DNA of 64,000 nt from Medicago truncatula (lineage: Eukaryota; Streptophyta; Magnoliopsida; Fabales; Fabaceae), in the NCBI RefSeq assembly GCF_003473485.1, contig NC_053043.1:15095001-15159000 (forward strand), given 5' to 3'. The notes below the pieces were generated by a model, which was not told the origin of the DNA, made no database searches, and saw only the letters and a list, made by a program, of their open reading frames with translations. The position numbers and the translations under genes were made by a program. Each line of letters begins with the position of its first letter. Within the stretch, counting starts at the first letter, position 1. Below are positions 1 through 64,000 of this stretch, in pieces.

Positions 1-245
1 TACAGTAAAAATAAAAAGTGTTACAAAACATTTTAAGCATGAAAACATACGCAAATATCAGACCATAGCATCAGATATACCCGTTAAGCAGTGATACGAC
101 AACAACATTTTTCAATATTACCACTTGATATTCTTTGAATGAATGATTGAAGGGAGAAATTCTCTGAACGAATGATTAAAGGGATAAATAAGGATGTGTT
201 TTATTCAATTCTGTATGGTACACGTTTATAGTGAGAAGGAGAATT

Positions 246-293
246 GATACGTGAAAGTGCTTTGGAAGATTTGATACGTGAAAGTGCTTTGGA
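246..293. repeat. 27-bp tandem duplication
   Basis: The block gatacgtgaaagtgctttgg occurs at 246 and again at 273, an exact 27-bp period with two copies. The period is a multiple of three, but no open frame around it looks coding. Confidence 0.8.
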
Positions 294-644
294 AACAGCT
301 AAATTTGTGAGGAGTTGGAGTCTGGGTTGTTGTTAATATTAGAAGGGAATTTGAATTTTGCAATCGCAAAAATAGGAAGCCTAATATAATGGAAAGCCTA
401 ACAAATTCCGATTAAATCATCCCCTTAATTAATGCACACGAATTGGAAAAGGTGCAACAAACTTAAAGGAATTTGTGAATTTGTTAGGTTTTTTTTTTAA
501 AAAAAAAAAAGGGAATTTGTTAGGAGCAAAAATAGGATTGGATTGAATTTAGTAGTGAGCTGTTGTTTTTGATTTCAGAAGCATTTGAAAATAACATTTT
601 GATTAAATGGAAATAATAGTAAGAATTTGTTAATAAGAGTGATT

Positions 645-767
645 TTTTTTTTTTTTTATGTTTATCTGTTTATTGTTGTGTTGGAAACAAAATAGGAGGA
701 AATTGTATTTTTTTTTTTATGTTTATCTATTTATTGTTGTGTTGGAAACAAAATAGGAGGAAATTAT
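645..767. repeat. 61-bp tandem duplication with T-run
   Basis: Two near-identical units, each a poly-T run followed by atgtttatct and, further on, aaacaaaataggaggaaatt, are spaced 61 bp apart. This looks like slippage duplication anchored on the T-run. Confidence 0.8.
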
Positions 768-1764
768 TATAGGAATAGGAGGAACGATTTTTAAAGTTTA
801 TCTCTTTAATTAAACAGATTTAATTGAACACGGGGGTAATAACGTAAAAGACATCATAAAATCTAGATTAAAATTAGGTTAAAATTGGCTAGTTAACTTT
901 TATATATAAAGATTATTATGATTTGAGGCATTATTACCCAAACATATCAGTCACCAAATGTTGAACCTAAATTTTCTACGCTCCCTATCCAGAAACAATC
1001 CCCACGACACAACTTTAATTTGTTGCACCAAAACATATATATTGGACAAACTCCTTTGAAAAATAATCATATTACAAAATTATGAGAATTTCAATAATTG
1101 TTTCTATTTCAAAATGATTAATGTGATTTGTTCATGAATATACAAACAACTCAAAAATCTATTTATAAACAAGAATGCCGACAAAGTACCTCAAGAACTT
1201 AGATGTAGGCAATTTCACACACTTCACTTTATGAACAAGATTATCGCACAACAAAAAAATAACATGTTTTTTCTTTTGATCGCATTGGTGGTTTTTTTCT
1301 TATTTGCATAGTTCGTTTGACTGAACACAATATTTTTCGAGTTTATTTATTGTTTTAAATTTTGATCGCATAAGTGTCTTACATTTTGATTCTTGTTTTA
1401 TTTTTAAAATATTTGTACATGTACAATAATGTGGAAAAAAATTATTGATTGTTTTCTGTAAATATATATGTAAAAAGAAAATAAAATAAAAACAATGTAC
1501 AATCTTAAAGTAAAGGCTTTCAACAATATTTATTATGAGTGTAAACTAATTTTACACTAACATCCAATAAAATTATACTATTTTATCAAAAATCTCCACT
1601 TTTATAACTCTATTTTAAAATCAGTGGTATGACATGAAAAATAGAGAGCTTATGTTAGATGCTAGTGAAAGACTAATATACACATATTATGTATTCTTAT
1701 TAAAGCATCAAAATGAATCTATAAAGGCTTTATCAAACAAAATAAAGCTATTTAGATCAAACCT

Positions 1765-2031
1765 CTATTGTGTCCGATGAGTGAATTGAATCTCATTGGG
1801 GTTAGTATTTTCCAAAGTGAAATGAATCTCATTAACATTTGTGCGATGCGCCAAAATATATTTCATGTTTGTCTTCTTCAAATCTTTGCAAAAACTTCGT
1901 ACCATTCCTTTTGAAAGATTCTTCATATTCCTTCCTCCTTTCCTTTGACCTAATCTTTGAATAATCAATGATATATATAAAATTAATCAATTAGACATTT
2001 CATGAATTAAGCACCCGGAGAGAAGTTTGGG
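1765..2031 (-). pseudogene. HD-ZIP IV-like START-domain fragment
   Basis: Two minus-strand segments resemble parts of the START region of plant class IV homeodomain-leucine zipper proteins (GL2/ANL2/HDG type). One near 1989-2031 reads PKLLSGCLIHEMSN, like the family pattern P-S-G-C-L/M-I-Q-E/D-M-P-N. The other at 1765-1968 reads KNLSKGMVRSFCKDL, like the K-L-A-Q-R-M-x-x-x-F-C segment. They are in the expected order but separated by a stop and frame change, and no homeodomain or zipper is nearby. I infer a decayed gene fragment; the similarity is from memory. Confidence 0.35.
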
Positions 2032-2060
2032 AGAAGGATTACAAATATTGGGACTAATGC

Positions 2061-2675
2061 TAAAAGTGTTTGAAACGATCATATTAGAAATAATTTAGCA
2101 CATTCCTTCTAAAAAGTAAGTATCATATTTATTTTTATTATCATTAAGGTAGAAACAAGCATCACAATGATATGAATAATTGTAGTAAGATAAATGTTAT
2201 GAGTAAGAAAATATGAAATTTTAAAGTATTTTTGTTTATTGCAAATATAGGTAGGAAATTTATTTTCAGTATCGTAATAAAATTTTCATTTTTAATTTCC
2301 ACCATTTCAAGAATGACTCTATAGATTAGTTACTTATAAAATAGTTATCTATAATCTCTTTGGCTTAAAAAGTACATACATATCATTTTTAGTAGACGTA
2401 AGTGGGTTTTGATCTTACCACGAGGATTATTTCTTTATGTCCATCCTTGTAACATTAATGATCAATAAGATATATAGAATAAAAAAAAATTGCAAAAAAA
2501 TAAAGAATAGAGCTGCAACTAACGAAAGCAAAAGCTTATATATTTGAATGAAGTGAAAAGTATATTTAAGTTTGAAGAATATTTTCAACAAGATGGATAA
2601 CTATGCTATTGAAATGTTGAAGTGTTTAAAAATAAAAAAAGTTCATGTAATCACTTTTCGAATCTAAAACCAATT
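2061..2675. other. Intergenic, nothing recognised
   Basis: AT-rich DNA with no open frame or repeat I can name. Confidence 0.5.
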
Positions 2676-2693
2676 AAACTAAATGTTTTTCAA

Positions 2694-2908
2694 ACCCATT
2701 TGGGGTTGGCCTAGTGGTTGACTCGGGATCTTGGAGTTTGCTCCTCCAAAGGTCTCAGGTTCGATTCCCTTTGGTGCCAATTTCGGTGGGCTAAGTCCAT
2801 ACAGAGCTTGCTTTGGCTTTAAACGGAGCCCCCGCAAGTGGGCGGTGGGATTGGTCCCCTCAGATTAGTCGATTCTTGGATCGGATACCGAGTTTTCAAA
2901 AAAAAAAA
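2694..2908 (+). mobile_element. tRNA-derived SINE with 18-bp target duplication
   Basis: The element has pol III-like internal promoter boxes: an A box tggcctagtgg near 2707 and a B box ggttcgattcc near 2759. It ends in ggataccgagttttc followed by an A-run. The direct repeat aaactaaatgtttttcaa flanks it at 2676-2693 and 2909-2926, which is the target-site duplication expected of LINE-dependent SINE insertion. The tail resembles the plant Au-type SINE family. The well-preserved duplication suggests a fairly recent insertion. Confidence 0.85.
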
Positions 2909-3112
2909 AAACTAAATGTTTTTCAATGCTCTAAAATATCACATCTTATTTGAAATATTCTTCATGTATATTGAGAGATATCATTTTCATAAATATTGAA
3001 TTCAACTTCATATACATGTGGGGAATGGAAATAACTTCAATCTCTTTATTTAAATATTTTATCTATAAGGGTTCATCAACGGTAATGAGCATTTGGATTA
3101 CACATAAATTAA

Positions 3113-3880
3113 TCAACATATGTCGTGTTTTTGGTTACTCCAATGATTCTTTTGTATCACTAACGGGGTTGAGGTTTTCTGTTTCTCCGAGTTTCTATCC
3201 CTTGAATCATTAGTTTCATCAAGTTTATTGATATCATACTCTTCATTAAACACACATATTTCTTTAAGTTCCCTTTTATTTTAAGACTCACAAGGTTTGT
3301 CAAGTTTGTTGACATCATACTCTTCATTTAGCACACATATTTCTTCAAGTTTCCTTTTATTTTCAAACTCACAAGGTTCATCAAACTTGTTGATATCATA
3401 CTCTTCATTTAGCACACATATTTCTTCAAGTTTTATTTTATTTGCAGACTCATCAGGTTCATCAAGTTTGTTGATATCATACTCTTCATTAAGCACACAT
3501 ATTTCTTCAAGTTTCCTTTCATTTTCAAACTCAAAAGGTTCATCAAGTTTGTTGATATCATACTCTTCATTTAGCACACATATTTCTTCAAGTTTCCTTT
3601 TATCTTCAGACTCACAAGGTTCATCAAGTTTGTTGATATCATACTCTTCATTTAACACACATATTTTTTCAAGATTCCTTTTATCTTCAGACTCACAAGG
3701 TTCATCAAGTTCGTTGATATCATACTCTTCATTTAACACACATATTTTTTCAAGATTCCTTTTATCTTCAGACTCATCAGGTTCATCAAGTTTGTTGATA
3801 TCATACTCTTCATTTTCTTCAACTTTCATTTTGTTTACAGGATTTGGTATAGTCTTAGTCGATGACTCGAGTGAACACAT
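3113..3880 (-). pseudogene. Acidic 27-residue tandem-repeat protein, one internal stop
   Basis: On the minus strand an ATG at 3880 opens a frame of about seven and a half copies of a 27-residue unit with core NEEYDINKLDEPCES followed by a charged ED-K-R-L-E-x-I-C-V-L segment. The unit repeats at exactly 81 bp: the marker for the Asp-Ile-Asn step falls at 3230, 3311, 3392, 3473, 3554, 3635, 3716 and 3797. A TAA at 3281-3283 (Glu codon to stop) interrupts the frame after 199 residues, yet the same frame continues through another repeat and a non-repeated tail to TGA at 3113-3115. The ATG is directly preceded by atatttacag, a good splice acceptor, so this may be a downstream exon. I do not recognise the family. 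The product would be acidic, hydrophilic and probably disordered. Confidence 0.5.
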
Positions 3881-3902
3881 CTGTAAATATGTTTATAAAT
3901 AA

Positions 3903-5160
3903 ATAAAAACATACATATAAATGATAATGAGTCATTGTAGTAATTTTTCTCACAAAATCAACAAAATATGTGATTCACATAAAATTAGAATGATCAATCA
4001 AATTAATAAGTTTTTTTTTTTTACTAATTCATGTCCTTTCAACTTAATAAGAAGATATTATTTTATTAGGGAAAATTGAAAATGAAAAATCTCATACATA
4101 ACAATAAGAAAATGAGAAACCACTATGATAATCATTAAAATTGAAAAACAATCATAGTTCAATGAAGAAACATTTGACATGTTGAGTTGTGAGGGGGGCC
4201 GGGATCATCAACATTGGATAAAGAGATACCACACAAGTGAGTTGGACAACTAATCTTTATCAAAAATCATCATGCATTGGATTTATGAATCCTCTTGACT
4301 TATATACACTTAGCAACATCGTCATTAATGTTAACAATTCTTGAAAATTGAATGAAATATAAAAAAACAATTAATAAACTAAAATAATTCATTAAAATCA
4401 TTACAATAAATGTAAATAAAGAACTAAACACTCTATCCATTTTCTCACATCCAAAAACTTAAACAAGCAACAATTTATTTTAAATGCTAGTAAACGAAGG
4501 CATTCATAGACATCGTTATAGTGAAGAAGTTACCAACTAGGTGTGCAACTAAAATTAAAACTCAATCAACCACAACACACCCAAGATTTATTGAAGAAAA
4601 ATAAAGATCTAATTAAAATTTGAACAAAGACCCGATGTAATTGAAAATTGAATAGGTTTTAAATACTTTGCAACATCCAAAAATAAGTTGTTATTTTCAA
4701 TTTAAACATCAGATCTCTCTGATGAATTGAACAAACTATATCCCTTTCATATAGAACCAACACATAAAACACAATGGATATAAATTCATAAAACCAATCA
4801 AACAAAAACTAATTGAAAATAAAACTTGTCAACAAATAAAAGCATTACCTTTGAAATTTTTGTTTATGATAGCAAGTGAGTATGCAAGTCTATTGGAGTT
4901 TTGACTATTCTCTTTATAATCTTCAAATCCACTTGATCATCTAGTTGAAGCATCCATTTCCTACAAAATAAAGATTTTTATTCCCGCTTTTTGTATGTGT
5001 GTGAAATTGTGAATTAGTTCATCATTTTATGTCCCTCACACTCCTTATATATATAAAAGTATACTTTTTATTATAATTATTAAAGACCATAAATAAAAAT
5101 AATAAAAGACAATGTCATTTCAAATACATTATCATCAGAAATAATATTTTTAGAATATGT
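3903..5160. other. Intergenic or intron, mostly featureless
   Basis: AT-rich DNA between the repeat gene and the next repeats. Apart from the possible minus-strand exon at 4849-4957, I see no coding signal or element termini. Confidence 0.4.
4849..4957 (-). other. Possible upstream exon of the repeat gene
   Basis: Minus-strand ATG at 4957 gives 36 codons ending at a candidate donor (AAAG then gtaatg). The frame contains one in-frame TGA at 4937-4939. It would be a plausible first exon for the repeat-bearing frame downstream, but the phases do not join directly, so another exon would be needed. Speculative. Confidence 0.15.
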
Positions 5161-5162
5161 AC

Positions 5163-5237
5163 ACACACTGTTCAAAAAAAAAAATAGTGTACACACACTG
5201 TTTCAAAAAAAAAAAATAGTGTACACACACATTGTTT
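5163..5237. repeat. Short tandem repeat, about 3 units
   Basis: Three imperfect units of tagtgtacacacactgtt followed by an A-run, each about 33 bp. Low-complexity DNA. Confidence 0.75.
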
Positions 5238-5304
5238 TTAAGGTATAGTACTCATTTATAGTATTTTATAAATTTGTTTGAAAACTTGTCTGGAATATTA
5301 ATTA

Positions 5305-5306
5305 TA

Positions 5307-5357
<51 letters not shown>

Positions 5358-5362
5358 ATATT
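5305..5362. repeat. (TA)n microsatellite
   Basis: A run of alternating T and A, broken by single substitutions. Likely polymorphic. Confidence 0.9.
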
Positions 5363-5782
5363 AAAATAATATGGTATGAGACATTTTGGTCTATTAAATT
5401 TTTAGCCTAAAATTGGGTCAACTAATTTTTATTTAAGGAAAAATTGGGTCAACTATGTAAAAAATTTCTAAATGTATTTTAATTTTTTTCAATATTTAGA
5501 AAAATAAAATATATAAAAAATTTGGGGCAAAAAATAATAAGAAAATATAAAATTATATACTTATTCGTTGAATTTATACTGGAATAAATATATAGAAATT
5601 ACATAAAAATAGAAAAATTATATTGAAAATTGAATGACATTTTAGCATGTAGACAAAAAATAATGTGTCCTTATTATGTTATTGATGAAAATAATATAAA
5701 TTACAAATTTTTTATGTTATAATATATTTATGTTTTAAAAATCTCTTATTTGATTCAGTAAATAAGAACACAATTGTAAATA

Positions 5783-5990
5783 CTCCTTCCGTCCCAAATT
5801 ATATGACGTTTTGCCTATTTCATATATTAAAAAATGTAATTAATTTTATATGGAAAAAAATATTATAAGTTGTTTTACAATATTGTCCTTAATAAATGGT
5901 ATCAGAAAGATAAATCAAAGAATTGAAAGAAGAGAGAGTAATAAATAGTTAATGATATAATATGAAAAGTATCATTTGGGACGGAGGGAG
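5783..5990. mobile_element. Stowaway-type MITE
   Basis: Terminal inverted repeats ctccttccgtcccaaatt and its near complement aatttgggacggaggg-like end at 5972-5990 bracket 208 bp of AT-rich DNA, with TA dinucleotides at 5781-5782 and 5991-5992. This is the signature of Stowaway elements mobilised by Tc1/mariner transposases. No coding capacity. Confidence 0.85.
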
Positions 5991-6050
5991 TAAAATAGTT
6001 TAAATAAATGGTAAAATTGAAAGAAAAATTTGTTATACTAAGGCTCATTT

Positions 6051-7487
6051 GTGCAGGCACTGACAGGTTCCACTAAGGCTGTTTTGAATTATAATTTTCC
6101 TCAACCAACGATTCGAGGAGAAAGAGTCACAATTAAGATTAATCTTGACTTTTATGAACGTGGAACGAATTTTTGCAAGTCTAATTTGCAGGGAAGACTT
6201 GTTTTGAACAAGGGAGACAAGCCCTATTCTGCAAAGGAAACTGAATCAAAATTACAGAAGCTTTGGAAGACAGGAGGGGCATGTCATATGCTTTATCTAG
6301 GAAGGGGGTACTATGAATTTTTCTTTGCCAACGAAATGGATATGTGCGCTTGGTCTGGGCTGTGGGCACGATGAACTTGAAGCCGGGTGTTCTTAGGCTT
6401 TTTCAGTGGTCAGAAGACTTCAACATGCGTACTCAACGCAATACACATGCTCAGGTGTGGATCCGATAGCTTGAACTGCCTCAGGAGTATTGGATGGAGC
6501 GGACGCTCCATGAGATTGCAAGTGAGGTGGGCACTCCTCTTTTGATCAACAATGCAACGACAAAGCGCTTATTCGGTCACCATGTCCGCATTTTGGTTGA
6601 TATGGATTTCTCTTGCAAGCTCTTTCACGAAATTGTGTTTGAAAGGGAAGGGTTTGATTTTACCGGATTTCTGCACTCATTGTCAAAGCATATGGCATGA
6701 TGTTACTGCTTGCCGACGTCTGTATCCTAGGAAAGAAACAACCACAACTAAGGAGAAGATTGCACAAGGGAAGAAGCATGTCCCAGTTGAGAAGGTTACT
6801 TGGGTACCTACTAAAGAGAATCCATCTGGCATTGGTTCCTCTACTGCCTTTGGCTCTACGAAGGCAAATGATTCTGTACCGATCAATGCAGATGACGAAA
6901 TGGAGGTAGTTCCTCAACAAGATTTGGATGTTTCTGTCCCTGTTCAGAATGTAACCGCAACTTTGGAGAAGGAAACAGAAACCGTAACATTGGAAATGGA
7001 AACAGAAACAGTGCAACAAGAATCTATGAACACAGATATTTCACTCCAGATTACCCTTGAGGCCGTAGAGTGAGCAGCAAGGCTCGGTGCAGCAACATCT
7101 CCCGTCCAGGGGGATGTTTCCATTAATCATTCAGAGGATATATCATCATCAATTCCGACACCGGTGGTAACTGATACTTCTCATACTCCTGTTATTATTA
7201 ATAATACATTTACAATGCAACTTGAGAATGTTTCCGATGAATTTGTTAGATATGATGTAGCAGAAAACCATGAACATGTTTTATCTCCCATTCGTGAGAA
7301 AGCCTTAGATGTCAGTAGCATTGTAACTCCGGAGGGTTCTCAAATACATCCGATGCTACGGAAAGACTTAAATTTTATGCAAGATTGGTTAGCAAAGGCT
7401 ACTGTTAATAATGAGGTACCTTTTACTGAGGTCATTTCAAAGTCACAAAAAAAAGTGCAAAAGGCTGCATACAAAACCCGCTCTTAG
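6051..7487 (+). pseudogene. LINE ORF1 (DUF4283 + zinc knuckle), disrupted
   Basis: Frames in order encode the DUF4283 domain (GKGYYEF-like motif present as LGRGYYEFFF, then LKPGVLRLFQW and THAQVWIR), a zf-CCHC_4 knuckle (FCTHCQSIWHDVTACRR) and a long acidic tail ending FTEVISKSQKK at 7487. In these LINEs ORF1 is the nucleic-acid-binding protein. There are at least three breaks: a frameshift near 6350-6370, an in-frame TAG near 6467 just after VWIR, and a frameshift near 6655; another TGA stop lies at 7071. No ATG is left because the 5' end is truncated. Clearly non-functional. Confidence 0.8.
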
Positions 7488-7507
7488 GGTCCCCTCCCAC
7501 CGTTTAA

Positions 7508-7754
7508 ATGAATATTATTTATTGGAATATCAGGTGGACTTCTAGTCCGGTCCAGGCATTCTTGTTTGTCTTCGGAACCGCTGGCACAATTGCACTTATC
7601 TCATATCTTCCGGAAAGGAAATTGTTGTGCCGATGGCCTAGCAGCCTTGGGGCATGATATGCAAGACACTTTGTGGTTCACTATGTTGCCTACCTCTTTG
7701 GGGGCGGATTTTGCTAGGGACAGAAATGGGATGCCGAACTACAGATTTCCTTAG
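7508..7754 (+). pseudogene. LINE ORF2 remnant: start codons fused to RNase H tail
   Basis: The ATG at 7508 begins MNIIYWNIR, the usual first residues of the endonuclease-reverse transcriptase ORF. About ten codons later the sequence jumps to SHIFRKGNCCADGLAALGH and on to GADFARDRNGMPNYRFP, the C-terminal end of the RNase H-like domain, in a different frame. More than 3 kb of ORF2 is therefore deleted with a junction near 7535-7560. A typical LINE 3' UTR with a T-rich stretch follows. Confidence 0.75.
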
Positions 7755-8029
7755 CTATTTCTGTTTCTAGTTTTCTGTAAATATTTATTTTTCTTTAGAG
7801 GGTATTGGCTTAGTCCCCCCTCATTGTAAATTTTTCCCTTTTTTTTTTTTTAATAAAATTTACGTATTGAAAATGCGGTTGAGGATGGGGGTGTCTGTTG
7901 GATGATGCCAACCTAGTTGCGATGCTTCAAACTGTCCCGGATGCCCAATCCTTCTCTTGGCCTTATAAAAAATAAAACAAAAGTAATAAAATAAATTTAA
8001 AGGTTCCAATTAAGATAGGGGATATAAGG

Positions 8030-8130
8030 TTGGTTTGGTGGTTCATGGGTGGTTGAGTTAGCTATTTGAGTGATAAGGAGGTTAATAATTCAACCCCCAC
8101 CCTCTAAAAACATACTAACAATCATTTTAA
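8030..8130 (+). repeat. SINE-like tail inside the LINE insertion
   Basis: The segment ggttggtttggtggttcatg ... aattcaacccccaccctc has a tRNA-like layout with weak A and B boxes and lies between the LINE 3' UTR and the downstream target duplication. It is either a transduced flank or an independent SINE fragment. Confidence 0.35.
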
Positions 8131-8379
8131 AAAAAATATGAAAAGGTAAAATTGAAAGAAAAAAATAAATCAAAATTGAGCATCTTTTGATACATCATCA
8201 AAAGATAAATTATGAATTCTAAAAATGTTTTTTCATAAATAACATATTATAAAAGAGTTTAAAAACTATACTATCATTATTTGTTACGTGAATTCAGCAA
8301 CTACTTATTTTTAACTAAAAATATGTTTTATTTTATTTTACTTTATGACTATTATTTTACATAAACATTCTAGAAAGTA

Positions 8380-8760
8380 TTACTCGAGCATGAAGTTTTA
8401 GAGAGATAAGAGAGGGAGTTTGGAGAGAACCCTAAACCCAACTTTACTATTCATCGTCATCATAAAAAATCCAACCTAACTTGCGCCTCCTTGTTTTTCT
8501 TGCTCCGACCAACATCGAATAGTTCATATTCCATGGTCATGCCTTGATTCAACCACAAAACAAGCCAACTCTGGAGAAATCCAACCAAATCAGAAAAACT
8601 CTTTCGCTCAAGCTTTAACCAATGTATGTGATATGCCATTGTCATAACTCCCTCAAGCTTATGGCAAAGGTGATAGATTGGATATTATGATACTTGAGGT
8701 AAAACCCGAATACTTATTTTTGATATTGCAAAACACATTTATCATTGAGCAACTTCATGG
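8380..8760 (+). pseudogene. Second LINE ORF1 N-terminal fragment
   Basis: Around 8592-8700 one frame reads SFAQALTNVCDMPLS, a stop, then LPQAYGKGDRLDIMI, matching the N-terminal DUF4283 lead-in of another legume LINE subfamily. Upstream, a proline- and asparagine-rich 5' segment begins near 8430. Matches fade after 8700. A decayed fragment, separate from the LINE at 6.0-8.1 kb. Confidence 0.5.
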
Positions 8761-8869
8761 ATAATTTTAAAAAATATAGTAGATTAATATCATAAAAATA
8801 TTGGAGTTGAATGTTAACATTGTCTCCCTCATCATGGGAGATGATTGTCTTCTCTAAAAAAAAGTATAA

Positions 8870-9530
8870 GTCTATCTTCATGGTATTACCGCACTACCAT
8901 GAAATTACAAGTTATTGCTAGCAAATTCAAAATAACACAAGGACACTAGCCGACATTTTTTAAGGTTTGTTGTGAGATCATGTCTATATTTGAAGAACTT
9001 CATGAAAAAGTAAACATGGAAGCTGCACTATTATTTTCAGCAAAATTTTTGACATGCAAAAAATTTTGGAATTGTTTAGCTCCAATTGAATTATAGTAGA
9101 ATATGATAATTATTTTGAACTATGGTTATCGACATAAACAATAAAAACAGGGTTCGACTAACAAGTGTTCTTATTCATAGAAAGAAATTTTGTCACGGAA
9201 AGAAAGAGTAAGGATTTGAGAAAGTGATAATCACATGAGATTTTAGTTAAGCAAATATATGCCTTTTGATTAAATAAATTGATGGTGAAGATTTGGTGTC
9301 AACGGATCTTGATACAAGAATTACTCTACTCTAAATGTGTTATAAGAACATTATCTTTTTTGTCAAATAGATAAATTACTAAAATTACCTGTCAAACTCA
9401 TGGGGGCAATATTCACTTTCTTATTAAATGAAATAAATATTGCTATCTCTATTTAAGTGGAATGCATTTCTAAAACTAAATGTAAGACCCGCTTAAATTA
9501 ATAAAAGAGTGAATGTTATCTTGATTTTTC
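8870..9530. other. Intergenic, nothing recognised
   Basis: AT-rich sequence without coding signal or clear element termini. It ends at the left copy of the 18-bp repeat that flanks the transposon complex. Confidence 0.5.
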
Positions 9531-9548
9531 AACACGTGACATCACTCT
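9531..9548. repeat. Left 18-bp direct repeat flanking the transposon complex
   Basis: aacacgtgacatcactct here is repeated exactly at 15527-15544. It contains CACGTG, a G-box core. It may be a long target duplication or promoter sequence duplicated before insertion. Confidence 0.8.
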
Positions 9549-10932
9549 TTTATAAAAAGGCTTAAGTGCTATTTTGGTCCCTTAACTATTTAATTGGTAT
9601 CGCTTTGGTCCTTTAACTAAAAAAAAGATTGTTTGAGTACTTTAAGTTTTTTTTAGTTTCATTTTAGTCCTTTATGTTAGGTTTCTGTTAGGGTTTAAAA
9701 AAGTTAACTCCTAGACACATGTCACCTTGTCATTGACTCTGAGTTTTTTTTTTTTACAAAATAAAATAAAAAAAAAGTATTTTTTTTATTCATAAAAGAT
9801 ATATATATATATTTTTGTAAATTTCTTTTTTAGTTAAGCGATCAAACCGATACAAATTAAATACAGCCTTGCTATTCAGTACGGATATTTCTGTGCGGAA
9901 TTTCACGGACGCGTGTGAAATTTAACTTCCACGCGCTGCAATTGCTCAATTCCTACTTTTATTTTTTAATAAAAATCCAGACAAAATAAATTCTTTTGTT
10001 TAATCAGTTTTCAATATCTCTTCTAACAAACTATCATAAGCTTTCTTCTCTCCTTTCCTTCTCTACGTTGTCACTCATCACCATCCACCATCTGTTGATC
10101 ATTTTCGTCCGTCGTCGCTCAGTCATCGCCAACCACCGCAACTCGTCGGGAAACGCCGCCGAAGTTGATAATCTCCACCGCGATTAAAACATTACGTCGG
10201 AGACGGTAAAAGTAATTAAAAATGAAGTGAAACAACTCAATCAAAGTGGTAATTTTATAATTAGAAGATGAAAACATGATTATTTTGAGATTGAGATTGA
10301 TATTGATATTTAAGTCTAGATATAATCTAAATGCAAAGATCATGTAGAGATAATATGTGTATGATGAATATGTATTTCAGTTATGTATTGTTTTGTTTAT
10401 TCCACCCATAAGTTATTGTGCTTATTTCTGACCTTTGCAAGTAATGGCTGTCAGTTAGGTTCCATAAAACAACAATTGTGTGTATGTATATTAGAGCAAT
10501 AGCATAATAAAACAAGAATTGCTCTACATTCAATATATTGTTCCTCTGTTGATTGGTTGTACTTTAGAAGACAATGAGAATATTGTTGCTTCTGTCGTAA
10601 GGTTATGGTCAAAAGGGAACCAAAAGATTATGATCAATAGTTAAGGAACAATTTTGGTTTTATAAAACAACTGTTATTTGTCAGTGTGTATATGATAGCA
10701 GTAATCTAAGAAAAGAAGTATAATTCTGCATTCATCATTTTGTTTCTTAGTTCTTTGGCTGTACATCAGAATATGACTTCTGCAAGGTGTTAAAGCATGA
10801 CTATTCTATGATATAATCTCCTAAAATTTACGTTTCTATAAATTATATTGATTAATTCTCTGTGAATTGGAAGTTTAAGGGAAGTCAAATACTTATTTTG
10901 TAGTTATTTCTTTGATTGCAATTTTTTTGCAG

Positions 10933-11058
10933 CTTTCATCTCACCTTTTCTCGGATCTCCTTGATTCCATTATAGTTGATGTGGCATCAGAGTGTCACAG
11001 AGTAGCCAAGCTAGGGCTTGACACTAATTTGGTTGAAGAAGATGAAGAATTGAAGTTA
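10933..11058 (+). pseudogene. Captured SGF11-like exon inside the MULE
   Basis: After a good splice acceptor (atttttttgcag) one frame reads LSSHLFSDLLDSIIVDVASE and continues CHRVAKLGLDTNLVEEDEELKL. This matches the N-terminal helix of plant SGF11, the SAGA-associated factor of the deubiquitinase module (Arabidopsis has a similar L-L-D-S-I-I-V-D-V-A-S-E-C-H-R segment). The zinc-finger part is missing; homology stops near 11058. A GC-richer exon-like stretch ending at a GAGACG|gtaaaa donor near 10205 lies upstream with about 730 bp of intron between, so the piece was captured as genomic DNA. Confidence 0.65.
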
Positions 11059-11060
11059 TT

Positions 11061-11360
11061 GTGCAGGATGTTTCTTCCTTTGCTGAAGTGTTCAATGCAG
11101 CCTGTAGACCCACACCAGGAATGAGTAGCAGCAGAGAGCCTATACCAGAGTCCTCAAAAGGTTGGAAAAGCCATCCTTTGGGTGTTTTGAAAGATGCGAG
11201 ATGCTTTGAAGATGGGCACACATGTTGGGGTCTGATTGTTAGAAACCATGAGGGTGCGGTCATTACGGCAAAAAGAAAGATTGAAAATGTGTCCATGACT
11301 CCAATCCTAGCTGAAGTTGTGGGACTATGATGGTGCTTTAAATTGGCATTTGGATTTTAG
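11061..11360 (+). pseudogene. LINE RNase H-domain fragment inside the MULE
   Basis: The frame starting after the SGF11-like piece reads KGWKSHPLGVLKDARCFEDG then CWGLIVRNHEGAVITA and ILAEVVGL, followed by a stop and WCFKLA. This is the RVT_3-type RNase H-like domain found at the C-terminus of plant LINE ORF2 and related proteins, with the usual D-A-S-F site decayed. It fuses directly to the captured host exon. Confidence 0.6.
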
Positions 11361-11399
11361 GAGGTCTGTTAAGACTATCCATGCAATGTAATATTACTC

Positions 11400-12010
11400 A
11401 TGTCTATGTTATACATGTCAATCAATAAAAAGTCCATCTAACATCAATTTGTGTACTTCAAGTTTTAATATTCTTTAGTATTTCTTTTGGCATCAATAAC
11501 ATGATATTCCTTCCAAATAAAAGCTATAGATTTTTTTTAATCGGCAAATTATTCTCGTCGAGATTGTGTAAGGAACACGAAAATCTCGCGGATAAAATCA
11601 AACAAGAAGTAACGAGTACACATGAACACTAATACAACCACCTACCAAAACCACCCATAACAAAGCTAAAAACAGAAGCTTTATATTCCAAATTTGGTTG
11701 CTGCTAAAGGGTAAAAAACACTGAAGCAGCAACAAAACTGAACCAAAAAAAAAGCACACAACTAGCACTAAACAACCCATTCCATCTAACAATAATGCTT
11801 GACCAAAACAGCCGCACACTTGCTTGAGCAAAACAACAAACACTAAACAGCAGAACAGCATATTCCAACACAATTTCAAGCAGCCGCACACTTGCTTGAG
11901 CAAAACAGCAAACACTAAACAGCAGAACAACAATCACTAAACAACAATCCTGCAGACCCTCATGCCTTGATTGCAGAAAAACCAGACAGCAGTTCAAACC
12001 AAAAACAACA
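11400..12010. other. MULE internal DNA with 72-bp duplication
   Basis: Non-coding interior of the MULE between the captured fragments and the transposase 3' end. A unit beginning cagccgcacacttgcttgag occurs at 11809 and 11881 (period 72). Long minus-strand frames here are low-complexity by-products of this duplication. Confidence 0.55.
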
Positions 12011-12013
12011 GTG

Positions 12014-14923
12014 TTATGGTTTTGTGACCCGAGAGTAATAAGGAGCCTGCAAAGAATATATAATTAACCACTTATGTTCATTATAAAAATGTCAAATAAA
12101 AACAAGACAACACCAAAATCTATATTTGCACCTTGTTTACTTGACCAAAATGTTCTTGATTTGGATTGAAGGAAGCTACAGTATTCACACTACCATTTTC
12201 ACTGCTACAAACATAGTTATGCTCCTGTCATAGATATTAACATGCAAAAACATAGATAAATAGTATGCAATATCATATTGAATATTTCAAATAACAAAAG
12301 GCCAATCATTTTTAATTAAATGAAAGTAAGAAATCAGGTTTACTTGAATATTGTCTTGTGTCCCAGTCCCATCAAAAATTTGATACCTAAGAAACTCTTC
12401 ATTTGTAGTATTTTGAACTACATGCAATCTTAGTCCCTGTCATAAAAAAAACTATAATTAGACACACCCACATGTACACACACACACTACTGTGTTCAAC
12501 TGCATAAATAGTACCATTCAACCATTTAGAACTATGTTCACACTAAAATATTTACATAGAAATATTTACACTAAAATATTTAGTATATGCTTTGTTTACT
12601 TGAATGCTCTCTTGTGTGCCAATTCTATCACCAAGTTGAGATATGTAAAACACTTCGTCTTCAATTTCTTGACCTCTAGATGTACATTGGCCCTGCCATA
12701 AAAATTATTAAATTAGACATCTCAACTATTATACCTATAATATAAACAACTTGCTATAAATTTCATACTCACCTCTTCTTGAACTTGAATATTTTTACTA
12801 CTTTGGTTTCTTTTTTTAGTTTTCTTTTGTGCAAGCTTCTTCTTTACAATCTGATCAACTATAGAAGTCTTCCTTTTTGAAGGAGGACGCCCTTTACTTC
12901 GAGCTAGTTTAGGATCAAGAATGGTAGCTTGATTTTGAGTTGAACAATCTTCTTCTACAATTCTAGGAGATGTTTCATTACATGGTAACTCAATTTTCAT
13001 GTTTTGAATCAATTTCATCACTTTCACTAAATCATCGTCACTATTTATCCTCGTTGAAGCAAACTCATAAAAGGCATCACAAGCTTTACCCACGCGTTGC
13101 AATTCAGTTTTTCCAGCCAAATTATCAAAACCACATTTAATAAGTGTATACCTCCGCTTTATATCCTTCCTCCACCGTGCCAAAATATAATTAGATGGCA
13201 CGAAATCTGTTTTCCCTATGAGCTTAAGCACGCAAAGGATGTGCCTACATAAAATGCCTTTAAATTCAAACAAGCAGCAGGTGCATTTTAACACAAAGTC
13301 TTTTTCATTGAAGAACACCATCAACACAATATCTTTCATCGTGTCATATACTTTCTTACTTTCTGTAACATAAAATATTGAATCCAAACCCTCCAATCTG
13401 TTGAAACATGCATGACAGTACATCATAGAAGCTATTTCCAATTGGAATTCCTGAAACTTTGCATTGGTAAATGCTTTTTGGAATTGGAACTCAAAGCCAA
13501 AGTGACTAATACAAGAAATAACTGTATTAAAAGAACGAAAGTCAGCAATGTTTTCCTTTTCAATTTTGTCTTTCAATGCATTATCATATTGCTCAACAAA
13601 TTGCTTCAATGTTGTCTTTGAGCTTACATATCCATCAAAAAACGAGTTCATACTTTCACTTCGTTGTGTAGTTGACATTCCAGCCCAAAATGTGTCCCTT
13701 ACATATGCAGGGACCCAACGATGTCGCTCAACAAATAACCCTTTCAACCATTCGTTATCCTGTAGTTTGTAACACTCAATCATATTTTCCCACCTCGTCA
13801 TAAAATCACTTTTGGTAAAAGAATCATATACAATATCATGCAAAAGTGTTTTGATAGACTCGTAGTCAGAGTGACTACCAAACTTTTCTGGAATCTTTTT
13901 CATTAAATGCCATAAGCACCACCGATGACGAGCTTTCGGAAAGACAATCTCAATTGCATTCTTCATTGCTCTGTCTTGATCAGTGATTATGGCATTTGGA
14001 GAACTTCCATGCATACATTCCAACCATGTCTTAAATAACCAAGTAAAAGTTTCAGTATCCTCATTTGATAACAGAGCACAACCCAACAACATAGACTGAC
14101 CGTGATGATTTACTCCAACAAAAGGAGCAAAAGGCATGTCATATTTATTTGTTAAGTAAGTGGTGTCGAAAGTTATGACTTCACCAAAATATTCATATGC
14201 AACCCTACATCTTGCATCTGCCCAAAACACATTTTGTAACCGACTTTCATCATCCACATCCATCACATAATAAAATTGACTGTTTTGCTTTTGCATCCTC
14301 ACAAAATAATTTTGTATTGCTTCAGCATCTCCTGTCCCAAGTCGTAGTCGTCTTACTTTGTCTATGTAGTTTCTGCAGTCTTTTTCTCCAAATGTGAGAT
14401 TTTCATACCCATCTGCTTCAACAACAAAGGATCGGAAATTTCTACTTACATTAATCCCAGCTTGGTCATTGAGTTCTAACCTCCTCTTCATTTGTGCCCC
14501 TATATTCTTGTTCGATCTAAAATACCTTGCTTTCCCTGGACTTAGATCATGATTATGCTCAAAAAAAACACTTTTAATTTTAGTTGTTCCGTCTAAAGAA
14601 ATACACGCATTCAATCTAGCCTTACACTGCGTTTGAGTTATAGGATTTGGCTCTAACATATTCTTTGGGCGACTCACATACTTTCTAGCTCGACTACATG
14701 CTAAAGTAAAATACATTTTCCCCTCATCTCCTTTTTTTGAACTTATTTTTTTAACTCCAAAACCCACCCGTTCAGCATAATTCTTGTAATACTCAGTAAT
14801 TTCCTTTTCAGATCCGAATGACATCCCATCACAAGGTGTTTCTTCTTCACAAGTACCATTTGCTTCTAAACAATCATTAGTTTCCAATTCATCACAAGAC
14901 TCAAATCCTTTTTGCACTAACAC
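12014..14923 (-). CDS. MULE transposase, FAR1/FRS-like, multi-exon
   Basis: The large exon (12773-14923) encodes 717 residues in one frame: a FAR1-type zinc-binding DNA-binding domain (about 45-130, CSRAR then HNHD), the MULE transposase core with probable catalytic Asp253 (TFDTTY), Asp315/317 (ITDQD) and Glu423 (QRSESMN), and a SWIM zinc finger at 540-566 (C547, C549, C559, H561). I read four further phase-0 exons with canonical borders: 12600-12692, 12344-12436, 12141-12224 and 12014-12046 (TAA), giving 817 residues of open frame. The frame upstream of 14824 lacks an ATG and starts after a possible acceptor (gtgttag); the first ATG in the exon is at 14824, but conserved residues precede it, so a short 5' exon is likely. 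It probably binds and cuts MULE ends. No stop or frameshift is seen, so it may be functional. Confidence 0.85.
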
Positions 14924-15526
14924 AACAAATTAGAAGAAGAAAAAAAACCTATATTAATTGACTAACACAGTAAAGTAAATGAAAAATCAATCAATCGGCA
15001 CAAAATTCCTTCTAATAATCTATAAAAACAACAAATACACAAAATACTTACTTGTAGGTAAATTAAAACTGAAATACTCTGCTTTAGTGCTATGAATCAA
15101 TGGAAGCTATGATGGTAAGCAAAAACAGAGTTACATGAGAATGAATATGAGACCTGATTCAAAGAGACAAGAGCGTGAAAAAGAGAACGACGACCTTATA
15201 TCACAACAATTGAGATTGAATGTCAATCAGATTCTTTGATTAGCGGAAAAGATGAGATAATTGCTGCGGGAGTGGTGAACGTGGGTTCTTTTCTGTATGT
15301 TTTTGTTTTGGTGAACGGTGGGTTTCACTTTCATTTCTATTAAAGGATTTTATTATTTATTTAATTTAATATTGTTTGTTTTTGACAAAGAAACAGCAGC
15401 GCGTAGCACTAACAGGTTTTCACGCGTCCGTAATATTCCGTATTCAAAATTTTCGTACGATATATCATTTTCCAATTAAATATTAAGGACCAAAATAACA
15501 TTTAAGCCTTTTTAAAAAAAAAAAAA

Positions 15527-15544
15527 AACACGTGACATCACTCT
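15527..15544. repeat. Right 18-bp direct repeat, 63 bp before PTAC14 ATG
   Basis: Exact copy of the 18-bp block at 9531-9548, preceded by an A-run (15514-15528). It lies in the presumed promoter/5' UTR of PTAC14. Confidence 0.8.
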
Positions 15545-15606
15545 AGAAGGAACATAAAATGCTGGATAACGTTGTCTTTACCATTTTCCACTCTTGAGTT
15601 CACTCA
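15545..15606 (+). promoter_or_regulatory. Truncated native PTAC14 upstream region
   Basis: Only about 62 bp separate the right 18-bp repeat from the ATG, so most of the original promoter has been moved nearly 6 kb away to before 9531. The 18-bp repeat retains CACGTG, a G-box core typical of light-responsive plant promoters. Transcription may now depend on MULE-derived sequence; the MULE transposase is transcribed divergently from about 15.0-15.3 kb. Confidence 0.4.
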
Positions 15607-18600
15607 ATGGCTTCTTCTTTTCCACTTTATCAAACAAGTTTCTTCTCAAAAACCCAGGTTCAGTTTACTTCACTTCATTTCCCTTTCCATTTTTACATCT
15701 TTTTCTTCTCTCAAATCTCAAATAACTTTTAACTAATACTTGTTTACTTTCTAAACAGTTCAAAGGTTTGCGCCATGGTTATTTGTGGCGACCCACTTAC
15801 TCTTTTGGTTCTTGTGCTGAAAACAAAGTACAACCTGTTAAAGCTTCTGTCGAAACTGCCCCATTTCCCTTGTTTCAGCCTCCTAAAGATGAAGAAACAG
15901 CTTCTCAGGTAAAAACCCATTTTGCACCTTGTTTGTTTATTTATAGGTTGAAAGTAACAACTAGGACTAAGGAATGTTAAATTAGTTTATATATGCAAAA
16001 GAATGTTACCTTTTTTGGGTGCATATGAGACCTTTTTGTTGGTGGGCATAAAGGGAGTGTTTTAGTAGTCTTACCCTTAAGCCGGCCCTGGAATGTGTTA
16101 AAACAACAGCTCGGTTTAAGAAAATAAAGATACGAAAAATGCAAAAATGGAACATGATGTTTGGTAACAAAGTTCGGTCAATTGTGCCTATGTCTACATA
16201 AAGAAGAGCGGCTGCGATTCCTTTCTGTGAGTTTAGAGTATACAACTTGTACTCAAAGACTACGGTCCAGATTATAATGTTACCCCAGTTGCTCTTGTTT
16301 CGCTCGAGCAACCTATTCACTTATCATTAACTATGAGTTATGCCCAACAGGTTGATTGAGTTGAGTGAGTGAATGTTGTTTCCAAGGTTTTGAATAAAGG
16401 TTCTTAATTGATATTGCAACTGCAATGTGAAAGTTTTAGAGACCTTTGTTACTGCATTTGCGGCCCCATCAATGATATTTGTCTATGAAGGACTGAAACA
16501 TGACATTATACAGATATCGACATGTAGACACCTATAATTTTAGACGATGAAAGTGATTGTATATAAACACACATGTCAATGTCGTGTCAGTGTCGGACAC
16601 TCGGACATGCCTTAAATTTAAAGTCTCACTGCTACATGATTGCTCAGAGTTTTCTGCAATTTCAAAGATTGCAACAAAACGTTGACTGTGATTGCAATTT
16701 AAAATGTTGGATGGTTCAATAATTTGATGTGCTTTTGTGTGTATAATAGAGTAAAGTTAATTTTGAGATGCAGTATCTTCATTCCTATAAGGCCAGTTTT
16801 TGGATGAATTCTTTAAAGGGTCGTCTGTTTTTATGAAATTGGGATATTGAGTTGTGATATTGTTTCTTTGTGTTAATTTATTTGTTCCTGTAGTTGGAGC
16901 CTGTAGATCCTGATTTCTACAAGATAGGATTCGTCAGAAGTATGCGAGCTTATGGAGTTGATTTTATGGAAGGGCCAAATGGTTTCGGTGTATATGCTTC
17001 TAAAGATGTCGAACCTCTTCGCCGACCAAGGGTGAGTAGCCTCATACAAATCCTATGTAAGACTGGTGGCAGTGCATCATAATGAAAATAACGGCACATA
17101 TAATCAACTCCTAATTTGTATTTTACATGTTAGTTTAATTATTTGTATGATGTTCTTCATGATTATATTCTGAGTAGTTGTCCAAGGCTGTTTTCCCTAA
17201 CGATGAACTTGGGCAGGTTATAATGGAAATTCCTCTTGAATTGATGCTAACCATAAGCAAGAAACTACCATGGATGTTTTTCCCTGATATAATTCCCCTT
17301 GGTCATCCAATATTTGATATTATCAACTCAACAAATCCAGAGGTAATTGCAATTCTCCTCTGAAGTCATTAGTTCAAAATATGATATAATTGATTTCTTG
17401 ATTGTTTTCATGGTAAAATATATTTAACCAATTTGTATTGTAACTGTTGTATATACTCAAAAAAATCAAAACCGTTAGTTTTTCTAGTTATCTGCTTAAA
17501 GTAATTGTGTAAATCTTTGTGGCAGACAGATTGGGATTTACGATTAGCATGCCTTCTCTTGTTTTCATTTGACTGCAAAGACAACTTTTGGCAGTATTAC
17601 GGTGACTTCTTACCCAGTGAAGATGAAAGTACTAGCTTACTTCTAGCTACAGAGGTGCATAAAAAATAGATTTTCTTTATCATTAAACCATTGGTTGATA
17701 TTTAGCCAGCATCAGATGTATCTTGTAATTTTAAGATTTGAATAGCTACATTTGGAACATACCACAGTTTTAGAGTTCACTTTACGACATCTCATGTTGA
17801 TTTGTATATCTAGGAGGAACTTTTGGAGCTGCAGGATCCCGATCTTGCTTCTACAATGAGAGTTCAGCAACAACGAGTGTTAGAATTCTGGGAGAAGAAC
17901 TGGGTAGAGAGAAAATTGTCCTTGTTGAAATTTTTAGTCTTCTATGATGCATATCAATTAGTTTTTGTTCTCAACAAATGGTGTTACTCTTGTTCAGCAT
18001 AGTGGTGTGCCGCTCAAAGTAAAACGTCTTGCTCGTGATCCTCAAAGATTCATGTGGGCAGTAGGAATTGCACAGTCACGCTGTATCAACATGCAAATGA
18101 GAATGTGTGCACTAACTCAACAAGCGAATATGCTGATTCCTTATGCTGGTAAGCTTTGTTCACATCAAATGGTCTAACCAACTATTGTATCATTTTCTAC
18201 TCATGCATAGTAGCGGTTCTTGTTTATTTCACATTTGATGTAAAGTTTTTCTTTCCTTTTTGATAAAACAACAACAGAGGTAACTGATTAACTTAGTCTT
18301 GCTTTTCAGATATGCTGAACCATTCGTTTGAGCCAAATTGTTTTTTCCATTGGCGTTTTAAGGACAGGATGCTTGAGGTTCTTATAAATGCTGGACAACG
18401 GATAAGAAAGGGAGATGAGGTAAATCACTTTATACTTCTTTGAAGTATGCTTTTCGTGATTCCTTTCTTATATTAAACGTTACTGAGTGCAGATTTTGTT
18501 TTTATTCTTATAATATTGTTTGGCCTAAACTAGATAGACTTTTTGTGCAGAAAGTAAGTAAAAATATAGATGGACAGAGTGCATGACAAATTAATGCCAA

Positions 18601-21195
18601 ACTCTAGTGCTAGTATAAAAGAACTAGGAACCTCTCATATTCACTATGACTATACATAGAATGTTTTCTCTTATTATAGGAATTTCACATCCTCAGTGTA
18701 TATGTGGTAGTCATCAATGTTTTAAAAACTGGACTAGAGATGGAACTGGCTAGACGTTTGGATCATGGTTTAATTGGTTCAACCATGATTGAGCTGGATA
18801 ATAAATAAATAAACAAAACAATAAAATAAAATAATAAATATTGGGCTCACAAGAGTCGCCACCAAGCACACAAGCTTACCACTTTAACTCCACATCTGCA
18901 CACAAATATAATAAGCCTTCCAAGATATGTACCCCACATCTGATCCAATAAATGCAGGCATTTTTGTTGCAGAAATTATGAAATATAGTTTTAAAGGATG
19001 TGCTGGCCATGGCACTTGATGTACTCAATAAAGAAGTAGAAATTGCTATCAACTACACTTCATTACACAGCATTGAAGTTAATCGTCGCTGGTTTCAAAG
19101 TTCTGTATTCCCCCAATAAATCGATAATAAAAACTTTTTTTTTTTTTTCTACTTTGAATAATGAAATCTAAAATGATTCGAAACATGAATGCAAGAAAGA
19201 AATATTAAGAATATTTGTGGACAGGGGAGAAGTATGAGAATAGGAAGTTGTGGAGGAAACATGCAACACACGAGAAACAGAAGGGTTATTGTGAGCCTGC
19301 TGTTGCCTAAATCCGACATGGGCTAGTGTAACAGTGTAATAAAGCTGTTAATGTTATAAAAGAAATGATTTCTCTGATATCTAACCATGGAGCTGTGTAA
19401 TAACTGATAAGGAAATGCACGAGAGGGAGAATAATTATGGATTGTTTCCTTAAAAAACAAGTTTTGTGAGAAAAAAACGGAACCGGTTCTGCGGTTCATC
19501 CAGTTTTGTACCGGTTCTTTATACCTAGTGGTTTTTATTGTTCCAGTCATAATCAAAGTGACATAGGAGTTTTATTGTTCAGAAGCTTGAAAAATACTAA
19601 TTGGATAGTTTGTCAATGCTTTTAGAGCATACATGCTTTTAAGTTGGTGAAACTAATTTTTTTCCTACCATGTTTAAATTAACGTTTGTATTATTTCATT
19701 GTGAGATGTGGATATCCTAATTATATTGTCCAAAATTATAACAGATGACAGTTGATTACATGAGTGCACAGAAGAACGGCATGTTAATGCAACGATACGG
19801 ATTTTCATCGCCAGTGGTAACTTTCTTTCTCCTAAATCATTTTGAAAGGAAGTTTTTGTTTATGCTCTCTGTGCTGAAACATTGTGGGCTGATAGGATAA
19901 AGGACACTATCCAATTGGGGATATCTAAAATTTAAAAGTTATAAGACACGACACACCTATAATACTACAATCTTCCCTAAATATAGGTCCTCATCGACTA
20001 AACCACGAGCATTAAGGAAGTTTGTATTGTTAACATCTATTATTTTTGTGCGCCCATTGTCACCATATATGTGCATTTGCTTCTTTGAAGTATTTTCATT
20101 ATACTGTTCTTTCATTATTCTTTGATGAATATTCATTTAAACTTATACATGCTTGCTATTTGATCAACCGGATTTTGAAAATTTAGTTCTCAAAGTCACT
20201 TAAATTTGCAGAATCCTTGGGATGTGATCAAATTCTCAGGCAATGCACAAATTCATTTGGATTCCTTTTTGTCAGTCTTCAACATATCTGGCCTTCCTGA
20301 AGAGTATTATCGTAACGGTATGGTCAATATTACTTTAAATTCTAGAATCCACTTTCTTTCTTACACTTTTCTCTATTCAAATCAGAATTATTTAGGATAT
20401 CAGTATGAATTCTTAGCAGAAGTTCTATCGAGCACTGGAGATACTTTTGTCGATGGAGCAGTCATAGCTGCAGCACGAACATTGCCAACATGGTCAGATG
20501 GAGATGTGCCTCCAATTCCAAGTGAGGAAAGGAAAGCTGCGAAGGCATTACAACAAGAGTGCAAACAAATGCTTGCAGAATTTGCTACCACCTCTAAGCA
20601 AGACCAGAAACTGTTAGGTAATTCAGTGTTCTTATCTTGATACTAGAAAGAAAGTAGAAACATGACACTGATTGTCATTGAATTTCCATGACGATTAGTG
20701 TCATGTTTCTCCTTTTAAAATTCTTTCAAAATGTAGTTCTAATATTTACTTTATCGGTGGGAATAGAAACATGAAACGCCTGAAGTAATCAGGCCCTTGT
20801 TTTTCGCAATATGACTGTGTTGTGCAGTTAATTACTAGACTTTGCTTTTATGATAAGTATTTCTTTTATGATCTTTATACGATAAAAAAAGCTAAACTAA
20901 TCCTTAGCTTTCATTTAATGACCACAGATTCATCACCCGAAGCTACGAGAACTCTTGAAGCTACAATAAAGTATGTTGAATTCACACAATCTAGCAGTTT
21001 CATAAACTTTGTAAATTGGTTCAAAGAAAAATAAACTTTGTAAATTTTAATTTCATTAGCATCTAAACCCTCTAGTAATCATTTTTTTTTTCTTTATGTG
21101 AATGTGACGTATACAGGTATAGATTGCACAGAAAATTGTTAATGGAAAAAGTTATCCTTGCATTGGAGATCTATCAAGAGCAAATATTATTCTGA
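15607..21195 (+). CDS. PTAC14: Plastid SET-domain protein PTAC14, 13 exons
   Basis: Thirteen exons with GT-AG borders join to 480 residues, close to the 483 of Arabidopsis PTAC14: 15607-15657, 15759-15908, 16894-17031, 17217-17342, 17526-17654, 17814-17903, 17998-18148, 18310-18419, 19745-19816, 20212-20317, 20420-20617, 20928-20970 and 21117-21195. The N-terminus (MASSFPLYQTSFFSKTQ) is Ser/Thr-rich as for a chloroplast transit peptide. The SET core runs from GFGVYASKDVEPLRR to the NHSFEPNC motif and MTVDYM; a Rubisco-LSMT-like substrate-binding region follows (SFVDG-like FVDGAVIAAARTLPTW) and the end is ALEIYQEQILF. PTAC14 belongs to the plastid-encoded RNA polymerase complex and is needed for chloroplast transcription. 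The intron after residue N of YYRN uses acceptor cttagcag; reading straight through it would add extra residues. A 6-kb transposon complex ends about 80 bp upstream. Confidence 0.92.
16480..16620. repeat. Dispersed repeat in PTAC14 intron 2
   Basis: Sequence rich in gacacc and tgtcg steps (catgtcaatgtcgtgtcagt, then cggacactcggacatgcc) resembles a stretch at 62850-63025 in the second MOSC gene. It is probably a MITE relative. Boundaries are not defined. Confidence 0.4.
18718..19545. repeat. Possible insertion in PTAC14 intron 8
   Basis: Intron 8 (18420-19744) is much longer than its neighbours. It contains a left end tttaaaaactggactagaga and a right end with ggaaccggttctgcggttca and gtaccggttcttta, which are loosely inverted. 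Such gaaccggtt ends are common in plant MITEs. No coding sequence; the class is uncertain. Confidence 0.35.
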
Positions 21196-22672
21196 TTTCC
21201 AATCTACTAACTGTACAATAGCCACAAAAGTTTTGTAACAATTGTTGTCTACTTTTAATCATGTATTACTGGTTTAGTCAATGGTTTCAGATTGTATTAT
21301 GTTATATTCATTTTGTTACATCAGAAAAAAAGTGCGGTAGTAGTAGTTATTTGATCGTAACCAAAACCATCAAAGGACCATCATTACATGTTCATTGATT
21401 TAAAGTACAACAGAGAAAACAACATAAACTTATTGAGTATTCATCTTCCATGAAATCAATAATGGACTTTGTTTCTCTAATAAATGGAAAAAGTGAAGAG
21501 TGAAACATATTTCATCGTGATTCATTCATATTGCATACACCGGAGAACATGAAAGACAAAAGAATGGAAATAATCCCCATTCTCCGTGCAAAAACAAAAC
21601 ATGTAAAAAGAGTGTTACTAGCATTATTTCATATTTGTTTATACATTTTTTTTTTTTTTAAATTCGGTATTTGTCATAAAAACAGACTAATTTAGAAGAT
21701 CAATTCCATTTTTCATTAACGGGAGTTCTTATTAAATTATGAATTGATCCAACACAATAATTATTAGCATCTAAAGGATTCAAATCTGAAACAATAAGAC
21801 AAGTACGCTTCGAAGTTCTAAGCCTAAACCACTAACCAACCCTAGAGGTTGTTAGTTTATTTTTATATCTTTTCGTATGGAGACTAAATCAAGTCAATTA
21901 ATCGCAAATGTACTGTTCTTCCAAAAAACAGAAAATTAATCCCAAATGTATTAATTATCATCCCTAATATATTTATCAATTTGACAATAAAGACCAACAC
22001 CATTCCCCTACTTTAAGATAATTGTCCTTTTCTGTATACAAAATAAAATTGAATATATATTTATAAAAGAAAAAGTCAATGAATAAACTATATAGAATCA
22101 AAAAAATTCTAATTTATTATTTTTACCCACAAATGAAATAAAATAAAATATTACCATGAAGTATGAACAGACCCGTGAAACACATAAAATATGGGGTGGC
22201 AACTTAAACTATAGTTTCCTTGGTCGGATAAAATATCAAAATCAAACTCATATTCAACTGATCCTATTTATTGATTGGTTAACTCAAAGAAACCAATTAC
22301 AGCTTCACAATATCATCACCATTTATCTTGGAATATAAAACAAGACCAACCTTCACAATGAGACCAATCCAAAAGCAATATTGAGAGAGTGGAGTTGAGA
22401 TCTGTTCCAAGTTAACCAAAACTACTAAAGATTAATACTTCATTATTTCAACATTCAGGTTCCTTCTTCTTTTTATTAGTATATATTTATTTATTTATTT
22501 CAATTCTGTATAAGAATTATTGATAACCTGTTTCATATCTTATTGGATGACTTCACTAAGTAATTTTATAGACCTCACTTGTTAAATAGAAGCAACAGAA
22601 ATAGGTTAAATTGTAAAAATTTAAACATGACCGATAAACTAATCGATATTGAATTGATGATATTTTTAGAAA
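21196..22672. other. Intergenic, nothing recognised
   Basis: PTAC14 3' flank and DUF247 5' flank. AT-rich, no element termini or coding frame I can support. Confidence 0.5.
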
Positions 22673-23958
22673 ATGGAGGCAAAAGCAAATGGTTATGTGC
22701 AACTGAAGAATGAATTGATTGAAATGCTTGAAAGAGTGGTTCTTCCAGAAGTGTCTCGAATCAATGAGCAATACATCTATAAAGTATCACAAAAAATTCG
22801 CCAACATAATCCACAAGCTTATACGCCTCAAATTATTTAATTGGTCCTTTTCACAATCCACATGGCTCAATTAGTGACAACAACATTTTGCATCAAATGG
22901 AAGAACTCAAACTCAAATATCTCAAGGGATTTCTAACTAGAACACATCTGTGTGTGGTTGATTTTGTTCTAAAACTTCAAGAGTGGGAAAGTAGAATTCG
23001 AGGTTGTTATGCAGGGCTTGATAGCTTTAACAACAACGATTTCTTAAAAATCATTATAATTGATGCATGCTTCATAATTGAACTTTTTCTTAGATGTTAT
23101 TTTAGAAACGCATATTGTTTGAAAAATGACCCTATATTATCAAAACCTTGGTTACTTGATGACATTATTCGTGACTTAGTATTACTTGAAAACCAGCTAC
23201 CCTATTTTGTTCTTGAAGACATATACAAATTAGCTGGTTTAAATCCTGAATTTCCCTCATTTACTACAATTACTATACATTATTTTCAACATTTCAACGT
23301 ACAGAACATAAACTCAGAAAGAGCGCAATGTCCAAAACACTTCACAGATCTTCTAAGAACATTTTTGCTGCCATTATCATTTGATTTTGTACAAGAAGTG
23401 GGAAATGCAATTGAACATGTATACAGTGTGAGCCAATTATCAGAAGCAGGATTAGTATTTCAAGTAAGTGAAAGTAAATGCTTACTTGACTTGGAATTTG
23501 ATAAGGGCGTCTTGAAAATGCCATGCTTTCATGTTTATGATTCAACAGAGATGTACATGAGGAATATATTGGCATTTGAAGAATGTAACTATTCAGGTCA
23601 AAACTACATTACTCAGTACTTAATTATGTTAGATTTTCTTATTAATAGCGAAAAGGATGTGAGCATCTTAGTTGAAAAGGGAATTATTGTCAACTGGATG
23701 GGTGATGCTAATGCATTGGATACAATGATCAACAATCTTTGCAAAAATATCTCAATGTATAGATTCAATTCAAAATATCGATCTCTATGCAAGGGGTTAA
23801 ATGGTTTCTATGAAAACCCTAGGAATAAATATAAGGCTATCTTTGTTCATGAGTACTTCAACACTCCTTGGAAAATAGCTTCAACTATTACTGCTGTATT
23901 GCTGCTTCTGTTTACTTTCATCCAGGCTGTATGTTCGATCTGGTCATTATTTAAATAA
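22673..23958 (+). pseudogene. DUF247 protein gene with one frameshift
   Basis: An ATG at 22673 opens 55 codons containing IYKVSQKIRQHNPQAYTPQI and then hits TAA at 22838. In the next frame the reading continues IGPFHNPHGS-like and LHQMEELKLKYLKGFL to a stop at 23958, the standard order of the plant DUF247 family. One base appears missing near 22836 where relatives have a Ser-Ile-Gly-Pro-F-H motif. The downstream frame (356 residues from 22888) includes PWLLDDIIRDLVLLENQLPY, and the C-terminus ends in a hydrophobic segment (WKIASTITAVLLLLFTFI), the usual single membrane anchor. DUF247 functions are mostly unknown; some members act in grass self-incompatibility. A sequencing error, or translation from 22888, cannot be excluded. 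Confidence 0.75.
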
Positions 23959-24293
23959 TGATACAATTAATATTATGTAATATGTTAATCCTTAGCTACT
24001 TTGCAAATTACAATGTCCCTTGTTAGTACATCGATTTTCTTACTAGTTTTTCTTGGGTGCAATGGAGAATTCAAAACTACACTGATTATACATTATTGTT
24101 GGATTTAGGTTCTACACTTAATTTTTTTATTTATTTTTATATATTGCTAATGCTTCATAATTGAGTACTTATAAAATGACTTATAGAATTCGAGGTTTTC
24201 TACTCTTTCTAAAATGACTTCATAATTGACGTCTATAGGTGTATGCTTCTATGGATCTTATCCCCTTCTGTACTGTAAATCTAATGTCCATGT

Positions 24294-24720
24294 CTTGATA
24301 CTAGAAAGAGTAGAAACATGGCACTGATCGTCACAAATAATTTGTATGATTAAAACAAAGCTTTTTTTAGTTTACTAGTAACTTTTATGATAAAAGCTTA
24401 AGTAAATTGTTAGCTTATACATAATGACCACAGATTCATCACGAGAAGCTACGAGAACTCCTAAAGCCACAATTAAGTATGTTGAATTCACATCATCTGG
24501 AAGTTTCATAAGCTTTATAAATTTTAATTTCATTAGCATCTTAACCCTTTTATAAGTTATTTTATAGTAACATTGTTGTGGACCTGCAGTCCTGTATCAC
24601 TAGTTTAGCCAATGGGTTCAGATTGTACTATGTCATGTTCATTATGTTGCATAAAGAAGTGTAAAAGAGTTGTTATGTGATAACCATAAACCGATCAAAG
24701 GACCTTATTATTTGTTCACT
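24294..24720 (+). pseudogene. Duplicated PTAC14 tail fragment
   Basis: The segment aligns with PTAC14 sequence from just after exon 11 through exon 12 and the 3' flank (about 20636-21380) with internal deletions. Exon 12 is present at 24434-24476, again 43 bp with the same splice borders (accacag before, gtatgttg after), but with substitutions. Exon 13 is gone. It lies on the far side of the DUF247 gene, so DUF247 is flanked by direct copies of PTAC14 3' sequence. Confidence 0.75.
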
Positions 24721-24739
24721 AGCTTAAGTCTACAACAAG

Positions 24740-25090
24740 ACTAATAGTTGATTCAACAACTCTTGGAAATCACGATTGGACCTAACACAACCATATAATA
24801 CCAATTTGTGAGGTGAAGATTGCCCCCGCTTAAAAGTATTTGTTCAGGTCATCTCTCAACCATGTAATAATAGTCATATCTTTTATGTGGAACTTAGGTT
24901 TTCCCATTACACCCCTTCACGTCCAACACTATTCGGTTTGGTTGTGCATATAAATAGAGGGTGACCCGATCTTAGAATTTGTGGTTGAACCCCAACACCA
25001 CAAAGCTGGCTTGTAAAATGAAGATTTACCCCACTTTTAAACATATCTTCAAACCATCTTTCATCTAATGTGGAATTCTTAACACAACTA
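24740..25090. repeat. Dispersed legume repeat
   Basis: Contains accaatttgtgaggtgaaga, catctctcaaccatgtaata and taacaca-type ends; a related sequence (cttgtaaggtgaggagtgcc, ccgatgtgggacta) is at 26085-26290. This is a non-coding dispersed repeat of a type common in legumes. I cannot assign a class. Confidence 0.4.
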
Positions 25091-27240
25091 TTATAATAGA
25101 TTGTGTATATACTTCAGAAAGATCAACAGAAGCTGAAAATTGCTTTGGAGGTATCCAAGGATATGTTTCTTTAAATAAAAGAAATGTACCAGCTAATCTG
25201 AACCAAAAACAATCCATTTTATTGATAAAAGCATGAATTTACAAAAGCAATTCCAGAACATATTAGATTGCATTTGTCCTATTTAGACTTGTTGAAGATG
25301 CTTGCTGAGAGTATTGAACATAATGATAGGCAACAACTCCACTATGATATGCATTAACATGAGCAACTCTGGGAGCGACATTTTAGCATTAAAAGACTAG
25401 ATGTGTAATTTTGTTGTCTAATCATATACAAACAAAGAAGAAAAACAGATGTTCATTTGAAGACAGGTCCATGAACTTCAGTTGATGTAAGAGATAGATG
25501 TGAAATCAGATACATTTTTACATCTATTCTTGATACCGATTCTAAATCTCTTATGAATTAACCAGTGTTCCAATTTCTATGTTCTTTTGGCTTAAAAAAA
25601 TCAATCAATCCTTCTACAAAATTTAATCCCTTACCAAAATATTTGAAACCTTCAAGATAAGTGGGACAGCTCCGACATTGCTTTCCAAACTCTAGTCTTT
25701 ATTCAATCTCTGATACTGTATTTCCAAAACATTCATTCTCAACCTCATGTTGATGCTTGTATAGAATATTTCACCTCCATACATAATTGAGAGTTCTCAT
25801 GCATCCACCTTAAAAAAAAAAAAGAGAAGAGCAACACTTAATCTCAGAAATCATAACAAAATGAAGTTTTTCTGAAGGGTGTATTGTATTCATAAGAAAA
25901 TATGTAGTTTATTTCATTGCATCCGTGAAGGAATGAAGTTTTCTGAATAAAAACAAAGCAGACCAACATGCAAAATGCCGTCCTCCATTCACTCAACCGT
26001 GATGAGTAAATGGAAGTCATCAGTCATCACATTGAAAAAAATAACTGAAAATAGTCCAGCTGCTACATGTTTTTGGTCGATCTAGGTACTTAACTCATCC
26101 TTACAAAACCAGCTTGTAAGGTGAGGAGTGCCTCCTCTTTATAAACTTTGATCAAGCTTCCTATCTAACCGATGTGGGACTAAATCCACCCCCTCAAAGA
26201 CAAGCCAACATAAGGCAACTAGGGGCAGATCACATCGCAATTAAGGTGGTTTACCAACACCCCCCCTCATGCTCGGGGCGGGATTTCCACACTAAATTAA
26301 CAAATAAGCTATATAGATGTATTCAAAAACATAAAACTTACATAATATTACTAGATTAAGAGAGATAATTATAATTCCATTTGTACATGTAAATTGTGGT
26401 TTGGAACAACTAGCAATGGAAAAAGGTTGCTGAAAGATATTATACCTTTCGTCCGGGATTCCTAGTATGAATTAGCTAGTATTATCAACACAACAAACTA
26501 ATATAGAGTCGACAATGTTCTACAGATTGATTGTTAGGCAAAATAATTCCCATCTCCTAACATGAAGAATATAGAAAAGATACAAAATAAACTGCATATA
26601 TATTCACATGTATTTTACATCTGTATTTGTTAGAATTTTAAAACTGTAAACCAGGAATGAATCAACAAGTAACAGAGAACGGGAATGGAAAATGCAACTA
26701 TATTAAGATTGGAACTCAAAAGAATAGTAACCAACTTTTCTGTGCTTTTTCTCTCCAACACCCCCACCATCTGCCAGGTCACGCTTCTTCACTCATTACC
26801 TCACAACTCATTTTCTCTTTTCTAGAATAGACTTTCCATATTTAAGACCTGTCATACATATGTCTATGAGTTACCACTTACCCAAAGACTAACTGATTCA
26901 TCCTTGTCGCAATCGGTATTGAAATGAAATTTTCTTCATACAAAGAATTAAGATATTGGCTGGAGATGTAATACAATTAGCACAAACTCAATACAACACT
27001 CCTAGACACGAAAAATTATGATATTCTACAATTTGCTTCAAGTTGGAACTCAGAACCAACCTATATGTTTGTGAAGGATAAACACACTTAAAAAAGAAAG
27101 TAAGAAACAACAATAACAAGTGCCTTTTTTTTTTTTTCCCATTAGATGAAGCAACTAACTACATATATGAAATGATGGAATAACATTGAAACATAAATTC
27201 AAAATGAAAATATATAAATAGAAAAAAATATGTTACCTGG
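25090..27240. other. Intergenic with one dispersed repeat
   Basis: No gene recognised. The repeat at about 26085-26290 has gatgtgggactaaatccacc and a C-rich caccccccctcatgctcggg stretch. The part next to 27240 may be the 3' UTR of the PPR gene; a gtaac donor-like site sits just after its stop. Confidence 0.45.
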
Positions 27241-27248
27241 TTGCGGTA

Positions 27249-28886
27249 TTAAAGTAGACCTCTCGCTATCATTTCACGAAGAAGTTTCTCTGCTTTATCA
27301 TTTTCATCTTTTTCAAAGAGAGAATGAATAAGTATTTCGTAAGTTATAGCATTAGGAATGCAACCATTGTCTTTCATTTTTGACAGCATGGCCAATCCTT
27401 CATCAAAGAAGCCCTTGTTACAAAATCCATTGATCAAAGAAGTATATGTATAGATATTTGGACTGTAGCCTTTGACCAAAAGATCTTCAAAAACCTTTTG
27501 TGCATCGTCTAGTCTTCCAACTTTACACAATCCATTAATAAGAACAGTATACGTGAAAATATCTGGTTGAATACCCTTCTCTTTAATTTTTGTTAATAAC
27601 ACAATTGCCTTATCAACATGATTGTTTTTGCATATAGCATCTAATATAGAATTGTAAGTAATTATATTAGATGGTTGACCTCTATCATGCATTTCATCGA
27701 CAAGCTCCAAAGCACACGAGGTTCTTCCAGATTTACACAAACCATCAACAAGGGAATTGTAAGTTACCACATTTGGAAAAATTTGTTTACAATGCATTTC
27801 TTCAAAGAGCTTCATGGCTTCATCTACCATTTTAATCTTACAAAATCCATTAATCATGATACTGTAGCTCCAAACGTCAGGAGTTACTCCCCTTTGAGCC
27901 ATAACGTTGAATAAACTCTTGGCCTTGTTCACTTGTTTAACTAAGCAATATCCATCCATTAAAGAGTTATAAGTAACAACATCAAGTTTTACGTTTTTTT
28001 TCATCATCACAGCTAACACATTTTTAGCTTCTCTCACCTTTCCTTCCTTACAAAAACCATCAATCAATATACTAAAAGTATACACATTCGGATTAATGTT
28101 GTCCGATATCATTCTATTAAACAAATCAACAGCATATTTCAATTTACCAACAACGCAAAAGCCACTAATTAAAGAACTATAAGTGACTACATCAGGAGAA
28201 ATTCTTTTAGAAACCATTTCACAATATAAATCAAAAGCATCGTTAACAAGTTTATCCTTACACATACTATCAATAATCGTGCTATACATTACCACATTAG
28301 GCCGAACCAATTTTCCATCAACCCGTCTCAACAATTGTACAGCTGCTTTTGTTTCGCCAACTCTACATAACCCATTGATCAACGTCCCATAACTAACTTG
28401 ATCCAACTGAAACCCCTGCGCTACCACCTTATCGTGAAAGTACAATGCTTTATGAACCTCGCCTTTAAGACAAAGACCCTTGATGAGTATAGTGAAAGTT
28501 ACAGCATCAGGGTGATAACCCTTTTTGAGAATCTTGGCGAATACGGAAAATGAAAATTTGATATGACCCAATTGGGAAAAACAATTCATCAAGAGATTGC
28601 AAGTGATAAAGTCGGGTTTAATTCCGTTAAACTCCATTTGTTGCGAAAGGGAAAGAGCGGTTTGGTATTGTTTGGCTTTGAGAAGGGAACCTAAAATCTT
28701 GCCGAATTCAATGGCGGGTGGGATGGGATTGTTCTTATGAAGCAAACGGTTGAACAGTGAAATGGAATCATCAATGGTTGAAGTTGAGGAGGAGAAATAA
28801 AAAGATGAATTGAAATTTTTGGGAACTGTAACAGAAAAGCAAAAAACATACCTCGTTAACTTTGATGAAGAAGAAGAAGAAAACAT
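27249..28886 (-). CDS. P-class PPR protein, restorer-of-fertility-like
   Basis: Single-exon frame of 545 residues. An N-terminal Ser/Phe-rich stretch suggests organelle (probably mitochondrial) targeting. From about residue 59 to the end I count 14 consecutive motifs of 35 residues, with repeated VVTYNSL-DG-CK and PD/PN endings, and no E, DYW or SMR tail. This is the pattern of the RFL clade, whose members bind specific mitochondrial RNAs, some restoring cytoplasmic male sterility. Amino acids 5 and 35 of motifs 2-13 read ND, TD, GN, SD, SN, SD, ND, SN, NN, ND, TN, TN. The stop is followed closely by a possible splice donor, so a 3' UTR intron is possible. Confidence 0.88.
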   Translation of the reverse strand: MFSSSSSSKLTRYVFCFSVTVPKNFNSSFYFSSSTSTIDDSISLFNRLLHKNNPIPPAIEFGKILGSLLKAKQYQTALSLSQQMEFNGIKPDFITCNLLMNCFSQLGHIKFSFSVFAKILKKGYHPDAVTFTILIKGLCLKGEVHKALYFHDKVVAQGFQLDQVSYGTLINGLCRVGETKAAVQLLRRVDGKLVRPNVVMYSTIIDSMCKDKLVNDAFDLYCEMVSKRISPDVVTYSSLISGFCVVGKLKYAVDLFNRMISDNINPNVYTFSILIDGFCKEGKVREAKNVLAVMMKKNVKLDVVTYNSLMDGYCLVKQVNKAKSLFNVMAQRGVTPDVWSYSIMINGFCKIKMVDEAMKLFEEMHCKQIFPNVVTYNSLVDGLCKSGRTSCALELVDEMHDRGQPSNIITYNSILDAICKNNHVDKAIVLLTKIKEKGIQPDIFTYTVLINGLCKVGRLDDAQKVFEDLLVKGYSPNIYTYTSLINGFCNKGFFDEGLAMLSKMKDNGCIPNAITYEILIHSLFEKDENDKAEKLLREMIARGLL

Positions 28887-30173
28887 TGTTGTGATTGCAG
28901 TGAATCAGTGAGTGACCCAAAATCAATTTGAAATTGAAATGAGTTAGTTTTTTCGGTAAAAATATGTTCGATCTGTTAAACTGTTTTTTGAAAAAAAACA
29001 ATTATACTAAATTTTATTTATCAAAGAAATAAATTTTAATTTTGTTAATGAAATTATATTTTGATGTAAAAAAAACAATGATTAAGATATGAGATCTTTT
29101 TCAGTTTAATTAGATGTTGTAGATTCGAATTCAGTTATGAAAATGTATCAATGTTAAATCTTTTGAAGAAGAGTTTTATCATTCATTACGATTCTATTTG
29201 ACTCGAGGAATCATATCTACAATTGCATTTGGAGGATGCTCACACTCAACCTTAACAACAAAAAAAATATATAGAAGAGTAAGAAAAGTCTCCTCACAGT
29301 TACCGGAGATGGAAAGGAAGGGATTTGTTTTTAATCTCCTGCTAAATTTAGAGCACTAGCAGCACATAGATAGTTATATATAACTAATAGTATATACCAT
29401 GACATATAAATTGTTTGTTTGATACCATAAACCAATTAATTATATCTTAAATTCAATAGGATTCAAGAATCATTCTTAAAAATCTTTAAAAAATAAAGAG
29501 TTGTCTTGTAACGATTTGATTAATATACACGTAATTCGACCCCCTCACCCTATCTATCCCCTTTTTAATCTCTATTTTTTGGCATTTCTTTCTTATATTC
29601 CATAATAGAATCTATCAAAATTTGTATATTTTTTAATATCAAGACATTTTATAAGCTGTGAATACCAATATATTTCGTTGCTTTGAAAATATCTTTTTTG
29701 GATTGGCTTAACTGAATACAACAATATTTATTTATATTTTGTAAAAGATTCGAATACCAAAATCTTTTTTATCATTATAAAGTCATTTAAAATTCCTTAA
29801 ATTCTAAATCCAATACACTCTCTTTAGTATGGAATGCATGCAAGTACCATCCACCACCTCACCCGAACAAAGTTTCGCCATTGCTCCGCCATCAGCAACC
29901 TACTCCGACCACCACTGAGGTCTTACTTTGGATCGTGTCGTAAACAACTAAGAAAACGACAACTTAGCAAGGATTTCAACAGAAACAACATGAGAATCTA
30001 TACACATTCTTAGTTATCCAAATCGTGCAACAATAAAGTTGCAATGGTACACTTCTCGTCCATGAATCCATGAAGGAGAAGAGAAAAGAAGGTAGATGGG
30101 AAAGAGAAATAGAGGGAGGAGGAGGGGGTTAGATGAATTATTTAGAAAAAATGAACTTTTTACTATTGACTTT
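28887..30173. other. Intergenic between the two PPR genes
   Basis: 5' flank of the RFL-like gene and 3' flank of the DYW gene; both are on the minus strand. No other gene or element recognised. Confidence 0.5.
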
Positions 30174-32849
30174 TTACCAATAGTCCCCACAAGAGCAAGT
30201 TCCATTTCTGAAATGATGGAATCTTCTAACATCTCTAAGAATGATTTCCCTATCCACAATCTTTGATATGAATTTAGTGGCAACATGACAGTCATTGCAG
30301 ACCCTAAGATTTTTAGCAACTCTAATGGTAGTACCAGGAGAAGTATTTAAAAGGCCAAAAGCTATTGCCAATCTCTCACTATGCCCACAAAGCATAGTTT
30401 CTTTCTCTTCCTCGCCGACATTGTGAAGTACACAAGAAGTATCAGGTACATATCCCTCTTTTTTCATTCTTAATGACAGAGTTTCAAGATATTCATGGAC
30501 CTCTTTACTTTGTGGATGTGAAACATCCCCTGCCAAAAACTTGTGAACCTCATCGCCATGTTCAATCCAACTACATCCAGGTTCTTTTCTTACTCCCTTT
30601 TCCTTCATTTTCTTCCTAACATCGATTGCTTGGTCCCATAGTCCAGCTGAAGAGTAAATGTTAGACAGTAGAACATAATAGCTAGCCACATTTGGGTCCA
30701 AGACAAATAGGTTCTTTGCTGCAATTTCACCAATTTCTAAATTTTGGTGGATCTTGCAGGCACCAAGCAAGCTGCTCCATGCATCTACTTTCTTCATATT
30801 GGATGGCATTGTCTTGATAAGATTATAGGCCTCTTCGATCTGGCCTGATCGGCCAAGCAAGTCCACAAGACAAGCATAATGGTCGGATGTGGGTTCAATC
30901 CCATGTTTAGCTTTCATTGTATAGAATAAATTAAGGCCTTCATCAACCATACCAGAGTGACTAAGAGAAGCAAAAATAGCAATATAAGTTACTTCATTAG
31001 GCCTTATTTCCCTATTGTTGTCTCCTTCTTCCACCATTCTTCTAAAAAGCTTCAAAGCCTCTTCCCCTTTCCCATGCATCCCATAAGCCATGATAAGAAC
31101 ATTCCAAGTAATAACATTTCTTACAGACATTTGCTCAAATACTGTCCTAGATAAGTTCAAGCAACCACATTTTGCATACATGTCAACTAGTGCACTTCCA
31201 ACAGCAACATCCTTTGATAGCATTTGTTTAACAGCATAAGCATGAATTTCCTTACCTTTTCCAAGTGCTGCCAAAGCGGCACAGCCAGGAAGCACAGTCA
31301 TTAGAGTCACAGAATTCGGCTTAAGGGGAAAGTTTTTGTTATCCTCATAATCATCAAATGTGTTAATCCTGTGTTCTGCTTGACCTCTCTGCATGTCATG
31401 CAGAAGATTAAGTGCATCATCGTGGCGACCACAAACAACATAACCAGTAATCATTGTGTTCCAAGAAACTATATCTTTCCTATTCATGCTTCCAAATATA
31501 CTCCTTGCAATCTCTATCCTTCCCATTCTGGAATACATGTCCATTAGTGCATTTTGCACATACTTATCCTTCTCAAAACCCCATTTCACTACACAACTAT
31601 GGATCCCTTCTTTGTCCAAAAACGATTCGCACCGCACACAAGCAGGCAAAACACTCGATAAAGTCACGGAATTCGGACTCAAACCCAACTCAAAAACCAT
31701 CTCAACAAAAAGCTCAATAGCCTCATAATCAAACTCATTGCGCACATAACCAGCAATCATAGCATTCCAAACTGCAATTGTCCTCCTAAACATCCCATCA
31801 AAAACCAACCTACCCTTTTCAGGTTGCTTACAATTACAGTACATGTCAACCAAAGCACAACCAACAAAAGAATTCTCAATCAAATCATTGTTCATCAATA
31901 CAAAAGCATGTATCTCTTTTCCACAACCCAACATCTCTAAATGAGAACATGCAGGCAAAACACTAGCTAAGGTAACACCATTCGGCCTAACACCACTTTG
32001 AAGCATAACATGTAAATACAACAAAGCTTCCTCAAACCTATCATTTTGAGAAAGTGAACTAATAATTGTGTTCCATGAAACCAAATCTTTGTCATCAAAC
32101 ACATCAAACAAAGTCTTAGCTTCATAAACTCTACCTAACTTAGCATACATTGTAACCAAAGCATTGTTAGTAAAAGTTCTCCAATCACCATTCCTCAACA
32201 CAAAAGCATGAACTTGCTTCCCAAGTAACAACCCATTAATTAGATTTGAACAAGCATGAGCTACACTAACCAATGTAAACGAAGTAGGTCCCACATTCTC
32301 CAACAACATTAACCGGAAAAGATGAACTGCCAGCTCCCATTCCTCAAACCGACATGCTGCGTTGATCATGGAGTTCCATGAGACATCATCACGGTTGGTT
32401 ATTTCATCAAACACACGGCGTGCAGCGTCGATATCACCGCATTTACCGTACATGTTAACGAGGGAGTTAGGGACAGCAGTAGGGAGAGCTTGTCCGAATT
32501 TGAAGACATGGGCATGGAGTTGTTTGCCGAGGTTAAGGTCTTGGATGCCGGCGGTTGCTTTGAGGACGGCGGGGAAAGCGAAATTGTCAGGAGGGACGCC
32601 GGCGGTGACCATGTTGGTGTATGTGGAGATGGCCTGGTGGAAGGTGGAGGAGGATTGGGTTTGGGAGCGAAGGTGACTGACCCATTCGGAAGGTAAACGT
32701 GGTTCTGCGGCGACGGTGGTGGTGGTGGTGGTGGTGGTGGTGATGGCGGAGGAAGAGGTGGGTGGAGAATGGTGTTTATTGGGGGTGTGGATAGAAGATG
32801 GATAAGGGAGGAGTAGTGGTTGAGTGAAAGAGGACATGTCAACGACCAT
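30174..32849 (-). CDS. OTP84: PLS-DYW PPR RNA-editing factor, OTP84-like
   Basis: Intronless frame of 891 residues with an N-terminal low-complexity Ser/Pro/Thr stretch consistent with a plastid transit peptide. Alternating P, L and S motifs fill residues 60-690 (for example SLVNMYGKCGDIDAARRVFD, ALVDMYCNCKQPEKGRLVFD). E and E+ domains follow (GCSWIEHGDEVHKF), then a complete DYW deaminase with HSE, CNDCH and terminal GTCSCGDYW. Length, the GKEIHAYAVK and YCNCKQ motifs, and the overall layout closely fit Arabidopsis At3g57430 (OTP84), which is needed for C-to-U editing of chloroplast ndhB, ndhF and psbZ sites. Orthology is from memory. An alternative start is Met5 (MSSFTQPLLL). Confidence 0.9.
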   Translation of the reverse strand: MVVDMSSFTQPLLLPYPSSIHTPNKHHSPPTSSSAITTTTTTTTTVAAEPRLPSEWVSHLRSQTQSSSTFHQAISTYTNMVTAGVPPDNFAFPAVLKATAGIQDLNLGKQLHAHVFKFGQALPTAVPNSLVNMYGKCGDIDAARRVFDEITNRDDVSWNSMINAACRFEEWELAVHLFRLMLLENVGPTSFTLVSVAHACSNLINGLLLGKQVHAFVLRNGDWRTFTNNALVTMYAKLGRVYEAKTLFDVFDDKDLVSWNTIISSLSQNDRFEEALLYLHVMLQSGVRPNGVTLASVLPACSHLEMLGCGKEIHAFVLMNNDLIENSFVGCALVDMYCNCKQPEKGRLVFDGMFRRTIAVWNAMIAGYVRNEFDYEAIELFVEMVFELGLSPNSVTLSSVLPACVRCESFLDKEGIHSCVVKWGFEKDKYVQNALMDMYSRMGRIEIARSIFGSMNRKDIVSWNTMITGYVVCGRHDDALNLLHDMQRGQAEHRINTFDDYEDNKNFPLKPNSVTLMTVLPGCAALAALGKGKEIHAYAVKQMLSKDVAVGSALVDMYAKCGCLNLSRTVFEQMSVRNVITWNVLIMAYGMHGKGEEALKLFRRMVEEGDNNREIRPNEVTYIAIFASLSHSGMVDEGLNLFYTMKAKHGIEPTSDHYACLVDLLGRSGQIEEAYNLIKTMPSNMKKVDAWSSLLGACKIHQNLEIGEIAAKNLFVLDPNVASYYVLLSNIYSSAGLWDQAIDVRKKMKEKGVRKEPGCSWIEHGDEVHKFLAGDVSHPQSKEVHEYLETLSLRMKKEGYVPDTSCVLHNVGEEEKETMLCGHSERLAIAFGLLNTSPGTTIRVAKNLRVCNDCHVATKFISKIVDREIILRDVRRFHHFRNGTCSCGDYW

Positions 32850-33446
32850 TCAAACCAACAATCTTTATTTGATAACATTATAGTTATGTTCTCTATATCA
32901 ACAACCAACTATATTTACATGAAAATATTTTAGATTATTTAATTTGTGTTAGATCATCTTTTTTATCATATGGGTAGTAATGAGTTAGATTCATGTGAGA
33001 AGAAATTTTGATGTCTTAATTAAGATGTTAGAGATTCGATCATACTATTGTTAATAGAGGAACATGGAGAAAATTTATGTTGCATCTCATATGTTTTTTG
33101 ACACGTACTAAATTACCGATAACTTGCTAACTAAAAAAACGTTGTTTTTAATAAGATATGTTATTAATCAACTAGTGTCTTTAAAAAGAGATAAATGTAA
33201 ATACTTTTTGACCATAAAGTCTTCTCTATCTTTGATTGAGACATCATCCCTTCACCTTAAAATTATATTAGAAAGAAAAAAGATTAACTTATATAATAAG
33301 TGAGTTGACCAAACAAAAATCAAAATCAAATTTCACTTAAAAATGAGCTAAAATATTCGATCACCAAGTCATAAACATCCTTTAAGTTGAACACACCACG
33401 GCTAAAAATAAAAAGAAAAAGTTTTTCATATGAGATTTGAGACATA
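32850..33446. other. Intergenic upstream of OTP84-like gene
   Basis: Presumed promoter and flank of the DYW gene. AT-rich, no element termini identified. Confidence 0.5.
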
Positions 33447-33757
33447 CTCCCTCCGTCTTAAATTATAAGCAAAAAAAATTCATTTTCTTTGTCTCAAAAT
33501 ATAAGCAAAAAAGATCAATTTTTATATTATTTCAAGAAAATCATCTTTTCCAAAGTAAAATTAAATGCAAATTGCATTCAATTTGTTCTCCTTTCTATTC
33601 TCTCCATAATCATTAACCAATAAGAATTGTTTATACATCTTTCTATGAAATTTATTCCAAGAAGAACACAAAAAATCATACCTCAAACTACTCTGTTTTT
33701 GTTTTCTTAATAAGTGTGATTTTATGTTTTTTTGCTTATAAATTGGGACGGAGTGAG
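33447..33757. mobile_element. Stowaway-type MITE
   Basis: Begins ctccctccgtcttaaattat and ends in the inverted form aattgggacggagtgag, with TA at 33445-33446 and 33758-33759. 311 bp; no coding capacity. The motif ataagcaaaaaa recurs inside near the left end. Confidence 0.85.
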
Positions 33758-34310
33758 TATCTAAAAGAGTAATGAGACACACTTGTTAATATGAGTCATA
33801 TTTGTATATGATTTTCAAATGTGACATCATTCTTCAATTCTCAAATAGCTGATAATTGTATGACAAGTAACCGAGCATACAAAATCTTACCATAGAAAAA
33901 CAAACCACCAAATTATAATGCATGATTTACCCTTGATTTCTCGATGCACAAGAAATGTCTACAAAGAAGTCATTAGTGGCGTGCATTCAAGAAACCAAGA
34001 TGAAGGTGGTGGATCATTCTATTTGTGAAATACTTTGGAGGTAGAAAGAGTTTTTTTCTTTTTCTTTTATAGGTTCTACAAGTATATGGGGTTTACTTAC
34101 ATTGTGGGATTGCAATTCTATGGATATCTTGATCTCTGCCATGGTGAATCATGTCTTAATTTTGGAGGGTTTTTGATATTGAAGTCAAAAGCAAATTATG
34201 TTTTGTTTGCTTCCATATATTCTATTCTTATATTCAATCTTTTTATATGCGACGTTTTGCACTATAAAAAAATAAAAAAATTGTTCTTTGTTCCACAAAT
34301 ACCACTATAG

Positions 34311-34490
34311 GATTCCCTGCTGTAACAACAGGGTGCTGTAATCAATGACAACCATCCGATCATAATTTGATAGTTATGATTGTTTTAACTAAAAACATAC
34401 AGTTTTAATCTCAACCGTTCGATCTGAGATGAACGGCTGAGATCGAAAACTACGTGAAATTGCGTGTTGTTATTACAGCAGCAAAACCTG
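34311..34490. mobile_element. Short inverted-repeat element (probable MITE)
   Basis: Left end cctgctgtaacaacagggtg and right end gttgttattacagcagc are imperfect inverted repeats about 180 bp apart. Internal sequence includes caaccgttcgatctgagat and a near complement. Superfamily not clear. Confidence 0.5.
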
Positions 34491-34555
34491 ATTTCATAAA
34501 TAGGGGTTTTATCAATATCTTCACAAAAACTAAATATTTTCAATTGAGAGTTTTT

Positions 34556-34665
34556 TTTTTTTTTTGTCAAGTAGCCTATTCGCTAGAGCTCACACAATTA
34601 AATTATGAAGAAGTGGAGTGTCCGGGGTTCGAACCCCGACCCCTGCATATAAAATACAATATCCC
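34556..34665 (-). repeat. Short dispersed repeat with tRNA-like box
   Basis: T-run, then gtcaagtagcctattcgcta and ggggttcgaaccccgacccc. The ggttcgaacc block resembles a B box, but no cloverleaf can be folded. The same family is seen at 60029-60110. Likely a short retroelement relic. Confidence 0.5.
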
Positions 34666-34719
34666 TTCAAACTATTTTAGGGCATTGAATAAAATCGTGT
34701 ATCTGAGATACATTAATTA

Positions 34720-37230
34720 AAGTAATTTGTCTGCCCATGCAATAGTTTCAATGTGTTGTTTTTTGTCATCATATTTAACAATATCACTTGACTATAGATA
34801 CTTTAATAACAATATTTTAATATTCATTAGGGTATTACACAATCAATCAAGCTAACTTAATGTTCACTTGAGAGAACTATTTGTTCTAAAGGCTTTATCA
34901 TGTTATGTTATGTAATGAAAATCATAATACTAAAGCAAATCCAATGAACATGGATATATACAACAAGAGCATACTGTAACACCATTCTATATGAACTTTG
35001 AAATACTTGCTACGTAAAATACCCAAACGACAGTTTTGAGTGGTTTCGAAACCAAAACCACCTACCCAAAAAATAATCAAGGAGTCTGTTTGAAACACTT
35101 CTCAAAAACTCTTTTTCAGTTTTTAAAAACTTGAAAATTAAAAATTTTTTTGCTAAACTATTTTTTAAAATTACAGTTTTCGAAACTGTTTTAAATTTTT
35201 TAGTTTTGGGGACTAAAACAAAAACATATAAAAGGATAACTATTGTGAGAAGAGGATTTGTATATTTCAAAAACTGAAAACAAAAACTATTTCAATTAGT
35301 CCCAAAAGGATTCTGATCCATTTTCAACCATTCAAAGCATCCCTATCAACGGATTGTGAGTTGGATGGATCTCGGGTTATGTGATTGGATATATTCGAGT
35401 TCATGGTTAAATTAGCATTTTGAGACCAAAATTGCAAGAAAGTGAAAACCGTAATAAGTAAAGAAGAAAAAGGCAACTTCAAGGATAAAGAAAATGAATG
35501 GGATGTGCGATTATATCTTATATCTTATCTCATTGATATATATTGACATGTTAAAAATGGATAAATATTAAATACATTCAATAATTAATGTATCTAGTTG
35601 ATCCTTATATCTTGTTGGCAAATATCGACAACTATGAGACAATAAGTTATAGTATTAAGGTTCTTCGTAAGGATATTGACATAGAAGACATGTTTTTGAT
35701 GAAGAACATGAACATAAGATCTAATGATTTTATATGTTTAGAGTGAGTAGATTATGAATAATTTTTTTCTTTCTTGCGATAAGCCAAAGGATAGGTTATG
35801 CATTAAGGTAGTCTAAATAGTGTGATACATCCATCAATATATCCCGCCTACTCACAATATTTTATTAAAAAAAAAAAACATTTTTTACATCTTTTTTTTT
35901 ACGTTTTTACATTAATGATTTTAATTTAGTACAAAATAATATTATTAATAATTATAATTATAACAAAAAGACGATTTTAACTGTTAGTAATATTAAAAAT
36001 ACAATGTATGGACCATGTTTACAAAATAAAATGCAACGAGAGTACTATTTGTAGGCAACATTAGGACAATTTTTGTGAGAATAACCTGTGGCCCGACACA
36101 TTTTTTTTGTGAGAAATAATTCAGTTAAAAAAATAAAGAAAAAAAAAAAAAATACCAGTAGGATCACTCCATCTTAGTTGAAGCCATGATGAAGGATGGA
36201 GAAATAATTTTAATAAAAAATTAAAAACTAAAAAAGTGCATTGGATGGTGCCATCTGAGATGGAGTCATCCTGAATCGAAGTTAATTGGAAAACTTGAAA
36301 TGAATTTGAATAAGACGAGAAAGACAAACAACGACGTACAAAGACGACGAACAAAATAACGTCGTACTAAGACCATGATATCACAAAAGTAAAAACTAAA
36401 TAAATGTGAAAATCATTAATTAAAATAAAATAGAAAGAGAAAAATGATTTTTTTTTTTGAGAGAATGAGAAAAATGATTTAGAGGGTTGATTTATGGTAA
36501 AAAAAATCCCACTCTCTTTGATAAATAAAAGAGAAAAAAATTAAAGTTTCATTTAACAGCTCGCAAGAGAGAAATTTTAAAGGAGATATATAGATTAGAC
36601 ACACACTATACTATATATAAGTGCAAATTGAAGATAAAATTATTATCTTAAGATTCTGTCCCAAATCTGTCTATGTCTCTATTTGAGACAGATTTTAGAC
36701 AAATTTTAAAGGAGATATAATGTTATTTAACTGAAGTTGCTTTTGTCCCAAATGTATGCGAAAATTTGAGCCTACGATTTTTTTTTTTTTTTGAAAGGAA
36801 GTTATATTGACAGGCTTATCTGAACAAACTTTTTTTATTGATAGACTTCAATAATTTATTTTTTCTCAAAAAAAATGTCTTTATTTTATTTTTGGTAAAT
36901 ATACGTACATTGATCTATAAATCCTAACTTAACAGACAAATATCGAAATTGCAAAGCTGGATGTCGTGATCCGGATTCGAACCCGGGACCTCATATTGTG
37001 TGTGTGTTTAATTTCAGTGGATTATCTAAGACAAAAAAAAAATATACCTACATTGTAATATTATATTAGAAAATAGTTTTTAAAAATGATATCAAATAAT
37101 CACACAATTAATAATTTTAGTAATATACTGTAAATATCTAAAAGCTAACGGTCAAATAAAAAATCCTATTAGTAATCAATGTGCATGCATCTATACAGGA
37201 TAATATATTTTATACATAGATGGAATGGCA
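34720..37230. other. Intergenic, nothing but a short tRNA-like relic
   Basis: AT-rich DNA without genes. A short ccggattcgaacccgggacc segment near 36971 is another tRNA-like repeat relic. Poly-A and poly-T runs are frequent. Confidence 0.45.
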
Positions 37231-37239
37231 ATAAAGTGA

Positions 37240-37580
37240 CAATATTTTTTACATAGATGAAATGCCAATAAAGTGACAACAAATAAAAATGCCAGCTTGA
37301 TATTAGTCACACATACATCTAATCCCATATAAAAATCGAACAAAGTATATCATCTTTTACATAGATGGAATGCAAGTGACAACATTTTACTGTTAAAAAT
37401 GTCAGTTGTATATTAGTCACACATACATCTAATGCCATATAGAAATCGAACAAAGTATATCATCTTTTACATAGATGGAAGTGACAACATTTTACTGATA
37501 AAAATGCCAACTGTATATTAGTCACACATACATCTAATGTCATCCAGAAATCAAACAAAGTATATCAAATTTGACTATTT
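37240..37580. repeat. Three 104-110-bp tandem repeats upstream of MADS copy 1
   Basis: The block tattagtcacacatacatct occurs at 37301, 37411 and 37515, each preceded by acatagatgga-like and followed by atcgaacaaagtatatcat-like sequence. The array ends about 100 bp before the MADS start codon and could include promoter elements. Confidence 0.8.
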
Positions 37581-37684
37581 ATACAAAAAAAATTAACAAG
37601 AAAAATCACAAAAAAAAATATATCACAACAAACAGTTTTCTTTTTTTCCTTTAATTTTCTTCATTCTAGTCAAGACTAACAATC

Positions 37685-38204
37685 ATGACTAGGAAAAAGG
37701 TGAAGCTCACCTTCATTGTCAATGACGCTGCTCAGAAAGCAACCTATAAAAAAAGAAAGAATAATTTATTGAAGAAGGTCGATGAACTAAGCACGCTTTG
37801 TGGTATTGAAGCATGTGCTATAGTTCAAGGTCCTCATGAACCTCAACCTCATATTTGGCCATCATCATGGGGAGTTCATAGGGTGCTCTCAAAATTCAGG
37901 ACTATGCCTGAATTAGAGAAGAACAAGAAAATGATGAACCAAGAGACATTCATGAGGCAACGGGTTTTGAAGGCTAAGGAGAAAGTGGAAAAACTAAGGA
38001 AGGGAAACAGGGAGCAAGAGATGACAATGATCATGTTTCAATGTCTTAATTAATGCTGAAAAAATTATGCACGATGATACGTCAATGATTGATTTGAATG
38101 TTCTTGCTTGGTTGATTGATCAAAATTTGAAGGATATTCATAGAAGATTGGAAGAAGTGGATAATAATGGTCATCCAAGTCAAGTCATGACTACTCAAAG
38201 TTAA
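37685..38204 (+). pseudogene. Type I MADS gene, copy 1, C-terminal frameshift
   Basis: The ATG at 37685 starts MTRKKVKLTFIVNDAAQKAT with KKRKNNLLKKVDELSTLCGI, a MADS box of the M-gamma (AGL80-like) type, then the characteristic PHIWPSSWGVHRVL and MNQETFMRQRV segments. The frame stops at 38053 after 122 residues. Compared with copy 2 (40.6 kb), four extra bases (taat, 38046-38053) shift the frame; without them the homologous C-terminus would run to the TAA at 38202-38204. The DNA-binding part is intact, so a shortened protein could still be made. M-gamma MADS proteins usually act in the female gametophyte and endosperm. Confidence 0.75.
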
Positions 38205-38786
38205 GTTCAACTTCAAATGACGCCACCACCAACAATTTATAGATTAAATATTCTATGGTTGCTTAGGGTTGGTAGGTTTTATGTAATATGTTGTTCCATT
38301 TACCAAGTTGGTAGGGGTTTAATGATGTATGATTTGTATGGTTTTTTTTTCTTGAGCTACCCAACCTTCCTGTTTGTTTATGCTAAACTTGTTGTTCTTG
38401 TTTGTGTGTGTGTTTTTTTTGTTTTTTTTCGGGGTGGTTTGGTAAAGAGTTCGTGGTGCTTTGTGATTCGTGGAGGGGTGTAGTTTGTTTTTGGTTTTGG
38501 CTGTTGTGAGGTTTTGTTTGCTTAGAGTAGCAGCAGTTTGGACCATGGGTGAGCCTCAAGTTTTGGTGCTTATTTAGTTATGTTGTGTTTTCTTTGTTGT
38601 TTTTGGGATTTTTTATGAGAAAAGTTATAAAATTGAAATTAAAATATTTATTTTAATAATTGAAGGATGCAATTCAAGTTAACAATATCATCATCGGTAG
38701 TTAAAGCAAGATCTTACATACAAATTATAAAATAAATTTATTTAAACAAACTATTTTGTATCCAAAATTACAATTTGATATATTTT
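38205..38786. other. 3' flank of MADS copy 1, duplicated at 41.0 kb
   Basis: Matches 41005-41500 closely (accaacaatttatagattaa in both). No gene. Ends at the 9-bp target site of the next element. Confidence 0.7.
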
Positions 38787-38795
38787 AAAATCAAA

Positions 38796-40080
38796 GGTTA
38801 AATATGTCGATAATACCTGCAGATAGAGCTCGTTTGAATTTTAGTCCCTGCACTTACTAATCATTCCAAAATTTCCCCGCAATTTCTAATCACTTGAAAT
38901 TTTGTCCTAATTACTTTTGTTTGCATATGTGGCAAGTGATTACTTACGTGGCTCCAGCCGACTCAGCTTTTTACACATGAAATTCCCATTTTACAACCAG
39001 ATAGGTGAGAAATTACCAAAATACCCAGGGCTTTCCCTTCCTTCTTCCCTCTCTTGTTCCTTGTCCAAAATATCTTCTCACCATCCCTTAATGAACCCAG
39101 CAACACCATAAATATTCTTCCTTCTTTTTCATTCATCAGTCTCAATGAACCCAACAACACCATCGATCTCTTCACCACTGAACCACAAACAGACCCTCCG
39201 AATCTGAAACCACTGCCATCAGAGCCATAATCAAAACAAATCCATACAAACACCACCCTCTGATTCTGTTATGCACAACCAGATTTAATCTCTTTCCAAT
39301 GTTGGTTGACTTGTGTCACTTTTGTTGCCATAACGAAGCCATAATCAGAAAAACAACAACAAATTAACAATATCCACAATATCAAAACGTAGAAAAATCA
39401 ATAGAGATAATAACAATTACAAACATGTTTGTGTAAACATAAGAGGATTCAATGATAGATAAGATTCGAAGGAGACTAAGGAGCTCGATGGCGACGTCGA
39501 TTGTGCCGATTTCTAAGGAGCGCTTGATTTGGCGAATGATGAGACGTGAGTGGTAAGAGGAATAGGAAGGAAATGAATAAGGAGAAGGTGTGTAGATGAG
39601 TATTCAATTAGGTTCTCCAATTTGGCAAATTTGATTACCAGAGAATCTAGAGCTTCCCAATTCATCGGTGTTGATTCCATTGCTTTTGTATAAATTATCT
39701 ATCGAGAAGTTTATTTTGTGGGATTGTGAAAGAAAAAGAAGAACTGGCTTTTTATTTTATTTTCCTAAGGACAGAAGAATAGGGCGGACAGGGAAGAAAG
39801 AAGATAGTGGTATTTTGGTCTTTCCTTATGTGCATGGATATGTTAATGGCAAAATGGTCATTTCAGGTGGAAAATCCAGAGTCATCAATCCCCTTTCCCA
39901 GTCAGCTTCAGCTACGTCATCGCCACATTAGTAATCATGTGCCACATAAGCACTCAAACGTGATTAGGACCAAAAATTAAATGATTAGTAATTGCATGGA
40001 AATTTTGGAAGGATTAGTAAGTACAGAGACTAAAATTCAAACAAACCCTATTTGCTGGGACTATAGACATATTTAAGCCT
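38796..40080. mobile_element. Mutator-type element, 1,285 bp, long TIRs, 9-bp TSD
   Basis: The left end ggttaaatatgtc and the right end gacatatttaagcct begin inverted repeats of roughly 150-170 bp (tgaattttagtccctgcact on the left; the complement of the matching block on the right). The repeat aaaatcaaa flanks it at 38787-38795 and 40081-40089. The duplicated, uninterrupted target is present at about 41491-41520 (tattttaaaatcaaataaat). No transposase, so non-autonomous. It carries a host-gene-like fragment on the minus strand (39440-39680), making it Pack-MULE-like. Confidence 0.85.
39440..39680 (-). pseudogene. Captured LisH/CTLH (RanBPM-like) exon fragment
   Basis: Minus-strand ATG at 39680 reads MESTPMNWEALDSLVIKFAK followed by LENLIEYSS. 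After a frame change it continues SYHSRLIIRQIKRSLEIGTI and DVAIELLSLLRIL. This resembles the first exon of plant LisH/CTLH (RanBPM-like, CRA-domain) proteins, which have N-W-E-A-L-D-x-L, E-N-L-I-E, and R-L-I-I-R-Q-I-x-x-x-I/L-E-x-G-x-I-D segments. The rest of the gene is absent. Family identity is from memory. Confidence 0.45.
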
Positions 40081-40634
40081 AAAATCAAATAAATTTTACT
40101 CTAAATATACCTCTTTAAATAAAAATTTCATTCGATTCAAAATTCAATAGACAAAATACATATGTATACATATGTAGAAAAGCAATTAAAGTGATTGTTA
40201 CTACAAAATCACAGTCATTGAGATTCGTCCAACTTACATTTCTCTTTTTACTTTTTGTGATATAGGTCATACATAAATTCCTTAAAAAAAAAGGTCTTAC
40301 ATAAATATTAATTAAAGAAAATTTTCTTGGTGATTTATATGATATATTTTGTCTTCCTGAATTTAAATCAGGAAATTATATGTATATATATACTTGATTT
40401 AATCAAATTACCACATAATTGTGAAATATTTTTTACCATATACCTGATTAATTTTTTTAAGGACAACATACCTAATTAAATAAATTTATTTTTATCTGCT
40501 CACACTTACTATTTGACATATTTTCAAATCAAATCAGCTTTATTTTATAATTTTTTAAATACAAATTTCATTCTATTAAAATTAATATAATTAAAAAGTT
40601 TCAAAAATATATTTTCTTTTGACAGAAAAAGTTT
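40081..40634. other. Displaced 3' flank of MADS copy 1
   Basis: Up to about 40400 this matches 41500-41765, so it is the remainder of the duplicated unit on the far side of the Mutator-type insertion. No gene. Confidence 0.6.
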
Positions 40635-40996
40635 CAAACACACCCTATATTTGGCCATCACCATGAGGAGTTCATAGGGTGCTCTCAAAATTCAGGACTA
40701 TGCATGAATCGAAGAAGACCAAGAAAATTATGAACCAGGAGACATTCATGGTGCAAAGGGTTTTGAAGGTAAAGGAGAAAGTGAAAAAACTAAGGAAGGG
40801 CAACAGGGAAAATGAGATTACAATCATCATGTTTCAATGTATTAATGCTGAAGAAATTGTGCACAATGATATGTCAATGATTGATTTGAATGATCTTGCT
40901 TGGTTGATTGACCAAAATTTGAAGGAAACTGATAGAAGATTGGAAAAAGTGGATAATAATGGTCATATAAATCAAGTCATGACTACTCAAAGTTAA
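40635..40996 (+). pseudogene. Type I MADS gene, copy 2, lacks MADS box
   Basis: Homology to copy 1 begins abruptly near 40635 at the Pro-x-Trp-Pro-Ser segment, so the MADS box is missing. The first Trp codon after that segment is TGA. From 40679 the frame is open: VLSKFRTMHESKKTKKIMNQ, then a Lys-rich stretch and a C-terminus ending QVMTTQS at 40996. It keeps the C-terminal part that copy 1 has lost by frameshift. No start codon or promoter is evident. Confidence 0.75.
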
Positions 40997-41770
40997 GTTC
41001 AACTCCAAATGACACCACCACCAACAATTTATAGATTAAATATTCTATGGTTGTTTAGGGTTGGTAGGTTTTGTTTAATTTGTTGTACTATTTACCATGT
41101 TGGTAGAGGTTTGTTGATGTATGATTTATATGAGTTTTTTTTTCTCTTGGGCCACCCAACCTTTCTGTCATTGGTGCAATTGTTAACACTTAACATAAAG
41201 GTTTGTGCTAGGGTGGGAAGTATAGAGAGATGTGGATTTCTGCTGCACTTGTCGTGCATGTATGTGTGTTTTTTGTTTCGGGTGGTTTGGTATAAAGAGT
41301 TCGTAGTGCTCTGTGTTCCGTGTAAGAGTGTGGTCTGTTTTTTGTTATGGATTAGAGTAGCAGCGGTTTGGTCCTTGGAGCCTTAAGTTTTGGTACTTTA
41401 GTTATGTTTTGTTGCTTTTTTGTTTTGGGTATTTTTTTATGACAAAAGTTTAAAATAATTTACTCATTGACAAAAGTTATAAAATAATTTGACATATTTT
41501 AAAATCAAATAAATTTTACTGTAAACATAGCTCTTTAAATTAAAATTTCATTCGATTCATAATTCAATGGAGAGAATATATATGTAGAAAAGCAATTAAG
41601 TGATTATTAGTACAAAATCATACTCATTGAGATTTGTACAACTATACTTTTCTCTTTTTACTTTTCGTGATATAGGTCATACATAAATATTAGTTACCGA
41701 AATTGTGATTTATATGATATATTATGTTATCTTGAATTTAGATTAGGAAATTATTGTCTACCATATATAT
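40997..41770. other. 3' flank of MADS copy 2 (second half of the duplication)
   Basis: Parallels the flank of copy 1 and includes the empty target site of the 1,285-bp element near 41491-41520. Confidence 0.7.
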
Positions 41771-42075
41771 TGTCCAACACTACCTTTGAGTCCATCTCAA
41801 AATGCACATTTGTCAGCTGAAGGTCACGAACCCACTGAAGAGCAAAAAACAGTCTGAGTGCCTCTCCCAAATCAACATCAAGTAACAATGATAGCTACTC
41901 CACTTCAGCCAACACAAAACGACCTTCATCATCTCGAATATATATACAAAGGCCAACTTTGTTTAACACATGAGAGAAAGAGAAGTTCACATTACATTTA
42001 TAACAACATGCACTTGGTTTGTGCCAAACAATCATTTTAGTGTGATGATTTTGATTAGGGACAAGGGTTATGATA
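41757..42075 (-). pseudogene. LINE RNase H-domain fragment
   Basis: The minus strand reads WHKPSACCYKCNVNFSFSHV, then IYIRDDEGRFVLAEVE, an in-frame TAG, and DVDLGEALRLFFALQWVRDL, with VHFEMDSKVVLDNIYG at the end. This is the C-terminal RNase H-like (RVT_3) domain of plant LINE ORF2; one catalytic Asp is replaced (CNVN for CNVD) and there is a stop. Confidence 0.75.
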
Positions 42076-42099
42076 AGTTGCACATTGACCCAACTATTG

Positions 42100-43790
42100 A
42101 AAAGAGTGCTCTAACCCGATATCACCTATACATAATTTAAATCATGTCCCTTAGATAGTAAGGCCGATTAAGCCTCAAACTAAATCAAAAGATCAATTGT
42201 GAAACAATACATTATCTACAAAACATTAATAACATATTTAAACTAAAGATTACATTGAAAGCACCAGCCATATTAAGTATATGTTTGCTTTGGCATTTAC
42301 AAGGACATTCACATGTTTCAAAGTCTTTTTATCGTGAAAAATAGAAGCTAAAAACACTAGCTTCTCTCTAGATGTGTGTCCAGTAGCAGTGCACTCCATA
42401 AACAAAAATAGACTAAGAGTACTACACAAATTCCTCTCTATTTACATCAAATCCCAAAACAAAAAAGAGTTTAGTTACGCATTGAATGCATAACTAACAA
42501 AATAAGGTAGATAGATGTTGGAGATGCATCGAGATATATGGTTCTCTCTTTCTCTATCTTATCTCTCATTCATTTTATGTCTGCATCCAATTCTTTATGG
42601 TTTAACTTAACACTGTTTTTCTGTTTCAAACTGAAGTTAAATGTTTTGACAAAGAACTAATGCATTTAATCTTTTACAAACAAGTTTCCGTAAAAGAAAT
42701 GGTTAATCAATTATTTTTTTTAAAATATTGGAACACATTTCAAATTCCTCTTGTATTTTTCATCGATCTTCAATTGGTATCAAGCTCCAATCTCTTGTCT
42801 GACCCTTAACCTTGGAAGAGTGAAAATCCTTTTTGATTATGGAAATAACTCAAGTATTATGGCTTAAACTTTGTTCCAAGTTTTTTGTCTCAAATTCAGT
42901 TTCCTCTTATTTTAAACAGGTTGAACAAAAACTCTATGTTAAAAGATCGGTATTGGTGTTTTATTAGAAGTCAACAATATTTCAGTAAAAAAATAAAATG
43001 AAGTCAACAATATATACACACACATAAAGATGGAACACATTCAACCTATGTAATGTTATATCATTGTTACACCACTCAATATTATCATATTTAATACATA
43101 TTTTTCAAATTTAATTTTAAGCTTATATCATATAGATTATCTATGTAAAATCTTGCATGAATTTAAAATCACTTCATATGTTATTGATAACTCATCAAGA
43201 TGAACAATGTTCAATAAAAACACATAAATCGTTAATCTTGATGAGTCTTAGTGATATATCAAATAATTTAAGATTTATGTAAAGTTTTATACGGATGATC
43301 TATTTAATATAAATTTAAAATTCAACGTTTAAATTTGGTAAAATATGTATCGAGTAAATCACTGTTGTAATCTGATCATTATATACACACACACACTTTA
43401 TGAGTAAGTGAAATTGACCAGACAAATATAGAAGCAAACTATGTTGCAAAGGAATTCAATGCACTTATCAATTCAAATTTCATTTAATTTACTTAAGGTC
43501 ATGCTAATTTGAGAGCACAAGTTAACATTTGGTTTTAACTTAAAGACTCATTAGTTGAAAATGTCAAATGAGTCTTAAGTTAAATTCAATGTCACTTAAT
43601 ATAGTTGGTAAACTTTATTGACCTGACCAAAAGGAATTCAATGCACTTATCAATTCAAATTTAAAGTAAATTTTATAAATTTGTAATAAGTTAAAATGAA
43701 TTCAATGTCACTATTAAATGTATAAATTTTAATAAGTTAAAAAGAATTCAATGTCACTATTAAAATGTATAAATATTTAAAATTAAAATA
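42100..43790. other. Intergenic, nothing recognised
   Basis: AT-rich; a short (CA)n near 43386. A 20-bp block caaaaggaattcaatgcact-type sequence recurs at about 43448 and 43626. No genes. Confidence 0.45.
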
Positions 43791-43794
43791 TGGG

Positions 43795-43962
43795 TCATGC
43801 TAACCGGTGCCTATCATACCGAAAAAATAAAATTATTATCATAAAAGGAAATTGTTTTTGACTTTTTATAAATTAATTACACAATTTCAATACATTAACT
43901 ACTATATAATTTCCTTTTTAGCATGCTTAATCAATAAACGGGGGCACCGGTTAGCATTTTCC
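43795..43962. mobile_element. MITE with catgctaaccggtgcc ends
   Basis: tcatgctaaccggtgcct at the left and ggcaccggttagcatttt at the right are inverted repeats about 170 bp apart. Non-coding. Related ends (catgttaacttgtg types) occur scattered through 43.5-45.6 kb, at 55.2 kb and at 62.4 kb. Confidence 0.65.
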
Positions 43963-44244
43963 TTGAAATATTACATTTTTGAAGGGTAAAATTTATTAAT
44001 AGTAGTGACATTATTGGTCAAATTACAATTGTCTCAAGTAAATTTCGTCCCATGGAATTAAAAAGTCAAACTTCAAATATATTAGCACTTAGTAGATACA
44101 TTTATTAATTTTGTTTCTTTTTATAAGACTCATTTGACATTTCCAACTACATTTATTTTTTCTTTACAAATATACCCCTATTTATTTTACATTTTTTCTT
44201 CAATCAACAATAAATAATACTATGTTGAAAACAAAAACTAATTT

Positions 44245-44423
44245 AACCAAGTTGCTTGGGCTCCGGTGGCAAGGAACACCTTCCAAGGACGTACCCGGGG
44301 AATACAGGGTTCGATTTCCAGGGGGAACAACGCTTGACCAGTGTGCATGACTCTACGCACGAGCCAAATTAGTCGCCTACTAAAGGTGGATTAGAAACCG
44401 GTGCAAAAGCAACAAAAAAAAAT
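44245..44423 (+). mobile_element. tRNA-derived SINE with 13-bp target duplication
   Basis: Body includes ggctccggtggcaaggaaca, a B-box-like gggttcgatttcc and an A-rich end. The repeat caaaaactaattt flanks it at 44232-44244 and 44424-44436. A different family from the SINE at 2.7 kb. Confidence 0.75.
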
Positions 44424-44559
44424 CAAAAACTAATTTTCTTTCTTAAAGATAAAATTGTAAACGCAATAGTAATAACAAACAAATTTAATATTATTATCAA
44501 TTTTTTATATCCCGTGATTTGACCAAAATGGTCCTATAATTAGGGACGGGGTAATACAT

Positions 44560-45560
44560 AACTAAAAACACTAATTAGTCATAGAGACTCAAGATTTCAG
44601 CTCAGTGTAAAGAGTTTAAATTTCCCCTCATAAAAAGATAGCAAATGCTAACTTGTGTCTCAAAGGCACATGTTAATTAGGAACTCATAGTAGAAATATA
44701 CATAGCAAAAGTCGTGCATTCAACTTCTTAAAAGTTAAACTATCATATTTTTCAATGTAAAATTGCTCTTTTTAGGTTTCTTAACACGTGTCCTTAGGAC
44801 ACAAGTTAACATGACCCTAAAAAGATATAGAACATAAATTTGTAGCCTCATGTGTCTGAGCTCAAATCTCACTGGAACAGTTATAAAAGTATCATTATTA
44901 ATAGGAAAATGTTAACTTGTGCCCTTGGGCATAAGTTAAAAAACCAAATTTAAAAGGTTTTTATTAAAATTTATGTATTTAATGTCTTAAAAGTTGCAAA
45001 AGTTATACTTTCAATATAAAATATATTTTTAATTTTTATTTTAAACTCCTTAACTTCCTGCCTTTATTTAACATGACCCTTATTAATAACACTAATTGTT
45101 TTCTTAAAAGTAATAATTACACTAGGTGTTGGAAAACAAAAATAATTTTTCTTAAATTTTGTGAAAACTGCAAATTTTATTATGGTAAGAATATCATTAA
45201 TTAAAATGACTCACACTACCAACAAAAATTAAAATGACTCTAGCGGTTATTTTACAACTATCCAAAAGTTTATCTCTAAATTTTACAAGACCACGTCTTA
45301 CTAGTGCTCTAACACCTCTTGGACAACTACAAAGAGTGTTTCAAAATTATTTTTTAAGGTTCTCAAATGTGAAAAGTATTCTTTTTAAAAATTAAATATT
45401 ATAAATTTTAATGCATTGGTTATATAAATTTTTATAAGAACTTATTATAAATGGTTGACATTTCCTTTAAAAAGTGACCGAGTAATAAGTTATGTTGACA
45501 TTTCTCTGTGCATTTTCGATGACTCTATAAATTTGAACAGTGTTTTTTTTTAGGGTTGGG
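44560..45560. repeat. Cluster of MITE termini with acaagttaaca motif
   Basis: Repeated short blocks such as gctaacttgtgtctcaaagg, gtgtccttaggacacaagtt and gcataagttaaaaaacc in both orientations. These look like ends of an inverted-repeat family, but I cannot pair them into bounded elements. Confidence 0.45.
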
Positions 45561-45633
45561 TTAACTTGGACACAAGTTAAAAAGGTAAAAATGGAAGTAA
45601 GAAATAAATTTTGTCTTGAAAACATAAGATTTT

Positions 45634-46149
45634 GGGTTAATGCTATTTTGGTCCCTTAAGTATTTACTTCCTCCGTTTCAAAATTTACATTTAGGTTCAT
45701 TCATTTAATGATGTATGTGGTCTATATTATGAACCACATACATCATTAAATGAATGAACCTAAAAAGTGAATTTTGCTTATATTTTGATACGGAGGAAGT
45801 AATTGGTATCGCTTTGGTCCCTTAACTAAAAAAAAAGATTGTTTGAGTACTTTAAGTTTTTTTTTACTCTCGTTTTGGTCCCTTCAGTTAAGTTTCCATT
45901 AGGTTTAATAAAATAATTTTTTTTGTCAAAAAAATTATTGTTTTTTGTAAAAAGAATAATCTCAAAGCCAATGACAAGGTGACACGTGTTCAGGAGTTAA
46001 CTTTTTTTTAAAACCCTAACAGAAACCTAACAGAAGGGACCAAAACGAGACTAAAAAAAAACTTAAAGTACTAAAACAATTTTTTTTTTAGTTAAGAGAC
46101 CAAAACGATTCCAACTAAATACTTAAGGAACCAAAAGAGCATTCAAACC
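45634..46149. mobile_element. Mutator-type MITE, 9-bp TSD
   Basis: Flanked by taagatttt at 45625-45633 and 46150-46158. The ends gggttaatgctattttggtc and its near complement begin inverted repeats of about 170 bp that make the element largely palindromic. It is the same family as the MITE that carries the FAR1 MULE at 9.5-15.5 kb. A Stowaway element has inserted in its left arm. Confidence 0.85.
45667..45799. mobile_element. 133-bp Stowaway MITE nested in the Mutator MITE
   Basis: cttcctccgtttcaaaattt ... gatacggaggaag with TA at 45665-45666 and 45800-45801. The centre is a near-perfect hairpin: 45691-45721 pairs with 45733-45763 around an 11-base loop. Confidence 0.85.
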
Positions 46150-46437
46150 TAAGATTTTAAATTTCTAAAAGATAGAATGCACAATTTTCAATAAAATGTT
46201 TCTATATTGAATCTCTTAACTTGTGCCCTAACATTTTTTTTTAAAGATAGAATAGTTAAGGTAGTGGTTGAATATCTCTCTTAATAAATTATCATAAGAC
46301 TTGCTATAAATTCAACTCAATTGTATCAAAAATATGTCTATATAAATAGTATGACCGGAGTACTAAGAAAGGCATAATAAACATCATTTTTTTCAATTTC
46401 TTTCTTGTTTATTTCTTTCAGTTTTCTAATCACTAAC

Positions 46438-47301
46438 ATGGCTGATAAAAATATGAAAGTGGACTACATAGCTGATGACTTGAAGAGGAAGACAACATTC
46501 AACAAAAGGAAGCATGGTTAGATACTAAATTTCTCCTTTATTTCTATAAAGAACACTCATATCATACAAATTTATTATTATGAATTTTTTTCTTGTTCGT
46601 TTCTTTCAGTTTTCTGATCACTACCATGGATACTAAAAATATGAAAGTTGACTGCATAACCATTAGGAATTTATATCAATATGAATATAGTTATTTGATG
46701 TTTGTTATTTTTTGTTTTTTGATATCATGAAAAAATAAGCAAATGTTGTTGCAACCATAAATCATAATAACATACCAGTTATATAGACCATTGAAATTAT
46801 TGTTATTTTCACAATATTTTAAGATCATGCTAGTTATAGTATAAATTTTTCAGTTTCACATTTCTCTCAACTCTCTCACGGGTTTTGTTGCGTTTTTCAA
46901 CAGGTATAACTAAGAAGATTAATGAAATCACCACCCTCTGTGGAATTGATGCATGTGGTATAATCTATGATGAAAACAATGATGGAGCAACAGTTTATCC
47001 ATCAAAAAAAGGAGTCCAAATGGTGTTGGACAAGTTTAAGAGTTTTCCTGAATCGGAACAAAGAAAAGGAATGCTGGATCATGAGGGCTTTTTGAGCCAA
47101 TCCATAATGAAATCCAAAGAGAAGTTAAAGAAACTAAAGGGCAAGTCCAAGAAGAAGAAAATGAATGATCTACTTGGTGAATTCATTTATACGGGTGAAT
47201 TTGATGGAAATGTGAGCGAGAGTGATCTCGAAGATCTATCGTCGCTTATTGGTGATTACCGAAAAGAAATCGACGAGAGGATCGAATCAAGTCAAACCTG
47301 A
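46438..47301 (+). CDS. Type I MADS protein with intron in the MADS box
   Basis: Exon 1 (46438-46516) encodes MADKNMKVDYIADDLKRKTT and FNKRKH; exon 2 (46904-47301) begins after acceptor tttttcaacag and encodes GITKKINEITTLCGIDACGI then YPSKKGVQMVLDKF, an M-gamma-like central segment and an acidic C-terminus; 158 residues in total. The donor is AAGCATG|gttaga, a weak form. The joint restores the KRKxG-x-x-KK spacing of the MADS box, which supports the splice. Type I MADS genes usually lack introns, and several conserved basic residues are replaced here (DYIADD, TFNKRKH), so DNA binding may be weakened. If unspliced, the product would be a short peptide. Confidence 0.7.
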
Positions 47302-47900
47302 ACCCAAGCCTAACATGGATTGGAAATGGGGTTGATCCTATGAATGAAAAAGAGTAGAAGTCCCCGAGGGTTATCCCCAACTAGCCTTTGGTCTATGTAA
47401 TTCATAACTTCTTTGAAAAGTGTCATCTTTTACACCATCTAGAATAAAACATCAGCAAAAAATATCTAAAAAAATCAAATGTATTTGATCTAAATTTTGG
47501 ACTAAATACATTTATATTTTTAAATCATTTTTGCTTATGTTTTAATTCTAATGGAATATGTAGTATTTTTAGAGTCTTATCATCGTTTAGTTTTTATTGT
47601 TTTTTCTATCATAAATGTATTTTAAAGTTGGTCTATGTGTATGTTTGGTTTAAATATGTTGACTTTTTTTTTTTTTTTAAGCTATATTTACTTTTCCAAT
47701 GTTGATGGTCGTCAATAAATTCAATAAAGACTTGTTGTGTGGAGTTTCCAAATTACATTGTGAAATTAACAAAATTGAATGTGTTGTTGTCTCACCCTGA
47801 AATTGTCCCATCCATCTCCTTGTTTTCCATTGTGGGATGATTTTATCCCTTGTCCCCATTTGTGAGGGGACTGACCAACGTTAAAACAATGTAGATTTTA
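47302..47900. other. 3' flank of MADS gene
   Basis: No gene recognised. Ends at a Stowaway element. Confidence 0.5.
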
Positions 47901-48169
47901 CTCCATCCGTTTTAAAATGAATGTTATTTAAAGTTTTTACACATATATTAATAAATGCATTAATTAAAAGAAAGATGTTATTTTACCAAATTATCATAAT
48001 CAATTATTGATTTTTCATTAAAGAAAAAAATAATACTTTAGAAGTAGTATTAATTGAAGAGTACAATTGAAAATAAAATGTTATTATTGCATTGGAAACT
48101 GAAAATAACATTCTTTTCGAAACAATTTTTTTTTGGACTAAAACGACACTTATTTTGAAACAAAGGGAG
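47901..48169. mobile_element. Stowaway-type MITE (degenerate ends)
   Basis: ctccatccgttttaaaatga at the left; tattttgaaacaaagggag at the right; TA at 47899-47900 and 48170-48171. 269 bp. Confidence 0.75.
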
Positions 48170-49116
48170 TATATTAATTTTAGGATGAATTTCAAACTAC
48201 TTGGGGATTTTTCGAGAAAAATGCATAGGAATAGAGTGATGTAATGAGTTATTTTGTTTTAAATTATATATATATTTTTATTTAAAAATACCAAAAGATA
48301 TTGTATTGGTTGACATTAATTTTTACATTCATAAAAGAATTTTTGTGGTAATATTATCAATGATAAAGAACCTTCAAGGTAGCAGAATGATCCTCATTCT
48401 CATCCCCTCCAAGGGAAATATCCCCACTCGCAGACTCTAAATGGAAAACTCTTTGTGAGATCCCCACTCATAGATATAAATTTGCATCCCTACTTACTTA
48501 GCATTTTGACCAATGTGAGTTTCACTTATGTTGAGACTTCTTTGATTTCATGACTATTATATAAAATAAAATGGAAATTAGGATACAAATACAGTCATCC
48601 TCTCACTTCCATGTATACCATCTAGTTCTAGTCGTTCCAATCTAGTATGTAAAGTTTCATGCTACACTAGATGTTATCTTCTCTCACAATCCAAGTACAT
48701 ACCAACATTATTGAGTAAGCCTGCCTCTCTTGAGATGAATGTGAAATATGTATGTACTATATTTCACATTGTATTGTACTCTTGTTTGTAGGGCCGTATT
48801 TGAGGTTGGACGAAGAGGGCGATCGTCTTAGGCCCAAAAAAATAAGTACGAAATTTGGGTCCTATTTTTTTTAGGGTTCTATTAGGCCCTAAAAAAATTG
48901 GTTAATTTTTTTTTTTATCAAATTTGATGTTTATATATATGTTTATTAGTTCAAGTTGTAGGTTCACGACTTGATATTGTTTATATAGTGCATGTTGTTG
49001 ATCAACTTATTGTGTCCCGCCACTACAATGCATAGGGAAAATGCACCTCTTATTCTCCTTTATCTTTGGTGAACTCTATAACATCTCATTCCAATACATA
49101 TATTTTTAAAAGTAAA
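48170..49116. other. Intergenic with transposon-end relics
   Basis: Contains gggcgatcgtcttaggccca near 48820, which resembles the terminus of a plant hAT element family, and a complementary aggccctaaaaaaattgg about 60 bp on. No gene. Confidence 0.35.
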
Positions 49117-50198
49117 CTAGTTACAAACTCGTGCTTCGCACGGGTTGAATTACATATTTTTTTTTAAAATTTTACTCTAAAGGAGATATGTTCAAATTAC
49201 GGAACATTGCTATTCTTCGTAAATTTGATATTGGTCTTAAAGTTCACACAAGTAGACACCATTGTGATGATTTCAGTGCACAGAGAAATGCTTCAAATTC
49301 AAGTCCTTGTAAAGAGCTAAACTCAAAAAATTCTACTTTGATGTTCAAACCGTAAGCAAACAAAGTAAAAGTACACAAGACATTATAGAAATTCAAAGTG
49401 ACTCTAAATCCGAGAAAGAAACCAAAAAATATAAATAAATCAAAATGTACACTAATAAGTAACATTGATAAATCATAAAGGAAATTACAACAAATCTTAA
49501 CTAATCATCTAACCTTTGAAGCACAAATAATGAGCTTCATATGCTGATTCTCATTACTACCAGTCACAATCCAATAATCCAACACTCCAAATCTTATTTT
49601 TCAAATGTCCAAATCATTTTTGAGATCCTTAATGTAGTCATAATCCCTTGATATTGAAAGTCCTATATAAAAATACAATAATACATCATTTAATTTTATT
49701 CCCTTTATTCATTCTGATATCGAAAGAAGCTACCATATATCTATGTGATCAATTTTTGTATCATCAAATCAACATGATCTTAAATGCACAAATTTTTGTA
49801 TCATCAACTTTCTAGACCTCAATGATATGACAAAAATAAATTTACACCAATCAACTTTCGTACGGCTCAATGATATAGGACAGAATAAACCAAATATTAA
49901 AACTGTTACAGCTTTAGAATTACTCACAAAAACTAAAATTACCCACATGTATCAATTTTTTTTCAACTACAGTATCAAAATCTAAAATAACAATTGTGTG
50001 AAAACCTTACCATGAACTAAAATTCAATCATGACCTCTACTCCACATAACAAACGAAGATTTTTCTACAGCCATCTAAAAAATTCAATCATGACCTCTAC
50101 TCCACATGACCTCTACTTATATAGAAATTACCAAATTGCCCCTCCTAGGGAAAAAATGGAAATTCATATGCCATCAATTTTAATAAATAGTATATAGA
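49117..50198 (-). mobile_element. Non-autonomous Helitron, 1,082 bp
   Basis: Read on the minus strand the element starts TCTATATACTATTTATTAAA and ends with a short hairpin (acccgtgcgaagcacgagt) followed eight bases later by CTAG. It sits between A (50199, complement) and T, as expected for insertion into an AT dinucleotide without target duplication. These are the known Helitron hallmarks. No Rep/helicase frame inside. Confidence 0.75.
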
Positions 50199-50519
50199 TG
50201 AATAAAAGTGAGACAAAACTTACTGAAATAAATCTAGATTTTTTTTAATCTTTCAAGAACAAAATATTCATAAAGTTAATTACAAAAGGAACAACTGTAA
50301 TTTAAAAGATTTACAACATTGTTAAAAGTTGGTTATTGTTTAACAAAACCAAATTAAAACTTGAAGACATAAACATATAGGTCATTTTTAACTCTAGACC
50401 CAACTCGTGACCCAGGTCCGACTGATATATTGAGTGACTGATGAATACTTATGATTCTAAGACCTCCAATGAGTACTAATACATGAAAGGAAAATCAATA
50501 GTGTGGGGTGAGATTTAGT

Positions 50520-50763
50520 GTGTGTTTGGATGAAAAGTTTAAGAGAAGAAGGGAGAGGAGAGCTTACTTTTTTTTTTTAAAATTACGGACATTATAAAAT
50601 GATTTTTAGAAAATTGAATTAACAACTTGATAAATGATCATATAATACTTCAAAAACACTTAATTTATTTTTTAAAAAATATTTTATATTGTTCGTAATT
50701 TAAAAAATAAAAGCGAGCCCTCCCATCCCATCTCTTTCCCACCTAAACCTTTAATCCAAACAC
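50520..50763. mobile_element. Probable MITE with gtgtttggat ends
   Basis: gtgtgtttggatgaaaagtt at the left and the inverse form ctttaatccaaacactt at the right, with a purine-rich/pyrimidine-rich subterminal pair. Such tgtttgga ends are typical of several plant TIR elements. 244 bp. Confidence 0.55.
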
Positions 50764-52590
50764 TTCTTAAAATCTCACTGAGTTCTCAAACAAAGGATAA
50801 AACATTATCCTTACCTTTGGACGAATATAATATTTTCAATACTAAATCCAAGAAGAAATTATATTCTTTATAATATATATATTTTTTAAACAATCCAACA
50901 TATGCACGTACACGAAGGTGTAGTCCATATTAATTGAACATTCTTGATTTTCCTTTTACTAGGGTCTATGATTATTGAGGTTTGCCCTGCTGTTTTTAAA
51001 CAATCCTTATTCATCCAAGTCCTTATAGTCATGAGCAAATTAAGGTCTTAGATATAAACAACAATCGATCATAGAGATCCTGATGGATAATTAATTGTAT
51101 TAAACATGGTGCCCTACTTCTCTATGACACTCCATTTCTTTCGTTTAGATTCACTTTATCTAGGGTGAATCCATGTTTAACTCACTTACTATAATGTCAA
51201 TTTCATAATCAGTCAATTTAAGATACATGGATGCAATTCTACTTATATATAAACTTCATCATCATCCATTACGCATGTAACTTGGCATAATCAATCATCT
51301 AATATGCAATTGACCTAGTGGTATTGGCTTATAATCCGGGAGTGTTAATCAAAGGCTGATATTTATTTACTTGAAATCTTATATGATCATTACTTCTCTG
51401 GATCTTCGCTTACCATATTTATCTACCATCGGTCATTGTTCCAAATAAAAATTATGTCTTCTTCTCCATCTCAATACATTTTAGGGTTTGAAATTGGGAA
51501 TTCTATTTTTTATACTCAGTGATAATTATGAAATTGGAATAAAATTACAGAAACTCAATTGCCAATCTTGGATTCACTATTTGCCATTGTTTTCATTAAT
51601 TTGGAATAAATTGTCCCTGAAACCCGTATGAGTAATGAACCAATACGGTGTGTGGTAGCGGAAGAAAACAAGGAGGACATCACATATCTTCGTTTTCAAT
51701 AATTGGAAAAAATATAATAGTATGTGATCGAGAGAAAGGATACTCACCAAATAAAGACGTGAATTAAATATGAGCTTTTCCATGAAATGAAATAGATGGT
51801 TCAGATGTACAGATCCTAACTCTTTTAATAATACAATCTTTATGTTAAATTTGTTCTTAATGCTTTTGCTGATGTTCAATCCATAAAAGATATTTTAAGT
51901 TAGTAAGTGCGAGCCATCAACTTGTTACCTAAGGGATATGGTTTAAATCATGTATAAATGCTAATTGATAAACATAGGGTTAGGTTTATATTCATATTCA
52001 TATTTAAACGATCCGATCATATGCAATCAAATGAATCAACTATTTTGCTTAGCATGAGAAGTTGACTGGTACAATGAATTTCAAGTCGTTTTTCATACAT
52101 GGAGATGGGTTAGGTAGAGTTATATTTGAAGCATATAAAATATTCAATGAATTAAGAGTAACCATTAAACGAATAGTACTGAAGGAAGTTTAATCCCGAC
52201 TCGACTTTCTATATTCTGCAAATCTCTTAGTTATCAGGTTGTTACCAAAACTATTTTCCTTGAAACTTTTCAAACTTAAGAATGAAACCCATTAAAACAT
52301 CGTCTATGTATTTAGAAACGTTTCTCAGCTTTGTGTAATTCGCTGGGTGGCCATAAGCTCACCGAGCAAACACACCAGAACTTGTAATTTTTTTTTTTAC
52401 TTTTTTTTGAAACACACTTGGTACTGATTGTTAGTATAGTTAGTTTGACTACGGCAAATCAGTTGTATTATGATACAGAGATGCAACACACAACAAGGCA
52501 AGAAAAATGAATAACAAGCATGCTTCTCTTCAAGCCATGGCTGAGCAATCTTCGTCAACAACAAACACCAACATGACAAACCATGAGGAT
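50764..52590. other. Intergenic, nothing recognised
   Basis: No gene or clear element termini. It could contain the LTR of the gag remnant that follows, but I cannot define it. Confidence 0.35.
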
Positions 52591-52594
52591 AATC

Positions 52595-53765
52595 CAACTC
52601 CAATGATGAACAATAACAGTCCGAGGAGATTTACTAGATCAACAAATCCATGAAACAAATGATGTCAGATCTAGATCAAGATGAGAGTTATTCAACTTAT
52701 GCACGCGAATCCATTCAATGAAGCAGCCACATGTAGATCCCATCAATCACCCGATGAAGTTCTATGAGATTTTTGAAAGTCCAAGAGCTTCTGAGAGCGA
52801 AGCGAAGAAGATAACTTGCACATGAGGATTTTTCGTTATTCACTCATTCCACGAGCCAAATATTGGTGCCTGGATCAACTAGTAGTGACCACTCTGTCTG
52901 ATTCGAACAATTTAGAGGACAAGTTCATTTGAAGATTTTTTTTCCTCAAATAAGGATTCAAGATGCCAAGACATCCATAATTTTCTTCACCAAAGGTTCC
53001 AATGAGACTCTTTGCGAGGCATAAGAGTGATTCAAGTCAATGCTCTACAAGTGCCCATATACTATGAATTATTTGATGATATTAGTCAAGTTCACATTTT
53101 CAGAAGCGGTCTCTAACAACAACCAAAACTCAAACTTAATGCAACAACATGCAGTTCTCTTATGTCAAAGAATATGTTGTGGATACCATTAAGCTCATCA
53201 AGTCCATGGAAATAAACGAATAGAAGGTATCACTCAAATAAGGGTGGTATCTTAGAGCTTGATACCAATGATGCCTTGCTTGCTCAAAGAAAACTCCTCT
53301 TGAATAATGTGGAAGAATTGACGAAGAAAATTCTAAAAATCCAACAGCAAATCAATGTAGTTTACATAGGAGAAATGCAAGCAGGTAATGAAGTGTGAGC
53401 TATATGTTGTTCCTCACCAAATTTGTTACTGTCCACCTCATAAAAAGGTGAATTACGCAAACCATTATCGGTAAAAATGGTACCCTAATCATAATAAATA
53501 CAGTGGAAACAAAATTTGTCAACGGGGAAACAAATTCTATTACCCCAAACAATAGCTTTCGTATCAACAACAACAAAACAATGATCAACATCAACCTAGT
53601 TCATTTGAATATTGATTCCTCACTCATGAACATCAAGGTATAACTAGGTCATCTGTTCAAGCAGTTTATAGATAAGCAGAAGGCTACTTTCGATGCTAAT
53701 ACAACAAATAGCCCTAATGAGCACTAGAATGCAATGGAAGTTGAGGAAATTGAAAATGAATGCTA
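52595..53765 (+). pseudogene. Ty3/gypsy-type gag remnant
   Basis: Frames broken by many stops contain pieces of a plant Ty3/gypsy (Athila-like) gag: a matrix-like start near 52610 (SPRRFTRSTNP), a stretch near 53250 reading GGILELDTNDALLAQRKLLL followed by NNVEELTKKI, and an Asn/Gln-rich segment (NHANHYR, SYQQQQNNDQHQP) near 53455-53610. No protease, RT or integrase was found. Identification rests on the Leu-Glu-Leu-Asp-Thr segment and on the layout. Confidence 0.5.
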
Positions 53766-53809
53766 ATTATGATTCTGAAAATGAACCCTCTCAAATTTGA
53801 AAAGCTGGT

Positions 53810-54440
53810 GGAATACTTCTTTGGTAAATGGTAGCGGAGGGGGTTCAGTGTGGTTGTAACACATGCATCACATTCAAATGGGGTGGTTTGTTAGATTATA
53901 GGTGGATGTCGGATAATGTTATTAGATGGGTGGGGGATGGGGCTTCTACTTTGTTTTAGAAGGACACGTGGTTAAATGATGAGGCCTGCGAGTGGCGTAT
54001 GAGATTGTTTGCATGAGAGGATGGGTTGGTGAGGGAGTGTATGGAGCAGTTGTCACTTGTTGTTTTGCAGGTTTGTGTTACCGATAAGTGGTTTTGGAAG
54101 CTTTATTCTTCCCATCGATACACGGTTAAAAGTGCTTATAATCTTTCGATAACTTCTGAAGTTGGTGTTGATGAACGTTTTAATCATGTTTTGTGGCTTA
54201 AAAAAATTCCAAGGTCAATATTTTTATTTGACGTTTGTTCCTTAATATATTAGCAACAAAAATGAATCTTGGATTACAATGATTCTTTATGCACGACTAC
54301 TTATGGCATGGTGGATGATCAATACCATTTGAGCATATTACCCATGGTTCGTTAATTGAGCATTTTACTCAGTTTAGAAGTCTCGAGGGCTTCTCCAACA
54401 AGTCTCGTTTAACTTTTAACATATTTATTTGAACTAGTGA
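53810..54440 (+). pseudogene. LINE ORF2 fragment (zf-RVT region)
   Basis: Across frames the sequence reads NVIRWVGDGAST, KDTWLND, then from about 54026 LVRECMEQLSLVVLQVCVTD with WFWKLYSSHRYTVKSAYNL and HVLWLKKIP, and later HGSLIEHFTQFRSLEGFSN. This is the linker and zinc-binding zf-RVT region downstream of the reverse transcriptase of plant LINEs. Several stops and frameshifts; both ends missing. Confidence 0.75.
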
Positions 54441-54444
54441 TTAA

Positions 54445-55515
54445 CACTAAGTTACTAGTTCAAAGAAAAGAAAGTGGGTACTGTAGCATCACTTTAAAAG
54501 AAACTGAAGAGGCATGAACGAAGAGAAGTAGCAGTGTTGATGGAAAAGAAACAAAAAATTCCGATGCAAATTAGTTGTCCTACAAACTTTTTTTGAATTT
54601 ATCCACAATTCAATATGTTGTGTGAAATTGTCCTTTTAGACTATAATCTCATTTTATTTTTTATTTTTAAGCACAAATTGTAGAGTTGTATCAATCGGAG
54701 GAGAAGTCAAATGAACATAGACCTACGCTTGTGGACTAGGATTGGTTGTGGAAGAGTTGAAATAAGGTACAAGGTGAGAGATGATTCAATCAAATGAGTG
54801 TAAAATATGTGAGATGAACAAAAAAAAAACGTATTTCCCTCAAGTTCAACCGTACTCACTATGAATAGTTGAAATCCATTGAGTGATAATGGAATTCATA
54901 TGAAAAATCTCAAAGTGTAAAGTTAAAATATGAATTACGACATTACCAGGTACCACTCGTAATTAATGGTGGGCTCTCTCTCTCTCTCCTGGACCCACGG
55001 TTTTTTATGTTTTGAAAAAATATTAAAATATTGAAATACATAGATATAACGTTTTTGATAGATGATATAAAGTTGTTAGTAGAATCTATTTAATTTTTCG
55101 TATGATGCTGGATTAGATAGATTAAATGTTTATTAAATATTACTATTAGTTAATTATAAATTTTTGTAAGGTTTTTTTTTAAGGGAACACAAAAAAAATT
55201 TGGCCCAAGAAACACAATAAAATTAGGATGATGATAACTTGTGTCCTTAGAAGCTTAAAATGGAAATTAAAAATAAATTTTATATTAAAAATATAACTTT
55301 TAAGATATTAAATGCATAATTTACAAGAATTATTTCATAAATTGGATATATATGAAAATAATTTATTTCATAAATTTCCTTAAACCTCACATTTCAAACT
55401 CTTTTCCTAAAACAAAAGAAAGAAAGATTTGAAGCTCTTCTATTTTTATATTTTGAGTATAATTGAAGCAAAATGAGGACCACCTTAAATGTGGTATGAC
55501 GTGTTTGCATGCGTG
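54445..55515. other. Intergenic upstream of MOSC gene 1
   Basis: A short (CT)n near 54970-54988 and scattered MITE-end motifs (gataacttgtgtccttag near 55233). No gene. Confidence 0.5.
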
Positions 55516-55519
55516 TCTG

Positions 55520-55550
55520 ACGTGGCTCCTCGTTGTTTAGAGCCTATTTA
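55520..55550 (+). promoter_or_regulatory. Conserved ACGT box and TATA-like site, MOSC gene 1
   Basis: acgtggctcctc at 55520-55531 is identical to 61403-61414 before MOSC gene 2. It includes ACGTGGC, the core of ABRE/G-box elements bound by bZIP factors. A TATA-like ctatttaaag follows near 55544. Confidence 0.55.
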
Positions 55551-55615
55551 AAGTTAAACTTACGCAACTCTAATTAATTAGTTCATTGCATTTGCATTGC
55601 TTCATTTTTCTAACA

Positions 55616-58600
55616 ATGGGTGCTGCACCATCAACTTCAATAGCTGAAGCTAAAATTTCAGCCATTTTCATTTATCCAATTAAGTCTTGCCGTGGAATTT
55701 CTCTTTCTCATTCTCCTCTCACTCCTTCTGGTACGTATCATATTTCTTCTGTTGTTTTTTTTTCTTCTTCTTAATATCATAATTTAATTGAAACATGTTT
55801 GATTTAATGTATTTACTTGATAGGACTTCGATGGGATCGCCAGTGGGTGGTTGTGAATTCAAAAGGAAGAGCATGCACTCAAAGAGTTGAACCAAAACTT
55901 GCTTTGGTTGAGGTTGAACTTCCACCTGAAGCTTTTGATGAACACTGGGAACCTACCACTGATTCCTTTATGGGTATTTTACATTTGTTTTATGCTCCAC
56001 CAAAGAACATATCATGCTTTTTATTTATTAATTTATTTTATTCATTGTCACCCATGTTTCTCGTTTTACTTAAATAAAATGGTCTGATCGTGTATCGGTA
56101 AATACATCTCAGATGGTAAAATATTGCAAAGACATTTGATATGTTGGGGCGTGAGTTTGAACTCACAATTCTCCATTTTTTTAGCACTTAAGTGTCTGGA
56201 TCTCTTTTATAAAAAGTGACACAATTCACCTTTCAAGTTGTTTTGTAATGATACATTAAATCCAAAAATAATACTAGCAACACACTCTTTTTGATCGGTT
56301 CACCAAATTTATACGAGATCCACATGACTTGTTCGGATACATATGAATTTTAATCAATAGAAAATGATGTGGTAAAAAGTGTGTTGTGAGCACTCCTTCA
56401 AGAATAATAAAAACCTAATTGCATAGCATGAGTTGTGAGCAGTTTCATTCTAACTCATACATATAAAAATTCACTCTGTGATAGTGTTGAATCTTTCAAT
56501 TTGTCTAGATCCTGAAAGGGATTCGTCTTTATAGCTGCGTGCAAAGAGTACTCTGGGTAGTATTGAACATCAGGAATTACTGATGTCACATGTGCAATGA
56601 CATGAAACATATGACATGTATCAGGAATTCACTTAGTTGAGTCTGCTAACCCTTCTGTCTACAAGAAGATAAAGGTAATTTTGAATCCCTGATCAACATC
56701 ACATTGGCTGTCATTGCACACATTAATCTTCCAGTCAATGGTGACGTATGTTTCTGTTAGTCATTTAAGCTTCAAATAAATGGAGATAGATAAAAGAGAC
56801 TAACTCCAGAAAAATAATATCGTGGGGACCAAAAATACATTGATGCCTTCTGTTTGTGATAAAAGACAAATATCACAGTTTGGTGGAGGATATGGTAGTG
56901 GCACGTAATGAACGAACTTCCACCTCTGTGTTTCTATCAAAACCTTCATAAAAACTATAGAAGTGGACAATGCAGCACAAATTAAGTAGCTAAAAAATGG
57001 TAAGATAGATGGATCATATGGCATATACATTTAAGCAAGTGTTTGATTGAGTTTATGAAATGACTTACATCCAATCCATAACTTTTTCTGAGCTTATTTC
57101 TATAAGCTTTTAAGATAAAATTATGAAAATCAACCTATGTGGAAGGGCTTATTGCTGTAAACTCTTATGAGTTTATTTGATTAAATAAACTCTTATTTGA
57201 TTCAATATTTGAATAAGTATGAAGTATCTCTTGTGTGTTGGAGCTCAAATGACTGTTTTGTTGGATCCCATGGTTTTAAGCATCTGCTTAAATGTTGGTC
57301 ATGCGGTGGAAAATATCGAGTAAAGTATCTCTTGGTTGGGATTGACATAGATCACATACATTGGATAGCTAAACTAGCATATAATGAACTTGCACTCACT
57401 CTCTTTCTCTTTGTGCTTTTATTTTCTGCATTTTGCATTCAAGTGTTTAATTGTAACCCTTGTGTCTTGCGGGTGCTAGCGCAGTGGTGACTATCTAGCT
57501 TTGTAAACCAAAGGGGTTGAGTTGTAATCTCTATTAGAAACGAATGGCTAAGTGCGTCCCCCTCCCCCTAAATAAATAAGAATTTGGTGAAATAGTCGAA
57601 GAAACACATATAAAAACTACTTTTTGTGTGTACCAGTTCAATTCCTCTCTTCTTGTTTATCGAAGCCATTGAGAAATGTCTGTTATACAAGGGACATCAA
57701 TGCTGTCTTAAGTACTTACTTACCATGTTAATGTACTTGTCTTTGCTTGATTACTTTTTCCCTCCTATTTAATTTTTTTTCCTTCAGTTTTTGTGTTTTC
57801 TTCTGCATATTGTGTTCAAATGTCATTCTTAATTTGACTCCTTCTGTTCTTAATTTTGAGAAAATAAAAAAATTGCAGTAGTTATAACGCTGGTGGACTT
57901 TCGATTTGCATATTCATCGTGATCATGATTTCTTTTCTTAATTTTTTCATTTGTTTAGTTAACGAATAGTGTCTGTATCTTCATGTTACAGTGTTGAAAG
58001 CACCTGGAATGGAACCTCTCAAAGTTTTTTTAAACAAACAGTATGAAGTAGCAGATGATATTACAGTGTGGGAATGGACTGGCTCTGCTTGGGACGAGGG
58101 AGCCGAAGCAGCTCAATGGTTCTCAGATTATTTAGGAAATCCTACAAAACTGGTTCGCTTCAATACTGGTAGGTCTTTGAAATTATGAAGCCTTAAAGAA
58201 TACGATAAGTGATTGGTAAAGGACAATAACGGTTTCGTGAACACATGCAAATTACTTGGATTAACTCTCTTAATATAGTTAATGTGTGTAATATAATGTG
58301 AAACAAATTCAGTCAAACACATCATAACATAAATAAGAATGATTAAATGGTCGTGAATCTTAGTCACATCATGCATGACATAAATAACTATGATAACTCT
58401 CGAGTAATATATCTAAATGCAGCTTCTGAAGTAAGAAAAGTAGATCCTGACTATGTTGAGGGACAGCAGCAGACCTTTTTCACCGATGGTTATCCATTCT
58501 TACTCGTATCTCAGGCCAGTCCAGTAGCAGATGAGAAATGTAGTCTAAGTTTACTTACATAAGTTTTTACTTTATATTTCTCATTTATTTATTGCTTTCA

Positions 58601-59739
58601 GGAATCATTGGATGCACTAAACGCGCATCTAGAGGAACCGATACCTATGAATCGTTTCAGACCCAAGTATTAATTTTTCCTTGCCTTCTTGTAGTGTTGT
58701 AGTTATATTATTTCATAGTATTGGTTACTAGTTTAGATCACATAATTGAGATTTTGGTGCCATGTGGTGCAGTATCCTTGTTGAAGGTTGTGAACCATAC
58801 TCTGAAGACCTGTGGAGAGATATAAAGATAAGCAGGTTTTCATTTCAGGGTGTCAAGCTGTGTGCCCGCTGTAAGGTGAAGAGTTCTACTTTATAGTCTC
58901 GTACATATCATATAGGCAATAGTATGGTCCATAGGAACATGTATACCATAACTTAAGCTAACAATGTTAGTTTCTAACATGCATGTACCGCTATAATACG
59001 CATAGATTGATTAACATGTGATGATGTAGGCAAAGATTGGATAATGTTTTGAGCCTTTTAAATTACACATCCTAATCCACTTTTTCCTGTTATTTCTTAA
59101 TCAAGTTATGGATCCAATTTGTATTATGAGTTGTTGAGTATGGCTCATACTTACTGATAGTGGGTCATTTGTGGGTTGCACTAGAAAAAAATTGGACCGC
59201 GGTATTTATTTTCAAATTGTACTCTACTAACCCTAAACTTGATTAATAGAAAGAAACTGCAGCCAGTGTGCAGTCAGGGACGTAGGCACAATTGGCCGAT
59301 ATTTGCTACTAAACATTGTCTGTTCATTGTTTGCATTTTTTCGTATATTTATTTATTTGAACTGGGGCTTCTGTCCTAACATTGGTGATGCTTTTTATGT
59401 TAAGGTACCAACAATCAATCAAGAGACAGCGGTTGGTGGATCTGAACCAACTGAAACTCTGATGAAAGTTAGGTCTGGCAAAGTTTTACGACCAAATAGC
59501 GATAAAAACAAAAACAAGGTGAGATTAATACTCCGTCATCAAATTTTCAATGAATGTCCCTTGGGTTTCATTGATCTCATGTGACACATGAAATGCTTGT
59601 GCTGCAGGTCTACTTTGGTCAGAATTTAGTGTGGAACTGGAGTGATTCTTCTGCTAAAGGGGATGGAAAAGTCCTTAAACTGGGAGATCCTGTTTGTGTT
59701 ATCAAAAAACTCTCTTCTCCTGCAGAAGCAGCTGCTTAA
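55616..59739 (+). CDS. MOSC-domain protein, mARC-like, gene 1
   Basis: Eight exons give 315 residues: 55616-55730, 55824-55973, 57992-58168, 58423-58514, 58602-58666, 58773-58875, 59405-59518 and 59608-59739. The N-terminal beta-barrel domain starts ISAIFIYPIKSCRGISL, followed by LRWDRQWVVVNSKGRACTQR. The MOSC domain contains NRFRPNILVEGCEPYSEDLW, KLCARCKVPTINQET and GDPVCVIKK near the end. These features match plant homologues of the mitochondrial amidoxime-reducing component, a molybdenum-cofactor enzyme reducing N-hydroxylated compounds with cytochrome b5 and its reductase. Exon 4 appears to end at CAG|gccagt, a GC donor. A tandem paralogue follows at 61.5 kb. Confidence 0.88.
57468..57580 (+). 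repeat. Possible SINE relic in MOSC gene 1 intron 2
   Basis: Contains tagcgcagtgg, a perfect plant A-box form, then aaggggttgagttgtaatct as a weak B box and a C-rich tail. No clear target duplication. Confidence 0.35.
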
Positions 59740-61400
59740 AAGGCTGCAGTGACATAAACTTTATCAAACTCTTTTTTTGACTCAACTTTATCAAACATGA
59801 ATATCAGTAGCTATGATGAAATTAAGTGATTATTACATGGTTGCAATGCATTTATTATGTCCTGTATCCAAATAATCACATGACAATAAGAATTCTGCAA
59901 AAAATAAAAAAAGTCTTTTTATTTGTTTTCAAATTTCTTTTTGTTCATGTTTTTATGAAAAAAAATGTTTGTATAGTTAAAATAACTATATTCTCAACAA
60001 AAATTGAGAACAAATTTGTTCGACAATTTTTTTTTGGTGGTGTCCGGGGTTCAAACTCCGGATCTTATCAATTGAGCTAATCTCATGGGGACCGACAAAT
60101 TGCATAGGGTAATCTATTTTTCAAATTTAATTTAATATATGACAACATAAATTGTAGATTTTGGATGAAGTGTAGGAAATATAAAATTTTTGTGAATTTT
60201 CATCGAGTAATTTTCTTTGTAAAAACAAATATTTCGCATGTTATCTAAACAAAGAGAATTCTAAAATTCTTTGAATACTTAAATAAAGTTATCTTCAGTG
60301 ACAAACATTAAGTTACCACTAGAGTTTGGAGAGGTTAAACAACAAATTTGGTGTGTTTCAAAAAAATTAAACAAGTTTATTTTAGTTGAGAAGATTTGAG
60401 TTAAAATTTCTCAACTTTTTCTAATCAACTTTAACCAAACCGATTCAATTAAAATTTGGTTAACTATTTGGTGTGAATCGAATATTTTATGCACACGCAA
60501 CTACAAAAATTGATCCCTTGAGCCGAGTTGAAACACAATGAATATTAAATTTCTCTCGAGATCTCTTATCATATCTAAGTGTAAATCATATCTAAGTGTA
60601 AATTTAGTTAATTTGTTTTAAGCTATTTTTTTTTTTTTTAAAATACTTTGATTTAAGCTATGAATCTATTTACAATATAAAAGTTACGAATTTACAACAT
60701 TATCAATTCTTCAATAAAAAAAAACTTCAATGGACTATTTTAATTGTTTTTTTTTAAAGAGAGAACAAATTAACCATGAGAACTATTTTAATTGTTAACA
60801 TTACACTTGACATACCTTTAAAAAAAATATTACACTTAACATATATACGAGTTCTTCGATGGACCAACTTCAAAAATAGTCCACGGTGGATCAATATTTA
60901 AAATTATTAGAAATTCCAACGACGATCGATGATACTAGTCAGAATAAAAAAACTCATGTTACTTCTTATTTTTACGACTAAATGATAACTTGATTGGTGT
61001 CGGTTTAATACGAACTACACATTTATTTTCATAAAAATGAAGAAGACCATTAACACCTTACATCAAGAGACAACAAATATCGTTGTTGAGTTTAACAACT
61101 TTTAATTATTACTGCAAGGTGGACCATTTTTTTTGAAGGAAAGGTGGACCATTTATATAGATGGTTCATATTTTAATTTCTACTTAACACATGCATCATC
61201 ATAGTTAACAACTTTTAGTGGTGAACATTATTGACCGAATAATTAACATGAGATAACCAAAATGATACTCATAACATCACATAGTACTATCGAAAGCGAC
61301 ATGCAATTGCAAAGTGAGGACTATTTAAGATGTTTACTACCAAATAAAACGTTGTAATGTGTGACATGACATGTTTCCTTTGCATACTGTAGTTGTAGTG
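59740..61400. other. Intergenic between the MOSC genes
   Basis: AT-rich. A short dispersed repeat with gtgtccggggttcaaactcc at 60029-60110 is the same family as at 34.6 kb. No gene. Confidence 0.5.
60029..60110. repeat. Short tRNA-like dispersed repeat
   Basis: T-run, ggtgtccggggttcaaactc, then caattgagctaatctcatgg. Same family as the repeat at 34556-34665. Confidence 0.5.
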
Positions 61401-61402
61401 TT

Positions 61403-61464
61403 ACGTGGCTCCTCATGTGAACTGTGAAGTTTAAAGTTTCGGTTCAGTTCCAAGCTATTTATAG
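61403..61464 (+). promoter_or_regulatory. Conserved ACGT box and TATA-like site, MOSC gene 2
   Basis: acgtggctcctc matches the box upstream of MOSC gene 1; a TATA-like ctatttatag is at 61455-61464, about 70 bp before the ATG. Confidence 0.55.
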
Positions 61465-61532
61465 CATTTGCATTGCAGTGACAATCTTTATCTAACAACA
61501 AAAGATAAAAGATAGAACAAGAAAGAATTATA

Positions 61533-64000
61533 ATGAGTGTTGCAGCTTCAAAATCTGTAACAGAATCAGCAACACCTGAAGCTAAAGTTTCAGGCATTTT
61601 CATATATCCTGTTAAGTCATGCCGTGGAATTTCTCTTTCTCAAGCTCCACTCACTCCTTCTGGTATCATATTCTATTTTCTTTTCTTGTGCTTTTTATTT
61701 TTTTTGAAAATTATATTTAAATTTGATTGATACTTTGTTTTTTCAATTTTTTTACTTGATAGGATTTAGGTGGGATAGACAATGGATGGTTGTGAATTCA
61801 AAAGGGAGAGCATGTACTCAAAGAGTTGAACCAAAGCTTGCTTTGGTTGAGGTTGAATTCCCACCTGAGGCTTTTGATGAACACTGGGAACCTACCACTG
61901 ATTCCTTTATGGGTATATTTCATATTTGTTTTATTCATTGACACACATGTTTCTTGTTTTACTTGAATAAATAATGGTACGTGTTAAGAGTCTAACATTA
62001 GATGAGATAAGGTCCGGACATAAGTTTTTAAGGTGGAGTTGGTTTTATTGGGTTTGAGTTAGACCAAACCCGAACTTTTAAGAATCTGGTGTGAGTGGTA
62101 AGCAGCGAGTCTCTTAAGTATGTGGTTATGAGTTTGATTTCTAGTTCATACATATACAATTTCACTTTTTGATAGAGTAAACCTTTAAATGTGTACTCTA
62201 GATCTTAGAAGGGATTAGTCTTTGTAGTCGTGTAGGTATCGAGTCCCCCAATGTTGTCATGGTTTTGATTTCTAATTCATACATATAAAAGTTCACTTTT
62301 TGATGAAGTAAACCTTTAAGGAACATGTTGAATTAAAATAAATTTTGTATTGAAAAGAATTTTTTTTTAAGCTTTCAAGATATTGAATAAACAACTTTTA
62401 AGATGATATTTTTAAATTTGGTTTCTTAAAATGTGTCCTAAAGACATAAGTTAGTATTTTCCAACCTTTAAATGTACTTCAGATTTTGAAAGGCATTAAT
62501 TAGTCTTTATCTTTTCGCGAGAATACTCTTAGAATAAGTAATTAAGTACACTCATCGTGAAATTAGTGATGTTACATGTGGAATGCCATGAAACATGACA
62601 TGGATTAGGTGTAGGGAAGGGGTGGGAGACAGGAGAAGGAGATGGAGGTATTTTTTTTTTATAACCATGTTATTGGTGCAAAGTACCAATTGACTTTTTG
62701 AACAACTAATCTTTGTTGGGTGACAACCTTTAGAAGATTTCTCCTCCCAACCATGTTTTTTCTATCCACAAAGATAGAGGTAACTTGGAATCCCTAATCA
62801 ACATCACATTGGATGTCATTGCACACATGGCATCATCGATCCCTAAGTCAATGGTGACGTGTATTTATGTCTGTATCATTGACACTTTTGATCAAAGACA
62901 TGCTTGGTCTCTAATATTGACACGACACTGACACTTATAATTACATTCAATTAATTTTTTTTCTCAAATTATTAATTTATCACCGTTGTCAACTTATCAA
63001 TGTCGTGTTTGGGTGGACACTTCATAGATTTTTGTTTGTCATGTGAGCTTCAAACAAAAGATTGATAAAAGAGACTAACCATGAAAAAAATATCATGGTG
63101 ACCAAAGATATATTTACAGCCTTCTAGTTAATTCCAAGGGGAAAAAGCTATATTAGTGAGAAAAGACAGATGTTACAGCTAGGTAGAGGACAAGGTATAT
63201 CCTTTCAAAGTAGTGGAGCTGTCTAGTGACCTGTTTTTTACACTTTTCTTAAAAGGAAAATGTAATCTTTTGAACAACATCCAAAAGAAGATGTAAAACA
63301 AATGTAATTGACATTTTAAGTGATTTGAGCTAGTTGCATAAACTGCACGCAATGAAAGAACTTTCACCTCCTTGTCATTTTCAATATTAGTGACTCATCA
63401 TCAGCCCCACAAATTAAGCAAGTGATTGATTTTTTTTATGAAATAACCAACCTATTTTTAACTTTTTCTGAGCTTATTTATTTTCTTTAAGCTTTTGAGA
63501 TAAAATAAAGAAAATCAACTTACATAAAAGTGCTTATTGCCATAAACTCTTATGTGATAAGTTATTATTGAATAAATATTTCTTAACTAGTTTACCACAT
63601 GTACATTCAATTCAAACAAACTTCACCTCAAAAGTATCCTTCTGACTGTTGTTTGAGTTAAAGATGAAGTAACTCCATGAGGAAACAAAAAAAAAAAAAT
63701 TAAAGTAGTTGAAACAGTGATAGATTTTTATTTGCATTTTTTCCATGATCATGATTGCTTTTGTTTTCACATGTTTTGTTTAGTGAATGAGTAGTGTCTC
63801 TATCTTCATGTTACAGTGCTGAAAGCACCAGGGATGGAACCTCTCAAAGTTTGTTTGAACAAACAGTATGAAGTAGCAGATGATATTACAGTGTGGGAAT
63901 GGACTGGCTCTGCTTGGGACGAAGGAGCCGAAGCATCACAGTGGTTCTCGGATTATTTAGGAAATCCTACTAAACTGGTCCGCTTCAATACTGGTAACAT
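61533..64000 (+). CDS. MOSC-domain protein, mARC-like, gene 2 (partial)
   Basis: Tandem paralogue of the gene at 55.6 kb. Exons 61533-61662, 61763-61912 and 63817-63993 are visible; the gene continues beyond the window. Exon 1 is five codons longer (MSVAASKSVTESATPEAK before VSGIFIYPVKSCRGISL); exons 2 and 3 have the same lengths and phases as in gene 1 (150 and 177 bp) and nearly the same protein. All three donor sites are GT. Parts of the long intron 2 also align between the copies (for example the atgttacatgtggaatgcca region near 62568 versus 56582), so the whole gene was duplicated. The same mARC-like function is expected. Confidence 0.88.
62850..63025. repeat. Dispersed repeat in MOSC gene 2 intron
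   Basis: gtctctaatattgacacgac ... caatgtcgtgtttgggtgga; resembles the stretch at 16480-16620 in PTAC14 intron 2. Probable MITE relic. Confidence 0.4.

What the first reader, a model, noticed from the sequence alone, without database searches (positions are those of the whole stretch)
9531..15544. Nested transposon complex directly upstream of PTAC14
A MULE (9-bp TSD aattaaata) sits inside a Mutator-type MITE, and the whole complex ends about 80 bp before the PTAC14 ATG, displacing the native promoter by nearly 6 kb. The transposase gene is divergent from PTAC14 with a few hundred bases between. PTAC14 is needed for plastid transcription, so the gene must either have a new promoter or be impaired at this locus.
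Basis: partly seen in the sequence, partly recalled or inferred. Interest (0 to 1): 0.75.

Follow-up and report, generated by a model that had tools for sequence, protein, structure and literature searches.

The report
Three nested transposons before PTAC14
A plant gene needed for chloroplast transcription has about 6,000 bases of jumping-gene DNA inserted, probably in three successive layers, just before its start, but one copy of a common light-response motif and the last 62 bases of its leader are still in place, so the gene may well still work.

Summary
A 5.6-kb MULE (9864-15473) with a FAR1-type transposase and a perfect 9-bp target duplication lies inside a 331-bp Mutator-type MITE. The 18-bp perfect repeat at the outer edges (9531-9548, 15527-15544) is not the MITE's own target duplication: the MITE has its own 10-bp duplication (9/10) further in, and a sister copy in the window fixes its ends. 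The 18-bp repeat borders an A15 tract, which points to an older poly(A)/retroposon scar: probably three nested events, not two.

PTAC14 is an intact 13-exon, 480-codon gene. The 18-bp repeat contains a G-box (CACGTG), so the oldest event duplicated it. One copy remains 73-78 bp before the ATG, with 62 bp of original leader. "Native promoter displaced by 6 kb" is therefore only partly right: the distal part moved, the most proximal part did not.

Most likely PTAC14 is transcribed from starts close to the ATG, with the MULE's right end as its new upstream neighbour. Whether expression is normal, altered or lost cannot be decided from sequence. Insertions of this kind are known, including a MULE upstream of rice PsbS1. 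A modest extra: FAR1-site-like ACGCG motifs sit at both MULE ends.

The parts
9531..9548 (.). 5' copy of the outermost 18-bp direct repeat AACACGTGACATCACTCT, with G-box CACGTG at 9533
9549..9558 (.). MITE target duplication, 5' copy TTTATAAAAA
   Evidence: 9 of 10 identical to 15509-15518; boundary fixed by the sister copy at 45634
9559..9863 (.). left part of the Mutator-type MITE (starts GGCTTAAGTGC); includes the MULE TSD copy 9855-9863
   Evidence: matches the sister MITE at 85.2% over 216 positions (inverted orientation) and 86.8% over 114
9855..9863 (.). MULE target duplication AATTAAATA, 5' copy
9864..15473 (.). inner FAR1-type MULE, 5,610 bp
   Evidence: TSD, TIRs, transposase domains
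9864..9943 (.). left terminal 80 bp of the MULE with ACGCG-core sites at 9909 and 9931 (CACGCGC at 9930)
12722..14824 (-). main transposase ORF from the first ATG that opens the long frame (14824); FAR1, MULE, SWIM domains; likely spliced to further small exons downstream (exons read by eye)
15394..15473 (.). right terminal 80 bp of the MULE with ACGCG-core sites at 15400 and 15422, about 180-207 bp before the PTAC14 ATG; no exact CACGCGC here
15474..15482 (.). MULE target duplication AATTAAATA, 3' copy
15483..15508 (.). right part of the MITE (ends CATTTAAGCC)
15509..15518 (.). MITE target duplication, 3' copy TTTTTAAAAA
15514..15528 (+). A15 tract running into the 3' outer repeat (its last two A's are the repeat's first two): possible poly(A) tail of a truncated retroposon
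   Evidence: one of 8 A-runs of 12 or more in the window
15527..15544 (.). 3' copy of the 18-bp direct repeat; G-box CACGTG at 15529-15534
15545..15606 (+). 62 bp of remaining original leader/proximal promoter: CATAAAA (TATA-like, one mismatch) at 15553; upstream ATG at 15559 opens a 12-codon uORF ending at 15597
15607..21195 (+). PTAC14 (PAP7) gene, 13 coding exons, 480 codons, no interruption; all 12 introns GT-AG

Best explanation
Three insertions happened one inside the other just upstream of PTAC14. First, a poly(A)-ended scrap (probably a severely 5'-truncated retroposon) inserted and duplicated 18 bp that include a G-box. Second, a 331-bp Mutator-type MITE inserted into the A-rich scrap. 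Third, a 5.6-kb FAR1-type MULE with an apparently open transposase frame inserted into the MITE. In all, 5,996 bp separate the distal native promoter from PTAC14, but one G-box copy and 62 bp of native leader still adjoin the ATG. PTAC14 most likely stays functional, with transcription starting near the ATG from this retained proximal piece and the MULE's right end as the new upstream flank. Shown: the nested elements, their duplications, the intact gene, the retained G-box. Inferred: the retroposon nature of the oldest scrap, and everything about transcription.
For: The 18-bp repeat is perfect (0 of 200,000 random pairs). The MULE TSD is 9/9 (2e-5 of random pairs). The MITE TSD is 9/10, with its ends fixed by a sister copy that has a 9/9 TSD. 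The A15 tract runs into the 3' copy of the 18-bp repeat; a random place lies within 3 bp after such an A-run with probability about 0.0005, or 0.0024 counting A- and T-runs on either side. The G-box CACGTG lies inside the 18-bp repeat at 15529. PTAC14 is uninterrupted; a 488-codon model matched solved PAP7 chains to their last residue, and the corrected model has 480 codons. The next methionine is codon 84, so the transcript must start upstream of 15607 to keep the N-terminal targeting region (inference).
Against: No transcript start, expression or relative's promoter was available. The MITE TSD is AT-only, and 1.9% of random AT-only pairs match as well. The retroposon layer has no recognisable body, only about 18 nt. 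No perfect TATAWAW lies on the + strand in 15200-15606, and the only TATA-like site in the last 66 bp has one mismatch. A G-box is a common motif: 3.3 expected and 5 seen in the window, two of them the repeat itself. An intact ORF could also mean that the insertion is too recent for decay; the 27 identical TSD pairs bound the age only loosely, at under about 5.6 or 9.3 My for two assumed rates.
Confidence: 0.5

Rival explanations
1. The MULE/MITE right end supplies an outward-reading promoter that now drives PTAC14, as reported for Mu1 at maize hcf106.
For: Mutator TIRs are described as holding promoters (PMC3310237, start of abstract in listing). [quoted passage not shown] the hcf106 details are recalled). 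The MULE right end is 134 bp upstream of the ATG and the transposase is divergent from there. One CCAAT lies at 15472 at the MULE's right edge. A rice promoter with a MULE upstream of PsbS1 gave more GUS than the type without it (PMC4178011, section 16).
Against: No perfect TATAWAW on the + strand in 15200-15606, though only about 0.9 would be expected by chance, so this is weak. Any start upstream of 15559 puts a 12-codon uORF in the leader.
Confidence: 0.27
2. PTAC14 is silenced or weakened at this locus and another copy carries the function, as with the unexpressed pTAC14 copy in Mimulus guttatus.
For: Transposon DNA is often methylated (general knowledge). pTAC14 duplication with loss of expression of the ancestral copy is known (PMC5896889, abstract and section 8). 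A decayed PTAC14 tail lies in the same window at 24275-24718, so the gene has been duplicated here before.
Against: The ORF and all splice sites are intact, whereas the silent Mimulus copy has a frameshift. tblastn found no second full copy in the window; the rest of the genome could not be searched.
Confidence: 0.15
3. The native promoter left of 9531 still drives PTAC14 and the whole complex is spliced out as a 6-kb 5'-UTR intron.
For: An AG lies just after the 3' repeat (CTCTAG ending at 15546, seen).
Against: No pyrimidine tract before it (an A15 run instead); a transposase gene in opposite direction inside; rare arrangement.
Confidence: 0.04
4. The 18-bp repeat arose by double-strand-break repair or tandem duplication with a filler, not by retroposition. 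The rest is unchanged (this rival concerns layer 1 only).
For: The insert between the repeats, once MITE and MULE are set aside, is only about 18 nt.
Against: The insert ends in a pure A tract directly against the downstream repeat copy, and 18 bp is within the usual LINE target-duplication range (recalled).
Confidence: 0.35

Closest known systems
OsMULE-JSS1 upstream of rice OsPsbS1 (PMC4178011; abstract, sections 16 and 17 read)
   Same: MULE with 9-bp TSD close upstream of a nuclear photosynthesis gene; present in some accessions and absent in others; promoter with the MULE gave more reporter activity
   Different: 2.7 kb, 0.4 kb from the gene, catalytic domain described as close to AtMu1; here 6 kb, 62-80 bp from the ATG, nested in a MITE, FAR1-type transposase, and no expression data
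hcf106::Mu1 in maize (Barkan and Martienssen 1991; title only, in reference lists; details recalled)
   Same: Mutator element at the 5' end of a nuclear chloroplast gene; outward-reading promoter near the element's end
   Different: Known suppressible mutant allele, much shorter element (recalled); here no phenotype or transcript is known
Jittery/FAR1 clade of MULEs (clade IV in PMC3903597; passages read)
   Same: Transposase with MULE domain, here also FAR1 and SWIM domains; inverted terminal repeats; 9-bp TSD
   Different: No tree was built, so clade membership rests on domains only
Mutator MITEs / MIR2655-type MITE
   Same: Long inverted repeat, GG...CC ends, 9-10-bp TSD; sister copy at 45634-46149 just reaches the Rfam MIR2655 threshold (122.2 against 122 bits)
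   Different: The copy at PTAC14 itself does not reach it (26.4 bits) and is split by the MULE
Mimulus pTAC14 duplicates (PMC5896889; abstract, passages and section 8 read)
   Same: Same gene; loss of expression of one locus is lethal only where no other copy works
   Different: There a frameshift and no expression; here an intact gene with transposons upstream

Membership tests
MULE (Mutator-like element) | 8-11-bp target site duplication | tested here: met
   AATTAAATA, 9/9; criterion as in PMC3903597
MULE (Mutator-like element) | terminal inverted repeats | tested here: met
   local score 69 against shuffle maximum 42 of 300; imperfect; the 75% identity rule of PMC3903597 was not computed
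MULE (Mutator-like element) | MULE transposase domain | tested here: met
   PF10551 E 6.1e-39
FAR1/Jittery-type MULE | FAR1 DNA-binding domain and SWIM finger with the transposase domain | tested here: met
   PF03101 E 1.7e-10, PF04434 E 7.1e-06, both above curated cut-off
FAR1/Jittery-type MULE | groups with Jittery/FAR1 in a transposase tree | not tested
   no plant protein database at hand
FAR1/Jittery-type MULE | catalytically complete DDE transposase | not tested
   ORF open through all domains; catalytic residues not aligned; no PDB relative at E up to 1
Mutator-type MITE | short element with TIRs | tested here: met
   331 bp with the MULE set aside; inverted repeats (I1, I2)
Mutator-type MITE | 9-10-bp TSD | tested here: met
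   9/10 here (weak alone); sister copy 9/9 TAAGATTTT
Rfam MIR2655 | gathering score 122 bits | tested here: not met
   26.4 bits for the PTAC14 copy; 122.2 for the sister at 45819-46099
LINE-type retroposition (layer 1) | poly(A) tract adjoining the 3' target duplication | tested here: met
   A15 at 15514-15528
LINE-type retroposition (layer 1) | recognisable LINE/SINE body | tested here: not met
   insert of only about 18 nt; therefore offered as likely mechanism, not filed as a member of a named family
PTAC14/PAP7 | SET and Rubisco-LSMT-like domains, full-length match to PAP7 | tested here: met
   PF00856 and PF09273; 8w9z_J E 5.6e-238 and 8qma_J E 6.7e-222, aligned to the last residue; both calls used the 488-codon model

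The most novel reading that the evidence does not exclude
The MULE brought FHY3/FAR1-type binding sites to PTAC14. ACGCG cores are conserved at both MULE ends (the left end has one exact CACGCGC, the published FHY3/FAR1 site; the right end has only variants), probably as the transposase's own binding sites, and the right-end pair now lies 180-207 bp before the PTAC14 ATG beside the retained G-box. Host FHY3/FAR1 proteins, themselves domesticated from such transposases, could thus control plastid transcription through this allele. More generally, the published FHY3/FAR1 site would be the ancestral end sequence of FAR1-type MULEs.
Probability: 0.1. Interest if true: 0.6.

Novelty: new member of a known kind. 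Interest (0 to 1): 0.35.

Why it matters
If PTAC14 is still expressed normally here, the locus shows how little native promoter an essential plastid gene can keep and how a target-site duplication can save a regulatory motif by copying it. If it is not, it would be a candidate cause of hybrid or accession-specific albinism, as for Mimulus pTAC14. The conserved ACGCG motifs at the ends of a FAR1-type MULE give a direct test of whether the FHY3/FAR1 promoter site began as a transposon end.

Tried and rejected
Own-genome search with the stretch 15487-15700 (for other copies and the empty site): not completed. PTAC14 relatives in genome contigs: 15 pattern stretches, none confirmed. Transposase relatives in viral contigs: 2 stretches, none confirmed. 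PDB relatives of the transposase: none at E up to 1. The reading of the 18-bp repeat as the MITE's TSD was rejected because the ends of the sister MITE place the boundary 10 bp further in on the left and 18 bp further in on the right. The MITE as a member of Rfam MIR2655 was rejected for this copy. A first PTAC14 model (488 codons, used; its first 339 codons) had exon 11 begin at 20396 and gave an 8-residue gap against 8w9z_J; it was replaced by an acceptor at 20420 (480 codons; used), which was not re-run against the PDB or Pfam. Literature search for pTAC14, transposon insertion, promoter, legume: 266 papers held three of the four terms; none of the 12 listed contained pTAC14; the others were not seen. 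A search for MIR2655 with MITE: 7 papers, none of which held the word MITE. A search for PAP promoters with G-box and HY5 gave 3 papers; I read passages of one, which do not speak of a PTAC14 G-box.
Full report
What is there. The sequence AACACGTGACATCACTCT occurs twice on the + strand of the window, at 9531 and 15527. Between the copies lie a MITE and, inside it, a MULE. Random pairs of places at similar spacing never matched 18/18 in 200,000 draws.

Inner layer. The MULE spans 9864-15473 (5,610 bp), flanked by AATTAAATA on both sides; 9/9 matches occur in about 2e-5 of random pairs. Its ends form an imperfect inverted repeat (score 69; 300 mononucleotide shuffles, mean 25.9, maximum 42). The minus strand holds a 735-codon stop-to-stop frame at 12722-14929 with Pfam FAR1, MULE and SWIM domains above their curated cut-offs. 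The first ATG that opens the long frame is at 14824 and keeps the FAR1 domain. Small downstream exons were read by eye only. No solved structure is related at E up to 1.

Middle layer. The MITE begins GGCTTAAGTGC at 9559 and ends CATTTAAGCC at 15508; with the MULE and one TSD copy left out it is 331 bp. A sister copy at 45634-46149 aligns in two blocks (114 positions at 86.8%; 216 positions at 85.2% in inverted orientation, as expected of a near-palindromic element), begins GGGTTAATGC, ends CATTCAAACC, and is flanked by TAAGATTTT on both sides. This fixes the MITE ends and shows a 9-bp Mutator-type TSD in the family. At PTAC14 the corresponding flanks are TTTATAAAAA and TTTTTAAAAA, 9 of 10 alike. 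This is weak alone, since 1.9% of random AT-only pairs do as well.

Outer layer. The 18-bp repeat lies directly outside the MITE's own duplication on the left; on the right it is separated from it by 8 more A's of an A15 run. The simplest reading is an older insertion: a short scrap ending in poly(A), flanked by an 18-bp duplication, as a strongly 5'-truncated LINE-type insertion leaves (recalled). A random place lies within 3 bp after an A-run of 12 or more with probability about 0.0005, or about 0.0024 if A- and T-runs on either side are counted. The scrap has no recognisable body, so break repair with a filler remains possible.

The gene. PTAC14 starts at 15607 and has 13 coding exons to 21195 with GT-AG introns and 480 codons. 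An earlier 488-codon model matched solved PAP7 chains over nearly the whole length and to the last residue (8w9z_J E 5.6e-238, 8xzv_I E 6.2e-226, 8qma_J E 6.7e-222) and has SET and Rubisco-LSMT-like domains. There is no frameshift or stop. Because the next methionine is codon 84, transcripts that start downstream would lose the N-terminal targeting region (inference; no targeting predictor was run).

What this means for the promoter. The 18-bp repeat contains the G-box CACGTG, so the oldest event copied it: one at 9533 moved away, one at 15529 stayed 73-78 bp before the ATG. The motif is not rare: 5 in the window, these two included, against 3.3 expected. HY5 binds the G-box and controls photosynthesis-associated nuclear genes (PMC9478734, passages); no paper that I read reports a G-box in a PTAC14 promoter. 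The remaining 62 bp hold a TATA-like CATAAAA with one mismatch at 15553 and an upstream ATG at 15559 with a 12-codon uORF. No perfect TATAWAW lies on the + strand between 15200 and 15606, against about 0.9 expected, and none on the minus strand of 14824-15473, against about 1.3. A start near 15580-15600 would use the retained piece and avoid the uORF; a start in the transposon would include it. I therefore rate retained proximal promoter above transposon promoter, and both above silencing, without decisive evidence.

Relation to the known. Maize Mu elements prefer 5' ends of genes and upstream regions (PMC2774946, passages), so such an insertion is not surprising. A rice promoter with a MULE upstream of PsbS1 gave higher reporter activity than the type without it (PMC4178011, abstract and sections 16-17). 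[quoted passage not shown] In Mimulus the ancestral pTAC14 copy is no longer expressed in M. guttatus and hybrids without a working copy die (PMC5896889, abstract, passages and section 8).

An extra point. ACGCG cores occur at 7 places in 64 kb, and 4 of the 7 lie in the two terminal 80-bp stretches of the MULE (binomial 1.4e-9). This figure overstates the case: the motif was chosen after looking, the two ends are copies of one inverted repeat, and the ends are CpG-rich in general (15 of the window's 845 CpGs). The published FHY3/FAR1 site is CACGCGC (PMC6000157, PMC8599713, PMC13306707, passages); it occurs once in the window on either strand, at 9930 in the left end, so the end next to PTAC14 has only variants of it. 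The passages that I read do not discuss this site in transposon ends; I did not read those papers whole.

Limits. The window's own genome could not be searched. The organism is probably a legume near Medicago; this rests on the Rfam MIR2655 match and on recall of where that family is found.

Noticed in passing
24275-24718: Decayed copy of the PTAC14 3' end (intron 11, exon 12, 3' flank; exon 13 missing), four blocks of 77-87% identity to 20618-21394, beyond a DUF247 gene at 22810-23958: trace of an old local PTAC14 duplication.
   Followed up: partly
45634-46149: Sister copy of the MITE with a 9/9 TSD; its middle (45819-46099) just reaches the Rfam MIR2655 threshold, so that miRNA family looks MITE-derived. 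It is itself split by another inverted-repeat element at 45664-45802.
   Followed up: partly
10933-11055 and 11163-11327: Possible captured gene pieces inside the MULE: a 41-residue frame whose best PDB match is a SAGA factor 11 homologue (E 0.64, weak) and an RNase H-like frame (RVT_3 E 0.19, below cut-off).
   Followed up: partly
9905-9939 and 15396-15431: ACGGACGCGTG and ACGCGCTGC are present in both MULE ends: candidate transposase binding sites resembling the FHY3/FAR1 site.
   Followed up: partly
37851-38633 and 40647-41456: Duplicated MADS-box-like segment, 79% identical; a further SRF-TF-like frame at 46840-47301 falls just below its Pfam cut-off.
   Followed up: no
55638-58171 and 61570-63996: Tandem duplication with blocks of 77-86% identity about 5.7-6.4 kb apart.
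   Followed up: no
3182-3840: 81-bp repeat array that reads as repeats of EEYDINKLDEP and variants on the minus strand.
   Followed up: no
20651-20715: 65-bp near-palindrome in PTAC14 intron 11, 86% self-complementary.
   Followed up: no
6042-7487: GC-richer broken frames without a Pfam match for the two of three frames tested (6042-6374, 6546-7073), resembling retroelement remains by eye.
   Followed up: no
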